Origin: Austropuccinia psidii
Taxonomy: Eukaryota; Basidiomycota; Pucciniomycetes; Pucciniales; Sphaerophragmiaceae
Length of the DNA stretch: 64,000 nt
Reading direction: 5' to 3'
Assembly: GCA_023105745.1 (NCBI GenBank)
Contig: JALGQZ010000003.1
Location: 46,892,696-46,956,695 of the forward strand
Part shown: one piece after another, positions 1-64,000 of the stretch
Layout: the number at the start of each line of letters is the position of its first letter
Position numbering within the stretch: position 1 is the first letter of the stretch
Notes under the pieces: model-generated
Databases searched by the model: none
Told to the model about the DNA's origin: nothing
What the model saw: the letters and a program-made list of their open reading frames with translations, nothing else
Made by a program: the position numbers and the translations under genes

Positions 1-260
1 TAACCTCTCTTCTTCAAATTATACTCCTCTTCATTCTTGTTCTCAGTTTAGTCCGCCAATTTTTGGTGGTAGCTCTTTTTCGTCTTCTTCTTTATTCCAT
101 TGGATTATCATTTGTCTGTGTGTGAACTTCCTGACGTATGTTTGGAACAAACTGACACATCAGAAATAGAGAACAGCATACCAGAAGACAAGGTTTGTGA
201 TAACAAAATTGCAACTTCTGTGAGAGAGTCTGTTGTTTCTGGCTCTATACCAACACATCC
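1..260 (+). pseudogene. Ty1/copia pol, part upstream of reverse transcriptase
   Basis: This is the left-hand remnant of a copia element that continues beyond the window start. From about position 100 an open frame encodes a polar, acidic stretch ending in SGSIPTHP. If the solo LTR at 261-2433 and one CATCC copy are removed, the frame runs directly into VDDPQASSYPIDEIVEL at 2434, so the two parts were once continuous. A serine-rich stretch before position 100 is in another frame, which suggests a frameshift. The position fits the variable linker between integrase and RT in copia polyproteins. The assignment rests on the continuity, because the segment itself has no catalytic motif. Confidence 0.6.
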
Positions 261-2433
261 TGTAAGGTTTGTCTATGAAACTCTTGATAATAGTAGCAAA
301 ATCAAGAGTACTATGACTGTCCTCAGTAGAAATATATAATATAACAAAATATTATAACCACAAATTTTAAACATAATTATTAAAAATATTTATAAAAAAA
401 ATAAATTTAATTATTATTATAAAAATATAATAATTATAATAAATTATAATTATTCTATTATTGTTATAGTCACTGACAGTTATAACAATAAGAAGTGTAA
501 AGCTCTTAATGAGACAATTAAATGTGAAAAAAAAATATTAACCACTTATAAATGATATAAATATTATTTATAAAAGAATTAAACACACACTTTGTAGAAT
601 TAATTCTTATAAAATAAAAATTCTATATAAAAAACTAATACTAGATAAAGAAAATATAGAATTTTAGAGAAAAACTTACTTATAATATTGATTTAATACA
701 ACAAGTCAAACAACAACAGTTATTATATTAAATAATAATTATAAGTTAAAAACACCCAAAAAATCAATAATTTTAAAGATAAAACAACTTTTTATTATAA
801 AAATTAAGATTAAAGAGTTTTTAAGAGGAATTTGTGGATTTTTAAAAGATATTCAAGATGATTTAATTTTATATAATAAAATATATTATTGGTGATTACA
901 AAAATAATCTAAATTCTATGATTTCAATTCTTTGATTTTAATAAATAAAGAATAAAATAACTCAAGAATTATTTTAATAATAAGATTTTATATTTAATAA
1001 AACTTTACCTGTTTAAATTTCTAATATGATTGGATTGATGATGAATGATGGACAAAAACAGTGATGAAAAGACTCTTTTTATGTCTTCAGAGCAGCTCTC
1101 ATGATTCATAATGGATATAGAGGGCGTTCTCAGGTCAAAACTGAAAAACCATGCTTAAAATTAAAGTTCTTAACTTATGGTAACTTAATCTTAATTCCAA
1201 TTTAAAGCTAACAGGGTTATTCTTAACTCCATGTAGCTTTAGTCCTCATTTAAACTAATTATTTTAAGTTTTTAATATAAATAAGCTTATTTATATTAAA
1301 GTTCATCACATTAACAACTTAAAAATAGAGCTTCAAGCAGAAATCTCTTAAACTCAATTTTTAATTAATTTTTAAAGAAATTATAATTTTCTTTGAGCTT
1401 TAATTAAAAGAGTAAATTTCCAGGCTAATTACCCAGGAAATTTATTTATGAAAGATACTTAAAATTTCATTTATATGTAGATGATATTAAATTTTAAGCT
1501 GTGTGAAATTTTCAAGCAAATCCATTAAGAATTGGATTTTTAATGAATTTTTGAAGTTATTGCTATTTTTCCATGTAAAATAGCAATACACACCAAACCT
1601 TAAGTTTTGATAAGGTTTTAATGCTTGGAACCTTAAAGTTTTAAGCTTATTTAAGGTTTTTAAGCTTTATTAAGCTTTTAAAGTTCTTAAAACCTTGATT
1701 TCAAGCCTGCATATTGGGATTTACCCTTTGGCAGCTTGAAATTCCTGTCCAAATTGGGATAAAACCAGTTTAAACCTTAATGTTGGATCAAAGTCTAATC
1801 TTAAAGTTTAAATAAGGTTGAAAATCCTCCAATACAGGTGGACAACCTTAATTGAATCCTTGCAGATCCAAAAAGTTGGGTACCCCAGCTCTATTTGGTC
1901 TTTTTCCTTTGTCCCACCTTTTTGCGTGGACTTTGGCCTTTTATTTATTTAAAGCCATACTATGGCCTTAAACCCTTTTAAATTGATCTCACGCAGGATT
2001 TACATTCTGTATGGAAAATCCTTAGCCAATTCAGTAAATATACACCACACCTCAATTTTAACTAAAATTTTGGTAAGTTTGCATAAACCTTATGCAACTT
2101 TAAATTTAAGCTTATTTAAGCTTAAATTTAACAATTTTAAAAAAATGTTATAAAAGTTACATTAGTACTGTGAGATTCTGAAATCTTCTAATAACATAAG
2201 AAATAAGTGTTTTTGGGTATAACACCTTATGGGTGTACCCTAGGTTATTTTTGGTGTAGAATCCAAAAATAACATAATATTTATAACTTTGTTTATTCAA
2301 AAAAAAAGTTATACTTATTTTTTGTTATTTTTTATTTTAAATTCAATTAAAAAGTCTGTTGAAGACAATTTTAACTGAGTATAAAGTTATTTGTGGCCTT
2401 ATGGGTATGTTATACATACCTCACAGGCTCACA
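261..2433 (-). mobile_element. Solo LTR, family C copy 1
   Basis: The LTR is 2173 bp, starts TGTAAGG and ends GGCTCACA on the plus strand, and is flanked by the 5-bp duplication CATCC (256-260 and 2434-2438). It interrupts the copia frame cleanly. It is minus-oriented: the reverse complement begins TGTGAGCC and ends CCTTACA, like the LTRs of elements D and E. A splice-donor-like AAACAG/GTAAAG lies near 1012 on the minus strand. No internal region accompanies it, so it is a recombination product. A second copy of the family lies at 60201-62390. Short open frames inside it are not supported as genes. Confidence 0.9.
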
Positions 2434-3704
2434 CATCCTGTGGATGATCCTCAGGCTTCTTCTTATCCTATTGATGAGATAGTAGAGCTGACAAGCTCTT
2501 TTGAAAAAGCATTTCCCAAAGGGTGGACAATGGAACTAGTTCCTGATGTGGCTCCACGAAACATCTCAAGTAGTATTGATATGGCTAATATTATAGATCA
2601 CAAGAGACAAAAGCCCCAAAATATCATTAATCTAGTGGCTGTTGGCTCAGATGTGCCAAAACCATATTGGCAGGCTGTTGGTCATGAAAAAGGAAGTGTG
2701 TGGAGGGAAGCAATAACCGACGAAATTAAAAGCATTGAAAAGCACGGAGTATGGAAAGTAGTAGATAAGTCAGAAGCTCATAATCAGTTAGGCACTACCT
2801 GGGTATTTCGGGAGAAAGAGGACTCAAAGGGAAATATCACCAGGTACAAGGCACAGTTTTGTGTGCAAGGGTTTGTTCAGATTGAAGGTCTGGATTATAA
2901 CAAAACCTTTGCACCAACTGGGAGGATAACTACTCTAAGGTTTCCCCTGGGGTATTGTGCCTCACATGATCTTGAAATTCATCAAATGGATTTAAAAACT
3001 GCTTTTCTTTATGGGACTCCTCAAGGAAAGGTCTTTATTAGATACCCTGATGGTTATCCTCATTGTATGAAACAGGGAACTTGCCTACAGCTGGTAAAAT
3101 TGCTGTATGGCCTAAAACAAAGTCCTCAATGCTGGTACAAGCATCCTTCCAAGATATTTGAACAGTTAAATTTCGGTCTGAGTCAAGCTGACCCATGTCT
3201 CTTTGTTAAAAATGAAGGGTAACAATACTACGTCTTTCTTCATGTAGACGGCATGATAATTGGAGGAGACTCAATGCAGGTGTCAAAGTTTAAAAACAAT
3301 AATAGGTCATTCTTTGAGATGGATGACTTAGGAGAGGTGTCTTTTTTTCTTGCTATCAAGTTAACTAGGAATAGAGTAATTAAAACCGTTGCTTTGTTGC
3401 AGGAGTTGTACATAAACAAGATCCTTGGAGAATATGGGATGCAGGACTGCAAGTTGGTTGTAACACCCATGATACAAAATGAACAGCTGACTCCTACCAC
3501 AGTCAAGGAAGAAATAAACGGGTTTGATTATCAAAAGGTGATGGGGCTGCTCAATTAATTGTCAACCTGTACTCAGCAAGATGAAGCATTTGTAACTTCA
3601 GTCTCATCTCAATTCCTAGAAAAGCCTTCTGTAGAGAATGTGGCTGCATTCAAAAGGGTTTTTCAATACTTAAAGGGTACCAAAGAAGATTTTTTGATGC
3701 GCAG
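2434..3704 (+). pseudogene. Ty1/copia reverse transcriptase, decayed
   Basis: The translation is a clear copia RT: GTTWVFREKEDSKGN, then RYKAQFCVQGF, YNKTFAPTGR and HQMDLKTAFLYG, in the usual order. It is no longer functional. An in-frame TAA at 3220-3222 precedes the active-site strand, which reads FLHVDGMIIGG where the family has a VDD motif, so one catalytic aspartate is lost. A second TAA lies at 3556-3558. The frame continues through FQYLKGTKEDFLM and is cut by the left LTR of element B at 3705. RNase H resumes on the far side of B at 36769. This is the oldest recognisable element of the left stack. Confidence 0.9.
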
Positions 3705-4242
3705 TGTGGTATTCCATACCATTAGTACCATTTTCAAGCTTACCAATAAAACAAAAGAAAAAAATGATAATAAAAAGAATTACACAAAACAGATTTACAC
3801 ATTACAATTACAAATTTCAAAAAGAAATATACAATACACAGCCTCAAGATCTTATCAAAAAAGTATAGTATCAAAAAATTTATCCACCTTATTGCATCAT
3901 CAATAACAAATTACGTCATTAAAGGAAGTTAATCTAAGTAAAGGTATATGAAGATGGACCAAAGCATCAGAAGATGTATTTTCCCCACCTTGATTCAATT
4001 TAAGGAAGAAATACCTCAAGGCTATGCATAAAATTTCAATATATTTTCCAAGAAAAAATGCTTCCTTAGTAATAATAACACGCATCAAACTTGATAGAAA
4101 TGATAAAATCTCCATATGAAATGATACAATACTAAAATAAAACCACCAGCATAATTCTCTCAGAACATACGTAAAAAATAGAAACAAAAAGACTTTCCCC
4201 GCCTTCAATAAAACATCACCAGCCAAATTATCTCAAAGACAT
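3705..4242 (+). repeat. Element B 5' LTR, left part
   Basis: It begins TGTGGTATTCCATACC and matches the first part of the intact 3' LTR at 34975. It stops at the ACAT immediately before element A. The matching unoccupied sequence (CAAAG-ACATCACATG) can be read in the solo LTR near 30520. Confidence 0.9.
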
Positions 4243-6249
4243 TGTGGTATTCCATACCATTTTTTTCACCAGGCTCAAGCTCATAGTACCCTATAACAGC
4301 AGGAAATCCAGCCTACAGGCAGACTTACACTCAAGTTTTACACCAAAAGGTCAATTTTACAGCAAGAAGCTGGATTTAACTCATAAAACCATGGCACAGG
4401 CACCAAAGGGAAGTGTATGTGTTTAAATAACTTATTCAATTTCACTATGCATATGTAAAAATCAATTTACATATAGCAAACTAGTTACAACAAATGAGGT
4501 ACCACCCTTTAAATTACACACCCCACCCAGCTTTACACCCCCTTACAGCCACAGGACTCATGTAGCAAGAAAATGACACATGCATTAGTTATACAACCAA
4601 CTTGAATTCAAAATCACATGATGCAAAGCTCAACTCCATGGAATTCCTGCAATTCATTTACAACACAGCCCCAGGAGTACCTTATCTTATATCCACAGTA
4701 ACCCCACTTAAAGCCTTAAAACATAATTATTTACACCACTCATCACCTCATGCAAACCAAAGCTAGTTACAACAGGCTGCATGCAGTACATAATTCCAAT
4801 CAAATCTCAACCACATGACTAAGCACAGCATGTGTCAAAATCAAAAATCACATCATCTCAAAAAAAAAACAGTAAATTCACCAATGCAAGAAGTTATCAC
4901 CTGACTTCATTTTAAAGTTCAAAAAGAAGAAAAACAAACATGACACCTGCATAAATTACACAGCCATTTCTACCCAACCTAAAATAGGACATATGCAAAG
5001 GAATTACAAGGTCATCATGTGATACTGCATCCACCAACAGAATATCATGTGACAGGAAAGAGGCTGTGCACAACAAAAAATCCCCAGCCAAAATTGAATC
5101 ACCTCATGTATGCAAGGAAAATTCAAGAATATCACATCATAATTAGTTCACCAAAAGGCAATCATGTGATAAATGGAGGCTGTGCAGAGAGAAAATTATC
5201 ACCAAACCTTAAATCACCTGACCCATGCAAGAAAGGTCCTCACCAAAAAACAGAGTCACATGATGAAATCAAGAGGAATTAAAGTGGAAAGAGACAGCTC
5301 CCATGGAGGGCCCCCTGGGCTCCCAAAAGGTATAAATAGAGGGGCTTTCTCCCCCAAATTTCAAAATCCCCCCCATGAAAATTATATCCCATGCAAATTA
5401 TATCCACTGCACAGTAGGAGCATAGGAATAATTCATCCCTCATCTGGGAGGTAGTCCAGAAAATTATAGTGAATTTTACTTGCCCAGTAGCTAAGCTCAG
5501 TGGAAGTATAGTGTTGAAGATTACCCAGTAGCTAAGCTCAGTGGAATCTTATTATTATCAAAAAAAATAAAAATAAAAATTACCCAGTACCCAAGATTAG
5601 GGTTACTACTCTAGTAAAATAATTTATCCAGTAAAATTGAACAATTTATCAAGATTTGAAATTAACTTACCCCCCTAAAAAAAATCCAATATCAAAGAAT
5701 CTTACCTCTTAAATTTAACAAATACTATTTTATCTTATTATTTAACCCTCTTAAAAAAATAAATAAATAAATAACAAACCTTTAAAAACAATTATTTTAC
5801 TCTATTATAGCTATACCTTTACAGAATTACCTTTATCAACACCAATCAAATTTTCCAGAAAACCTTAAGTAAGCCATCCTACCAAGGAATTATCATCAAT
5901 AAGAAACAACTCACCTCAATTTAACCAATAATATTAAAGTTAAACAGACAAGTATTTCATTAAATCTCAAATTTAACCAAAATTACTGACATTATTTTTC
6001 ATATTATTTATTGAATAGGTCTGATCTGAGACTGCTGAATTTTGTCTTCTGCAGTTGTAAAGCCACTTATTAATTTTATTTTGGTTTGTGAGCTCCAAGG
6101 AAGATTTTGTTCAGTATTTTAGGAGGGGCAGGAAATACACCCTTGCCACCCTTGGTTACAGGAGTTATTAGCAATTCAAAACTAGTTACCTGTGATTTCC
6201 CCCTCCAGGTACTGCCTCATTTTAATCCCACACAAGAGGAGTTCCCACA
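4243..6249 (+). repeat. Element A 5' LTR
   Basis: It runs from TGTGGTATTCC to GTTCCCACA. The upstream half has many copies of the near-palindrome TCACATGA/TCATGTGA (about 4615-5265), before a TATA box at 5331. A downstream part carries a duplicated motif, CCAGTAGCTAAGCTCAGTGG, near 5484 and 5524. Confidence 0.93.
5331..5339 (+). promoter_or_regulatory. TATA box of element A 5' LTR
   Basis: TATAAATAG lies in a GC-richer context about 1.1 kb into the LTR. The 3' LTR has the same box at 22311-22319. It is the likely core promoter of the element. Confidence 0.75.
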
Positions 6250-6251
6250 TC

Positions 6252-6269
6252 TGGTGTCCCAACAGTGGC
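6252..6269 (+). other. Primer-binding site of element A
   Basis: TGGTGTCCCAACAGTGGC lies 2 nt after the LTR end. It begins TGG, as expected for pairing to a tRNA CCA end, and element B has the identical 18-mer at the same place. I cannot name the tRNA. Confidence 0.75.
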
Positions 6270-6617
6270 TTGATAACCTCAACTTCAATAAAAATTAAAT
6301 TAAAAAAAAAAAAATCTTAGCTACTCCAAGAATATCTTTTATAACAAAAAAAACTGGATTCAAACAATCAAAATCAGCAAAAACCATCATCTCAAAAATC
6401 TGAATCATCAACTCACTCTGACCACTACTACTATCCACCAAAGCAAGAAACAGAATTAGGAGAGGAATCAGAAAAATATTCTAATTTTCCTATTGCAACA
6501 CCAAGAACCAATAAAAGGGACTTGAAGGTTGTGGAGCAATTTTTCCTTGATCTCCTTGAAAGAAATAAAATCAATAACTCAATACCAGAATCAAAGGAAG
6601 AAATAAATCAACCAAAA

Positions 6618-8060
6618 ATGGATAAACCTTCATCATCAAAATTACCTGGTAGTATTGAAGAAATCCAGGAAGAAAACTTTAATGAAGAAACTGTTGAAGG
6701 ACAGGAGGAAATTTCCCCAACAGAGAGACTTCAGCAGAAGATGCTAGAAATGCAAGCAGAATTACTAGCACTCATCAAAAAGGAAGGGAAAAATAAATCA
6801 TCAAGTTACACTCCACAAAATAGTCCACTTGAAGAACAAACCACCCTTCCAAGATCATTCAGGCAACATGGATCACCTTCACCTTATCCAAGACCCATGG
6901 CCACATCAACACCTTATACAGAACAAGCACCTAGAACTTTACCAAGAAGAGTCAACATTTCTGCACAAATACCAACCCCATTACATCAAGAAATTCCAAG
7001 AAACACTACTCCAATAGTAAAAATCAGAGCCAAAGACTATAACTTGTGGTTTGATGGAAAGGATGTTGAGAGATTCATCAAGAAAGTTGAAAATATTGCA
7101 GAAATTGAAGGAGCAAGTGGAAGAGACATTGCAAGACAAATAGCATTTTGGACAAAGGATGAAGAAATCAGTTATCATATTGAAGGAATGCCAGGATATG
7201 AAACAGCTGATTGGGATCAATTGAAAGTGGATATGAAAAGAAGATGGGGAACAGTCTCACCTGAAAAAAGATACAGATTATCCTCAATCACTGAATTATT
7301 CACAAAACCTCAACAAGAAGGTGGAATAAGAAACATGACTCAATACAGAAAATTCATTGGGGAATATGAAGCAATCATCACTTACCTCAAAAGATACCAA
7401 TATATCCAAGGTGAAATCAATCATAACCAGGAAATATTGGCCAGCCTTTCCACTAGTGTTCAAGAATCAATTTACAAAGAAATGATTAAAGACAGATCTA
7501 TGGTTCAAGCCTTGGATGGAGGTTACATCATACCAAGATTGGATATTTTGAAATTATACATTGAACAAGACTTGGAGGCCAAGGTACTGATTCAACAAAA
7601 GGAATTTTCTAAACCAAAACCTCCAGAAAAGAAAACAAGATTTGAGGATGAAAGTTGGGATGAAGTTTTAAAACAAGTAAAAGAACTCACCCAAAAGATC
7701 AAAAATCCTCCTCAACCAGAACCTCAACCAAGAAATGAGGGAAAAGAATCAGTTAAAGAAGTTTTAAATCAACTCAAAACACTTTCAGAAGCAGTTAATC
7801 CACCAAGAAGGAACTGGAACAACAATCAAGAGCAAAGATTCCCTCAAAATAACCAGCCATATAGGCCAAGGAATCCTTTACCACCATTTTCATCCAGTTA
7901 CCAACCATACATACCAGCTCAAATGGCTCCAAGACCACCATTGAAGTGTGCTTACTGCAAGGAAGAAGGTCATACAGCAACTAGATGCACTCACCTAGCT
8001 GAAGATCTGGACAGAAGAATTGTCAGAACCCAGGGAGCATCCTACCTCTTTCCCAATTAG
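6618..8060 (+). CDS. gag: Element A Gag (capsid and nucleocapsid)
   Basis: This is the structural protein that packages element RNA. A capsid-like region (LWFDGKDVERFIKKVENIAEIEG through DMKRRWGTVSPE) lies in the middle. A proline-rich tail leads to a CCHC zinc knuckle, CAYCKEEGHTATRC, near 7945-7990. The start shown is the first in-frame ATG, at 6618. The frame is open upstream to about 6340 with no ATG, and its residues (HYYYPPKQETELGEES) are conserved in element B, so the true N-terminus may lie upstream. The frame ends at an in-frame TAG (8058-8060) just after the knuckle, where B has a Phe codon. The TAG may be a mutation or a gag/protease readthrough stop. Confidence 0.88.
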   Translation: MDKPSSSKLPGSIEEIQEENFNEETVEGQEEISPTERLQQKMLEMQAELLALIKKEGKNKSSSYTPQNSPLEEQTTLPRSFRQHGSPSPYPRPMATSTPYTEQAPRTLPRRVNISAQIPTPLHQEIPRNTTPIVKIRAKDYNLWFDGKDVERFIKKVENIAEIEGASGRDIARQIAFWTKDEEISYHIEGMPGYETADWDQLKVDMKRRWGTVSPEKRYRLSSITELFTKPQQEGGIRNMTQYRKFIGEYEAIITYLKRYQYIQGEINHNQEILASLSTSVQESIYKEMIKDRSMVQALDGGYIIPRLDILKLYIEQDLEAKVLIQQKEFSKPKPPEKKTRFEDESWDEVLKQVKELTQKIKNPPQPEPQPRNEGKESVKEVLNQLKTLSEAVNPPRRNWNNNQEQRFPQNNQPYRPRNPLPPFSSSYQPYIPAQMAPRPPLKCAYCKEEGHTATRCTHLAEDLDRRIVRTQGASYLFPN

Positions 8061-9623
8061 CACAGAGTACCTATGGAAGGAAATGAAAGTGCCAAAAACA
8101 TAGTCAGAGCTTTTGCAAAAGAACAAGCTGAACTCAACAAGAAATTTATGGAAAAACCTATTGTCAAAGAAAAACCAGAAGAGGAGGTCAAGCCCACTGA
8201 AAAGAAATCTGGGGATAAATCAACCTCAATTGCACATGTTGAAGATTGGTCAAATTGGAAACCACCTACCATTTCCTCAGCCAATGACCCTTTTGAATCA
8301 CACATTGGACTAAGACAGACCAAGCAAAGGTTGGAAAGACAATCCCAAAGTCAAGAGCCAAAGAAGAAAGCAGAAATTCCAGGAACTTACATTGAAGAAG
8401 AAAAAGAGGAAGAAAGAGTAATAATTCCCACCAAATTCCAAAATTCAAATATTCCAAAACCAGACCAACCTGAGGAGGAAATTGAAAATATTGCCAATAA
8501 AAATGAAGATGAAGGAATTCCAAAACAAGAAAAGAAAGTCAGCAAGCCTCAAAAGAAACAAGTTGAAACTAAATTGGAAATTGACAAAATTATCAAGAAA
8601 ATTATGCAACAAAAGATCAACCTCACCATTGAAGAAATTTTGAGGATGTCACCAAATTTTGTCCATAAATTACAGGAATTATCAGAAAAGGACAAGGAAA
8701 AGATTAAATCACTCAACTCAATGGATCTTCAAGAAAGACTATTAACATTTGGATTCAAAGAAATACCAAAGCCCAAGATTCATTATGCCTGTCCTTTGGG
8801 ATTTATGGAAATCTTTATTGGAAAGGAAGAATATCCTATCAAAGAATTAGTGGACACTGGGGCAGAACTCAACATCATACCAGAAGAAATAGCAATCAAA
8901 GCCTCACTCACAACAAGAAATCTTAACATGAACCTCAGAGGTATTGGAGGACATACCACTTCATTGGTTGCACTATCAGAATTTACTCCAATCATTTTGG
9001 CTTCAGGTGAAGAAACTCAAATCCACTTTTTTATTGCCAAAGGATCTGTCCATACAGTACTTAGAAGACCTTTCTTGGCAGACAACAATATCAGACTAGA
9101 ATTCTCCCATAAACAAGGTGAAATACTAAGCTATCAAGAACCTGATGGAAGAAGATTATGCATGCCAATATGCAAACCTCAAGCACTTGGATGGCAAACT
9201 GGACCACCTAGAGGAATGGATTTATGCAATATGGCAACATTGGTCAGAAATAAGCCAGGAAAGAAGTTTCAAAATGCAAAAAGAGACAATACCATAATCA
9301 ATTTGACCCAGAAGACCCAACATTTATCCATATCTCCAAAAAGGGATAAATTTGGCCAAAAATTCAAAAACACAAAAAAGCCAAACAGCTTCAAAAGACA
9401 ATTTGAAGACTCAACCTTTGAAGATGAATTACCCAACATAGTTTACAAGCCAATTAACAATAATGAAGAAACTTTCCAGATTTTAGTAGATGGAAATGAG
9501 AAAATACATGGAAACCCTTTCAAACCTAAACCCAAAAAGAAGAAAGTCAGATTTAGTGAGCATCATGAGCTCTCAGATGAAGAAATTATCAATGACATTG
9601 AAAAAGACCTCATAATTATGTAA
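8061..9623 (+). CDS. Element A aspartic protease region
   Basis: This continues the Gag frame after the TAG at 8058. A lysine- and glutamate-rich spacer leads to a retropepsin-like domain at about 8780-9130. The domain has the motif LVDTGAELNIIPEEIA with catalytic Asp in DTGA, then LRGIGGHTTSL and VHTVLRRPFLADN. It would cleave the polyprotein during particle maturation. Family enzymes act as dimers. The matching B protein has LVDTGSEINIIPEEIA. The frame ends in TAA at 9621-9623, but the same frame reopens at once and encodes the accessory domain below. In B the two regions are joined without a stop, so this TAA is probably a later mutation. Confidence 0.88.
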   Translation, partial: HRVPMEGNESAKNIVRAFAKEQAELNKKFMEKPIVKEKPEEEVKPTEKKSGDKSTSIAHVEDWSNWKPPTISSANDPFESHIGLRQTKQRLERQSQSQEPKKKAEIPGTYIEEEKEEERVIIPTKFQNSNIPKPDQPEEEIENIANKNEDEGIPKQEKKVSKPQKKQVETKLEIDKIIKKIMQQKINLTIEEILRMSPNFVHKLQELSEKDKEKIKSLNSMDLQERLLTFGFKEIPKPKIHYACPLGFMEIFIGKEEYPIKELVDTGAELNIIPEEIAIKASLTTRNLNMNLRGIGGHTTSLVALSEFTPIILASGEETQIHFFIAKGSVHTVLRRPFLADNNIRLEFSHKQGEILSYQEPDGRRLCMPICKPQALGWQTGPPRGMDLCNMATLVRNKPGKKFQNAKRDNTIINLTQKTQHLSISPKRDKFGQKFKNTKKPNSFKRQFEDSTFEDELPNIVYKPINNNEETFQILVDGNEKIHGNPFKPKPKKKKVRFSEHHELSDEEIINDIEKDLIIM

Positions 9624-10248
9624 GAAAGAGACAAAAATTTAAAAGACACATACCATATCAACTTCTTGGACAGACCATTGAACAACCAAGAAGAACCTTA
9701 TGAATGGCAACTGGAAAACCCTGAATTCATCCAGAAACCTCCCAATGAAGATGAAGAAACAGGATCCATCTTAGAAAATGAATACAATTACATTTACCTG
9801 CCATACATCACCTTTGAAGACATTTATGGGAATGAAGATCAAGAAATTTTATGTGAAGATCAATACTTATGTCACCTTCCAGGATCAAACTTGAGCAATA
9901 TCCAATTCTTAGATTTATTAACTGAAGAGGGAATTAAAGGTAACCTTGAAAATCAATTCTGGGACAAAATATTTGAAATAGCCACACTACCAAGAAGAGG
10001 ACTTTACTTCAACCAAATTTGGGCCCAGTGGTACCTTGGATTAAATGGATAAACATATCAAACTGGAAGACTGAAATGGGTTGGAGATGGATATATATTC
10101 ATTGATGAAGACTTATGGTGGTCAGAATTTCCATCAGAACCAGAGATTGAGGAAAGAAATAACTTTGTGGAAGCCCTCAAAGACCTTATTTTGGCAAGAT
10201 TACTCAACAGACACTCATCTTTCCCACTTGGGGGAACTCAACTTTGAA
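9624..10248 (+). pseudogene. Element A accessory domain 1 (unknown function), end of Gag-protease frame
   Basis: The frame is shared with protease and broken by TAA at 10050-10052, with recognisable coding to a TGA at 10248. Its core, LPYITFEDIY, then LPGSNLSNIQFLDLLTEEG and IKGNLENQFW, recurs in the separate frame at 11159-11845 and in the C-terminal part of element B's polyprotein near 28670-28840. It is rich in aromatic and acidic residues, with no membrane segment or zinc motif visible. I do not recognise the family. Conservation between A and B suggests that it was under selection. A role in particle assembly or host interaction would be a guess. Confidence 0.6.
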
Positions 10249-10348
10249 TAAAACCAACAAAATCAACATTTTTCTCTAAAATGTATCAGTATCACCCATA
10301 AAATGTATCATTAGTTTCTTTTTTTATTTATTTCATTTTTATTCTCAA

Positions 10349-11030
10349 AGGGCAGTGACTTCCTGCCTTAACAAAGAAGAAATTCATCAACAAATTATTC
10401 CTTAAAAGTTAAAAAAAAAAACTTACATTAAAAAAATATATCAATCACCTCCACCATGGCCAATTCACCAATTTTTGTATCCTATGGCAAAGAATTAATA
10501 AAAGAAGACCAAATTATCAATAAAGAACTTCATTTGTCACCAGAAGAAGAATATCTCAATAAAGAGAACCTTTGGCACTTTAAGGATACTTCATCAATAT
10601 CAAGAAACCAAGAAATTGAAGAAATCAAGGAATTGCTGAAATTTTTGGAGGATTCTGACAAAACCAATGATCAAATTACTCAAGAATTAATGGAACAATT
10701 AAATTTCAAACCATCAAGGCCCATCTTGAAGACACATAAGAGCTCTAAAAATCAAAAATCAAAGAAAAAAAGTCAGATTCAAATTTAATTAATCATTAGG
10801 CAGTGACCTCCTGCCTTATCAAAGAGGAATATCAACTCTCATCAAATAAATCAATAATTCTACTCACCAATAAAAAAAACTCAATAATTAACCATAAGAT
10901 CACTAGGCAGTGACCTCCTGCCTTATCAAAGAGGAAAATAATTTCTTATCAAATTAAAAAATAACCAATAATCCCCAAAATCAAACATCACTAGGCAGTG
11001 ACCTCCTGCCTTATCAAAGAGGAATATCCA
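10349..11030 (+). repeat. Four copies of the GGCAG-TGACCTC-CTGCC hairpin in element A
   Basis: Copies start at 10351, 10799, 10906 and 10994. Each has a 5-6 bp stem (AGGCAG/CTGCCT), a 7-nt loop and a conserved tail TTATCAAAGAGGAA (first copy divergent). One copy lies before the 110-aa frame and three lie between it and the 228-aa frame. Element B has two copies in the equivalent place. They mark the boundaries of the accessory frames. Confidence 0.9.
10456..10788 (+). CDS. Element A small accessory frame, 110 aa, unknown function
   Basis: This is an uninterrupted frame with a strong start context, CACCATGG. The protein is acidic in its first two thirds, with a likely helical segment (RNQEIEEIKELLKFLEDSD), and it ends in a lysine- and serine-rich basic tail (THKSSKNQKSKKKSQ). 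That is a plausible nucleic-acid or nuclear-targeting tail. It sits between hairpin copies, 200 bp after the Gag-protease frame and 370 bp before the next frame. I found no homologous frame in B and do not recognise the family. The intact frame and good start context are the only support, so coding is probable but not certain. Confidence 0.5.
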   Translation: MANSPIFVSYGKELIKEDQIINKELHLSPEEEYLNKENLWHFKDTSSISRNQEIEEIKELLKFLEDSDKTNDQITQELMEQLNFKPSRPILKTHKSSKNQKSKKKSQIQI

Positions 11031-11158
11031 AATTCTTACCCAAAATTACCATCCAAAATCCATTCAACCTACCCTCAAACTAATTTGATAAATAAATCTG
11101 ATAATATTCTCAAATATTATTATCTTTTGACACTTTCAAACAAATCAAATCCTTCAAA

Positions 11159-11845
11159 ATGCAGTCATGGCCATTACTTGAAGAGAATCCCTGGTCATTG
11201 GACACAGATGTCAGCTGGCTAGAAGAAAAAGAAGTTTGGGCCAATTACAATAATCCCCAAGAAGCAAGTGAATATCCTGAATGGTTCTTACAAACAAAAC
11301 TAGAACCCTGTCCAGATATCTCTACAATAATCCTTCCATATATTGAGGTTGAAGACATCTTTGAAAAAGACAACTCACCATCAGAAACTGTCATATCTCA
11401 TCCATGGAAAGAATTACCTGGATTCAACCTCACAAAGTATGAATTCTTGGATTTACTGACCTGGGATGGAGTTGAAGGCAACCTTGGAAACAATTACTGG
11501 AATGAAATATTTTACATGGATAAACACCTTAGGAAATCACTATTTTGGAGGACCTGGGAATGCCAAGACTGGTTCAACCTTCAGAATTTCGGAATTAAAA
11601 ATGGATCAATTAGCAAAATATCAGGAAATTATACTATAAATAATACCACATGGGACTGTCACTGGGAAGAAACACTAATACCAGCAATCCTCACACTTAA
11701 AAGTGGTACAACTAAATTTAATACAGAAAATTGGGAATCCTTCTGTCAAGAATACTTGTTCAGAAGTCTGAAAAGGGAAAAGTGGAGGGGTGGAAATGTT
11801 ATCAAGTATGAAATAGTAAAGAAATTAATTGGTCAAAACAGTTAA
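11159..11845 (+). CDS. Element A accessory protein 2, 228 aa, paralogue of accessory domain 1
   Basis: This is an uninterrupted 228-residue frame with its own ATG. Its core, ILPYIEVEDIF followed by LPGFNLTKYEFLDLLTWDG and VEGNLGNNYWNEIF, repeats the signature of the domain fused to Gag-protease at 9790-9980 and of the matching region in element B. It therefore looks like a duplicated, free-standing copy. The C-terminal half (WDCHWEETLIPAIL, ENWESFCQEYLF) is tryptophan-rich and ends basic. No signal peptide or hydrophobic segment is seen, so an envelope role is unlikely. It is preceded by three hairpin repeats within 370 bp. Its function is unknown. Confidence 0.65.
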   Translation: MQSWPLLEENPWSLDTDVSWLEEKEVWANYNNPQEASEYPEWFLQTKLEPCPDISTIILPYIEVEDIFEKDNSPSETVISHPWKELPGFNLTKYEFLDLLTWDGVEGNLGNNYWNEIFYMDKHLRKSLFWRTWECQDWFNLQNFGIKNGSISKISGNYTINNTTWDCHWEETLIPAILTLKSGTTKFNTENWESFCQEYLFRSLKREKWRGGNVIKYEIVKKLIGQNS

Positions 11846-11880
11846 TCAATATAAATCTCACCTGCTAAGTACCTAATTCT

Positions 11881-12038
11881 TTGATTTACCATCCATCCCA
11901 TTTTTCATTTGATTTTATTGTTATCTATTTTTTTTCAATTTCTTTTTTTTATTATTATTTTATTTTTTATTTTTATTATCATTTTTTTTTCTTTCCTCTT
12001 TACAATTCAATCTTTTTTTTTTTTTTTATTATGAAAAG

Positions 12039-12067
<29 letters not shown>
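11881..12067. repeat. Pyrimidine-rich tract followed by a long A run
   Basis: About 130 bp of T-rich sequence leads to a T run near 12010-12027, a short spacer, and an A run to 12067. The T and A runs could pair. It marks the left edge of the CpG-normal segment. No gene is seen here or in 12068-12603. Confidence 0.7.
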
Positions 12068-12069
<2 letters not shown>

Positions 12070-12603
12070 TAAAGAGGCAAAGAAGCAGTCTCCACTTAAG
12101 TTAGACTTATAAAAGATAACTATATTTAAAAACTTAAATTAACTCTGAATAGTTCATTTTACAAGACAGGAGATAAATTTCATAAAGATATATCAATTGC
12201 TCTCAACAGATCATTGTCTGGATATCCTCAAAGGATGGCATAGACTTCGAACGATATCATATTTTGTTTTGTTTTTTTTTGTGTACAAAAACGAGACAAT
12301 GACGATAACAAGGACGACGGTAAAATCAATTATTATTATTATATATTTAGTTTTCTTTCCATGTTATCATAAATGAAAACAAGCTACTGCCTCTTCAAAT
12401 ATTAAAGAACGCAGTCTTCGTGCAGAATAAACATACAATAGAATCGGGGTTTTGCAGCTATCTCATCCAACTAAATAAAACGTATAAAGCTGCGTCGCAA
12501 GTAATATTCAACTATTATCCTAGCTCCCAATACCCCTACAAGTAACAGTAGATGGCTCGATCAAAATTTCCAACACCCTAAAGGGTGACGGTATACAAAT
12601 ATA

Positions 12604-12664
12604 CTATGCAAAGGAAATATCAGCGTTAGGAATAAGAGAACGAAAGGAATTAAATACGACTTAC
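12604..12664 (-). other. Predicted intron of the antisense gene
   Basis: On the minus strand AG/GTAAGT begins directly after the stop codon, a CTAAC branch site lies about 20 nt before the acceptor, and the intron ends GCATAG. At 61 nt it is a canonical fungal intron. It lies immediately 3' of the reading frame, so splicing would not change the protein. Confidence 0.55.
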
Positions 12665-13099
12665 CTAATGTTGCTTGGAAGGTTTAATCACTCGGCCACG
12701 AAAATCACGGGGACGTAGACCGTAGGAATGGGATGGTTTTTTGAAACTGTTCTTGAATTTTCGAGAGGAAGCGTTCGCAGCTTCCTCGCCCAGGAAGTAG
12801 CTTAGGGGGTCCGGAATGAATAAGCGAGGGTCGTATTCGCCTTTGATAAACGCGTAAAAAGCCAGTGAGGCTTCGGGAATCTCTTCGGAGGAAGGCGAAG
12901 GTGACGGTACTCTGGACAGAGTTGCTAGAGCAGGAGGAGAGCCTGGAGTAGAATGGGGCTTGGAAGCCCAATCCCAGAAACTTCTGCTTTCAGAGGGAGA
13001 GGAAGGGTAACCGAATAAGAGCTCCTCTAGCTCTTTGTCGGAGAAAACCTTTACGAAATCAGAATACCCGGACCCATAGTAACGATTCAAGGAGCTCAT
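12665..13099 (-). CDS. Antisense gene inside element A, 144 aa, unknown function
   Basis: An uninterrupted frame lies opposite in direction to the element's own genes. The protein starts MSSLNRYYGSGYSDFVKVFS, has a Ser/Pro-rich middle, and ends basic (SHSYGLRPRDFRGRVIKPSK). No membrane segment, zinc motif or catalytic motif is visible and I do not recognise the family. Three things support a real gene: a TATA box 178 bp upstream on the same strand, a canonical 61-nt intron just after the stop, and a base composition with many CpGs where element coding regions have almost none. It may be a captured host gene or an element regulator. No counterpart is present in element B. Confidence 0.6.
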   Translation of the reverse strand: MSSLNRYYGSGYSDFVKVFSDKELEELLFGYPSSPSESRSFWDWASKPHSTPGSPPALATLSRVPSPSPSSEEIPEASLAFYAFIKGEYDPRLFIPDPLSYFLGEEAANASSRKFKNSFKKPSHSYGLRPRDFRGRVIKPSKQH

Positions 13100-13276
13100 T
13101 TTGGATTAGGCTTAAAAGTTAAACGAAATCGCCAAGATCAGCAATGCGGTATACAAAAGGATAATTACTATTAAAAAAGAAAGAAGAAAGAACTAACCGT
13201 AGAAGAATCAAAGTATTATTTTATAGGATGTGTCTGAGGAATCGAGATAGGGAGGATTTAGCTGGAAAGGGACCCC

Positions 13277-13284
13277 TATTTATA
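13277..13284 (-). promoter_or_regulatory. TATA box of the antisense gene
   Basis: The minus strand reads TATAAATAGGGG. This resembles the LTR TATA boxes but lies outside any LTR. It is 178 bp upstream of the antisense start codon, consistent with a short 5' untranslated region. Confidence 0.6.
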
Positions 13285-14690
13285 CCAGTTGGCTCTCCTC
13301 ACAAGGAAAGGAAGCGTTCCCATTAAACTCCACGAGCAGAATACCCAAAAGCCATAGCAAAAAGAATAAAAAGAAGCCCTTAAATAACTTCAAGGGATTT
13401 ACAAGGAGTGTAACGAAGACTAGGACGACCTAAAATAATCTCGGGGCCAACCACCAAGCACCAAACGTCCTGCGGCATGAAATAATTACAAAAGAAACCT
13501 AAATCCGACCTAAGAAGCCATTCGGAAGAGAAAGGACTTACCAAGGAAACACCAAGGTAACAGTATGCAAGACATTTTTATCAGAAGGCACTTATAAGCA
13601 GAATGTCGCTTCGTGAACCGTATAATCACTTATCTAAAGTGAAGATAAGTGGGGTCCGGTAGTTCCTCCTAAATTAATCGCAAAAAAATATATTAGAAAT
13701 ACATTCAAGATGCAGGACGTTGTGCACGGGATATAGATAGGTGGCTCGGATACAAATACATGGATGGGCCTGGAATCAATACGACGAGCTCACACCAAAA
13801 AGAAAGGACGTGACAAAAGGCAAGCGAGGTTAGAAATATAAAAAAATAGAATAAATGGGAGTTAGCTTGGGAATGGAGCCTACAGCCATCAACATCAGTA
13901 AAATACGATTATTACTTACATTCAATAAATAAATAAAAAAATAAAAAAAAAAGAAGAAAACCACTGGCGTCGGGTAACTGGACCTTAAACGTGCATTAAG
14001 CATTAGAATTGGGCAGCTGTCACGAACAAAAGTTAAATTAGGTAACAATGAACCTAAAATAAGCCTACACAGCCAAAGGGAGAATTAGTACCCATTCATA
14101 TACAATCGGTGCCACACCGTCAAAATAATCTCACAAGATAAGGTTCTTGTGAATATAGAAGCAAATGTAAGCCGACTTAAATCCTTTAGGTATTCCTGGT
14201 AAAAGGAAGTGGCTTGAGTTGGACTTACAGTGGAGAAGCCCAATTAATTGAGTCCGGAACGCGAGGAGGCAACCATTTACCATTGACCAATCGGATTAAG
14301 ATCACACGAATTTGATTATAAGACAATGGGAAACACCAGTTATTTTTTTAAAAAAATCATTGGAAAATGCTTAAAGAAATATGGCGTCGTGAAACCTTGT
14401 TATTATAAAACGAGCCACCCAAATTTTATAAAAGAAAAAGAAATAATTAATATAAATAAAAAAAAAGAGAAAACCAAAAAAATAAAATAAAATAAAATTA
14501 AAAAGGTGGAACAAATTTAGCTGGACACAGGAGTGGCGGTAAGTTTATAGAAGGCTGACCTCCCGCAGACAGTACTGGGCCGTACAACCCGATTAGCTAG
14601 TCGGGACCAAATAAAAAAGTCCCATATAAAATAAAATAAAAATAAATATATACTTATAAAAAATAAAAAAAATTATCAAAATTAAATGAA
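13285..14690. other. CpG-normal non-coding segment of element A
   Basis: No convincing gene is seen on either strand. CpG dinucleotides are frequent from about 12240 to 14615, then disappear again. The segment may be upstream sequence carried with the antisense gene. Confidence 0.4.
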
Positions 14691-14696
14691 AAGTAG

Positions 14697-16691
14697 CCCT
14701 CAGTATGGCTATAAACTGCCTATTTTATTTTTTTATGATTCAATTAGTTGACTAACCATGTTTTTTATTATAGAATGAGGGCTGAAAAGCAAAATTTCCT
14801 CAGCAAGACATTAAACTGCTGGATTTTTTGATTTTCCCCTTAATATTATATGAAACTGATATATCTTATTTTGATATGCTACAGGGCTACAAAAAAAAAA
14901 TTAAAATTAAAAATGTCCTCAGCAAGACATTAAACTGCTGGAATTTTTTCATTTTCTTATTGATATAAAATGGAGCTGACACACTTAATTGTGCTACAGG
15001 TCTTCAATATACAAAAAAGCCCTAAGTATGGCTATAAACTGCTGGTATGCAACATTAATAAAATATTTCTCTTATTTTATAGGCTTAAATGTGCTTTTAA
15101 AATAAAGGGCTTTTTAAAAAAAAAAAATTATAAGGGCCATAAACAAAATAGCAATTTTTTACAGGGCTTTTTAAAAAAAAAAAAAGAGGGCTACAGATAA
15201 CAATACATGTCCTCAGCAAGACATTAAACTGCTGGAATCTTTTTCATTTTCTCCCTAGTATTATATGAAACTGACATATTCAATTTTGATGTGCTACAGG
15301 GCTGCAAATAACAATACAAGCCCTGGGTATACAACATTAAAAACACTTTCAGAATTTTCTAACCTTAAGAAAATGCTTTTACAATGAAAATAAGTCCTCA
15401 ATAAGACTATAAACCTTTGAATACACTTTACAACTTGGCTTTGAAGATAAATCAAAACCAAAATTATCAAAAGGAATCAAGTAATTATCAAGAAAAACAA
15501 TTTTATGGTCCTTGGCAAGACCATAAACTGCCCCTTCAAATATCAAAAATAAATCACTAAAATTATCAACAAGGACCAAAGAAAAGACAACATATGGTCC
15601 TTGGCAAGACCAAAAAAAGCCCACCACTAAAATTCTCAACAAGGATTCAAGAATAAACAAAAATCAACCAATAGTCCTTGGCAAGACCATAAACTGCTTA
15701 TTTAAGATATTCAAAAATATTGAACAAGGACTATCAAAGGAGGATAAGTCCTAGGCAAGACTATAAACTACCTAAGGTTTCATTTCTTATTCTTTTTCAA
15801 TTTCTAATTTTATGTTGTTATAAACAAGAATTAGAAATATTTACTGACTTGAATCTTCTGAACATATTTTTTATTTTTTTATTTATTTCAAACTCATTTA
15901 TTTATTTTCACTAAGAATTAGGGTCATATCCCATTAATAAGCTCAAGAATATTCTATCATACTTTTCCTACTATTACAACAAGAGCCATTAAGTTGGCTT
16001 AATTTTTCAACTCAATAATAACAATAATTAAAAAAAAAAAAAACTCTACATCAAGTATTATTTTTTTTAAAAAAAATGATCAATTTATTTGAAATATATC
16101 TTCAATTACAAGAAGGTGATTGGAACTTGTTTGAAAAGAAGAAGTATTTGTGCCATGAAGGCATTAATTGAACTCTGAAGGAGTTATTTATATTAAAAAA
16201 AAAAAAAAAAAAACTCATAAATTGATGACATAATTTGGGGAATTTACATATTAATAACACCTCAATGTGCTATTCATTCCAAAAGGAATTTGAAAGCCCC
16301 CCAAAAAGCAAAGAAGAGTTTTTTTAATTGTACAAATTTTCAATTTCACTGTTTATATTTTTTTTAACAACTCAAATGCATTTATGGGTAACAGAAAATC
16401 TGAACCATAAAGGGGATGGACTTGAAATAAAGTCTGAGTCACAATGATGATTCCAAAAAGGAAGAGTTGTGGCATCATAAGGGTCATTATATGATTAAAG
16501 GACTCAAATTATGATCATTCAATTATGTCATATTAATTATAAAACCTCTCAAGAGCATCAATTTTTACTGATTGGCACAAATTACCACCTTCAACCAAAC
16601 AGCTCCATGATCTTGATTGTGATTCAGGATCATTTCTTTTGAAATTTGATTCTTACTCAGATATCTCACTTAATGGTTATTCTATACTCAC

Positions 16692-16727
<36 letters not shown>

Positions 16728-17899
16728 CAACTTATTATTGAATCATCATCAAAATAAAATTATGTAAATCTTATGTATCATTATTTATCCTTATCAAAAT
16801 CACTATAAAAAATAAGGGGTGGGTAAACTTATTTCTTACACTATCCCTTATAGTGGAAGTTTTGGGGGAATGAGAAAATATCCTCTTCAAAATTTGAAAA
16901 CCAACTCAAGATTTTTAAATGGAGAGGGGGGCCCTCATCCAAACAAATATTAGAAAAACATATCAATAAATTAATATTAAAATCAATTTTGAATCACCTT
17001 ATTATTACAATTTTTTATTTTTCATTTCTTTATAACAGGTATAATCCAGGAATACAAAAGAACCAAAGGAAGTAAATTATTTTGAAGAAATATCAATATA
17101 ATTTAGAAACATTATATCACATACCAAATATAACAATACTAAAAATAAAGAAGATTTTTATAAAGAAAAGCAAGAGTTCCTTATGGATTGACCTTTGGAC
17201 AACACAAGACCTTGAACATTTCTTTGATTCTGGATTGAAAATCATTTGGAATTCAAGAATCAGTGGTCAGGATTTATGGACTGAAGGATGACTCACTGGA
17301 TTTATTATGGACTCAAGACTCACTCAACAGGATGGACTAACAAGATAATGTACAACACTCAACTCAAATTGCCCTTGGGATTTTAAAGAAGCTTGAAGAC
17401 TCAAGAGGTCCTCAGCATGACACTAAACTGCTTCCCCTGTAGACTTGGGCAGGGAAATTATAAAACAAATAACAGCCAAGAAGCTGGAGGGGATTGTCCT
17501 AGTCAGGAGAAGTGCTGAAGGACCATTTTTGTCCTTAGCATGACAATAAACTTCTCCCTTTGTGTAACAGGAACAAGGGGTTTTACAGGTGTTTATCATT
17601 ATCAAATTGGCCAAAATGAACAAAGTGAAGTCTCAAGCCATCAATTAAGACAAGAAAATTCCTTATCAAGAAATAAAACAACCAGAAAAAATCTTGCATC
17701 AAGTGGGAATCATGAAGATTGAAGAATAAAACAAGAGTCAAGTGGAATCCAAAATCAAGCCCAAAGGAGCTCAAGAATCAAGATAAGCCCTTGGATTAGG
17801 CCAGGAGGTCCTTGCATGACTTAAACTGCAGGACTTGTATACCTAATATACAGGGGTTACACACCTAGTTGTAGGTCCTGTATGACCTTAAACTACATT
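14697..17899 (+). repeat. Array of covarying stem-loops upstream of element A pol
   Basis: Fourteen copies of one motif start near 14697, 14797, 14916, 15019, 15210, 15395, 15509, 15598, 15675, 15749, 17409, 17531, 17809 and 17875. The pattern is TCCT, a 4-5 base left arm, a loop close to AGAC-N2-TAAAC, then a right arm. Arms change together: CAGCA with TGCTG, GGCA with TGCC, TTGCA with TGCAG. Copies at 15395 and 15598 have lost pairing. Longer repeat units ending in GTGCTACAGG occur between the first copies. From 15777 to 17400 the sequence is low-complexity with no gene. The array ends about 120 bp before the pol start codon. Confidence 0.8.
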
Positions 17900-18017
17900 T
17901 TTTATAGAAGAAAGAAGAAAGAAGAATTGTGAAGACCTCAAGATTTCAGGACACGAGCAAATTCTTAGAAATAAAAAAAAAAAAAATAAAAAAAAAAAAA
18001 AAAATAACTAATTGAAG

Positions 18018-21000
18018 ATGGATCACCAAATTTTAGCAGCCAAATACAAATCAGTCCTGAAGAAGGTGAGACCAGTCAATGAGCCAATGCCTCAAGACCT
18101 TAACCCACCTTTGGAAAGACCACTTTTGTCAAGAGATCCTTATGAAACACCTTTATCACCCAACCCACCTATATTTCAAGAAACCTTCAAGGTCACCCAT
18201 GAAAGACTGCAAGCAGTTAATTTTGGCCCACCAGGATGGTTATCAAATGAAGAAATCAATTTACTGAAAAATGTTATTACCTTAAGGGACAAAGCAATAG
18301 CTTTCTGTGAAGAAGAAAGAGGATTACTCAAACACTCATATGGAAAACCTTACAAGATACCAGTAATACCTCATGAACCTTGGCAGAAGAAACCAATTCC
18401 CATTCCCAAATCAATTTTACCACAGTTTACTGAATTAATCAGAGAAAGAATCAGGACTGGACTCTATGAGCAATCCACTTCAAGCTACACAAGCCCAATA
18501 TTTTGTGTGGCCAAATCAAATGGAAAACTCAGAATTGTCCATGACCTTCAAGAACTCAACAAAGTCACCATCAAGGATGCTGGCTTACCACCTCATATTG
18601 AGGAATTTGTAGATGCCTTTGCAGGAAGAGCATGCTATGGACTAGGAGACATCATGGGAGGATATGATGAAAGAGAATTAGATGTCACTACAAGACCCCT
18701 CACTACTTTTGAAAAACCCCTTGGAAGGATGCAACCTACAAGACTACCCCAAGGAGCCACCAACTCAGTAGCAGTATACCAAGCCCAAATGACCTGGATA
18801 CTTCAAGAAGAAATACCAGAAAGTGTAGGAATTTCTATTGATGATGGAGGAATAAAAGGACCAAGGTCACTTTACAATCAAGAAACACTACCAGAAAACC
18901 CCTCAATCAGAAGATTTATATGGGAATATGCCATAACTTTGGAAAGAATTTTATTCAGGATTGAAGAAGCAGGACTTACTATCTCAGGATCAAAGTTTGC
19001 ATGCTGTGTGCCAGCTTTGGACATAGTAGGGCATGTTGTATCATTCAAAGGAAGAACAATCTCAAAACAAAAGATCAACAAGATTCAAAATTGGCCAACA
19101 CCTCTCAACAAAAAGGAAATTAGGGGATTTCTTGGACTTTGTGCCTATGTAAGGATGTTCATTGAAAACTTCTCACAAGTTGCATCACCACTCAGAAGGC
19201 TCACCAGAGAAGATGTTGACTGGGACTGGGATCAAAAATGTGAAGAAGCTTTCCATAAGCTCAGAAGGATAGTTGGAGAAGAAATAACTCTCAAGAAATT
19301 AGATTATGACAAAGGATCAGGGAAAATTAAGCTAGCAGTAGATTAAAGCTACATTGCTGCAGGAGCAGTACTCACTCAAGAAGATAAAGAAGGAAAAGAC
19401 AGACCAGTATTATATGAATCAATAACTTTTTCAAAATTAGAATCAAAATACTCACAACCCAAATTGGAACTCTGTGGAGTTGCAAGAATTCTCAAGAAAC
19501 TTCAAACAATGCTTTGGGGACAACATTTTGAATTACAGGTTGATGCCAAGGCCTTAATTGAAATGATAAACACCCCTTGCTTACCCAATGCCCCCATGAC
19601 AAGATGGGTGGCTTTCATTCAGCTATTTTCCTTTGATTTGGTACACAAACCAGGGAAAACTTTAACTATGCCAGATGGGCTATCCAGAAGACCAAAAAAC
19701 TCAGAAGAAGAAGATGAAGATGCACCAGAGTTTGATGAAGAAGAAGATTGGATCAAGCCACACCCTGGATTTGGGGCTAAGACTATAAATTCACTCAATT
19801 TTTCAGGAATACAGGTACCAACCAAACAAGAAGGATTTTGGAAGAGGATGCAAGAATACTTAAGTACAATGAAAAAACCACAATCAAGCAAAGATGAAGA
19901 GTTTAGAAGGATAAAAAGAATGTCATCCAACTTTTTCTTGGAAGATGATCAACTCAAAAGAAGAAATAACCCAAACCCTCAATTGTTGATATCAAGTCAA
20001 GAAGTTCAAAGATACATTTTGAAGTCACTTCATGAAGACATGGGCCACAGAGGGGAAAATGAAACTTACAGAAGAATTAAAGCAAGATATTGGTGGGAAG
20101 GAATGAAGAAATCAGTCAAGAAATGGGTTCAATCTTGCCTAGCCTGCCAAAAGAGAAGTCAAAACTTACAAAGAGAACAAGGAAAATCTACAGCAACATC
20201 AACAATCTTTGAAAGAGTAAGTATGGATGCAGTCCATATCAAATCTGGAAGATGGAAGTATATGGTTGTGGCCAGAGATGATTTTTCAGGATGGCCAGAA
20301 ACAGTTGGACTAGTCAAATTAACAGCAAAAGTAGTTGCAGAATGGTTCACCTCAGAATGGATATGCAGGTATGGCTCACCAAAAGAAGTAACTGTTGATG
20401 GGGGGCCAGAGTTTGGAAAACTTCAAGATGCAGTAAAGAAAGCAGGATCAAGGATCAGAGTCACCACACCTTATTACCCAGAGTCTCAAGGAATGGTTGA
20501 AAGGGGCCATAAACAGCTTAAAGATGCATTAGTCAAGATGTGTGGAGAAAATGGAGGAAAATGGAAAAAATATCTACCTTTGGTTACCTTGGCTGACAGA
20601 ATCTCCACTAAAAGGACAACTGGTTTCTCACCATATGAACTCCAATTTGGACAACTACCAGTATTACCAATTGACATTGAAACAAAAACCTTTTTAGCAG
20701 TAGAATGGCACAAAATATCCACAACTGAGGAATTATTGGAAGCCAGAGCTAAACAATTAGAAGGAAAAGAAGAAATGAGAAGGAAAGCAGCAGAAAAACT
20801 CAAAAAATCAAGGGAGGACTCAATGAAATATTGGGATAGAAGAATGGCACATCAACTAAGATCACCACTCAATCCAGGAGATTTGGTCCTGGTTTACAAC
20901 AAAGCAATAGAAACTAATTGGGGGCTACTTTTCAAAAACAAATGGAATGGACCCTACAGAGTAATCAGACAAATAAACAATGGACCGTATGAACTTGAGG

Positions 21001-21176
21001 AACTTGATGGAACAGAATTAGCAAGAAGATTTGCAGCATCTCAAGTCAACAGGTTCTACCCAAGAGGAAAGTTGATAAACACAAAAGAAGACACAGAAGA
21101 AGAACAAAGTGAAGAAGATGAATCAATAAATGAGGAAGAGGTATTGGAGGAAACCACAGAATCAGATGAGGAATAA
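18018..21176 (+). pseudogene. pol: Element A Pol: reverse transcriptase, RNase H, integrase (one nonsense codon)
   Basis: The frame starts at an ATG at 18018 and codes for an N-terminal linker and a Ty3/gypsy RT. RT signatures are LRIVHDLQELNKV, DIMGGYDERELD, LPQGATNS and the active site ISIDDGG, with both aspartates kept. A TAA at 19344-19346 falls in the first RNase H motif (LAVD-stop-SYIAAGAVL). The same frame then gives the rest of RNase H, the integrase HHCC zinc finger (HEDMGH, CLACQKRS), and the DDE core (SMDAVHI, VDGGPEFG, MVERGHKQ). The C-terminus is a very acidic tail and has no chromodomain. Pol is separated from Gag-protease by about 8 kb, so it needs its own expression mechanism. 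Confidence 0.9.
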
Positions 21177-21210
21177 AGATCTCTCACCTGGAATGCTGGG
21201 GACAGCATTA

Positions 21211-21224
21211 AATGGAGAGGGGGA
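21211..21224 (+). other. Polypurine tract of element A
   Basis: AATGGAGAGGGGGA lies directly before the 3' LTR. Element B has AATAGAGAGGGGGA at the same place. It is the expected plus-strand primer. Confidence 0.85.
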
Positions 21225-23224
21225 TGTGGTATTCCATACCATTTTTTTTCCCCAGGCTCAAGCTCATAGTACCCTATAACAGCAGGAAATCCAGCCTACA
21301 GGCAGACTTACACTCAAGTTTTACACCAAAAGGTCAATTTTACAGCAAGAAGCTGGATTTAACTCATAAAACCATGGCACAGGCACCAAAGGGAAGTGTA
21401 TGTGTTTAAATAACTTATTCAATTTCACTATGCATATGTAAAAATCAATTTACATATAGAAAACTAGTTACAACAAATGAGGTACCACCCTTTAAATTAC
21501 ACACCCCACCCAGCTTTACACCCCCTTACAGCCACAGGACTCATGTAGCAAGAAAATGACACATGCATTAGTTATACAGCCAACTTGCATTCAAAATCAC
21601 ATGATGCAAAGCTCAACTCCATGGAATTCCTGCAATTCATTTACAACACAGCCCCAGGAGTACCTTATCTTATATCCACAGTAACCCCACTTAAAGCCTT
21701 AAAACATAATTATTTACACCACTCATCACCTCATGCAAACCAAAGCTAGTTACAACAGGCTGCATGCAGTACATAATTCCAATTAAATCTCAACCACATG
21801 ACTATGCACAGCATGTGTCAAAATCAAAAATCACATCATCTCAAAAAAAACAGTAAATTCACCAATGCAAGAAGTTATCACCTGACTTCATTTTAAAGTT
21901 CAAAAAGAAGAAAAACAAACATGACACCTGCATAAATTACACAGCCATTTCTACCCAACCTAAAATAGGACATATGCAAAGGAATTACAAGGTCATCATG
22001 TGATACTGCATCCACCAACAGAATATCATGTGACAGGAAAGAGGCTGTGCACAACAAAAAATCCCCAGCCAAAATTGAATCACCTCATGTATGCAAGGAA
22101 AATTCAAGAATATCACATCATAATTAGTTCACCAAAAGGCAATCATGTGATAAATGGAGGCTGTGCAGAGAGAAAATTATCACCAAACCTTAAATCACCT
22201 GACCCATGCAAGAAAGGTCCTCACCAAAAACAGAGTCACATGATGAAATCAAGAGGAATTAAAGTGGAAAGAGACAGCTCCCATGGAGGGCCCCCTGGGC
22301 TCCCAAAAGGTATAAATAGAGGGGCTTTCTCCCCCAAATTTCAAAATCCCCCCCATGAAAATTATATCCCTTGCAAATTATATCCACTGCACAGTAGGAG
22401 CATAGGAATAATTCATCCCTCATCTGGGAGGTAGTCCAGAAAATTATAGTGAATTTTACTTGCCCAGTAGCTAAGCTCAGTGGAAGTATAGTGTTGAAGA
22501 TTACCCAGTAGCTAAGCTCAGTGGAATCTTATTATTATCAAAAAAAATAAAAATAAAAATTACCCAGTACCCAAGATTAGGGTTACTACTCTAATAAAAT
22601 AATTTATCCAGTAAAATTGAACAATTTATCAAGATTTAAAATTAACTTACCCCCCTAAAAAAATCCAATATCAAAGAATCTTACCTCTTAAATTTAACAA
22701 ATACTATTTTATCTTATTATTTAACCCTCTTAAAAAAATAAATAAATAAAAAACCTTTAAAAACAATTATTTTACTCTATTATAGCTATACCTTTACAGA
22801 ATTACCTTTATCAACACCAATCAAATTTTCCAGAAAACCTTAAATAACCCATCCTACCAAGGAATTATCATCAATAAGAAACAACTCACCTCAATTTAAC
22901 CAATAATATTAAAATTAAACAGACAAGTATTTCATTAAATCTCAAATTTAACCAAAATTACTGACATTATTTTTCATATTATTTATTGAATAGGTCTGAT
23001 CTGAGACTGCTGAATTTTGTCTTCTGAAGTTGTAAAGCCACTTACTAATTTTATTTTGGTTTGTGAGCTCCAAGGAAGATTTTGTTCAGTATTTTAGGAG
23101 GGGCAGGCAATAAACCCTTGCCACCCTTGGTTACAGGAGTTATTTGCAATTCAAAACTAGTTACCTGTGATTTCCCCCTCCAGGTACTGCCTCATTTTAA
23201 TCCCACACAACAGGAGTTCCCACA
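21225..23224 (+). repeat. Element A 3' LTR
   Basis: This 2000-bp copy is nearly identical to the 5' LTR, with scattered substitutions and small indels. It ends GTTCCCACA and is followed by the ACAT duplication and the remainder of the element B 5' LTR. Confidence 0.95.
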
Positions 23225-24484
23225 ACATCACATGATTTTGATAAGAAACAGAAACATCAGCATAATTTTCTCATATATATCATATGACTAGAAGACAGTT
23301 CAATTGTCAGGAGCTGTATTTGCTCCACTTTCTTTGCAAAAAGAAAATCCCACCAGCCAAATTATCTCAAATACATCACATGATTTTGATAAGGAAAAGA
23401 ACCACCAGCATAATTCTCTCATAACATACATAAAAATAGAAACAAAAAATACTTTCCCCACCTTCAAGAAAACAACACCAGCCATATTTTCTCAATGACC
23501 GCACATGACTCTGATAAAAAGAAAATCTCACCAGCCAAATTATCTCAAATACATCACATGATTTTGATAAGAAAAGGCACCACCAGCATAATTCTCTCAG
23601 CAAACACATTGCTACACCAAAACTACTCGTCTCACTAGCTAAAACCTCTCAACTATGATTTTTTCTAAGTACCCTGTTTTGAGAAGCTCTATGGAGGCCC
23701 AAAAGCTATAAATAGAGGTCCTCTCTCCCTCATTTTTCCCATCATCATGGAACAAGCTCCCACTATCCAGGATCACCACCATCCCTGAACTAGCAGGATA
23801 TCTATAATAGTAGTAGTGTTTTAGTAGTGAAAAGCTCAGTAGCCTTGCTCAGTAGCTTAGTATTAGTAAATAATAATAGTATTAACGTAGTAAAAATCTC
23901 AGTAGCCTTGCTCAGTGGCTTAGTATTATCAAAAAAAGAAAAGTAGTAGTGATATAAAACTCAGTATTAAAAAAAACAAAAAATTTAAAAGAATCAAATC
24001 CAGTAGTCTTATTATTAGTACTCATATAAAAAAAATCATTATAATCAACCTAAACCATAAAAAAAAAATATTCTTATCATTCTTATTAAAAAAAATAAAC
24101 AAAAAAAAATATTCTTATTAGTTTTATTAAAATAACAGAAACCCAAACATATATATACATTATCATCACTTTTATTAAAATAAAGTAAAAAAAAATCTTA
24201 GTGTTTATTTTGCCAGAAATTTTAGATCAGAGTATTTACTGTAGTGTTATTGATAGGTCTGATTTAGAGACTGCTGATAAGTCTTCTCTATCTGTTAAAG
24301 CCACAAATCTTATTTTATTTTGTGATTCTCTGTAGGCTGACTATTCAGTATTATTTAGAGGGGAAGCTAATACACCTTAGCACCCATGGTTATTGGACAA
24401 TTCTGAAATTCAAAACAGACTTACCAATAATTTCCCCCTCAAGGTACTGCCTTATTTCCTCCCACACCAAAAGGAGTTCCCAAA
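23225..24484 (+). repeat. Element B 5' LTR, right part
   Basis: It continues the LTR interrupted at 4242. It contains repeats of a CATCACATGATTTTGATAAG unit, a TATA box at 23707-23715 and repeated GCTCAGTAGC-type motifs. It ends GTTCCCAAA, where the 3' LTR has GTTCCCACA. Confidence 0.9.
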
Positions 24485-24486
24485 TC

Positions 24487-24504
24487 TGGTGTCCCAACAG
24501 TGGC
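24487..24504 (+). other. Primer-binding site of element B
   Basis: TGGTGTCCCAACAGTGGC lies 2 nt after the LTR, identical to element A. Confidence 0.75.
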
Positions 24505-24854
24505 CAACAGCTTCAACCATCAATAATACGTCAATTATCAAAAAAGAAGCCTTTTATCAATAAAAAATTTCAAGCACCTATCAATTCAATCTGGAATCAA
24601 AAAAACCACAAAATTCTAAATCATCATCACCATCAAGTTCTTCAACAAAATCATTTCACTATTATTATCCAAAAAGAGGAGAAACACCACCTGGAGAAGA
24701 ATCACCTATAGATTATAGTATACCAGTTGGTACACCCAGAACTAAGAAGAAAGATCAAAAGATAGTCACAGATTATTTTCAGGAATTACTCAAGGAACTA
24801 TTTGAAATTAAAAAGACAAGTGAAAAAGAGAAAATAAACAAAGAATATATCAAT

Positions 24855-27800
24855 ATGGATTCAGCATTATCATCAAAGATAGCACACAATCCAGATGAAT
24901 CCAAAGAAGAAATTATAAATGAAGAGACCATGCAAGGACAAGAAGATATTTCTGATGTAGAAAGACTTCATCAAAGAATGTTGGAAATGCAACAAGAATT
25001 AATTGAACTCCTCAAAAAAGAAGGGAAGAGGAAAGAGTCAAGTTTTACCGCAGAAAACAGCCCAATGGAAGAAACTACAAGCATGCCAAGAATTTTTAGA
25101 CAAGAAGGGTCACCATCACCATTTTCAAGGCCTATGGCCTCATCAACTCCATTCACTTCACAAAGGCCAAATACTCTACCAAAGCGGGTTAATATTCATG
25201 CACAGGCTTCAAGCTGATTGCAACAAGAAATCCCACGAAACAATACACCCATTGTCAAGATCAGACCAAAGGATTATAATTTATGGTTTGATGGAAAGGA
25301 AGTGGAAAGATTTATTAAAATAGTAGAAAATATAGCAGAAATTGAAGGAGAAAGTGGAAGGTATATAGCAAGACATATATCCTTTTGGACTAAAGATCAA
25401 GAAATTAGCTACCATATTGAAGGAATGCCTGGATATGAAACTGGCGATTGGGAGCAATTAAAATTGGATATGAAGAGGAGATGGGGAACAGTGTCACCTG
25501 AAAGAAGATACAAGCTGTCCTCAATTACTCAATTATGTACAAAGATTCAACAAGAAGGAGGAATTAGAAATATGACCCAATATAAAACGTTCATTGGTGA
25601 ATATGAATCTATTATTAATTATCTCAAAAGGTATCGATATATACAAGGAGATATCAATCACAATCAAGAAATTTTGGTGAGTCTTTCCTCAAGTGTTCAA
25701 GAATTTATTTACAAAGAAATGATTAAAGATAAGGCCATGGTGCAAGCTTTGTATGGTGGTTATATCATTCCAAGATTGGAAATCTTAAAGTTGTATATTG
25801 AACAAGATCTAGAAGCCAAAGTCTTAATTCAACAGAAGGAATTTTCACAGCCAAAGTCACAAGAGAATAAAGCTAGGTTTGAAGAGGAAAGCTGGGAAGA
25901 AGTCTTAAAGCAAATGAAACATCTTACCAAAACAATTAAAAATCCTCAGCCACAAGAAAATAAATCAAAGGATACTGGGAATGAAGCAGTTAAGGAAGTA
26001 TTGAATCAGCTCAAACACCTCTCTGAAGTAGTTGAATCTCCCAAGAAACCTCAACCAAATAATAATCAAGATCATAGAGCTATACAAAACTCACAGCAAT
26101 TCAGGCCAAGATATCCTTCACCACCCATATCTTCTGGTTATCAACCATATGTTCCAGCTCAAATGGCTCCAAGACAGCCATTGAAGTGGTATTACTGCCT
26201 AGAAGAAGGACATTCCGCAATAAGATGTAATCACCTCACAGAAGACTTGGAGAAAAGAATTGTATTGAAGCGTGGAGGAACATATCTTTTTCCAAATTTT
26301 CAAAGAGTACCCACAGAAAGCCCTAAATCTGCAAAAGAATTAGTTAGACATTTTTCCAAAGAGCAGGAGGATTTCACAAAGAAAATGATGGAACAATCAA
26401 ATCCACCCCAAAAGAAGCAAGAAAAAACAGTAATTGAGGAAAGGAAAGGTGAGAAGGCAGCAGCTATAGCTCAAATAGAAGAATGGGGAAACTGGAAACC
26501 TCCTCAAATATCACCAGCAAATGAAAATATTCAAATATATGTTGGGCTTAGACAGACAAGGCAAAGAGCTGCAAGACAGGAAATTCAAAGCCAAACCCAG
26601 CAAGAGGATAAAAATGAAACACACAAACCCTTTAAAAAGAAGATACCCGGTGCCTACCACGAGGAAGATGAGGCAGAAGAAGAAATAAGAGTTCTAATTC
26701 CAAGAAAATACAAGAAAACACAAGAAGGAAAGGAAGTAGATAATGATGATATTGAAATCATTTCCAAGGAAAAGAATAAGGAGGTACTTAGACAGGATTC
26801 ACAAAAGATGGAATTAAAAAACAAGGTAAAATCTACACCCAATAACCCAAAGATAATAATTGAACATGTGATGAAGAGAATACTTGAACAAAAGATAAAT
26901 CTTACTCTTGAAGAAATATTATCAATGTCACCAGCCTTTATTGATAAGCTACAAAATTTAACTACCCAGGGAAGAGAAGTGATAAAATCAGTCAATACAT
27001 CAAATATTCAAGAGAGACTACTTTCAGTAAAGCTACGGGACTATGATACCCCAATATTACACTATGCATGCCCACTTGGATTTATGGAAGTATTTATTGG
27101 AAGAGAAGAATATCCTACAATGGCATTGGTGGATACTGGATCAGAAATTAATATAATACCAGAGGAAATTGCAATTAAAGCCTCACTTACAAGTCAAAAG
27201 CTCAATATGAATCTTAGAGGAATTGGTGGACATACAACATCTTTGGTTGGACTCTCAGAATTTACACCAATTACTATGATAACAGGAGAAGAAAAAGAAA
27301 TTCATTTATTCATAGCAAAAGGAGCTGTACACACCATACTTGGAAGACCATTTTTAGCAGATGATAATGTTAAATTGGAATTTTCACACAAGCAAGGGGA
27401 AATATTTAGTTATCCAGAGCAAGATGGACGTCGATTATGCTTACCAATATGTAACCCTCAAGCTATGGGCTGGCAAATTTCTCCACCAAGAGGTATGGAG
27501 CTTTGTGCATCTTCAGAGATTGGAAAATGGTCAATACATGGAGCAGAATCATCCAAAAGAAAAGAAACAGAGGAAAAAGAAAGTCAATCTTCAACAAGAG
27601 TGAATACAATATTCCTTGGAACAAACAAGATACCCTTCTCAGCCATTTTTGATGCAAAAAATGACTTGAATGTTATAACTCAGGAAATGGACCTAAAAGC
27701 AGAATTAAACATCAGCCCTTATGCATCAAAATCAACAGTCAACTCTTTGAAGCCAATTGGTCAAATTAAAAATCTTGAAGTCACTTTTGAAAGTGAAGAA

Positions 27801-29060
27801 AAAACCTACCTGGACTTCTTAGTATTTGAAAATTTTAATCAAATAATAATTGAAGAAAAGTCCGGCATATTATATTCATCCAAAGAAAGTATGCCTGCTG
27901 TAACTCATATAAAATCTAGAGGAAAGGAGACAGAAGATAAACTGGAGGTAGAAGATAGTGAAGCAATAGAAAAAATCAAAGAGGAACTAAAGAAGATGAG
28001 AAGAAATTTGGACATAGCCATTGAAGACCCAGAGAAATGGCTAGCACTTGAGCTAAGTGGTATGAATAAAGAAGATAAAGTAGAAAGCCCACAGAAGAAA
28101 TTCAAAATGGATCTGAAGCCACCTGAAGCAAATTCCTCAGGAATTGCAGAAGATTATTTCAATTTAGTTCAGGAGGAAGCTTGGTACATTTGTGATACTG
28201 ACAAAGATTTACTAAGTGAAGAACCAAAAGACAAAATAATAAATCCATTGGCAAAAAGAAAATTTGAAGAATTGGAAAAGGAAAGTGCCATAATTACTGA
28301 AGACAAAATGGATCAAGTTTGGGATAGAAATATTCAAAAGAGTATTGAGAAAAAAATGGAAACAGCAGAATCAGAAGATGACTTGAAGTTATACCAACAA
28401 AATAATGGAGATTTGGAAGATAAATATAAGCAAGGAAGAATATTTGAAGACCTAGAAGAAGGAGAGTTATCAGAAAATACACAAAGGCTAGCTGGACTTA
28501 GCATTCTAGAAGAATTTAATGATGCCTATGATCAAATATTCTGCCTTTCAAGCTCAACTGATTTATTTAATCAAAATCAAGGAATTACATTTGGATTACC
28601 AAATGACTCCCAAAATCAAAATGGAATACAGAAAGACATACCAGAATATGAAGGACTGGAAGATTACGTAATACTTCCAATAATAACATTTAAGGAGCTG
28701 TATGATTATGAGCTAGATTCACCAATAATTCAAACCAAATATATTTCAGAACTACCTGGATCAAATCTTACAAATGTTGATCTTCTGGAATTACTAACCA
28801 CTATTGGAATCAAAGGAAATTTAAGGAATCCTTACTGGAAGAAGCCTTATGGATATTATCAAATGACAATAGAAGGACTGTATCACAAAATGTTATGGGC
28901 TCAGGAAGATTTGAATCTAGATGGTTTGGAAATCTTGGGGGCAACTCTTTGCTGGTGTGATTTTGGGTACATGTTTATTCATGAAGTCAAAGGTTTTGTT
29001 TCAGAATGGAAAGGAAACACACAAAAAAACAACGCAACAAGATATTTGGGGAAATATTGA
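24855..29060 (+). pseudogene. gag-pro: Element B Gag-protease-accessory polyprotein (one nonsense codon, knuckle mutated)
   Basis: One frame runs from the first ATG at 24855, is broken by TGA at 25215-25217, and is then open for 1280 codons to 29060. The order is the capsid-like region (LWFDGKEVERFIKIVENIAEIEG), a nucleocapsid knuckle, a retropepsin (LVDTGSEINIIPEEIA near 27130), a long acidic region, and the LPGSNLTNVDLLELLTTIG accessory domain. The knuckle reads WYYCLEEGHSAIRC, so its first cysteine has become Trp and zinc binding should fail. In A the same frame carries stops at 8058, 9621 and 10050, all absent here. The frame is open upstream of 24855 without ATG and encodes HYYYPKRGETPPGEES, matching A. 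Confidence 0.85.
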
Positions 29061-29252
29061 AGGACATATGTCTTTCAGTAATTCACAACAGAAGGTTGAA
29101 TATTTCTCAATAATAGCTGAAGTAATTCAATTTCAATCACCAAGTAAAAAATAAAAAAAATAAAAAATAAAAAACCATATAAAAAATAGCAAAATAAAAT
29201 AAAAAAAATCACCTAAAAAAAGAGAATTCTGTATATATCTGTATTAGTATCA

Positions 29253-29375
29253 AGGGCAGTGACCTCCTGCCTTATCAAAGAGGAATTTCAAATCATTCAA
29301 ACTACCTTATAAAAAAATCTTTTTTAAACACTCTTATCACTCAGGGCAGTGACCTCCTGCCTTATCAAAGAGGAA
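29253..29375 (+). repeat. Two GGCAG-CTGCC hairpins in element B
   Basis: Copies start at 29255 and 29345. Each has GGCAG-TGACCTC-CTGCC followed by TTATCAAAGAGGAATTTCA. They are the same motif as in element A and lie just downstream of the Gag-protease frame. No reading frame like A's accessory protein 2 follows them. Confidence 0.9.
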
Positions 29376-29639
29376 TTTCAATTTTTTCAATTTTTTTCAA
29401 GTATCTTATCACTCAAGGCTATAAATCAGTATTCAATAACGGACTTCAAACTCAACATTTTCCAAGAGGTTTTTTTTCAATGTACAAGTAACATGATTTT
29501 ATTTAAAAAAAAACAGGGGTGGTTATCTGTTCTTATGCCACCTCATACTAAAAAAATGGCACAAGTTTGGGGAAGTGTGGGCCCATAGGGCTTTATTAAT
29601 GTTATTCTCTTTTTTGAAAAAAAAAACAATGAAAAAAAG

Positions 29640-32090
29640 GTGTGAAGAAACAGCAAAAGAAGATATAGATAGCTCAAAATATCAAAATTATGACCGCCGG
29701 TCATAATTTGGTTGTTTGAGACAGGAAGAGATAAAATATGGAAAGGAAAACAAGAAGAAAGACCAACCAAATAAGCTAGGTGATTCAGATACAGCAAAAG
29801 AAGATATAAGAAGTTAAAATGTTAAAATTATGACCGCCAGTGTGGTATTCCATACCATTAGTACCAGTTTCAAGCTTACCAATAAAACAAAAGAAAAAAA
29901 TGATGATAAAAAGAATTACGCAAAACAGATTTACACATTACAATTACAAATTTCAAAAGAAATATACAATACACAGCCTCAAATTCTTATCAAAACAGTA
30001 TAGTATCAAAGAATTTATCCACCTTATTGCATCATCAATGACAAATTACGTCATTAAAGGCAGTTAATTTAAATAAAGGTATATGAAGATGGACCAAAGC
30101 ATCAGAAGATGTATTTTCCCCACCTTGATTCAATTTAAAGAAGAAATACCTCAAGGCTATGCATAAAATTACAATATATTTTCCAATAAAAAATGCTTCC
30201 TTAGTAATAATAACACGCATCGAACTTGATAGAAATGATGAAATCTCCATATGAAATGATACAATAATAAAATAAAACCACCAGCGTAATTCTCTCAGAG
30301 CATACGTAAAAAATAGAAACAAAAATAATTTCCCCACCTTCAAGAAAACATCACCAGCCATATTATCTCAATGACCTCACATGACTCTGGAAAAAAGAAA
30401 AACTCACCAGCCAAATTATCTCAAATACATCACATGATTTTGATAAGAAAAAGTACCACCAGCATGATTCTCTCAGAAAATATGTAACAAAGTCACCAAA
30501 AATGAAAGTGTCACCAGCAAAATTATCTCAAAGACATCACATGATTTTGATAAGAAACAGAAACACCAGCATAATTTTCTCATATATATCATATGACTAG
30601 AAGACAGTTCAATTGTCAGGAGCTGTATTTTCTCCACTTTCTTGGCAGAAAGAAAATCCCACCAGCCAAATTATCTCAAACACATCACATGATTTTGATA
30701 AGAAAAAGCACCACCAGCATAATTCTCTCAGAAAATACGTAACAAAGTCACCAAAAAAGAAAACATCACCAGCCAAATTATCTCAAACACATCACATGAT
30801 TTTGATAAGGAAAAGAACCACCAGGATAATTCTCTCATAACATACGTAAAAAATAGAAACAAAAAATACTTTCCCCACCTTCAAGAAAACATTACCAGCC
30901 ATATTATCTCAATGACCTCACATGACTCTGATAAAAAGAAAATCTCACCAGCCAAATTATCTCAAATACATCACATGATCTTGATAAGAAAAAGCACCAC
31001 CAGCATAATTCTCTCAGCAAACACGCTGCTACACCAAAACTACACGTCTCACTAGCTAAAACCTCTCAACTATGATTTTTTCTAAGTACCCTGTTTTGAG
31101 AAGCTCTATGGAGGCCCAAAAGCTATAAATAGAGGTCCTCTCTCCCTCATTTTTCCGATCATCATGGAAAAAGTTCCCACTATCCAGGATCACAACCATC
31201 CCTGAACTAGCAGGATATCTAGAATAGTAGTAATGTTTTAGTAGTGAAAAGCTCAGTAGCCTTGCTCAGTAGCTTAGTATTAGTGAAGAATAGTAGTATA
31301 AACCGTAGTAAAAGCTCAGTAGCCTTGCTCAGTAGCTTAGTATTAGTAAAGAATAGTAGTATAACCGTAGTTAAAGCTTAGTAGCCTTGCTCAAAAGCTT
31401 AGTGTTATTAACAAAGAGAAGTAGTAGTGATATAAACTCAGTATTAAAAAAAATCCTAAAAGAATCAAATCCAGTAGTCTTATTATTAGTACTCATATCA
31501 AAAAAAAATCATTATAATCAACCTAAAACCATAAAAAATATATACATTCTTATCATTCTTATTAAAAAAACAAAAAAAAATATTCTTATTAGTTTCATTA
31601 AAATAACAGAAACCCAAAACATATATATATATATATATTATCATCACTTTTATTAAAATAAAAATAAAAAAATCTGGTGTTTATTTTATCAGAAATTTTA
31701 GATCAGAATTTTTACTGTAGTGTTATTGATAGGTCTGATTTAGAGACTGCTGATAAGTCTACTCTATCTGTTAAAGCCACAAATCTTATTTTATTTTGTG
31801 ATTCTTTGTAGGCTGACTATTCAGTATTATTTAGAGGGGCAGCTAATACACCTTAGCACCCATGGTTATTGGACAATTCTGAAATTCAAAACAGACTTAC
31901 CAATAATTTCCCCCTCAAGGTACTGCCTTATTTCATCCCACACCGGTCATAATTTTCCATAAAAGCAAGAAAACTATATCAAGACAGGGAAGAAAAACCA
32001 ACCAAAAAAGCTAGGCTGTTCGGATACAGAAAAGGAAGATCAACAAATTCAAAATGTCAAATTATGACCACCTCAATACAGAAAATAATT
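29640..32090 (+). repeat. About 135-bp repeats with a 25-bp palindrome, split by a solo LTR
   Basis: Two copies and part of a third carry AGCAAAAGAAGATATA, then AAAATTATGACCG and its inverted copy CGGTCATAATTT, then CCAACCAAA and AAGCTAGG. The first palindrome is intact near 29687-29711. The second was the target of the solo LTR at 29841-31942. The third, near 32065, is degraded. Nothing here looks coding. Confidence 0.7.
29841..31942 (+). mobile_element. Solo LTR of the element B family
   Basis: This 2102-bp LTR starts TGTGGTATTCC and is longer than element B's own LTRs because it has more copies of the internal CACATGATTTTGATAAG / CACCAGCATAATTCTCTCA unit. A TATA box is at about 31124. It ends at the first CCCACA and lacks the last 26 bp (CCAAAAGGAGTTCCCACA and preceding bases differ by boundary) that other family members carry after it. 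Flanks are CCAG and CCGG, fitting a 4-bp duplication CCGG with one G-to-A change. Confidence 0.85.
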
Positions 32091-32424
32091 CAACCCACCA
32101 AAAGACCACTTTGATTTATACTGGATGACGTTCTTATAGCCCCAAATTAATGAGTTTAGTCAATATTTGACAAGCACGCATCCTTCCAGCATTTTCAATA
32201 AGGAAATTGAAATAAGTACTTCTCAAATCATAATCAAGGTTGAGCATCCTCAATTACAACAAGTTTCCAAAGATCAATTTTGTTTTACAGACTCAAGGAA
32301 CACAACGATACCAAATTGCATCACTAAGCTTGCTCAAGGCTAAGAATATGCTACCCAGAATGGTTACCCTATTCCTGAAACTGACAGGTCCAAAAGCAGA
32401 ATTACTGCCAGAGGGGGGAATTGA

Positions 32425-33451
32425 CACAGCGTGCATTTGACGGATGTTGCACATGCAACGTCACCCTGTTGTTACAGTAGGGTATTCCCACAGAGCCCTG
32501 TCACTTGCCCCAACGACAATTGCCAATTTGGGAATGACAGACCCTCCAAGAGGTTTTGAGAAACGACAGCAACACCTCTTTGCAATGGCTGCTCTTCACG
32601 CTCTTACAACATCACCTCACCACTTAAAAGACACATCTGGTTCTGCCATGGGTTAGTCAGAGACTTACTGTATAACGGCCAGTTATAGTCTGTTAGAAAA
32701 GAATAAAGTCGGGGAATCTTCAAAATAAAAGCCTAATATCTCTCATTAAATACATAAGAGCTGTAGAGGCGCAATAAAATATTGACACATTGTTTACCCG
32801 GGCTGTGCAAGTGGGATCCTGGTTCTTTTCAAATATTCGTTAATATCTATTTATATAGATATTATTAAAATTCATAAAATAGGAAACTGTCTTTTTTTGC
32901 TATGTTTTGTATATCTTATATAAACCTCATCAAAACCATAATTGAAGAATTCAATGAAGTAGATTTATAATTCATGATTAATGAATTACAAAATTTGATT
33001 GCTTTTCCTGTTTGATAACCAAATAAATTGGGATAAACAAACAGAATCTTATGGGACATGTGCGCAAGGTTTTAGATTATCAAAGTGACTTATATTGTGC
33101 TCAAGGGCGCAATTAATGTATACACAACTAACCAGCTGCACTGCCAAAAGAGATAGATCTGGTTTGAGTTTTGCTAATGGGCACTTGAGGTCAGGCAAAA
33201 GCTTATGCCCAAAAGCATCACCCAGCAGCTTCAAAGAGGGGTGTCTTTTAAGTGGTGAGGTGATGTTGCAAGAGTGTGAAGAGCAGCCATTGCGAAGAGG
33301 TGTTGCTGTCGTTGCTCAAAACCTCATTGGAGGGTCTGTCGTTCCCAAATTGGCAGTTGTCGTTGGGGCAAGTGACAGGGCTCCGTGGGAATACCCTACT
33401 GTAACGACAGGGTGACATTGCATGTGCAACGTCCGTCAAATGCACGCTGTG
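32425..33451. mobile_element. Non-autonomous DNA transposon with long terminal inverted repeats
   Basis: Inverted repeats of about 210 bp lie at 32425-32634 and 33241-33451, over 90 percent identical by eye. Both start CACAGCGTGCATTTGACGG. The 3-bp flanks are TGA on each side. CACAG-type ends with 3-bp duplications fit the CACTA (CMC/EnSpm) superfamily, though arms this long are unusual for it. The roughly 600-bp centre is AT-rich with no transposase. Short open frames in the arms are mirror images of each other and are not treated as genes. CpGs are more frequent than in the surrounding retroelements. Confidence 0.8.
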
Positions 33452-33569
33452 TGAACCCATTTCAAATTTGATGAAAGTGGAAAGCAACCCGGAATAACTA
33501 ACCACTACACCATTTGAAAATATAACATCACTCCTCAAATTGAGACCTCATTCAACATCACACATCAAT

Positions 33570-33880
33570 TTGATCACTCTTAAAAAAAAAATTTTAAACA
33601 TAAAAAAAAAATTTTTTTTCAACATAAAAAAAAAAAAAAAAAAAACACAAAAATTTTCAACATAAAAAAAAAAAAAAAAAAAAAACACAAAAATTTTCAA
33701 CATAAAAAAAAAAAAAAAAAAAAAACTTTTTCAAGATAAAAAGAAAATGAAAAAAAAATTTTTTTAACATAAAACAAAAAAAAAAAAATATTTTTTTTCA
33801 ACAGAAAATAATTTTAAAAATAAAATCTTTTTTCAACATAAAAAAATTATAATAACAAAAATAAATAAAATAAACTGTCA
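33570..33880. repeat. A-rich low-complexity tract
   Basis: Runs of A with interspersed TTTTCAACATAAAA units form an imperfect tandem repeat. No coding or RNA signal is seen between the DNA transposon and the 50-bp array. Confidence 0.85.
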
Positions 33881-33929
33881 TGATTAAAATTAAGGATAAA
33901 AGATCAGATCAAATAAAGAAGGTAAAAAA

Positions 33930-34330
33930 TTAGTCCTTGTATGACTTTAAACTACAGGGTAGCAACCTGAAGGCTAAAAATTAGTCCTTGTATGACTTTA
34001 AACTACAGGGTAGCAACCTGAAGGCTAAAATTAGTCCTTGTATGACTTTAAACTACAGGGTAGCAACCTGAAGGCTAAAATTAGTCCTTGTATGACTTTA
34101 AACAACAGGGTAGCAACCTGAAGGCTAAAATTAGTCCTTGTATGACTTTAAACTACAGGGTAGCAACCTTAAGGCTAAAATTAGTCCTTGTATGACTTTA
34201 AACTACAGGGTAGCAACCTGAAGGCTAAAATTAGTCCTTGTATGACTTTAAACTACAGGGTGGTTCCCAGACGGCCAAGATTTAGTCTTTTTATGACTCA
34301 AACTACAGGGGTAGCACATCAGAGGGCTGA
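33930..34330 (+). repeat. 50-bp tandem array of stem-loops in element B
   Basis: Seven near-identical 50-bp units start at 33931, 33981, 34031, 34081, 34131, 34181 and 34231, with a divergent eighth at about 34281. Each holds CCTTGTA-TGACTTTAAAC-TACAGGG, a 7-bp stem (one G-T pair) with an 11-nt loop, followed by TAGCAACCTGAAGGCTA. It is the same motif as the element A array, here homogenised into a regular tandem. Confidence 0.92.
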
Positions 34331-34460
34331 ATATGCAAGTAAAATCAAGGAATCAAGAAAATAAAAAAAATGAAGATATCAAAATTAACAACCAAGGTGA
34401 ATAATAGAATAATAAAGACTTCAAGGTGAAATTAATGAAGAATATTCAATCAAAAGAAAA

Positions 34461-34919
34461 TACCAACGAGAAGAGCTATTGGAGGCAAGAACCATACAGA
34501 TTGTGGAAAAACAAGAAACAAGATTAGCAGCAGCACAGAAGTTGAGAGATTAAAGACACAAATCAGTTTAATATTTGGACAAAAAGATGGCACATAGACT
34601 GAGAAATCCACTTGAACCAGGGGACTTGGTATTAGTTTATAATAAACCACTTGAGTCACAGTGGGGTTTACTCTTCAAGAACCATTGGAATAGACCTTAT
34701 ATAGTCATAAATCAAATTAATAATGGACCTTATGAGCTTGAATAATTGGATGGCACTAAACTTACAAGAAAATCTGCAGCAAGTCACATCAAGAGGTTTT
34801 ATCCCAGAGGAAAGAAAGTTGAATCAAGTACAGAGGCAGAAAATGACAGCAGTGAAGAAATTGAAGATGAAGATTTAATATCAGAGGGAGAAGAAATTGA
34901 TCAAAATGGATATGATTGA
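34461..34919 (+). pseudogene. Element B Pol C-terminal remnant
   Basis: Only the part after the integrase core survives. EELLEART, then LDKKMAHRLRNPLEPGDLVLVYNK and NQINNGPYELE match element A Pol residues just downstream of its integrase domain, and an acidic tail ends at TGA 34917-34919. In-frame stops are present at 34551-34553, 34569-34571 and 34743-34745. About 2.7 kb that A devotes to RT, RNase H and integrase is absent, and the remnant lies about 130 bp after the stem-loop array. An internal deletion therefore joined the array to the end of pol. B would depend on another element for replication enzymes. Confidence 0.85.
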
Positions 34920-34960
34920 TATTGGCAAGCTTTTCAACTGGAATGCTGGGGAAAGCATTA

Positions 34961-34974
34961 AATAGAGAGGGGGA
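34961..34974 (+). other. Polypurine tract of element B
   Basis: AATAGAGAGGGGGA lies directly before the 3' LTR. Confidence 0.85.
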
Positions 34975-36768
34975 TGTGGTATTCCATACCATTAGTACCA
35001 GTTTCAAGCTTACCAATAAAACAAAAGAAAAAAATGATAATAAAAAGAATTATGCAAAACAGATTTACACATTACAATTACAAATTTCAAAAAGAAATAT
35101 ACAATACACAGCCTCAAGATCTTATCAAAACAGTATAGTATCAAAAAATTTATCCACCTTATTGCATCATCAATAACAAATTATGTCATTAAAGGCAGTT
35201 AATCTAAATAAAGGTATATGAAGATGGACCAAAGCATCAGAAGATGTATTTTCCCCACCTTGATTGAATTTAAAGAAGAAATACCTCAAGGCTATGCATA
35301 AAATTTCAATATATTTTCCAAGAAAAAATGCTTCCTTAGTAATAATAACACGCATCAAACTTGATAGAAATGATAAAATCTCCACATGAAATGATACAAT
35401 ACTAAAATAAAACCACCAGAATAATTCTCTCAGAACATACATAAGAAATAGAAACAAAAAGACTTTCCCCACCTTCAAGAAAACATCACCAGCCAAATTA
35501 TCTCAAATACATCACATGATTTTGATAAGAAACAGAAACACCAGCATAATTTTCTCATATATATCATATGACTAGAAGACAGTTCAATTGTCAGGAGCTG
35601 TATTTGCTCCACTTTCTTGGCAAAAAGAAAATTCCACCAGCCAAATTATCTCAAATACATCACATGATCTTGATAAGGAAAAGAACCACCAGCATAATTC
35701 TCTCATAACATACGTAAAAATAGAAACAAAAAATACTTTCCCCACCTTCAAGAAAACATCACCAGCAATATTTTCTCAATGACCGCACATGACTCTGATA
35801 AAAAGAAAATCTCACCAGCCAAATTATCTCAAATTCATCACATGATTTTGATAAGAAAAAGCACCACCAGCATAATTCTCTCAGAAAACACGTTGCTACA
35901 CCAAAACTACACGTCTCACTAGCTAAAACCTCTCAACTATGATTTTTTCTAAGTACCCTGTTTTGAGAAGCTCTATGGAGGCCCAAAAGCTACAAATAGA
36001 GGTCCTCTCTCCCTCATTTTTCCCATCATCATGGAACAAGTTCCCACTATCCAGGATCACCACCATCCCTGAACTAGCAGGATATCTAGAATAGTAGTAG
36101 TGTTTTAGTAGTGAAAAGCTCAGTAGCCTTGCTCAGTAGCTTAGTATTAGTAAAGAATAGTAGTATTAACATAGTAAAAATCTCAGTAGCCTTTCTCAGT
36201 GGCTTAGTATTATTAAAAAAAGAAAAGTAGTAGTGATATAAAACTCAGTATTAAAAAAAAAAATTTAAAAAGAATCAGATCCAGTAGTCTTATTATTAGT
36301 ACTCATATCAAAAAAAAATCATTATAATCAACCTAAACCATAAAAAAAATATATATTCTTATCATTCTTATTAAAAAAGATAAACAAAAAAAAATATTAT
36401 TATTAGCTTTATTAAAATAACAGAAACCCAAACATATATATATATTATCATCACTTTTATTAAAATAAAGTAAAAAAAAATCTTAGTGTTTATTTTGCCA
36501 GAACTTTAGATCAGAGTATTTACTGTAGTGTTATTGATAGGTCTGATTTAGAGACTGCTGATAAGTCTTCTCTATCTGTTAAAGCCAAAAATCTTGTTTT
36601 ATTTTGTGATTCTCTGTAGGCTGACTATTCAGTATTATTTAGAGGGGCAGCTAATACACCTTAGAACCCATGGTTATTGGACAAATCTGAAATTCAAAAC
36701 AGACTTACCAATAATTTCCCCCTCAAGGTACTGCCTTATTTCATCCCACACCAAAAGGAGTTCCCACA
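34975..36768 (+). repeat. Element B 3' LTR
   Basis: At 1794 bp it equals the reconstructed length of the 5' LTR. The TATA position (35991) reads TACAAATAG, a T-to-C change. It ends GTTCCCACA and is followed directly by the copia RNase H sequence. Confidence 0.93.
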
Positions 36769-37268
36769 GCGAAGGAAAGGCCTTGGAAGGTTCAATAACA
36801 GGCTTCTGTGATTCATATTGGGGAAGCAATTTTGACGGTAGATCTTCCTCTGGGCATGGACTTATGTATGGGGGTTTGATTACGTGGAAGATCAAGAAGA
36901 AACCAACAGTGGCACTATCAACAACTGAAGCTGAACTCAAATTGATGATGGAACTCATTCAAGATTCAATATGGGTAAAGGGTTTAATGAAGGATTTCAA
37001 GCTTCAACCAAATATCAAGATACACTGTGATAACCAAGGGGCAATAGCTTTGTGCTGCAACCCTCTTTGTCATCATCGGACAAGGTACATTAACATCCAA
37101 ATCAATCGGTTACGGGACATGATTGAACATGAAGGGGTGGACCTTTTGTATATCTCAACAAATGAAATGTGGGCAGACATATTAACAAAAGGCCTTGGGA
37201 GGATCAAGAACATCAAATTCAAGACGTCTATGAAGTTAATCACACACTCGAACATGAAGGGGTGTTAA
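36769..37268 (+). pseudogene. Ty1/copia RNase H, 3' end of pol
   Basis: The copia frame cut at 3704 resumes here: EGKALEGSITGFCDSYWGSN, then SSSGHGLMYGGLITW, ALSTTEAELKLMMELIQDSIW, HCDNQGAIAL and ADILTKGL, the standard order of copia RNase H and pol C-terminus. It removes the RNA strand of the RNA-DNA hybrid during replication. The segment itself has no stop until TAA at 37266-37268. Together with 2434-3704 it shows that element B landed in the RT/RNase H connection region. Confidence 0.9.
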
Positions 37269-37337
37269 GATCATCATTGGAAATTAGAATAGTAGTGTAA
37301 TTTGTAAATAAAAGTTAAATGCCATGGTGTTAAGATC
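37263..37337 (+). repeat. Start of the copia 3' LTR
   Basis: GAAGGGG followed by TGTTAAGATC is a typical copia polypurine tract and LTR start, overlapping the stop codon. TGTTAAGATC occurs again at 37328. Element D interrupts the LTR at 37338, so its remainder lies beyond the window if it survives. Confidence 0.7.
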
Positions 37338-39363
37338 TGTGAGCCTTCGAGATATGACCACATACCCAATAAGGTCACAAGAAACACTCAGAATAATTAT
37401 ACCTTTAAGATAATTATACTAAAATTACTTAGAATATCATACATTAAAAATACTTACTTCAAAAATACAAAAATACCATAAATTGGTACAAAAATTGGTT
37501 TAACTTAAAAACCAATGAATCAACATGTGAAATAAAATATACCATTGGATTCTCCATGGTAAAATACACATATACCATTTTTATGGAATATCTGTAAAGT
37601 CAATATTTAATGAGTTATAAGGAATAATACCTTATAAAAACCATGAATCCTTATTTATTTCAAGAACCAATGAAACAACATGTGAAATAAATTGTACAAT
37701 TAGATTCCCCATGAATATTCACACATAAAACAATTAATGAGCTAATTTCCAAAGTTAATACTTAAGGAATTAACCTGAATATATGCACTTTTTTGGTCAA
37801 CGCATATATTCAAGGATCATAGCTAATATCTCTTAAACTATACAAGATAGAGTGATGAACCAAAAATAAAGCTACCACGTAATTACTGTAAGAACACAGA
37901 TATGAGCTTTATTTTATAATTTTTAAACAAGGTTAAAACCTATGATGAAATATTGATAAAAATCAACAGAGCTGTTGACCACTTTGTTGTGAAAGTGGTC
38001 CAAACTTGAAATAAAGCACACAGTTGGATTCTACTAGTTCATCCGTAAATAATGATGTAATTTTTATTATTAAATTCAGGGTATAACCCCCTGAAATCAT
38101 GATTTGAAGTTTAAAATATTGAATTTCGACAGAAAAGACGAGTTACAAGAAAAATCATCAAAATTAGAGTTTTGATGATGTAATGAAAGGCTCTTGGCAG
38201 AATAATAAGGTTATGTCAGGCTATCAGAATTCACTCTCTGAATTGCTTTAGCGTGTAAAACTTAAAAGGTATTAAAGATCAAAGTTTGAGCTTAAACTGA
38301 GCAGTTATGATCACCTACTGTAACCTTAAATTAAGTTTAACAGTCATATGAGTGATAAAATTGGTGAATACTATTAGTTTGTGATTAAAACTAATAAAAT
38401 CCACGAAATTTGGGGTTCTGCCAAGCCTCTGATGTCATCAAACTTAGAGTTATAGTGATAACTCTAAATAATGGTGTAATAATGATGTAATATGGTTTGA
38501 TCATGATGTAATCATCCTCAAACCTTAAAATATTGATCAATTCCAGTGGATATGATCAGTACACGTCTACTAGAAGCCTGCTGGACTCTAGGAGGGAGGT
38601 ATTTACTATAAATAGAGCTCTTTTTACTCTGTTTTCCCCTCAGACGCATCAACAACATTAAATCAATTAAATCAAAGGTAATTTCTTTATTCTTTATATA
38701 TAAGACTATTATATTATTAAAGACCAAAAACCTCCATGTTATAATCATCTATTTTGATGTGATTAAATCATTTATTTAATTGTTTTTGCTAAAAATCTCT
38801 CTAAAAACTCATTTCCACGTAAAAATCAAGAATATTAGTAATTTTTCTTTATTTTTATTGTAAATACAATTTGAAAAGGTTGTATTTATATTTTTTGGCG
38901 TAAAATATCTCAAAATTATTATATTAAGTGTTAAAAGTAGGTTATTTTCTCTTATTATAATAATTTTCTCTTTATTATTATTTTAATAATTATTTAATTA
39001 ATATAAATAGTATTTATATTAATTTATAACTATAATATTGGTAATATTATTGTTATTAATTGTTTTTTATTAAGAAAAAACAATTTTTTACGCCTTTATT
39101 ATTTGTTTGTAACAATAATAAAGTGCTTTTAAATATATTAATTACTTTATATTAATATATTTATTTTATTATATTATATTTTATAATATAAATTATATTA
39201 TTATATTTTATTAATAATATAATTAATTTTACCCCATAAATATAATAATTCTTTATTATTATAATTATTTTTTATCTTATTTATTTCATTCATAAGGACA
39301 TTCATAGTACAATAAGTAATAAATTAGTAATTTTTACTTATTGTTTCATAGTCAAACCTTACA
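37338..39363 (+). repeat. Element D 5' LTR
   Basis: This 2026-bp LTR runs from TGTGAGCC to CCTTACA. A TATA box (TATAAATAG) is at 38607-38615 and a splice-donor-like AAAG/GTAATT at 38677/38678. Element E LTRs are the same family. Confidence 0.92.
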
Positions 39364-39365
39364 TT

Positions 39366-39381
39366 TGGGGGCCTGGCCGTG
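39366..39381 (+). other. Primer-binding site of element D
   Basis: TGGGGGCCTGGCCGTG lies 2 nt after the LTR. The same 16-mer occurs in E (52852-52867) and F (58398-58413). It could pair with a tRNA ending in CCCCCA; the tRNA is not identified. Confidence 0.65.
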
Positions 39382-39517
39382 ATATTTACTTTAAAGACCT
39401 TTTAAAAAGATTCTAATTGGGCTTATTCAATAATAAATTATATTTATAATCATAAAATTATATAATAATTTTATATTTTATTGATTTTAAAAGCTATTGT
39501 GGCATTTGGAAAGAAAT

Positions 39518-40954
39518 TGTCAGGCTGAGTCTATATTGAAGTGGTAATAAGAGTATTTACAACTAGAATTATGACTGTGACACGTAGAAAATTGATTAAA
39601 AATAAGAGTTTCTGATTTTAAGGATGATTTATACTATATTTAAAGGGTTCTACTATTGGAAAATAGTGGTGGTGAGCGCTATTGAGAACCCAGGGTGCAA
39701 TCTTACCAGTTGAGTTACTATAATAAGAGTTACAATAATTAAATATATAATTATACCTGTTTATTACCCAAGAGTAAAACTGTTTTTGACAGTTTACTAC
39801 CTAGGGTATTCAAGAGCAAGATGAGGAAAAGCTTTTGGCTGTGAAAAGCCCTCCTTTTATCCTAAAATTGAGGTGGAAAGGCTGCTAGACCTTTCCACGT
39901 AGAGGAAGTGAAGATTTTTCACTCTCTATGACAGGCTTGTGGTTTGCAAACAGCCTGTATACCCTGTATTGGGCTCAGATGTGGTTTTGAAACCACATCT
40001 GGCCAGTTTTCACCAATACAGGGTGAATATTTTCATCTGGGGACCTCACAGCCTGATTCTGACATGTATGACGCGTAGAATGCTGTACAGAAACTGTATG
40101 GGACCCCAGTATTGACTGACATATGAGGTATTGAAGTAAAAACATGCTTCTTCGTCTATTTGACACCTCATATTCATGGTTATGGGATATTATCCCATGG
40201 TAAGGCTGTATCTGACAGCAGGTGGGATTTTGACCTTAAAATGGTCATAACTCTGTCAGTTTTTGAGATATCAAGCTCAAAGCTGGTTCATTGAATAGCT
40301 CTGTATGAGCTCTACACAATGGTACCCAACTTGACATGGTTATCATTAAATATGACAAAGTTATCCCATGTACAAGTATTTTTGTACATTGGCGTGGTCT
40401 GGGCAAAAGCTGTATTAAGCTTGTTTGGCCAATAACTTCTGTTGTAGTTGAGCTATGAGGAAATGGATGGCACCATCAGATAGCCCTGATTGTTCTCTTT
40501 CCAAAAAGACCCCACTTTAGGTATCTCACACTAAAACTGTAAAAGTTAGATGAGAGGTGAATGTTTTGTTCACCCTTATTTGGTCTGAATTTGACCATAA
40601 CTCAAGTAATACTGGTGCTAGCTCAGTTTGGCTAGCACCATTAGATACCCCTGGCTTAGAGCTTCATTTTGAATACCCATTTGATGGGGTTAAGCCTCTC
40701 CTTCTAGATTTTAGATGAGAGGTGAAAATTAAGGTTTATGCTCAGCAATAACTTTGAGCAGGAATAACTTTGTTATTTCTTGTCCTATGGTGATGGGACT
40801 TATATTTTCAGAAAGAGGTGAGTTTCCTCTTTCTTCTGATACCTTTTGAGTTAATTTGGCTCAGCTCCATGTTTTGGTGGTATTTGGCTATGCCATTGGT
40901 TTATGGTATTTTGGCTGTCATGCTTGTGCTCTGGTTTTGAGTCACAGGCTGACA
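39518..40954 (-). repeat. Element F 3' LTR
   Basis: It is 1437 bp, TGTCAGCC to CTGACA on the minus strand, nearly identical to 58417-59853. A polypurine tract (TTTTAGAGGGAGGGTA on the minus strand, 40955-40970) lies next to it. Confidence 0.95.
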
Positions 40955-40978
40955 TACCCTCCCTCTAAAAAAGGCTCA

Positions 40979-43900
40979 TCATTGATGAGACTGTTCAGTC
41001 CTCCTAGAGGCTCTGAATCTCCTTAGATGAAGGTTCCCATCTGGTATGGCATCTTCTGCCAACCATTTGTCTTTGTCAGCTGTCTGGTTCTTGAATCTGA
41101 CTAGATATTGTCTCTGATCCTTCCCATTAAGTCTGATTTTTCTGGCCCTGATGATTTTACTCACAGGTCTAGGAGAGTCTCCTACTTCCACTATTTCTGG
41201 TGGAGTGATGTTTTTCTTCCTGGAGGGGAATTTATCCTCCTCTGTTTGGAAGTATGGTTTGACCAGGCTTACTGGAAAGACTGGGTGTTTCCTAGAAAAC
41301 TCCTCAGTGAGTTTGACCTCTACTGCATTCTTCCCTATCAACTTAATGATAGTGAAGGGCCCTACAAATGAGTCTCTCATCTTCTTGGGTCCTTTGAGAT
41401 TGTTAAAGCTTAGTGTAGACACTAACACCTGGTCCCCTTCCTTGAAGTCAGGTTCCATATGTGATTTGTCCCACCTCTGCTTGTTATACTCTTTGGCCTC
41501 AGCTATGCATTTGGCAGCAGTATCACAGGCTTTTTTCCACATATCATGGAAGTCTTTGGCTGTGGGGTGGATGGTAAGAATATTTTTCTTCAAGTGATCC
41601 ACAGGTAACAGGGGATTCCACCCTTTCTCTACCAGTGCAGGTGTTTTTCCTGTGGTAGAGTGCTGGCTTGTATTATAAGCCAGTTGGACTGCTGGTAAGA
41701 GGGTGACCCAATCATGGGTGTATCCCTCATGATCCTTGTATTCCATGCCATAGGCACAGAACCTCCTGAGGATGTCCTCCATTGTTTGGATCATCCTCTC
41801 AGCTAGGCCATCTGTTTGTGGATGGTAAGCTGTGGAAAAAGCAAGCTTGGTGCCAAGCATGTCATATAAATTGGTCCAAAATTCAGATGTGAATTTTGGG
41901 TCCCTGTCACTGATTATGATCTTAGGGACTCCACAGGTGGATATGATGTTATTCCAAAATAACAGAGCAGTGTCCATGGCTGTGTCCTCTTTATGGCATG
42001 GTAGACATCTCATGCTCTTGCTGAACCTATCAACTATGATTAAGCAGGCATTGTAGTTTTCTTTGCCTCCTGGGACAAGTCCTGTGACCCAGTCCATGTT
42101 GATGGTTTCCCATGGGTGTTTGGGTTCTTCTATGTGTTGAAGCAACCCATATTTCTTCCCATGCTTTCTATTTGCCTTTTGGCATCTTTCACAAGTGTTG
42201 ATGTATTCACTCAAGTCTTGCTCCCACTTGGGCCACCAAGCTGTGCTTGCTACCCTCTCTTTAGTCCTGTCTTCACTCATGTGTCCCATGTAGGGGAAGT
42301 CATGGCATTCCTGCAGGATTAAAGAGATGTGGTCTCTGTCTATCACTGTGAGTGCACTGGTGTGCTTGTCTCTGTGATAAATCAGGCCATCTATAAGGAA
42401 TAATTTATTGTCCTTATAGGCCCTCAACCAGGGTTCCTCCAGCTGGGTTTCCAGTTCTGGGCTCCTGTATTTTTGTTGAAGGAGTTGGAGTAGTATGCTA
42501 CACTGTTTGTGTTTAGCATATGATTTCAGCACTGCATTAAAAAATTCATTGGGCAGTTCTGAGGAGCTTATTCCCAGTATGGGGGTTTCTGTCCCTTCTG
42601 GATCAGTGTTTCCACTGTCAAGGGTACCACTCCCTGGTGCCCATTCAGAGAATCTGAAGTTCTTCTTCCTATTTATTTCCATAAAATGGATAGGAATTTT
42701 TGCAGCAACTTCAGGGTCATAAGCTGGATTTCTTTTGACATTGTCCAGTGGCCATCTGCTAAGGCCGTCTGCATTGGTATGGCTTTTACCTTCTTTGTAT
42801 ATGATGGTCATGTTCCCTCTATACTCCTGGATGGCTATTTGCCATCTCAGCATGTGTCTATTAGTAGTCTTCATGTTTAGTAAAGACTTCAAGGCTGTGC
42901 AGTCTGTGTAGACTTCAAAGACTGCACCCTCCAAATAATAATGGAGTTTTTCTAGAGCCCAGACTAGACATAGACATTCTGTCTGGGTGGCCCCATACCT
43001 GGCTTCTGAGTCTTTCAGCTGCCTGGAGATGTAACATATTACACCTTCTCTTGGTTCACCATCCACAATTTGTCTTTGGTGAAGGGCTGCTCCCAAGCCT
43101 TGGCTGCATGCTGCATCTATATATAACTTGAATGGTAGTTCAAAGTCAGGCAAGATCAGCACAGGTGCATTTGTGAGTTCATATTTGATCTTCTCATATG
43201 CATCCCTCCTTTCCTTGGTTATTTCAAAAACTACATCCTTTGAGCATAACTTGTATAAACTACTAGTTATGTTGGAAAAGTTCTTGATGTGGTTTCTATA
43301 GTAGCTAGCAAATCCAAGGAAAGATTGCATCTCTTTTATGTTCTTTGGTACTGGCTTTTGCAGTACTGCTGCTACTTTGTTCTGGTCAATTGCCAGACTA
43401 AGTCCTGAGACTTTGTGTCCTAGAGCTAGTAGCTCTTTTTGGCCAAAATTACACTTTTTAAGTGAAATTTTCAGATTGATTGGTGTACATTTACTTAGCA
43501 CTCTGTCTATGTATTGTACATGGTCTTCCCATGTCTCTGAGTATATAATGATATCATCAATATATACTACCATCCAGCCTTCCATTATTTCTTCTTGAAA
43601 TATGGTGTCCATCATCCTTTGGAAGTGGGCTGGTGCATTCTTGATGCCAAATGGCATCCTGGTATACTCATATATGCCCATATGGCATATTATTCTGAGC
43701 AACTTCATGGAGTTTGGTTTAACTCCATTTTGGTGGAAGCCTTTCATACAATCCATCTTGGTTATGTATTTATCTTTGACCAGCTTATCCAGGGCATGAG
43801 GTATCCTTGGTATAGGGTACCTGTCTGCTTTTGTGTAGTTATTCAGGGCTCTGAAGTCTCCACACAATCTAGACTTGCCATCATGCCAGGTGATTAGGAC

Positions 43901-44221
43901 AGGAGTGGTGATTTCCACTATTTCATTATGTCCAATCTTCCTGATGACATCCATGTCCAGGAGTTCATTGATGTGTTTTTCAATTTCTTTCCTGGTTTCC
44001 AGACTTGCTGGGTAAGGAGGTCTCCTCAGCATGGGTGGATAAGGTCTTTCCACATCCAGATATAGTTCTATATCATGGCCTTTAATCTTGCCTAGTGGCT
44101 CTTCACCAATGGCAAATGCTGGTCTGTTCTTCCTCAGCATCTTCAGTAAACTTAGTTTTTGTTTACTGGTGAGGGTAGTGCTAAACTGTCCCTCCTTGAA
44201 TTCCTTCAAGAGTTCTTCTAG
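40979..44221 (-). CDS. pol: Element F Pol: RT, RNase H, integrase, chromodomain-like tail
   Basis: This is the second part of one Gag-Pol frame, separated from the first by element E. Removing E and one TGGAT joins CAG GAT CCA to CTA GAA GAA with the frame kept. RT shows [26 protein letters not shown] and the active site [11 protein letters not shown]. RNase H follows ([25 protein letters not shown]). Integrase has the HHCC finger ([23 protein letters not shown]) and DDE residues in [15 protein letters not shown] and GLAERMIQ. The tail [23 protein letters not shown] resembles a chromodomain, which in chromoviruses directs integration to modified chromatin. There are no stops in 1080 residues. 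Confidence 0.95.
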
Positions 44222-44226
44222 TGGAT

Positions 44227-46235
44227 TGTAAGGTTTGACTATGAAACAATAAGTAAAAATTACTAATTTATTACTTATTGTACTCTGAATGTCCTTATAA
44301 TTGAAATGAATAAGATTAAAATAATAATAATAATAAAGAAATATTATTATTATGGTGTAAAAATATTATATTATTAAATAAATATAACAATATAATTAAT
44401 ATTATATGAAATTATAATATTGTAAATAATATATTAATATAAAGTAATTAATATATTATAAAGCTCTTTATTATTGTTACCAACAAATAATAAAGGCGTA
44501 AAAAACTGTTTTTCATAAATAAAAAACAATTAATAACAATAATATTACCAATATTAAAGTTATATATTAATATAAATACTATTTATATTAATTAAGAATT
44601 ATTAAGAGTAATAATAAGAGAGAAATTATTATAATAAGATGAAATAACCTACTTTTAACACTTAAAATAATAATTTTGAGATATTTTACGCCAAAAGAAT
44701 ATAATACAACTTTTTCAAATTGTATTTACAATAAAAAATAAAGGAAATTTACTAAATTTCTTGATTTTACGTGGAAATGAGTTTATAGAGAGATTTATGA
44801 CAAAAACAATTAAAGAATTGATTTAATCACGTAAAAATAGTGATTAATATTAAGATTGTCTTTGGTCTTTAATAATATAAGAGTTTTATATATAAAGAAT
44901 AAAGAAATTACCTTTTATTTAATTGATTTAATGTTTTTGATGCGTCTGAGGGGAAAATAGAGTAAAAAGAGCTCTATTTATAGTAAATACCTCCCTCCTA
45001 GAGTCCAAAAGGCTTCTAGTAGACGTGTACTGATCATATCCACTGGAATTGATCAATATTTTAAGGTTTGGAGATGATTACATCATTATCAAACCATATT
45101 ACATCATTATTACACCATTATTTAGAGTTATCACTATAACTCTAAAGTTGATGACATCAGAGGCTTGGCAGAACCCCAAATTTCGTGGATTTTATTAGTT
45201 TTAATCATAAACTAATAGTATTCACCAATTGTATCACTCTTAAGACTGTTAAACTTAAATTAAGGTTACAGTGTGTGATCATAACTGCTCAAATTAAGCT
45301 CAAACTTTGATCCTCAATAACTTTTAAGATTTACACGCTACAGAAATTCAGAGAGTGAATTCTGACAGCCTGGCATAACCTTATTATGCTTCCAAGAGCT
45401 TTTCATTACATCATCAAAACTCCAATTTTGATGATTTTTCTTGTAACTCATCTTTTCTGTCAAAATTCAATACTTTAAACTTCAAACCTTGATTTCAGGG
45501 GGTTATACCCTGAATTTAATAGTAAGAACTACATCATTCTTCACGAATGAACTAGTAGAATCCAACTGTATACTTTTTTTTAAGTTTGGAACACTTTCAC
45601 AACAAAGTGGTCAACAGCTCTGTTGATTTTTATCAATAATTCATCATAGGTTTTAACCTTGTTTATAATTTGTAAAATAAAGTTCATATCTGTGCTCTTA
45701 CAGTAATTACGTGGTAACTTTATTTTTGGTTCATCATTCTATCATGTATAGTTTAGAAGATATTAGCTATGATCCTTGAATATATGCGTTGACCAAAAAA
45801 GTGCATATATTCAGGTTAATTCCTTAAGTATCAACATTGGAAATTAGCTTATTAATTGTTTTATGTGTGGATTTTCATGGGGAATCCACTGGTACAATTT
45901 ATTTCACATTTTGTGCCACTAGTTCTTGAGATAAATAAGGTTTTATGGTTTTTATAAGGTATTATACCTTATAATTCCTTAAATATTGACTTTACAGATA
46001 TGCCATAAAAATGGTATATGTGTATTTTTCCATGGGGAATCCAATGGTATAATTTATTTTACATGTTGATTCATTTTATTTTAAGTTAAACCAATTTGTG
46101 TACCAATTTATGGTATTTTTTGTATATTTAAGTAATTATTCTTAATGGATAATTATTCTAAGTAATTTTAATATAATTATTCTGAGTATTTTTTGTGACC
46201 TTATTGGGTATGTGGTCATATCTCAAAGTCTCACA
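44227..46235 (-). repeat. Element E 3' LTR
   Basis: On the minus strand it runs from TGTGAGAC to CCTTACA. A TATA box lies at 44974-44982 on the minus strand. The preceding purine-rich GGTGGTAGGGAA on the minus strand (46236-46247) is the likely polypurine tract. Confidence 0.93.
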
Positions 46236-46353
46236 TTCCCTACCACCAAAAAAGATTGTACCACAATCTGATATGTGTGATTAGGGTATCATCCACTGTC
46301 CTACCTCTTCATTAGACTTTGTTAGTCTTGAAGCTCAATAATGCTTAACTTTT

Positions 46354-48075
46354 CTATTTTTCAGGCTTTCTTTCATGTCTGAACCTTCTTAGTAGTTTAT
46401 CAGCACTTGTTATATCTTTCTCAAGTAGCCATTCATCTTCTTGAGTTGAATTTCTATACCTTACAAGGTATTCCCTTTCTTTTTTGTTTCTTGTCCTTCT
46501 TTCTTTAAGGACTTTTACTATTTTCTTTTCTTCTCCTTCTTCCAAGGGGGGAATTTCAAGTGGGGGTTTATTTCTTAGTGGAAATAACTCCTTTTCACTT
46601 GAACTGTAAGGTTTTATTAGACTTACAGGGAAAGTTGGGTGTTTGTTTATTAGTTCACCTGTGAGTTCTAATTGCACAGCATTGGGTCCATGAAGTGCTT
46701 TTATCATAAATGGTCCTGCAAAGGAATCTTTCAATTTCTTTGGGCCTTTTATGTTATTGAAATTAAGGGTTGATACTAAGACCAAGTCTCCTCTTTTGAA
46801 ATCAGGTGGCTTATGACTTTTATCCCATCTTTCTTTTGCATATTTGAAAGAATCTTGCATACATCTGTTTGCATGGTGTCTTGCCTTGTCAAGCATTATT
46901 TTAAAGCTGCTTGCTGTTGGATGTATATCCACTAAGTCCTTTTTGAGGGTGTCATAAGGAAGTCTTGGATTCCAACCTTTCTCTAGCATTGCTGGTGTTT
47001 TTCCAGTAGAAGAATGGATTGATGTCTTATATGCCAGTTCAAGTGCTGGTATTAGTGTACACCAATCATGGGTAAAACCATCAGAATCTTTGAATTCTAG
47101 CCCATAAGCACAGAATCTTCTGATCATATCCTCTAGGGTCTGTATCATTCTTTCTGCTAGACCATCAGTTTGAGGATGATAAGCTGTTGAGAATGATAAC
47201 TTTGTCCCAAACAAGTTATGGAGATTTGTCCATAATGCTGAAGTGAACTTTGGGTCTCTGTCACTTATAATATTTTGGAATAAGCCTGTGTGGCTAATGA
47301 ATTTATTCCATATCATTATGGCTGTATCCATAGCTGTGTCATCTTTATGACATGGTAAGAACATGGGAGTTTTACTGTACCTGTCAACTAACACTAGGCA
47401 TGCATTATAACTCCTGTCTCCTCCTGGAGGTAAGGCTGTTACCCAATCCCTATGAACTATTTCCCATGGGGATTTTGGTTCTTGGATTTGGATCATCATT
47501 CCAAATTTCTTTCCTGTGGCTCTGTTGGCTTTTTGACATCTGTCACAGGTTTGGCAGTACTCTGCAACATCTTTCTTCCAATTTGGCCACCAAGAGCAGG
47601 TTTTCACCCCCTCTAGTGTCCTATCTTCTGAGAGATGTCCAGATGCAACACTGTCATGACACTCATGTAAAATAGTGTTTATTAGTGTTCTGTCTGTTAA
47701 GGCCATAACACATGTGTGTTTTGTTCTATGGTAAAGGATTCCATCAAGAGGGTGAAATCTTCCTTCATCATATGCCTTTTTCCATATTTCATCTAGTTTT
47801 GATGAAAGTGATGGATCTTTGCAGTCTTTCATTAGAAGTTGGCTTAAGATATGGCAATTTTTGTCTTTCTTATAACTTTCTTTAACTTGGTTAAAGAATT
47901 CTGTGCCAATGTCTGTAACACATATTCCTTCTATATGGTGCTCTTCTTGTGGTACCCATGCTGGATTGTCAGGGGTATTTGCTAGAGCCCATCTGCTAAC
48001 ACCATCTGCATTTTTATGAATATTTCCAGATTTATGAACAATAGTCATATTTCCTCTATATTCTTGGATAGCAAT
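46354..48075 (-). pseudogene. pol: Element E Pol, C-terminal part: RNase H end, integrase, chromodomain-like tail
   Basis: This is the same frame as the upstream pol part, after a TAA at 48076-48078 that replaces the CAA of the conserved [12 protein letters not shown]. Integrase is complete: the HHCC finger ([23 protein letters not shown]), the DDE core ([24 protein letters not shown]) and [16 protein letters not shown]. The C-terminus ([22 protein letters not shown]) resembles a chromodomain, and RRFRHER closes the protein. Without readthrough of the TAA, integrase would not be made from this copy. Confidence 0.93.
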
Positions 48076-50376
48076 TTACCATCTCAGCATATGTCTATTT
48101 GGAGTCTTCATATTTAATAGTGATTTCACAGCATTACAGTCTGTGATTACATCAAATACTGTGCCATCCAAATAATAATGCAGTTTTTCTAAAGCCCACA
48201 CTAGGCATAAGCATTCCATTTGGCTTGCTCCATACCTTGCTTCTGTTGGCTTTATCTGCCTTGAAATGAAACAAATTGGTCCTTCCACTGGTTTATCATT
48301 GATAATTTGTGTTTGGGGAAGTGCAGCACCTAGTCCTTCTCCACAAGCATCAATGTACAGTTTGAAGGGTAGTTTCCAATCTGGCATCAGAAGAAATGGG
48401 GCATTTGTTAAGGAATTTTTCAATTCTTCATATGCCTTGACTCTTTCTTCTGTCATCTCATAGACTGTTTGTTGGTCACATAGCTTATACAAGGATTTAG
48501 CAATCTTTGCAAAGTCCTTTATATGCTGTCTATAGTAACCAGCAAACCCTAGAAATGATTGCATTTCTTTTTTGGTTTGAGGCATTGGTTTAAGTAGTAC
48601 TGCTGCTACTTTATTTTTGTCTATGCCTAGACTAAGGCCAGATACTACATGTCCTAGTGCCTTTAATTCACTATATGCAAAATGACATTTTTTCAAGGAA
48701 ATTTTCATATTCACTTGGACTATTTTTTGTAGTACCCTTTCTAGTCTTGTAAGGTGATTTTCCCAAGTTTCTGAGCAAACTATGATATCATCAATATAGA
48801 TAATCAACCATCCTTCTGATAATTCTTCAGGGAATATGGTATTCATCATTCTTTGATAATGGGAAGGTGCATTTTTTATTCCAAATGGCATTCTTAAGTA
48901 TTCAAAAAGTCCACAATGGACTATTATTGTTAGTAGTTTCTTGGCATTGTCTGTTAAGACATTTTGATGAAAACCCTTAAGAGCATCCATAGCTGTGATG
49001 AACTTAGCTTGTGACAATTGGGTCAATGTCTCATGGATTCTGGTTATTGGATATCTGTCTGGAATGGTATAGGTATTCAGGGCTCTGAAGTCTCCTACCA
49101 CCCTTGATTTTCCATTATGCCAAGTTATAATGACAGGTGTAGTAACTTCTACTTGTTCATTATGTCCAACCTTTCTTAATACTCCAAGGTCCATTAATTC
49201 TTTAATGTGCACCTCTAAGGCTTCTCTAGCTCTTGGACTGGCTGGATAAGCAGGTCTTCTTAATAAAGGTGGGTAAGGTTTTTCTACATTAAGAATTATA
49301 TCCACTTCATGTCCAATTATGGCACCTAGTGGCTCTTTGTCAGTTGCAAAGGCATTTTTATAGTTAAATAAGAGGTCAATCAATTTTTCTTTCATTTTTT
49401 CTGTTAATTCTTGATTGAATTCTGCCTCTTTAAGTTGTTCAGATATAAAAAGTTCCTTTTCTGGAATTTTTTCTTCATTCTTAATAACTGTGATTTGTTT
49501 TTTGTTATTTAAGAATCCAAACTTTTGTCTTTTGTTATCTCCTATGGTAAAATATCTATCCTTTTGGTTGGAGATATCTATACCATAGATTGATAAGTAG
49601 TCATTCCCAAGTATGAAATGATTACTAGTACAGTTGTCCATTACTACAAACTCTACTTTAATTCTGACACATTGTGAGGGGTGAGGAAAAATTAGTGTTA
49701 AATCAATTATTCCAAGGGGCTTCATGCTCTCACTTGCACTACTAAATTTGACACCTTGTATTGGCATAAGTTTTTCTTGCCAGTCTGGGACAATGGTTTT
49801 TAAATAACTTTTGCCAACACAAGTGCAATATGCTCCTGTATCCAAGTTAACCTTTCCTCCTTGGTTATCAACCATAACAATACTTATACTTGATTTTCCA
49901 GCTGTATATCCCATTCCTCTTGCAGGTTTGGTTCTATACATTTTGGCATCTTGTATGTTTGTCAGATTTTTGTCAGATGTTCCAACTTGTGGCAAGTTTG
50001 AATTAACATCCAGTACTTCATAAATTATATCAATATTATTAATTTGTGCATTAATTATATTGATTTCATCACTTTCAGAGCTTTCTGACTCTTCTGTCTC
50101 TTTTTCAGAGTCAGATTCCTCTTCTTTGTCATTGTGGTTTTCTGTTTCCACAATTTCATTAATCTTTGCTTTTTTAAGGCAATTATTGGCTAAGTGTCCA
50201 ATACCTCCACATTTATGGCATTTTCTTTGCTCATTATTGCTGGATGTATTGGGCTTAAAGGATTCTTTTGATTTATCTTTTTTGATAAATGGTTTATTTG
50301 GGCTTTTAATGTCCAATTTTTTCCAAGTTCTGCCAATTTTTGTTCTTGTCACTATATCTTCTAGTGCATTTATATA
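48076..50376 (-). pseudogene. pol: Element E nucleocapsid, protease and reverse transcriptase
   Basis: It continues the Gag frame after a TAG at 50377-50379. In order it has a CCHC knuckle, [14 protein letters not shown], an acidic linker, the protease motif [13 protein letters not shown], then RT ([37 protein letters not shown]) and the first half of RNase H ([14 protein letters not shown]). All catalytic motifs are present. It ends at the TAA in 48076-48078, within NRHMLRW-stop. Only the two nonsense codons separate this copy from an open Gag-Pol, and both are single-base changes relative to the family. Confidence 0.93.
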
Positions 50377-52152
50377 CTATTCTGTGGAACATGGTTCTAT
50401 ACACCTGCTTCTTAGGGCATGCTCTAGTTCCCCTCCACATTTTTTAAGTATTTTCATATGCACCATCTTCTGTGACATTTCTGGGTACAGTGCATTAAGC
50501 CTTTCAACTTGTTTTAAGAACCAAGTTAAAGGTTTATCTTTCTCTGGGTCAAAGAAAGAATTTTCAAATGCATTTTCTATTTTATACCTCCAGGCATCAT
50601 TTGCCCATTTGGTGATTATTTCTTGTTTCCACCAAGACCAGGTATTTTTACCATTTGTTTGTCTTATGCCATAATACCATCTTTTTGCAGATTTCTCAAA
50701 CAGTGAATGTAATCTTGCAGTGATTAATTCATCTGGTATGGCATAGTCTTCTTGTAACATGTCAATTGTTTTAATAAATGACATATGGTCATATTCACCT
50801 TCTCCTGTGAATGTTGGCCATTCCTTTAATTGAGGTGCTTCCTTCATTAAGACTTGGTTATTATCTTGGTGACTCAAGTCTGTTATGAAAGGATTTGACA
50901 ATTCCTCTTTTGTTTTAACAGGGCTTCTTATATGAGAAAATGGTGTTGATAACTTTGGCATATTTAAATTAGCCTCATTAATTTTATCCATTTTTTCTGT
51001 AATAAGCCTTATTTCACTTTGAATATCATCTTTCAGATGCATTCTTGCTTCATCACTTTTTTCCACATGGTCCAAAAGTAATTTTTGGTGTGATGAAGTC
51101 TTTTCTTCAAATTTTTCTACAGAAATACTTAATTTATTTAATTTTTCTGTAAGATTGTCAATACTCACATCATAATTGATTGTCAAAGTCTTGTCTTTGA
51201 TATCTTTTATGTATTTATACAATTCTTGTTGTCCTTGTATTAATTTTTGAGTATTGTCAATTAAACTCTTTGGTTTATTATTTTCAACAATAAACTTAAT
51301 GTTGTCAATTTCTTTCTTGTTTTGCACATCAATTTTTGTTGAAGAAGATAAATTGTTATTTATTTCTTGTAGTGATAATAAACTATCTTTAATTTCTTTT
51401 AGAGGTAATATACTATTTTTAATTTCTGTTAAAGTATTTACAACATCTTTGGACAAGGTTATTTCTTTGGGAAATGAGGTTGTCTCATTCTTTGCTCTTC
51501 CTTGTCCTTGAATTCCATCAAGGTTCTGGCCATGTTGAAAACATTTTCCATGGCATCCTTTTGGATTCTTGGGATTCTGTAGCTTGGAGAATATGGTTTC
51601 TTCCAATGCTTTTTCTTGTTCTTCTTCCCTTCTTGGGGAAGTGGGTTGGCTTGGGGCTTGCTGGTAGAAGCTACTGGGGCTTCTTCCTTGGTTGCCTCCC
51701 TCTTTTTGGCATGGTAGTCCTTGATTTTTTTGATTTGAGGTTTGGATGACAGTGTATTCCATCCATTGGAGTATTTTACTATCTCCTCCTCTTTGAGGAA
51801 CTTTTTCAGGATGTGCCAGGAGCTCATCACTCCTTGGTGTATTTGAGGAAACATTTCCCAATCTTTGTCCTTGTACACTGTGCAATACTGCTTGTACTGG
51901 CTCATGTAGATGTCTATTTGAGCCCTCTGAATGTGATTTGTACCTGTTTGAGTTACTCATACTTAGTTCTAATTCAGGCTCAGATATCATGGGCATTTCT
52001 GGGACTTGCCTTTGGGATAAGGCACTTCCTTGTGTGGATTCTGTTCCACTGGGGATATTGCCCTTTCTTTTCCCTTTTGAGGGATCAGTTCTACCTCTGA
52101 GTCCAGCTCCATCTGATTGGATGGAGTATTGGGAACCTCTTCTAGTAGTCAT
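50377..52152 (-). CDS. gag: Element E Gag
   Basis: The frame opens with MTTRRGSQYSIQSDG. The first 230 residues are Gly/Ser/Pro/Gln-rich and overlap another frame (see the accessory gene). A long coiled-coil-type region follows (KEIDNIKFIVENNK to ITEKMDKINEAN), then the capsid-like domain (WPTFTGEGEYDHMSFIKTID to WSWWKQEIITKWAND). It ends at TAG 50377-50379, inside CIEPCSTE, before the zinc knuckle. The start codon at 52152-52150 lies inside the last 11 nt of a predicted 85-nt intron, so this protein needs RNA that keeps the intron. In that RNA it is the first AUG after the leader exon. Confidence 0.9.
   Translation of the reverse strand: MTTRRGSQYSIQSDGAGLRGRTDPSKGKRKGNIPSGTESTQGSALSQRQVPEMPMISEPELELSMSNSNRYKSHSEGSNRHLHEPVQAVLHSVQGQRLGNVSSNTPRSDELLAHPEKVPQRGGDSKILQWMEYTVIQTSNQKNQGLPCQKEGGNQGRSPSSFYQQAPSQPTSPRREEEQEKALEETIFSKLQNPKNPKGCHGKCFQHGQNLDGIQGQGRAKNETTSFPKEITLSKDVVNTLTEIKNSILPLKEIKDSLLSLQEINNNLSSSTKIDVQNKKEIDNIKFIVENNKPKSLIDNTQKLIQGQQELYKYIKDIKDKTLTINYDVSIDNLTEKLNKLSISVEKFEEKTSSHQKLLLDHVEKSDEARMHLKDDIQSEIRLITEKMDKINEANLNMPKLSTPFSHIRSPVKTKEELSNPFITDLSHQDNNQVLMKEAPQLKEWPTFTGEGEYDHMSFIKTIDMLQEDYAIPDELITARLHSLFEKSAKRWYYGIRQTNGKNTWSWWKQEIITKWANDAWRYKIENAFENSFFDPEKDKPLTWFLKQVERLNALYPEMSQKMVHMKILKKCGGELEHALRSRCIEPCSTE
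51459..52112 (-). CDS. Element E overlapping accessory protein, spliced, about 195 aa, unknown function
   Basis: This frame overlaps Gag. After removal of intron 52142-52226 the first AUG in the mRNA is 52112 (MELDSEVELIPQKG). Four in-frame stops (TGA, TAG, TAA, TGA) then lie within a 66-nt GC-AG intron, 51944-52009. Splicing it joins YPKG to TNHIQRAQIDIYMSQYKQY in frame, and the frame runs to a stop at 51459. Element D has the same frame, with about 11 changes over the last 148 residues. The protein is basic and polar, with WEMFPQIHQGVMSSWHIL, GWN and a Lys-rich stretch. I do not recognise it. The upstream exon (52227-52376) is also open in this frame but has no ATG. Confidence 0.6.
51944..52009 (-). 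other. Predicted 66-nt GC-AG intron in element E accessory gene
   Basis: On the minus strand AAAG/GCAAGT begins the intron and CAAACAG/GT ends it, with an ACTAAG branch-like motif inside. It contains every stop between the two open segments. Element D has the same donor and acceptor at 62730-62795, also 66 nt. Confidence 0.5.
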
Positions 52153-52226
52153 AATTAAAGAATAAGAAAAAATAAAAGTATTTTAGAATAAAATTCTTTT
52201 ATGGCAATTTAGAAAGAGGTACTCAC
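52142..52226 (-). other. Predicted 85-nt intron carrying the Gag start codon, element E
   Basis: The minus strand reads GAAG/GTGAGTACC at the donor and ATGACTACTAG/AAGAGG at the acceptor. The Gag ATG is in the last 11 nt. Removal joins GATTCTGAAG-type exon sequence in frame (SE-EEVPNTP) to the overlapping accessory frame. Element D has the equivalent intron at 62521-62597 (77 nt). Confidence 0.6.
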
Positions 52227-52376
52227 CTTCAGAGTCTTGAATGGTGGGTCCTGGAAAGTCTAATTTCTTAGCTTTCTTTCTTTTGGTGATAACTGGTGTT
52301 GGAGAACTTTGACAAGTTTCTTCCACCAACCTCTCAACAGTAGCTTGGTTGTCTTCTGTTGGGTTATCTTCAAACA

Positions 52377-53554
52377 CTAAAAAAGACAAATAAATATAAG
52401 TCTTTTTATAAGAAGTGTTATTTTTGGCAAGATATGGCAATTTTCCACGTAGAAATTGCTTTTATATCTTTAAAAACTTGAAATGAATGAAGAAATGAAT
52501 AAAAAGGAATAAAAATAACTTTGTTATTGGCTTTTAATATTTTTTAATATTTTTTATTTTTAAGGAATAAAATAAAAATTAATATGATTCTTTATAAAAT
52601 TAAATTATAATAAAAATTATTTTTAATTTATAAATTATCTTTTTTAATCACTAGAGTCACTCAAAGAAAGTTCTTGCAAGTCTAAGGATGTGAAAAACCA
52701 CGTGTAAGACAGTACAATTGCTTTCCAAATGCCTCAATAGCTTTTAAAATCAATAAAATATAAAATTATTATATAATTTTATGATTATAAATATAATTTA
52801 TTATTGGATAAACCCAATTAGAATCTTTTTAAAGGTCTTTTAAGTAAATATCACGGCCAGGCCCCCAAATGCAAGGTTTGACTATGAAACAATAAGTAAA
52901 AATTACTAATTTATTACTTATTGTACTCTGAATGTCCTTATAATTGAAATGAATAAGATTAAAATAATAATAATAATAAAGAAATATTATTATTATGGTG
53001 TAAAAATATTATATTATTAAATAAATATAACAATATAATTAGTATTATATGAAATTATAATATTGTAAATAATATATTAATATAAAATAATTAATATATT
53101 ATAAAGCTCTTTATTATTGTTACCAACAAATAATAAAGGCGTAAAAAACTGTTTTTTATAAATAAAAAACAATTAATAACAATAATATTACCAATATTAA
53201 AGTTATATATTAATATAAATACTATTTATATTAATTAAGAATTATTAAGAGTAATAATAAGAGAGAAATTATTATAATAAGATGAAATAACCTACTTTTA
53301 ACACTTAAAATGATAATTTTGAGATATTTTACGCCAAAAGAATATAATACAACTTTTTCAAATTGTATTTACAATAAAAAATAAAGGAAATTTACTAAAT
53401 TTCTTGATTTTACGTGGAAATGAGTTTATAGAGAGATTTATGACAAAAACAATTAAAGAATTGATTTAATCACGTCAAAATAGTGATTAATATTAAGATG
53501 GTCTTTGGTCTTTAATAATATAAGAGTTTTATATATAAAGAATAAAGAAATTAC
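52377..53554 (-). other. Predicted leader intron of element E
   Basis: The donor AAAAG/GTAATT lies in the LTR about 60 nt after the TATA box, and the acceptor TTTTTAG/TGTTTG lies before the first exon frame. Splicing removes the LTR end and primer-binding site, so the spliced RNA could be translated but not reverse transcribed. Between the primer-binding site and the acceptor (52377-52851) I see no gene. Confidence 0.55.
52852..52867 (-). other. Primer-binding site of element E
   Basis: The minus strand reads TGGGGGCCTGGCCGTG, 2 nt after the 5' LTR. It is identical to D and F. Confidence 0.65.
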
Positions 53555-54861
53555 CTTTTATTTAATTGATTTAATGTTTTTGATGCGTCTGAGGGGAAAA
53601 TAGAGTAAAAAGAGCTCTATTTATAGTAAATACCTCCCTCCTAGAGTCCAACAGGCTTCTAGTAGACGTGTACTGATCATATCCACTGGAATTTATCAAT
53701 ATTTTAAGGTTTGGAGATGATTACATCATTATCAAACCATATTACATCATTATTACACCATTATTTAGAGTTATCACTATAACTCTAAAGTTGATGACAT
53801 CAGAGGCTTGGCAGAACCCCAAATTTCGTGGATTTTATTAGTTTTAATCATAAACTAATAGTATTCACCAATTTTATCACTCTTAAGACTGTTAAACTTA
53901 AATTAAGGTTACAGTGTGTGATCATAACTGCTCAAATTAAGCTCAAACTTTGATCCTCAATACCTTTTAAGAGTTACACGCTACAGCAATTCAGAGAGTG
54001 AATTCTGACAGCCTGGCATAACCATATTATGCTGCCAAGAGCTTTTTATTATATCATCAAAACTCTAATTTTGATGATTTTTCTTGTAACTCATCTTTTC
54101 TGTCAAAATTCAATATTTTAAACTTCAAACCTTGATTTCAGGGGGTTATACCCTGAATTTAATAATAAAAATTACATCATTATTCACGAATGAACTAGTA
54201 AAATTCAACTGTATACTTTCTTTTAAGTTTGGAACACTTTCACAACAAAGTGGTCAACAGCTCTGTTGATTTTTATCAATAATTCATCATAGGTTTTAAC
54301 CTTGTTTATAATTTGTAAAATAAAGTTCATATCTGTGTTCTTACAGTAATTACGTGGTAACTTTATTTTTGGTTCATCATTCTATCATGTATAGTTTAGA
54401 AGATATTAGCTATGATCCTTGAATATATGCGTTGACCAAAAAAGTGCATATATTCAGGTTAATTCCTTAAGTATTAGCATTGGAAATTAGCTTATTAATT
54501 GTTTTATGTGTGGATTTTCATGGGGAATCCACTGGTACAATTTATTTCACATGTTGTTTCATTAGGTCTTGAGATAAATAAGGTTTTATGGTTTTTATAA
54601 GGTATTATACCTTATAATTCCTTAAATATTGACTTTACAGATATGCCATAAAAATGGTATATGTGTATTTTTCCATGGGGAATCCAATGGTATAATTTAT
54701 TTTACATGTTGATTCATTGGTCTTTAAGTTAAACCAATTTTTGTACCAATTTATGGTATTTTTTGTATATTTAAGTAATTATTCTAAGTAATTTTAATAT
54801 AATTATTCTGAGTCTTTTTTGTGACCTTATTGGGTATGTGGTCATATCTCAAAGGCTCACA
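52870..54861 (-). repeat. Element E 5' LTR
   Basis: It is 1992 bp. A TATA box lies at 53617-53625 and a splice donor at 53555/53554 on the minus strand. It ends CCTTGCA where the 3' LTR has CCTTACA. Confidence 0.93.
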
Positions 54862-57474
54862 TGGATCCTGTGAAGATATGTGGTATATATCAAGTGAAAA
54901 TTTCTTTTCCTTGTTGGTACCAATGGTAATGTGCCTGTTTTTACTGTTGTGAATGTCTATGCCATACATCCTCTGGTAATCTGTTCCCAGTAAAAACCCT
55001 TGGATGTGGGCATCTTCAAGCACTACAAACTCTGGGTTGAGTCTGATATTACCCTTCCTGTGGGGTATAATTATCTCTTTGATAATTGTCCCAATGGAAG
55101 TCATCTTCCCTGATGCACTTTTGAAGTTCCTTGCTTTAGTGGGCAAGAGCTGCTTTTCCCAGTTTGGGAAGTGGTTATCCAGATAATTTCTGGCCACTAT
55201 GGAGCAATTTGCTCCACTGTCAATGATCAGTGGGTGCTGAGCATTGTCAATACATACAGTCATTTTTGTGGCTGTTCCATGTATATATGCCATTCCTTTG
55301 GTTGGTGTAACCAGGAATGTTTGTGCATCTTGTGTGTGTTTGCACAAGTTCTTGTTGGCAGTGTCCTGTGGCATGCCTGCTTCCAACTGTATATCCTGGA
55401 TTTCCAATGGGGTTTCCTCTTGGTATTCCACTAGAAATTCCTCTCTTGGGTCTTGATCATCATCAGATGGTTCTCTAATGGCATCTCCCATAGAGTCTGA
55501 TTCAGAATCCTCTGTTGGAGGTTCTTCTTCAGGGACTTTTTCTATAGCATAGACTTTTTTCTTTGCTTTTGGACAGTTGTTGGCATAGTGGTCTGTTGAA
55601 CCACAATTGTGACAAGAATTCTTCTTCTTTGCCACTTCTGCCACTCTTTCTCTGGGTTTGTCTTTAAACTCCACCCTGAAAGGTTGTTTCTCTTTGAAAC
55701 TACTGCTTCTATATGGGGTGAATTTCCCTATATTAGTCCTTTTCCTTATGTCTTGTAAGGTATTGGCTATGTCATCTAGAGTGCAATTTTGGTTGCATTT
55801 GCATTTCACTGCATGCTCTAATTCTCCTGGTAGTTGTGTCAGAAGTTTGTGATTCCTCATCTGGATGTTCATCTGAGGATCAATGGCTTTAAGTCTTTTA
55901 GACTGTCTGAGACACCACTCATATGGATCTTTGTCCACAGAGTATTTGTCATTTTGAAATGACATGGTCTTTTGCCATATCCAAGTTCCATTACTGTACT
56001 TTTGGATTATTTGACTCTTCCACCATGGCCAGTTCCTTCTTCCATGGATTTCTTTCATTTCTGTATACCATATACTTGCATGACCTTTAAATGCAGTATT
56101 CAATCTAGCAGTAATCCAGTAGTCTGGTATGCTTGGTACATCAATGAAGAGTCCATCAATATAATCTATGAGTTCCATATGATCATATTCTCCTGATCCA
56201 GAGAATTTGGGCCAGTTTGAGGCCTCAGGAAGCTGTTTCAAGGCTTCCTTCTCTGAATAAGACATGCCATCTCCATCTTGGTATTGTGATGGAGATCTTT
56301 CCTTATTCAACAACATGGCATCTGGTTTGATGTCATCTGGTTGATATGGATTCTCCATAGCTTGGCCTTGTGGTTGGGACTTTAAGCTATGGTAGGCATT
56401 AAACAATATCTTAATGTCTTGATCCAGACACTCCCTGTCCCTTGTGCTGTGGTGTTGTTCTTCAAAGACTTGGTTCAGTCTTTTGTTGGATTCTTCAGAG
56501 GCTTTGCTCAGTTGAGCATATCCTTCTTGAAGATTCTTAACTATTTGTTCCAAGGAGGCTTGAGCTTGTCTCATCCTCTCTTGGCTAGCTTTAATTTCTG
56601 CAAATTGCTTTGCAGATTGTTCAGCATATTGGGACACTTGTAACCACAGTGTATCACTGTTGATGTTACTCTCAGATGTGAAAATGTTATTTTCAGTCTG
56701 AGTGGGGGTAATGTTTCTATTACTAGGACTACTGATTATAGAGTGGTTTACAACTACTTCTGGTTCTTGTGTACTTCCTTTACCAAATCCAACAGCTTCT
56801 GGATCATGGGGTCTGACTCTTTCCTCCTCTGGTTGAAGGAGGTTTTGTTCTTGCCCTTGTTTCCTTGTCTTCTCCTGGAAACTTCCTGGAATTGTGAAGA
56901 ATGGTGACTCTTGGCCACTGATCTGCTGGTATCTGAATGGTGTGAAGCCACTGGAGAGTTGATTTGGCCTGCTCCTTGTGAACCTGAAGGAATCTGAGTA
57001 GGCCCTGTCTGGGTCAACTGTTCTTCTATAGCTAGGATAGTGGCTTGATTCTCCCTTATCCTCTGTGCCCTTGCCTCCAGGAGTCTGTGCTGCCTGGTAG
57101 GATTCCAACCTTTGGTGATTACCATAAGGTCTTTGAAGTCTATCTCTTTGAGACAGATCTTCTGGCAACTTGATCCCAGTTCTGCCCAGTGAGTTGCTAG
57201 GTTTAACCTCTTGTTGTCCATGCTCCATTGAAATAAATCTTTGAGGAGTTGGTGGATCTGAAGAACTTGATCTATATCCTTCCAGTCCTCTGGTTTGAGG
57301 TTTCTGTTGAATTGGAGTGTGAATGGCAAGGTTGATATTATCTCCCTCATTGTTTTGCCATCCACCACTGTGTCCAGGGTGTCCTCTTTCAGGTCTTCTG
57401 GTTCTGGACAATCCTCCTCTATCCTCTGGCTGGTTCCTTTGGAAGCCAAGGTCTCTGAGATATACAGGGGACAT
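54862..57474 (-). CDS. gag-pro: Element F Gag and protease
   Basis: This is the first 871 codons of an open Gag-Pol frame. The N-terminal part (MSPVYLRDLGFQRNQPEDRG) is low-complexity and overlaps an accessory frame. A coiled-coil-like stretch (QYAEQSAKQFAEIKASQERM to NKRLNQVFEEQ) precedes the capsid-like domain (WPKFSGSGEYDHMELIDYID to WPWWKSQIIQKYS). A CCHC knuckle, CHNCGSTDHYANNC, and the protease motif LIIDSGANCSIVARNYL follow, with GFLLGTDYQRMYGID near the end. Element E cuts the frame after CAG GAT CCA. The ATG at 57474-57472 lies within the last 20 nt of a predicted 68-nt intron, so Gag would come from RNA that keeps it. Confidence 0.93.
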
Positions 57475-57822
57475 ATCAGTGTTTGCAAGCAGTCAAAAAC
57501 TTTATGTTCTTTGGGTATTTACCTTTGACTGTGCCTTGTACAAATTTACTTTCTTCTGACTTGGGCAGTTTGCCTTTGCAAGTTACAACTGGGTTAATAA
57601 TTGTAATCTTTCCTGTACAAGTGGTTAAGGTTGGTTTACCTTGTATGGATGCAGAGTTTCGTGGTTTTCTACTTCTCTGGGTGGCTATTGGTGTCCACTT
57701 CTTGGCTGTGATGAGACCTTCACTGTGCCTCTTTCCTTTGCCCTTGCTGCCCTCTGGTTCTGAGGGTTTCACTGGTGTGTTGGCCTGTGACTGGGTCTCA
57801 AGTGGGATGTAATTTTCTTCCA
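56754..57822 (-). CDS. Element F overlapping accessory protein, spliced, about 330 aa, unknown function
   Basis: Exon 57822-57523 begins after a TTTCAG acceptor and is open throughout (VEENYIPLETQSQANTPVK to VQGTVKG). Removing intron 57455-57522 joins it in frame, through a GAG codon, to TLASKGTSQRIEEDCPEPED, which stays open to a stop at 56754. That second part overlaps Gag in another frame. Visible features are NLKPEDWKDIDQVLQIHQLL, KGWNPTRQHRLLEARAQ and a Lys/Arg-rich C-terminus. It shares gene position, a GWN motif and a basic tail with the D/E accessory protein. No in-frame ATG exists in the first exon; the first downstream one is TMREII near 57351. The true start is unknown. Confidence 0.6.
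57455..57522 (-). other. Predicted 68-nt intron carrying the Gag start codon, element F
   Basis: The minus strand has donor AAAG/GTAAAT and acceptor TATATCTCAG/AGACC. A second AG two bases further (CAGAG/ACC) would instead put the upstream exon in the Gag frame, so acceptor choice could select either protein. The Gag ATG is inside the intron. Confidence 0.55.
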
Positions 57823-58655
57823 CTGAAATCAAGGCAGAAAAGGGAGGACTTATGTCAGCTAAGACTTTTTAAAAATGCTGGTTTTTCACGTCTAAGATTG
57901 GCCTCTGGGCTTGTATGTTACTACAATGTGCCCTGTATAATGACAGTGTAATTGAATCAACAATTTCACGTCAGAATTACAGATTTTGGTACCCTGTCAC
58001 ACTGTTTGTGTGCCAGTATCCCACAGATACACTTGTGGTTTTCAAGTGTATTCTGTACTAGTGGTTTTGTATAAGTGTTATTGAGTTAGCAATACACTTA
58101 TTCCACGCCTCAACTGATGGTTTTTCAGTCAGAGGTGTCCTTATTCAGTCAAGAATACAGGACTTTATTGATGGCTTATGTATTTTTATATACAAAACAC
58201 GCCAAAAATGTATAAATTCAGTGGGTATTAGCCACGTGAATAATACTCTTATAATATGAGTATATATAAAAAAGGATAAATATATATAAAATATATATTT
58301 AAATAAAGAAATTACGCCTAAAAAAGATAAAACACTTGGTTAATAATTCATAAAGAGAGAAAATACTTACTTATAAGGTCCAATAAGAGATTTAAAACAC
58401 GGCCAGGCCCCCAAAATGTCAGGCTGAGTCTATATTGAAGTGGTAATAAGAGTATTTACAACTAGAATTATGACTGTGACACGTAGAAAATTGATTAAAA
58501 ATAAGAGTTTTTGATTTTAAAGATGATTTATACTATATTTAAAGGGTTCTACTATTGGAAAATAGTGGTGGTGAGCGCTATTGAGAACCCAGGGTGCAAT
58601 CTTACCAGTTGAGTTACTATAATAATAGTTACAATAATTAAATATATAATTATAC
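57823..58655 (-). other. Predicted leader intron of element F
   Basis: The donor AACAG/GTATAA is in the LTR and the acceptor GATTTCAG/TGG is at the first exon. The intron spans the LTR end and the primer-binding site. The organisation matches D and E although the sequences differ. No gene is seen within 57823-58397. Confidence 0.5.
58398..58413 (-). other. Primer-binding site of element F
   Basis: The minus strand reads TGGGGGCCTGGCCGTG, 3 nt after the LTR end. It is the same 16-mer as in D and E despite unrelated LTRs. Confidence 0.65.
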
Positions 58656-59853
58656 CTGTTTATTACCCAAGAGTAAAACTGTTGTTGACAGTTTACTACG
58701 TAGGGTATTCAAGAGCAGGATGAGGAAAAGCTTTTGGCTGTGAAAAGCCCTCCTTTTATCCTAAAATTGAGGTGGAAAGGCTGCTAGACCTTTCCACGTA
58801 GAGGAAGTGAAGATTTTTCACTCTCTATGACAGGCTTGTGGTTTGCAAACAGCCTGTATACCCTGTATTGGGCTCAGATGTGGTTTTGAAACCACATCTG
58901 GGCAGTTTTCACCAATACAGGGTGAATATTTTCATCTGGGGACCTCACAGCCTGATTCTGACGTGTATGACGCGTAGAATGCTGTACAGAAACTGTATGG
59001 GACCCCAGTATTGACTGACATATGAGGTATTGAAGTAAAAACATGCTTCTTTGTCTATTTGACACCTCATATTCATGGTTATGGGATATTATCCCATGGT
59101 AAGGCTGTATCTGACAGCAGGTGGGATTTTGACCTTAAAATGGTCATAACTCTGTCAGTTTTTGAGATATCAAGCTCAAAGTTGGTTCATTGAATAGCTC
59201 TGTATGAGCTCTACACAATGGTACCCAACTTGACATGGCTATAATTAAATATGACAAAGTTATCCCATGTACAAGTATTTTTGTACATTGGCGTGGTCTG
59301 GGCAAAAGCTGTATTAAGCTTGTTTGGCCAATAACTTCTGTTGTAGTTGAGCTATGAGGAAATGGATTGCACCATCAGATAGCCCTGATTGTGCTCTTCC
59401 CAAAAAGACCCAGCTTTAGGTATCTCACACTAAAACTGCAAAAGCTAGATGAGAGGTGAATGTTTTGTTCACCCTTATTTGGTCTGAATTTGACCATAAC
59501 TCAAGTAATACTGGTGCTAGCTCAGTTTGGCTAGCACCATTAGATAGCCCTGGCTTAGAGCTTCATTTTGAATACCCATTTGATGGGGTTAAGCCTCTCC
59601 TTCTAGATTTTAGATGAGAGGTGAAAATTAAGGTTTATGCTCAGCAATAACTTTGAGCAGGAATAACTTTGTTATTTCTTGTCCTATGGTGATGGGACTT
59701 ATATTTTCAGAAAGAGGTGAGTTTCCTCATTCTTCTGATACCTTTTGAGCTAATTTGGCTCAGCTCCATGTTTTGGTGGTATTTGGCTATACCATTGGTT
59801 TATGGTATTTTGGCTGTCATGCTTGTGCTCTGGTTTTGAGTCACAGGCTGACA
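58417..59853 (-). repeat. Element F 5' LTR
   Basis: It is 1437 bp and nearly identical to the 3' LTR, with roughly a dozen visible differences. A TATA-like GGATAAAAGG on the minus strand (about 58755) precedes the splice donor at 58656/58655 by about 100 nt. Confidence 0.95.
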
Positions 59854-60190
59854 GAAATTGTACTGTCTTACACGTGATTTTTTCACATCCTTAGACTTGC
59901 AAGAACTTTCTTTGAGTGACTCTAGTGATTAAAAAAGATATTATATAAATTAAAAATAATTTTTATTATAATTTAATTTTATAAAGAATCACATTAATTT
60001 TTATTTTATTCCTTAAAAATAAAAAATATTAAAAACCAATAAAAAGGTTATTTTTATTCATTTTTATTCATTTCTTTATTCATTTCAATTTTTTAAAGAT
60101 ATTAAAGCAATTTCTACGTGGAAAATTGCCATATCTTACCAAAAAATAACACTTCTTATCAAAAGACTTATATTTATTTGTTCTTTTTAG

Positions 60191-62520
60191 TGTTTGAGGA
60201 TGTAAGGTTTGTCTATGAAACTCTTGATAATAGTAACAATATCAAGAGTACTATGACTGTCCTCAGTAGAAATATATAATATAATGAAATATTATAACCA
60301 CAAATTCAAATATAATTATTATAAATAATTATATAAAAAAATAAATTTAATTATTATTATAATAATATAATAATAAAAAAAAATATAATAATTATAATAA
60401 ATTATAATTATTCTATTATTGTTATAGTCACTGACAGTTATAACAATAAGAAGTGTAAAGCTCTTAATGAGACAATTACACGTGGAAAATAAGAATATTA
60501 ACCACTTATAAATAATATAAATATTATTTATAAAAAGAATTAATCACACACAGTGCAGAAATAATTCTTTATAGAATAAAATTCTATATAAAAAAACTAA
60601 TAATAGATAAAAAAAATATAGAACTTTAAAGAAAACTTACTTATAATATTTATTTAATACAACAAGTTATAAAACAACAGTTATTATATTAAATAATGAT
60701 TATAAGTTAAAAACACGCCAAAAATCAATAAAATCAAAGATAAAACAACTTTTTATACTAAAATTTATGATTAAAGAGTTTTTGAGAGGAATTTGTGGAT
60801 TTTAAAAGATATTTAAGATGATAATTTTATATAATAAAAGTTATTATAGATGATTACAACAATAATCTGAATTCTATGACTTCAATTCTTTAATTTAATA
60901 AATAAAGAATAAAAATAACTTAAGAATTACTTTTAATAATAAGATTTTATATTTAATAAAACTTTACCTGTTTAAATGTCTAATATGATTGGATTTATTC
61001 TGAATGATGGACAAAAACAGTGATGAAAAGACTCTTTTTATGTCTACAGAGCAGTTCTCATGATTCATAATGGATGTAGAGGGCGTGCTCAGGTCAAAAC
61101 TGAAAAACCATGCTTAAAAATTAAGTTCTTAACTTAAGGCAACTTATTTTTACTTCCAATTTAAAGTTACCAGTGTTATTCTTAACTCCAAGTAACTTTA
61201 ATCCTCATTTAGTTTAATTATTTTAAGTTTTAATATAAAATAAGTTTATTTATATTAAAGTTCATCACATGAACAACATAAAATCAGAGTTTCAAGCAGA
61301 AATCTCTTAAACTGAATTTTTAATTAATTTTTAAAGAAATCATAATTTTCTTTAAGCTTAATTAAAAAAGTAATTTTCCAGGCTAATTACCCAGGAAACT
61401 TATTAATAAAAGATACTTAAAATTTAATTTATATATTGATAATATTAAATTCTAAATTGTGTGAAATTTTCAAGCAAATCCATTAAGATTTGGATTTTTA
61501 ATGAATTTTTGAAGTTATTACTATTTTTCCACGTAAAATAGCAATACACACAAAACCTTAAGTTTTGATAAGGTTTTGATGATTGAAACCTTAAAGTTTT
61601 AAGCTTATTTAAGCTTTTTAAGCTTGATTAAGCTTTGACAGTTCTTAAAACCTTGATTCCAAGCCTGCTTATTGGGATTTACCCTCTTGGCAGCTTGAAA
61701 TTCTTATCCAATTTAGGATAAAATCAGTTTAAACCTTAAGGTTGGATCAAAGTCTAATCTTAAAGTTTAAATAAGGTTGAAAATCCTCCAATACAGGTGG
61801 ACAACCTTAATTGAATCATTGCAGATCCAAAAAGTTGGGTACCCCAGCTCTATTTGGTCTTTTTCCTTTGTCCCACCTTTTTGCGTGGATTTTGCCCTTT
61901 TATTTATTTAAAGCCATACTATGGCCTTAAACCCTTTTAAATTGAGCTCACGCAGGATTTACATTCTGTATGGCAAATCCTTAGCCAATTCAGTAAATAT
62001 ACACCACACCTCAATTTTAACTAAAATTTTGGTAAAGTTGCATAAACCTTATGTAACTTTAAATTTAAGCTTAATTAAGCTTAAATTTAACAATTTAAAA
62101 AAATGTTAAAAAAGTTACATTAGTACTGTGAGATTCTTAAATCTTCTAATAACACAAGAAATAAGTGTTTTTGGGTATAACACCCTATGGGTGTACCCTA
62201 GGTTATTTTTGGTGTAGAATCCAAAAATGACATAATAATTATAACTTTGTTTATCCAAAAAAAAGTTATACTTATTTTTTATTATTTTTTATTTTAAATT
62301 CAACTAAAAAGTCTGTTTAAGACAAATTTAATTGTTTATAAAATCATTTGTGGCCTTATGGGTATGTTAAACATACCTCACAGGCTCACAGAGGATAACC
62401 AAACTACTGTTGAGAGATTGGTGGAAGAAACTTGTCAAAGTTCCCCAACACCAGTTATCACTAAAAGGAAGAAAGCTAAGAAATTAGACTCTCCAGGACC
62501 CACCATTCAAGACTCTGAAG
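60191..62520 (+). pseudogene. Element D upstream accessory exon, split by solo LTR C2
   Basis: The exon starts after TTTTTAG at 60190. Ten bases later solo LTR C2 interrupts it. The exon resumes at 62391 and runs to the GTGAGC donor at 62521. It encodes EDNQTTVERLVEETCQSSPTPVITKRKKAKKL, then PTIQDSE, with no ATG, and matches element E's exon 52227-52376. E has an extra NPTE-type segment that D lacks. The LTR insertion would disrupt this exon in D. The upstream leader (39382-39517 and 59859-60190) contains no gene. Confidence 0.55.
60201..62390 (-). mobile_element. Solo LTR, family C copy 2
   Basis: It is 2190 bp, with the same ends as C1 (TGTAAGG to GGCTCACA) and flanked by GAGGA (60196-60200 and 62391-62395). 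It is minus-oriented. Internal sequence matches C1 throughout, with small indels. Confidence 0.92.
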
Positions 62521-62586
62521 GTGAGCACCTCTTTTATAATTGCCATAAAAAGAATTTTTATCCTAAAATACTTTTATTTTTTTATT

Positions 62587-63948
62587 ATGACTACCAGAAG
62601 AGGTTCCCAATACTCCATCCAATCAGATGGAACTGGACTCAGAGGTAGAACTGATCCCTCAAAAGGGAAAAGGAAGGGCAATATCCCCAGTGGAACAGAC
62701 TTCACACAAAGAAGTGCCTTATCCCAAAGGCAAGTCCCAGAAATGCCCATGATATCTGAACCTGAATTGGAGCTAAGTATGAGTAGCTCAAATAGGTACA
62801 AATCACATTCAGAGGGCCCAAATAGACATCTACATGAGCCAGTACAAGCAGTATTACACAGTGTACAAGGACAAAGATTGGGAAATGCTGCCTCAAATAC
62901 ACCAAGGAGTGATGAACTCCTGGCACATCCTGAAAACGTTCCTCAAAGAGGAGGAGATAGTGAAATACTCCAATGGATGGAATCCACTGTCATCCAAACC
63001 TCAAATCAAAAAAATCAAGGATTACCACACCAAAAAGAAGGAGGCAACCAAGGAAGAAGCCCCAGTAGCTTCTACCAGCAAGCCCCAAGCCAACCCACTT
63101 CCCCAAGAAGGGAAGAAGAACAAGAAAAAGAATTGGAGGAAACCATATTCCCCAAGCTACAGGATCCCAAAAATCCAAAAGGATGCCATGGACAATGTTT
63201 TCAACATGGCCAGAATTTTGATGGAATTCAAAGACAAAGAGGAACAAAGAATGAGACAACCCCATTTCCCAAAGAAATAACCTTGTCTCCTGATGTTGTA
63301 AATACTTTAACAGAGCTTAAAAATAGTATTTTACCTCTTAAAGACATTAAAAATAGTTTATTATCTTTCCAAGAAATAAATAATAGCTTATCATCTTTAA
63401 CCAAACTTGTTGTACAAAATAAGAAAGAAATTGATAACATAAAATTTATGATTGAAAATAATAAACCAAAAGTATTAATTGACAATACTCAGAAATTAAT
63501 ACAAGGACAACAAGAGTTGTACAAATACATAAGTGATATCAAAGAAAGAACTTTGACAATCAATTATGATGTGAGTATTGATAATCTTACAGAAAAATTA
63601 AACAAATTAAGTATTTCTGTAGAAAAATTTGAAGAAAAGACTTCATCACACCAAAAATTACTTTTGGACCATGTGGAAAAAAGTGATGAAGCAAGAATGC
63701 ATCTAAAAGATGATATTCAAAGTGAAATAAGGCTTATTACTGAAAAAATGGATAAAATTAATGAGGCTAATTTAAATATTCCAAAGTTATCAACTCCATT
63801 TTCTCATATAAGAAGCCCTGTTAAAACAAAAGAGGAATTGACAAAGCCTTTCATAACAGACTTGAGTCACCAAGAAAATAACCAAGTCTTAATGAAGGAA
63901 GCACCTCAGCTGAAAGAATGGCCAACATTCACAGGAGAAGGTGAATAG
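62587..63948 (+). pseudogene. gag: Element D Gag, with nonsense codon
   Basis: The frame begins MTTRRGSQYSIQSDG, very close to element E Gag. It shows the same Gln/Ser/Pro-rich start, coiled-coil-type middle (KEIDNIKFMIENNK to ITEKMDKINEAN) and the beginning of the capsid-like domain (WPTFTGEGE). A TAG at 63946-63948 replaces the Tyr codon of GEYDHM, and the frame continues beyond it (DHMSFIKTIDML) to the window end. The start codon is inside the last 11 nt of the predicted intron 62521-62597. Confidence 0.9.
62627..63280 (+). CDS. Element D overlapping accessory protein, spliced, unknown function
   Basis: This is the same design as in element E. The first AUG after removal of intron 62521-62597 is at 62627 (MELDSEVELIPQKG). 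A 66-nt GC-AG intron (62730-62795, AAAG/GCAAGT to AAATAG/GT) removes the in-frame stops. The frame then runs through TNHIQRAQIDIYMSQYKQY to a stop at 63280. The last 148 residues differ from E at about 11 positions. The overlap with Gag means both frames are constrained. The protein is basic, with GWNPLSSKPQIKKIKDY and a tail ending RQPHFPKK. Its function is unknown. C2 disrupts the upstream exon but not this part. Confidence 0.55.
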
Positions 63949-64000
63949 GACCACATGTCATTTATTAAAACAATTGACATGTTACGAGAAGACTATGCCA

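What the first reader, a model, noticed from the sequence alone, without database searches (positions are those of the whole stretch)
56754..57822. Element F: Gag AUG sits inside an intron whose removal creates an overlapping second protein
Seen: AAAG/GTAAAT at 57522 and TATATCTCAG/AGACC at 57455 bracket 68 nt that contain the Gag ATG (57474). Removing them joins a 300-nt open exon in frame to about 230 codons in a frame overlapping Gag, with no stop across the junction. No ATG precedes the Gag ATG in the exon. Unspliced RNA would therefore start at Gag and spliced RNA cannot. That is a compact splicing switch between Gag-Pol and an accessory protein. I know of no described Ty3/gypsy element organised this way.
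Basis: partly seen in the sequence, partly recalled or inferred. Interest (0 to 1): 0.87.

Follow-up and report, generated by a model that had tools for sequence, protein, structure and literature searches.

The report
Splicing switch inside a fungal retrotransposon
A very abundant jumping gene in a rust-fungus genome uses small introns to switch one RNA between making its coat protein and making a second, overlapping protein, and DNA copies of its spliced RNA, preserved in the genome, show that the splicing really happens.

Summary
Confirmed and extended. The host genome (1.015 Gb; listed protein relatives are Austropuccinia psidii) holds at least 18 F-family copies lacking precisely this intron; the reversed pattern and one decoy junction gave none. 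Of the 18, 10 also lack a 66-nt intron (57639-57574) and 8 of these a 548-nt leader intron (58370-57823). Joining leader exon to exon 2 creates the missing start codon (A|TG) in all 8, giving a 311-aa protein overlapping Gag in the +1 frame. These look like fossil cDNAs of spliced RNA. Copy comparison indicates purifying selection on the second frame (OR 0.50, p=1.3e-5), though one of the overlapping subsets tested shows none. The nested element E has the same layout: Gag ATG inside an 85-nt intron, five intron-less copies, and a codon-position signature of the second frame in its main exon (p=1.7e-6). Retroviruses and Cer1/CERV are precedents in principle, so this is a new variant. Translation was not shown and the protein's job is unknown; control of unspliced RNA is my inference.

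The parts
58413..59853 (-). F 5' LTR as delimited by BLAST (3' LTR at 39514-40954; 98.3% identical; the true inner edge is about 4 bases inside, with 5-bp target-site duplication ATTTC)
   Evidence: self-BLAST; 24 substitutions in 1441 bp and flanks
58371..58740 (-). exon 1 of the spliced RNA (from a presumed start downstream of a TATA-like box to the leader donor); contains no ATG; includes the PBS-like TTTGGGGGCCTGGCCGTG (58415-58398)
   Evidence: donor edge shown by spliced genomic copies; transcription start inferred
57823..58370 (-). intron I1 (leader, 548 nt), GTAAGT...TTTCAG; holds the only ATG (58351, a 3-codon ORF) between about 58740 and the Gag ATG
   Evidence: exactly absent in 8 of 18 spliced copies; 7 copies with the junction, reversed control 0
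57640..57822 (-). exon 2a, start of accessory coding; its first bases TG join the last A of exon 1 to make ATG (MEENYIPL...)
   Evidence: accessory-frame codon periodicity
57574..57639 (-). intron I2, 66 nt, frame-neutral (GTAAAC...AAAG)
   Evidence: exactly absent in 10 of 18 spliced copies; GT 27/28, AG 28/29
57523..57573 (-). exon 2b, 51 nt
57455..57522 (-). intron I3, 68 nt, containing the Gag ATG at 57474 (the finding)
   Evidence: absent in 18 genomic copies; site conservation
56754..57454 (-). exon 3: accessory +1 frame (232 full codons plus stop) overlapping about the first 240 codons of Gag
54863..57474 (-). F Gag(-PR) frame from ATG 57474, zinc knuckle, cut by the nested element E; pol continues at 40979-44226 (RT, RNase H, integrase)
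   Evidence: Pfam
44227..54862 (-). element E nested in F (LTRs 52870-54862 and 44227-46236, 97.1%; TSD ATCCA)
52142..52226 (-). E intron, 85 nt, GTGAGT...ACTACTAG, containing the E Gag ATG (52152)
   Evidence: exactly absent in 5 genomic copies L009-L013
51944..52009 (-). E second intron, 66 nt, GC-AG, holding the four stops of the E accessory frame between 52141 and 51459
   Evidence: exactly absent in L010 and L011, kept in L009, L012, L013
51459..51943 (-). E accessory frame, last exon, overlapping Gag in +1; the first AUG left after intron removal is 52112, in this frame (if transcription starts below 53680)

Best explanation
F is a Ty3/gypsy LTR retrotransposon whose LTR transcript serves two messages. 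Unspliced RNA is genome and Gag(-Pol) mRNA: its leader has almost no AUG and ribosomes reach the Gag AUG at 57474. When splicing removes I1, I2 and I3, the Gag AUG is deleted and a new AUG is assembled across the exon1/exon2 junction (A|UG), starting a 311-aa basic protein (333 aa if I2 stays) whose C-terminal three quarters overlap Gag in the +1 frame. Shown: the intervals and their exact borders, that genomic copies lacking them exist in combinations expected of reverse-transcribed spliced RNA, that the sites are conserved, and that the second frame was constrained in active lineages. Inferred: that the protein is translated, and what it does. Most likely it is a regulatory protein that favours export or use of unspliced RNA (Rev/CERV-like feedback, about 0.35), since an element that keeps splice sites around its own Gag AUG must control its own splicing and export.
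For: Spliced junction in 18 copies, reversed control 0, one decoy 0. 8 of 18 lack all three introns, 2 lack I2+I3, 8 lack I3 only, and all 8 I1-less copies read ATG at the junction. Leader junction in 7 copies, control 0, of which 6 are among the 18. The 16 spliced copies compared are mostly 4-17% apart (closest pair 2.0%), so mostly independent events. Splice sites and Gag ATG conserved. Accessory frame N+stop/S: internal 123/89, terminal 718/258, OR 0.50, p=1.3e-5; spliced+near subset OR 0.39, p=3.3e-5; without spliced copies OR 0.59, p=0.007. Overlap changes half as fast as gag-only on internal branches (0.306 vs 0.596 per site) and equally on terminal ones (1.41 vs 1.41). Exon 2, which is not in Gag, varies most at accessory codon position 3. 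ATG depletion: 1 in 1266 nt of F leader (shuffle mean 17.9), 0 in 1468 nt of E leader (15.3). E family repeats the design, with intron-less copies and variable sites 44/10/19 by Gag codon position in its last accessory exon vs 29/23/66 in gag-only, p=1.7e-6. At least 12 of the 120 listed A. psidii MF-1 gene models run across I3 at the same residue.
Against: No RNA or peptide data were available. The subset of 17 copies ascertained by gag-only DNA plus F shows no signal on its own (acc OR 0.94, p=0.8; overlap vs gag-only OR 0.87, p=0.45; 82 internal overlap changes). Parsimony on near-star trees is crude, and subsets overlap. Depletion of second-frame stops on internal branches is not significant (4 vs 46 terminal, p=0.087), while Gag stops are depleted (1 vs 49, p=0.001); Gag's own N/S in the overlap is not (OR 0.89, p=0.57). 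Accessory-like codon periodicity is also seen in I2 and in I3 before the ATG, so it does not mark the intron borders in F. In E, exon 52141-52010, also accessory, shows no pattern (4/3/4 of 44 sites each), and five of the seven E copies were chosen by the junction. No E copy with a spliced leader was found (10 of 10 candidates were acceptor point mutations). The window's accessory ORFs match no Pfam family above cut-off; four Pfam families each match 1 of 40 A1 members at E 0.0047 or worse. The A1/A2 profiles find no solved structure at E below 0.6. AlphaFold models are poor (pLDDT 46.5 and 51.0).
Confidence: 0.87

Rival explanations
1. Splicing is real but incidental: cryptic introns in the leader destroy some genomic RNA, and the open +1 frame is a by-product of Gag codon composition.
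For: Open frame only moderately unlikely given Gag codons (P 0.0006-0.02 for F, 0.01-0.05 for E); intron-less copies are few against thousands of first-look candidates (3945, of which 40 were scored); no selection signal in the gag-only-ascertained subset.
Against: Second-frame selection in the full F set and in E, accessory-frame periodicity in exon 2 outside Gag, the four E second-frame stops confined to a GC-AG interval that is missing exactly in two copies, the same design in two families.
Confidence: 0.07
2. The switch is real but its product is a self-limiting factor (as recalled for Ty1 p22) or simply a way of dosing Gag, not a positive regulator.
For: Splicing deletes the Gag AUG, so every spliced RNA lowers Gag output; the protein shares its coding DNA with Gag.
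Against: Selection acts on the second protein's sequence, not just on removal of the AUG; a purely self-limiting protein is hard to keep in many competing copies (inference).
Confidence: 0.25
3. The intron-less genomic copies are ordinary deletions or gene-conversion products, not cDNA of spliced RNA.
For: Deletions of 20 nt or more do occur (6 among 37 copies examined).
Against: Those 6 lie elsewhere with varied ends; the intron-less copies lack exact GT-AG or GC-AG intervals at three places in F and two in E, in combinations; one decoy junction 0.
Confidence: 0.03

Closest known systems
Cer1 / CERV (C. elegans, Ty3/gypsy)
   Same: Accessory protein from a spliced mRNA of a gypsy-class element; some exons lie in gag; unspliced RNA makes Gag (PMC10309623, passages).
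   Different: [quoted passage not shown] here short introns at the gag start, a DIFFERENT frame overlapping gag, and a splice-made AUG.
BARE1 (barley, Copia)
   Same: Small facultative intron (104 nt) in an LTR retrotransposon changes what the RNA encodes (PMC3735527, abstract and passages).
   Different: In BARE1 splicing yields Gag alone by making a stop just after gag; here splicing abolishes the Gag start and opens another frame.
Orthoretroviruses with Rev/Rex-type regulators (recalled)
   Same: Gag AUG lies within an intron; spliced RNAs make regulatory proteins, unspliced RNA makes Gag-Pol.
   Different: Retroviral introns span gag-pol; no relationship of sequence tested or claimed.
Drosophila gypsy/ZAM env RNAs (recalled) and copia Gag RNA (PMC3735527, passages)
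   Same: Subgenomic spliced mRNAs of LTR elements.
   Different: They splice out pol-size introns to reach env, or to drop pol.

Membership tests
Ty3/gypsy (Metaviridae) LTR retrotransposon | RT - RNase H - integrase order | tested here: met
   Pfam RVT_1, RNase H, H2C2, rve in that order in the F pol piece
Ty3/gypsy (Metaviridae) LTR retrotransposon | two LTRs and short target-site duplication | tested here: met
Ty3/gypsy (Metaviridae) LTR retrotransposon | Gag with zinc knuckle, aspartic protease | tested here: inconclusive
   zf-CCHC just above cut-off; protease match below Pfam cut-off
Retrovirus-type splicing switch (works like) | unspliced RNA carries Gag AUG, spliced RNA lacks it and opens another frame | tested here: met
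   read from DNA copies, RNA and translation not tested
CERV/Rev-type RNA export regulator | required for export of unspliced RNA | not testable with these tools
   no experiment possible; basic ends (pI 9.85 and 10.76) only suggestive
CERV homologue | sequence similarity to CERV | not tested
   no CERV sequence was compared

The most novel reading that the evidence does not exclude
Fungal Ty3/gypsy families with thousands of first-look candidate copies in this genome encode a genuine retrovirus-like early regulatory gene in a splice-only reading frame overlapping gag, in F with a start codon that exists only in spliced RNA; it acts as an export or timing regulator and arose or persisted in at least two divergent families (E and F).
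Probability: 0.35. Interest if true: 0.86.

Novelty: new variant of a known kind. Interest (0 to 1): 0.75.

Why it matters
Dual-frame coding with a splice-made start codon in a fungal retrotransposon would extend retrovirus-style early/late gene control to fungi, and the intron-less copies allow splicing history to be read from DNA alone. It also means that many 'hypothetical proteins' in the A. psidii MF-1 annotation are parts of two retrotransposon second-frame proteins (959 and 746 relatives found, 120 of each listed and named). It makes testable how an element balances genome RNA against mRNA.

Tried and rejected
Rejected: chance ORF (selection, conserved sites); random deletion (one decoy, 0 hits). 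Dead ends: the IMG/VR scan found no relatives; AlphaFold models were too poor, so no fold search was run; BLASTP between F and E accessory proteins found nothing (best E 9.3), and profile comparison gave only a 14-column match around GWNP, probability 1.2%, so their homology is unproven; the search for an E leader junction gave only acceptor mutants; a count restricted to E and E2 gave zeros because my filter asked for three sequences and was not redone. Literature searches whose listings and abstract beginnings showed no description of this layout: (open-access library only; one search found no paper; most listed papers were not opened). Rows dropped: L071, L079, L080 (only partly aligned) and L023, L029 (coverage below 0.85) from the selection test. 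The 30 copies L039-L068 were found with an accessory-frame protein, so their overlap statistics are biased and are not used; exon 2 and splice sites lie outside that query. L069-L088 were ascertained by similarity in gag-only DNA, which may flatter the gag-only region. The ratio of spliced to unspliced copies could not be measured.

Full report
WHAT WAS CLAIMED AND WHAT IS THERE. All of this is exact. The element, F, has 1.44-kb LTRs (58413-59853 and 39514-40954 by BLAST, 98.3% identical) and a 5-bp duplication. Its pol has RT-RNase H-integrase order and is split by a second, nested gypsy element, E (44227-54862).

WHERE IT LIES. The window sits in a 1.015-Gb assembly of 84 contigs. All 120 listed relatives of the F second-frame protein (959 found) and all 120 listed of E's (746 found) are named Austropuccinia psidii MF-1 hypothetical proteins, and the published A. 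psidii genome is just over 1 Gb (PMC8063080, passages).

IS THE INTRON REAL? A retrotransposon reverse-transcribes its RNA, so spliced RNA can leave intron-less DNA copies. The predicted I3 junction (30 bases, up to 3 mismatches) occurs in 18 places, its reversal in 0. One decoy junction, made by dropping an arbitrary 68-nt block from exon 3, occurs in 0 places. Reading the 18 copies: 8 also lack a 66-nt interval 57639-57574 and a 548-nt leader interval 58370-57823, 2 lack the 66-nt interval as well as I3, and 8 lack I3 only. Each missing interval has GT-AG ends in F. The leader junction, searched on its own, occurs in 7 places, reversed control 0; by coordinates six of these are among the 18, one is new. 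The 16 spliced copies compared are mostly 4-17% apart (closest pairs 2.0 and 2.5%), so they are mostly separate events.

HOW THE START CODON IS MADE. In F no ATG lies between about 58740 and the leader donor at 58370, one lies in I1 (58351, a three-codon ORF), and none between it and the Gag ATG; shuffled sequence holds about 18. Joining ...TTATAA to TGGAAGAAAATTAC makes ATG; all 8 leader-spliced copies read ATG there although their sequences differ. The spliced message therefore starts at MEENYIPLETQ... and encodes 311 aa, or 333 aa with I2 retained. Unspliced RNA instead reaches the Gag AUG. Where transcription starts is inferred from a TATA-like box, not shown.

ARE BOTH FRAMES USED? Splice sites and the Gag ATG are as in F in most of 30 divergent copies: I3 GT 28/30, AG 29/30, ATG 28/30, I2 GT 27/28 and AG 28/29, I1 AG 24/27, the TG of the created ATG 27/27; for all dinucleotides of 57820-57461 the mean is 0.736, the median 0.857. 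For selection I used 41 sequences: the window copy, 7 near-identical ones found by DNA, 16 of 18 spliced copies and 17 of 20 copies found by DNA of the gag-only region (dropped: L023, L029, L071, L079, L080). Changes were put on a tree by parsimony. On terminal branches, mostly decay after insertion, overlap and gag-only regions change equally (1.41 per site each); on internal branches the overlap changes half as fast (0.306 vs 0.596; p=3.7e-9). In the second frame nonsynonymous plus stop versus synonymous changes are 123/89 internal and 718/258 terminal (OR 0.50, p=1.3e-5). The spliced+near subset gives OR 0.39 (p=3.3e-5) and the set without spliced copies OR 0.59 (p=0.007). The gag-only-ascertained set alone gives OR 0.94 (p=0.8), and no slower overlap either (OR 0.87, p=0.45), which I count against. 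Second-frame stops are not significantly rarer on internal branches (4 vs 46 terminal, p=0.087). Gag in the overlap shows no N/S depletion (OR 0.89, p=0.57) but avoids stops on internal branches (1 vs 49; p=0.001), so the N-terminal Gag extension may be the looser of the two readings. Exon 2, which is not part of Gag, varies most at accessory codon position 3 (0.194 vs 0.112 and 0.139 in exon 2a). The same trend is seen in I2 and in I3 before the ATG, so periodicity there does not mark the intron borders; some messages may retain those introns.

THE SECOND FAMILY. E has the same plan: exon 2, then an 85-nt GTGAGT...CTAG intron holding the Gag ATG (52152), then a +1 frame whose four stops lie in a 66-nt GC-AG interval. 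The predicted E junction occurs in 5 places, reversed control 0; two of the five also lack the GC-AG interval exactly, three keep it. Between seven E copies (E, E2 and those five), variable sites by Gag codon position are 29/23/66 of 237/238/238 in gag-only DNA, 44/10/19 of 161/160/161 in the last accessory exon, 1/1/4 of 22 each within the GC-AG intron, and 4/3/4 of 44 each in the short exon before it (last exon vs gag-only p=1.7e-6, vs intron p=0.04). The last exon thus bears the second frame's mark; the short exon is inconclusive. In E the first AUG after removal of the intron is at 52112, in the second frame. Whether E's leader is also spliced is open: ten candidates were acceptor mutants; a donor inside the LTR would remove the primer-binding site and leave no DNA trace (inference). 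E and F second proteins are not detectably homologous.

HOW IT PROBABLY WORKS. One promoter, two messages: spliced RNA makes the basic second protein, unspliced RNA makes Gag-Pol and is packaged. By analogy with Cer1, whose CERV protein is made from spliced RNA and needed for export of unspliced RNA (PMC10309623, passages), and retroviral Rev (recalled), I favour a regulator of unspliced-RNA export or timing. This is inference: no confident fold, no domain above cut-off and no homologue of known function was found.

WHAT IS NEW. Subgenomic spliced RNAs of LTR elements are known: CERV; BARE1's 104-nt intron that yields Gag alone (PMC3735527, abstract and passages). The soybean gypsy element Diaspora was discussed with predicted splice sites around its leader of unknown relevance, its authors stating in 2005 that no introns upstream of gag were reported (PMC1142308, passages). 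A review of extra ORFs in plant LTR elements describes none overlapping gag in the passages shown (PMC7264820). In searches I saw, in listings and abstract beginnings, no description of a gag-AUG-containing mini-intron opening a second frame over gag, nor of a splice-made AUG in such an element; the library lacks most subscription papers. I file it as a new variant of a known kind.

Noticed in passing
window 44227-54862: Element E is inserted in F's pol (TSD ATCCA); its Gag-Pol frame carries in-frame stops at 50377-50379 and 48076-48078. Although E must be younger than F, its LTRs differ slightly more (41/1993 vs 24/1441 substitutions).
   Followed up: partly
window 59850-64000: A second E copy (E2, + strand) is cut by the F insertion and by a 2.2-kb repeat (60201-62390, 92% to 261-2433).
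   Followed up: partly
window 58398-58415 and 52852-52869: E and F share an identical PBS-like TTTGGGGGCCTGGCCGTG right after the 5' LTR although LTRs and leaders differ; the primer was not identified.
   Followed up: no
window 57347-57361: Downstream of the Gag AUG, the next AUG in exon 3 opens a 4-codon ORF whose stop overlaps the second-frame AUG (ATGA), a possible termination-reinitiation site; 11 of the 120 listed MF-1 models start at that second AUG (MRE...).
   Followed up: no
A. psidii MF-1 proteins P0001-P0240: Many annotated hypothetical proteins are fragments of these second-frame proteins, some as hybrids starting in the Gag frame (MSPVHLR..., MTTRRG...).
   Followed up: partly
window 2341-3222 and 36552-37268; 6345-21176: ORFs reading like Copia-type RT/RNase H fragments, and another gypsy-like gag-pol set, by eye only.
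   Followed up: no
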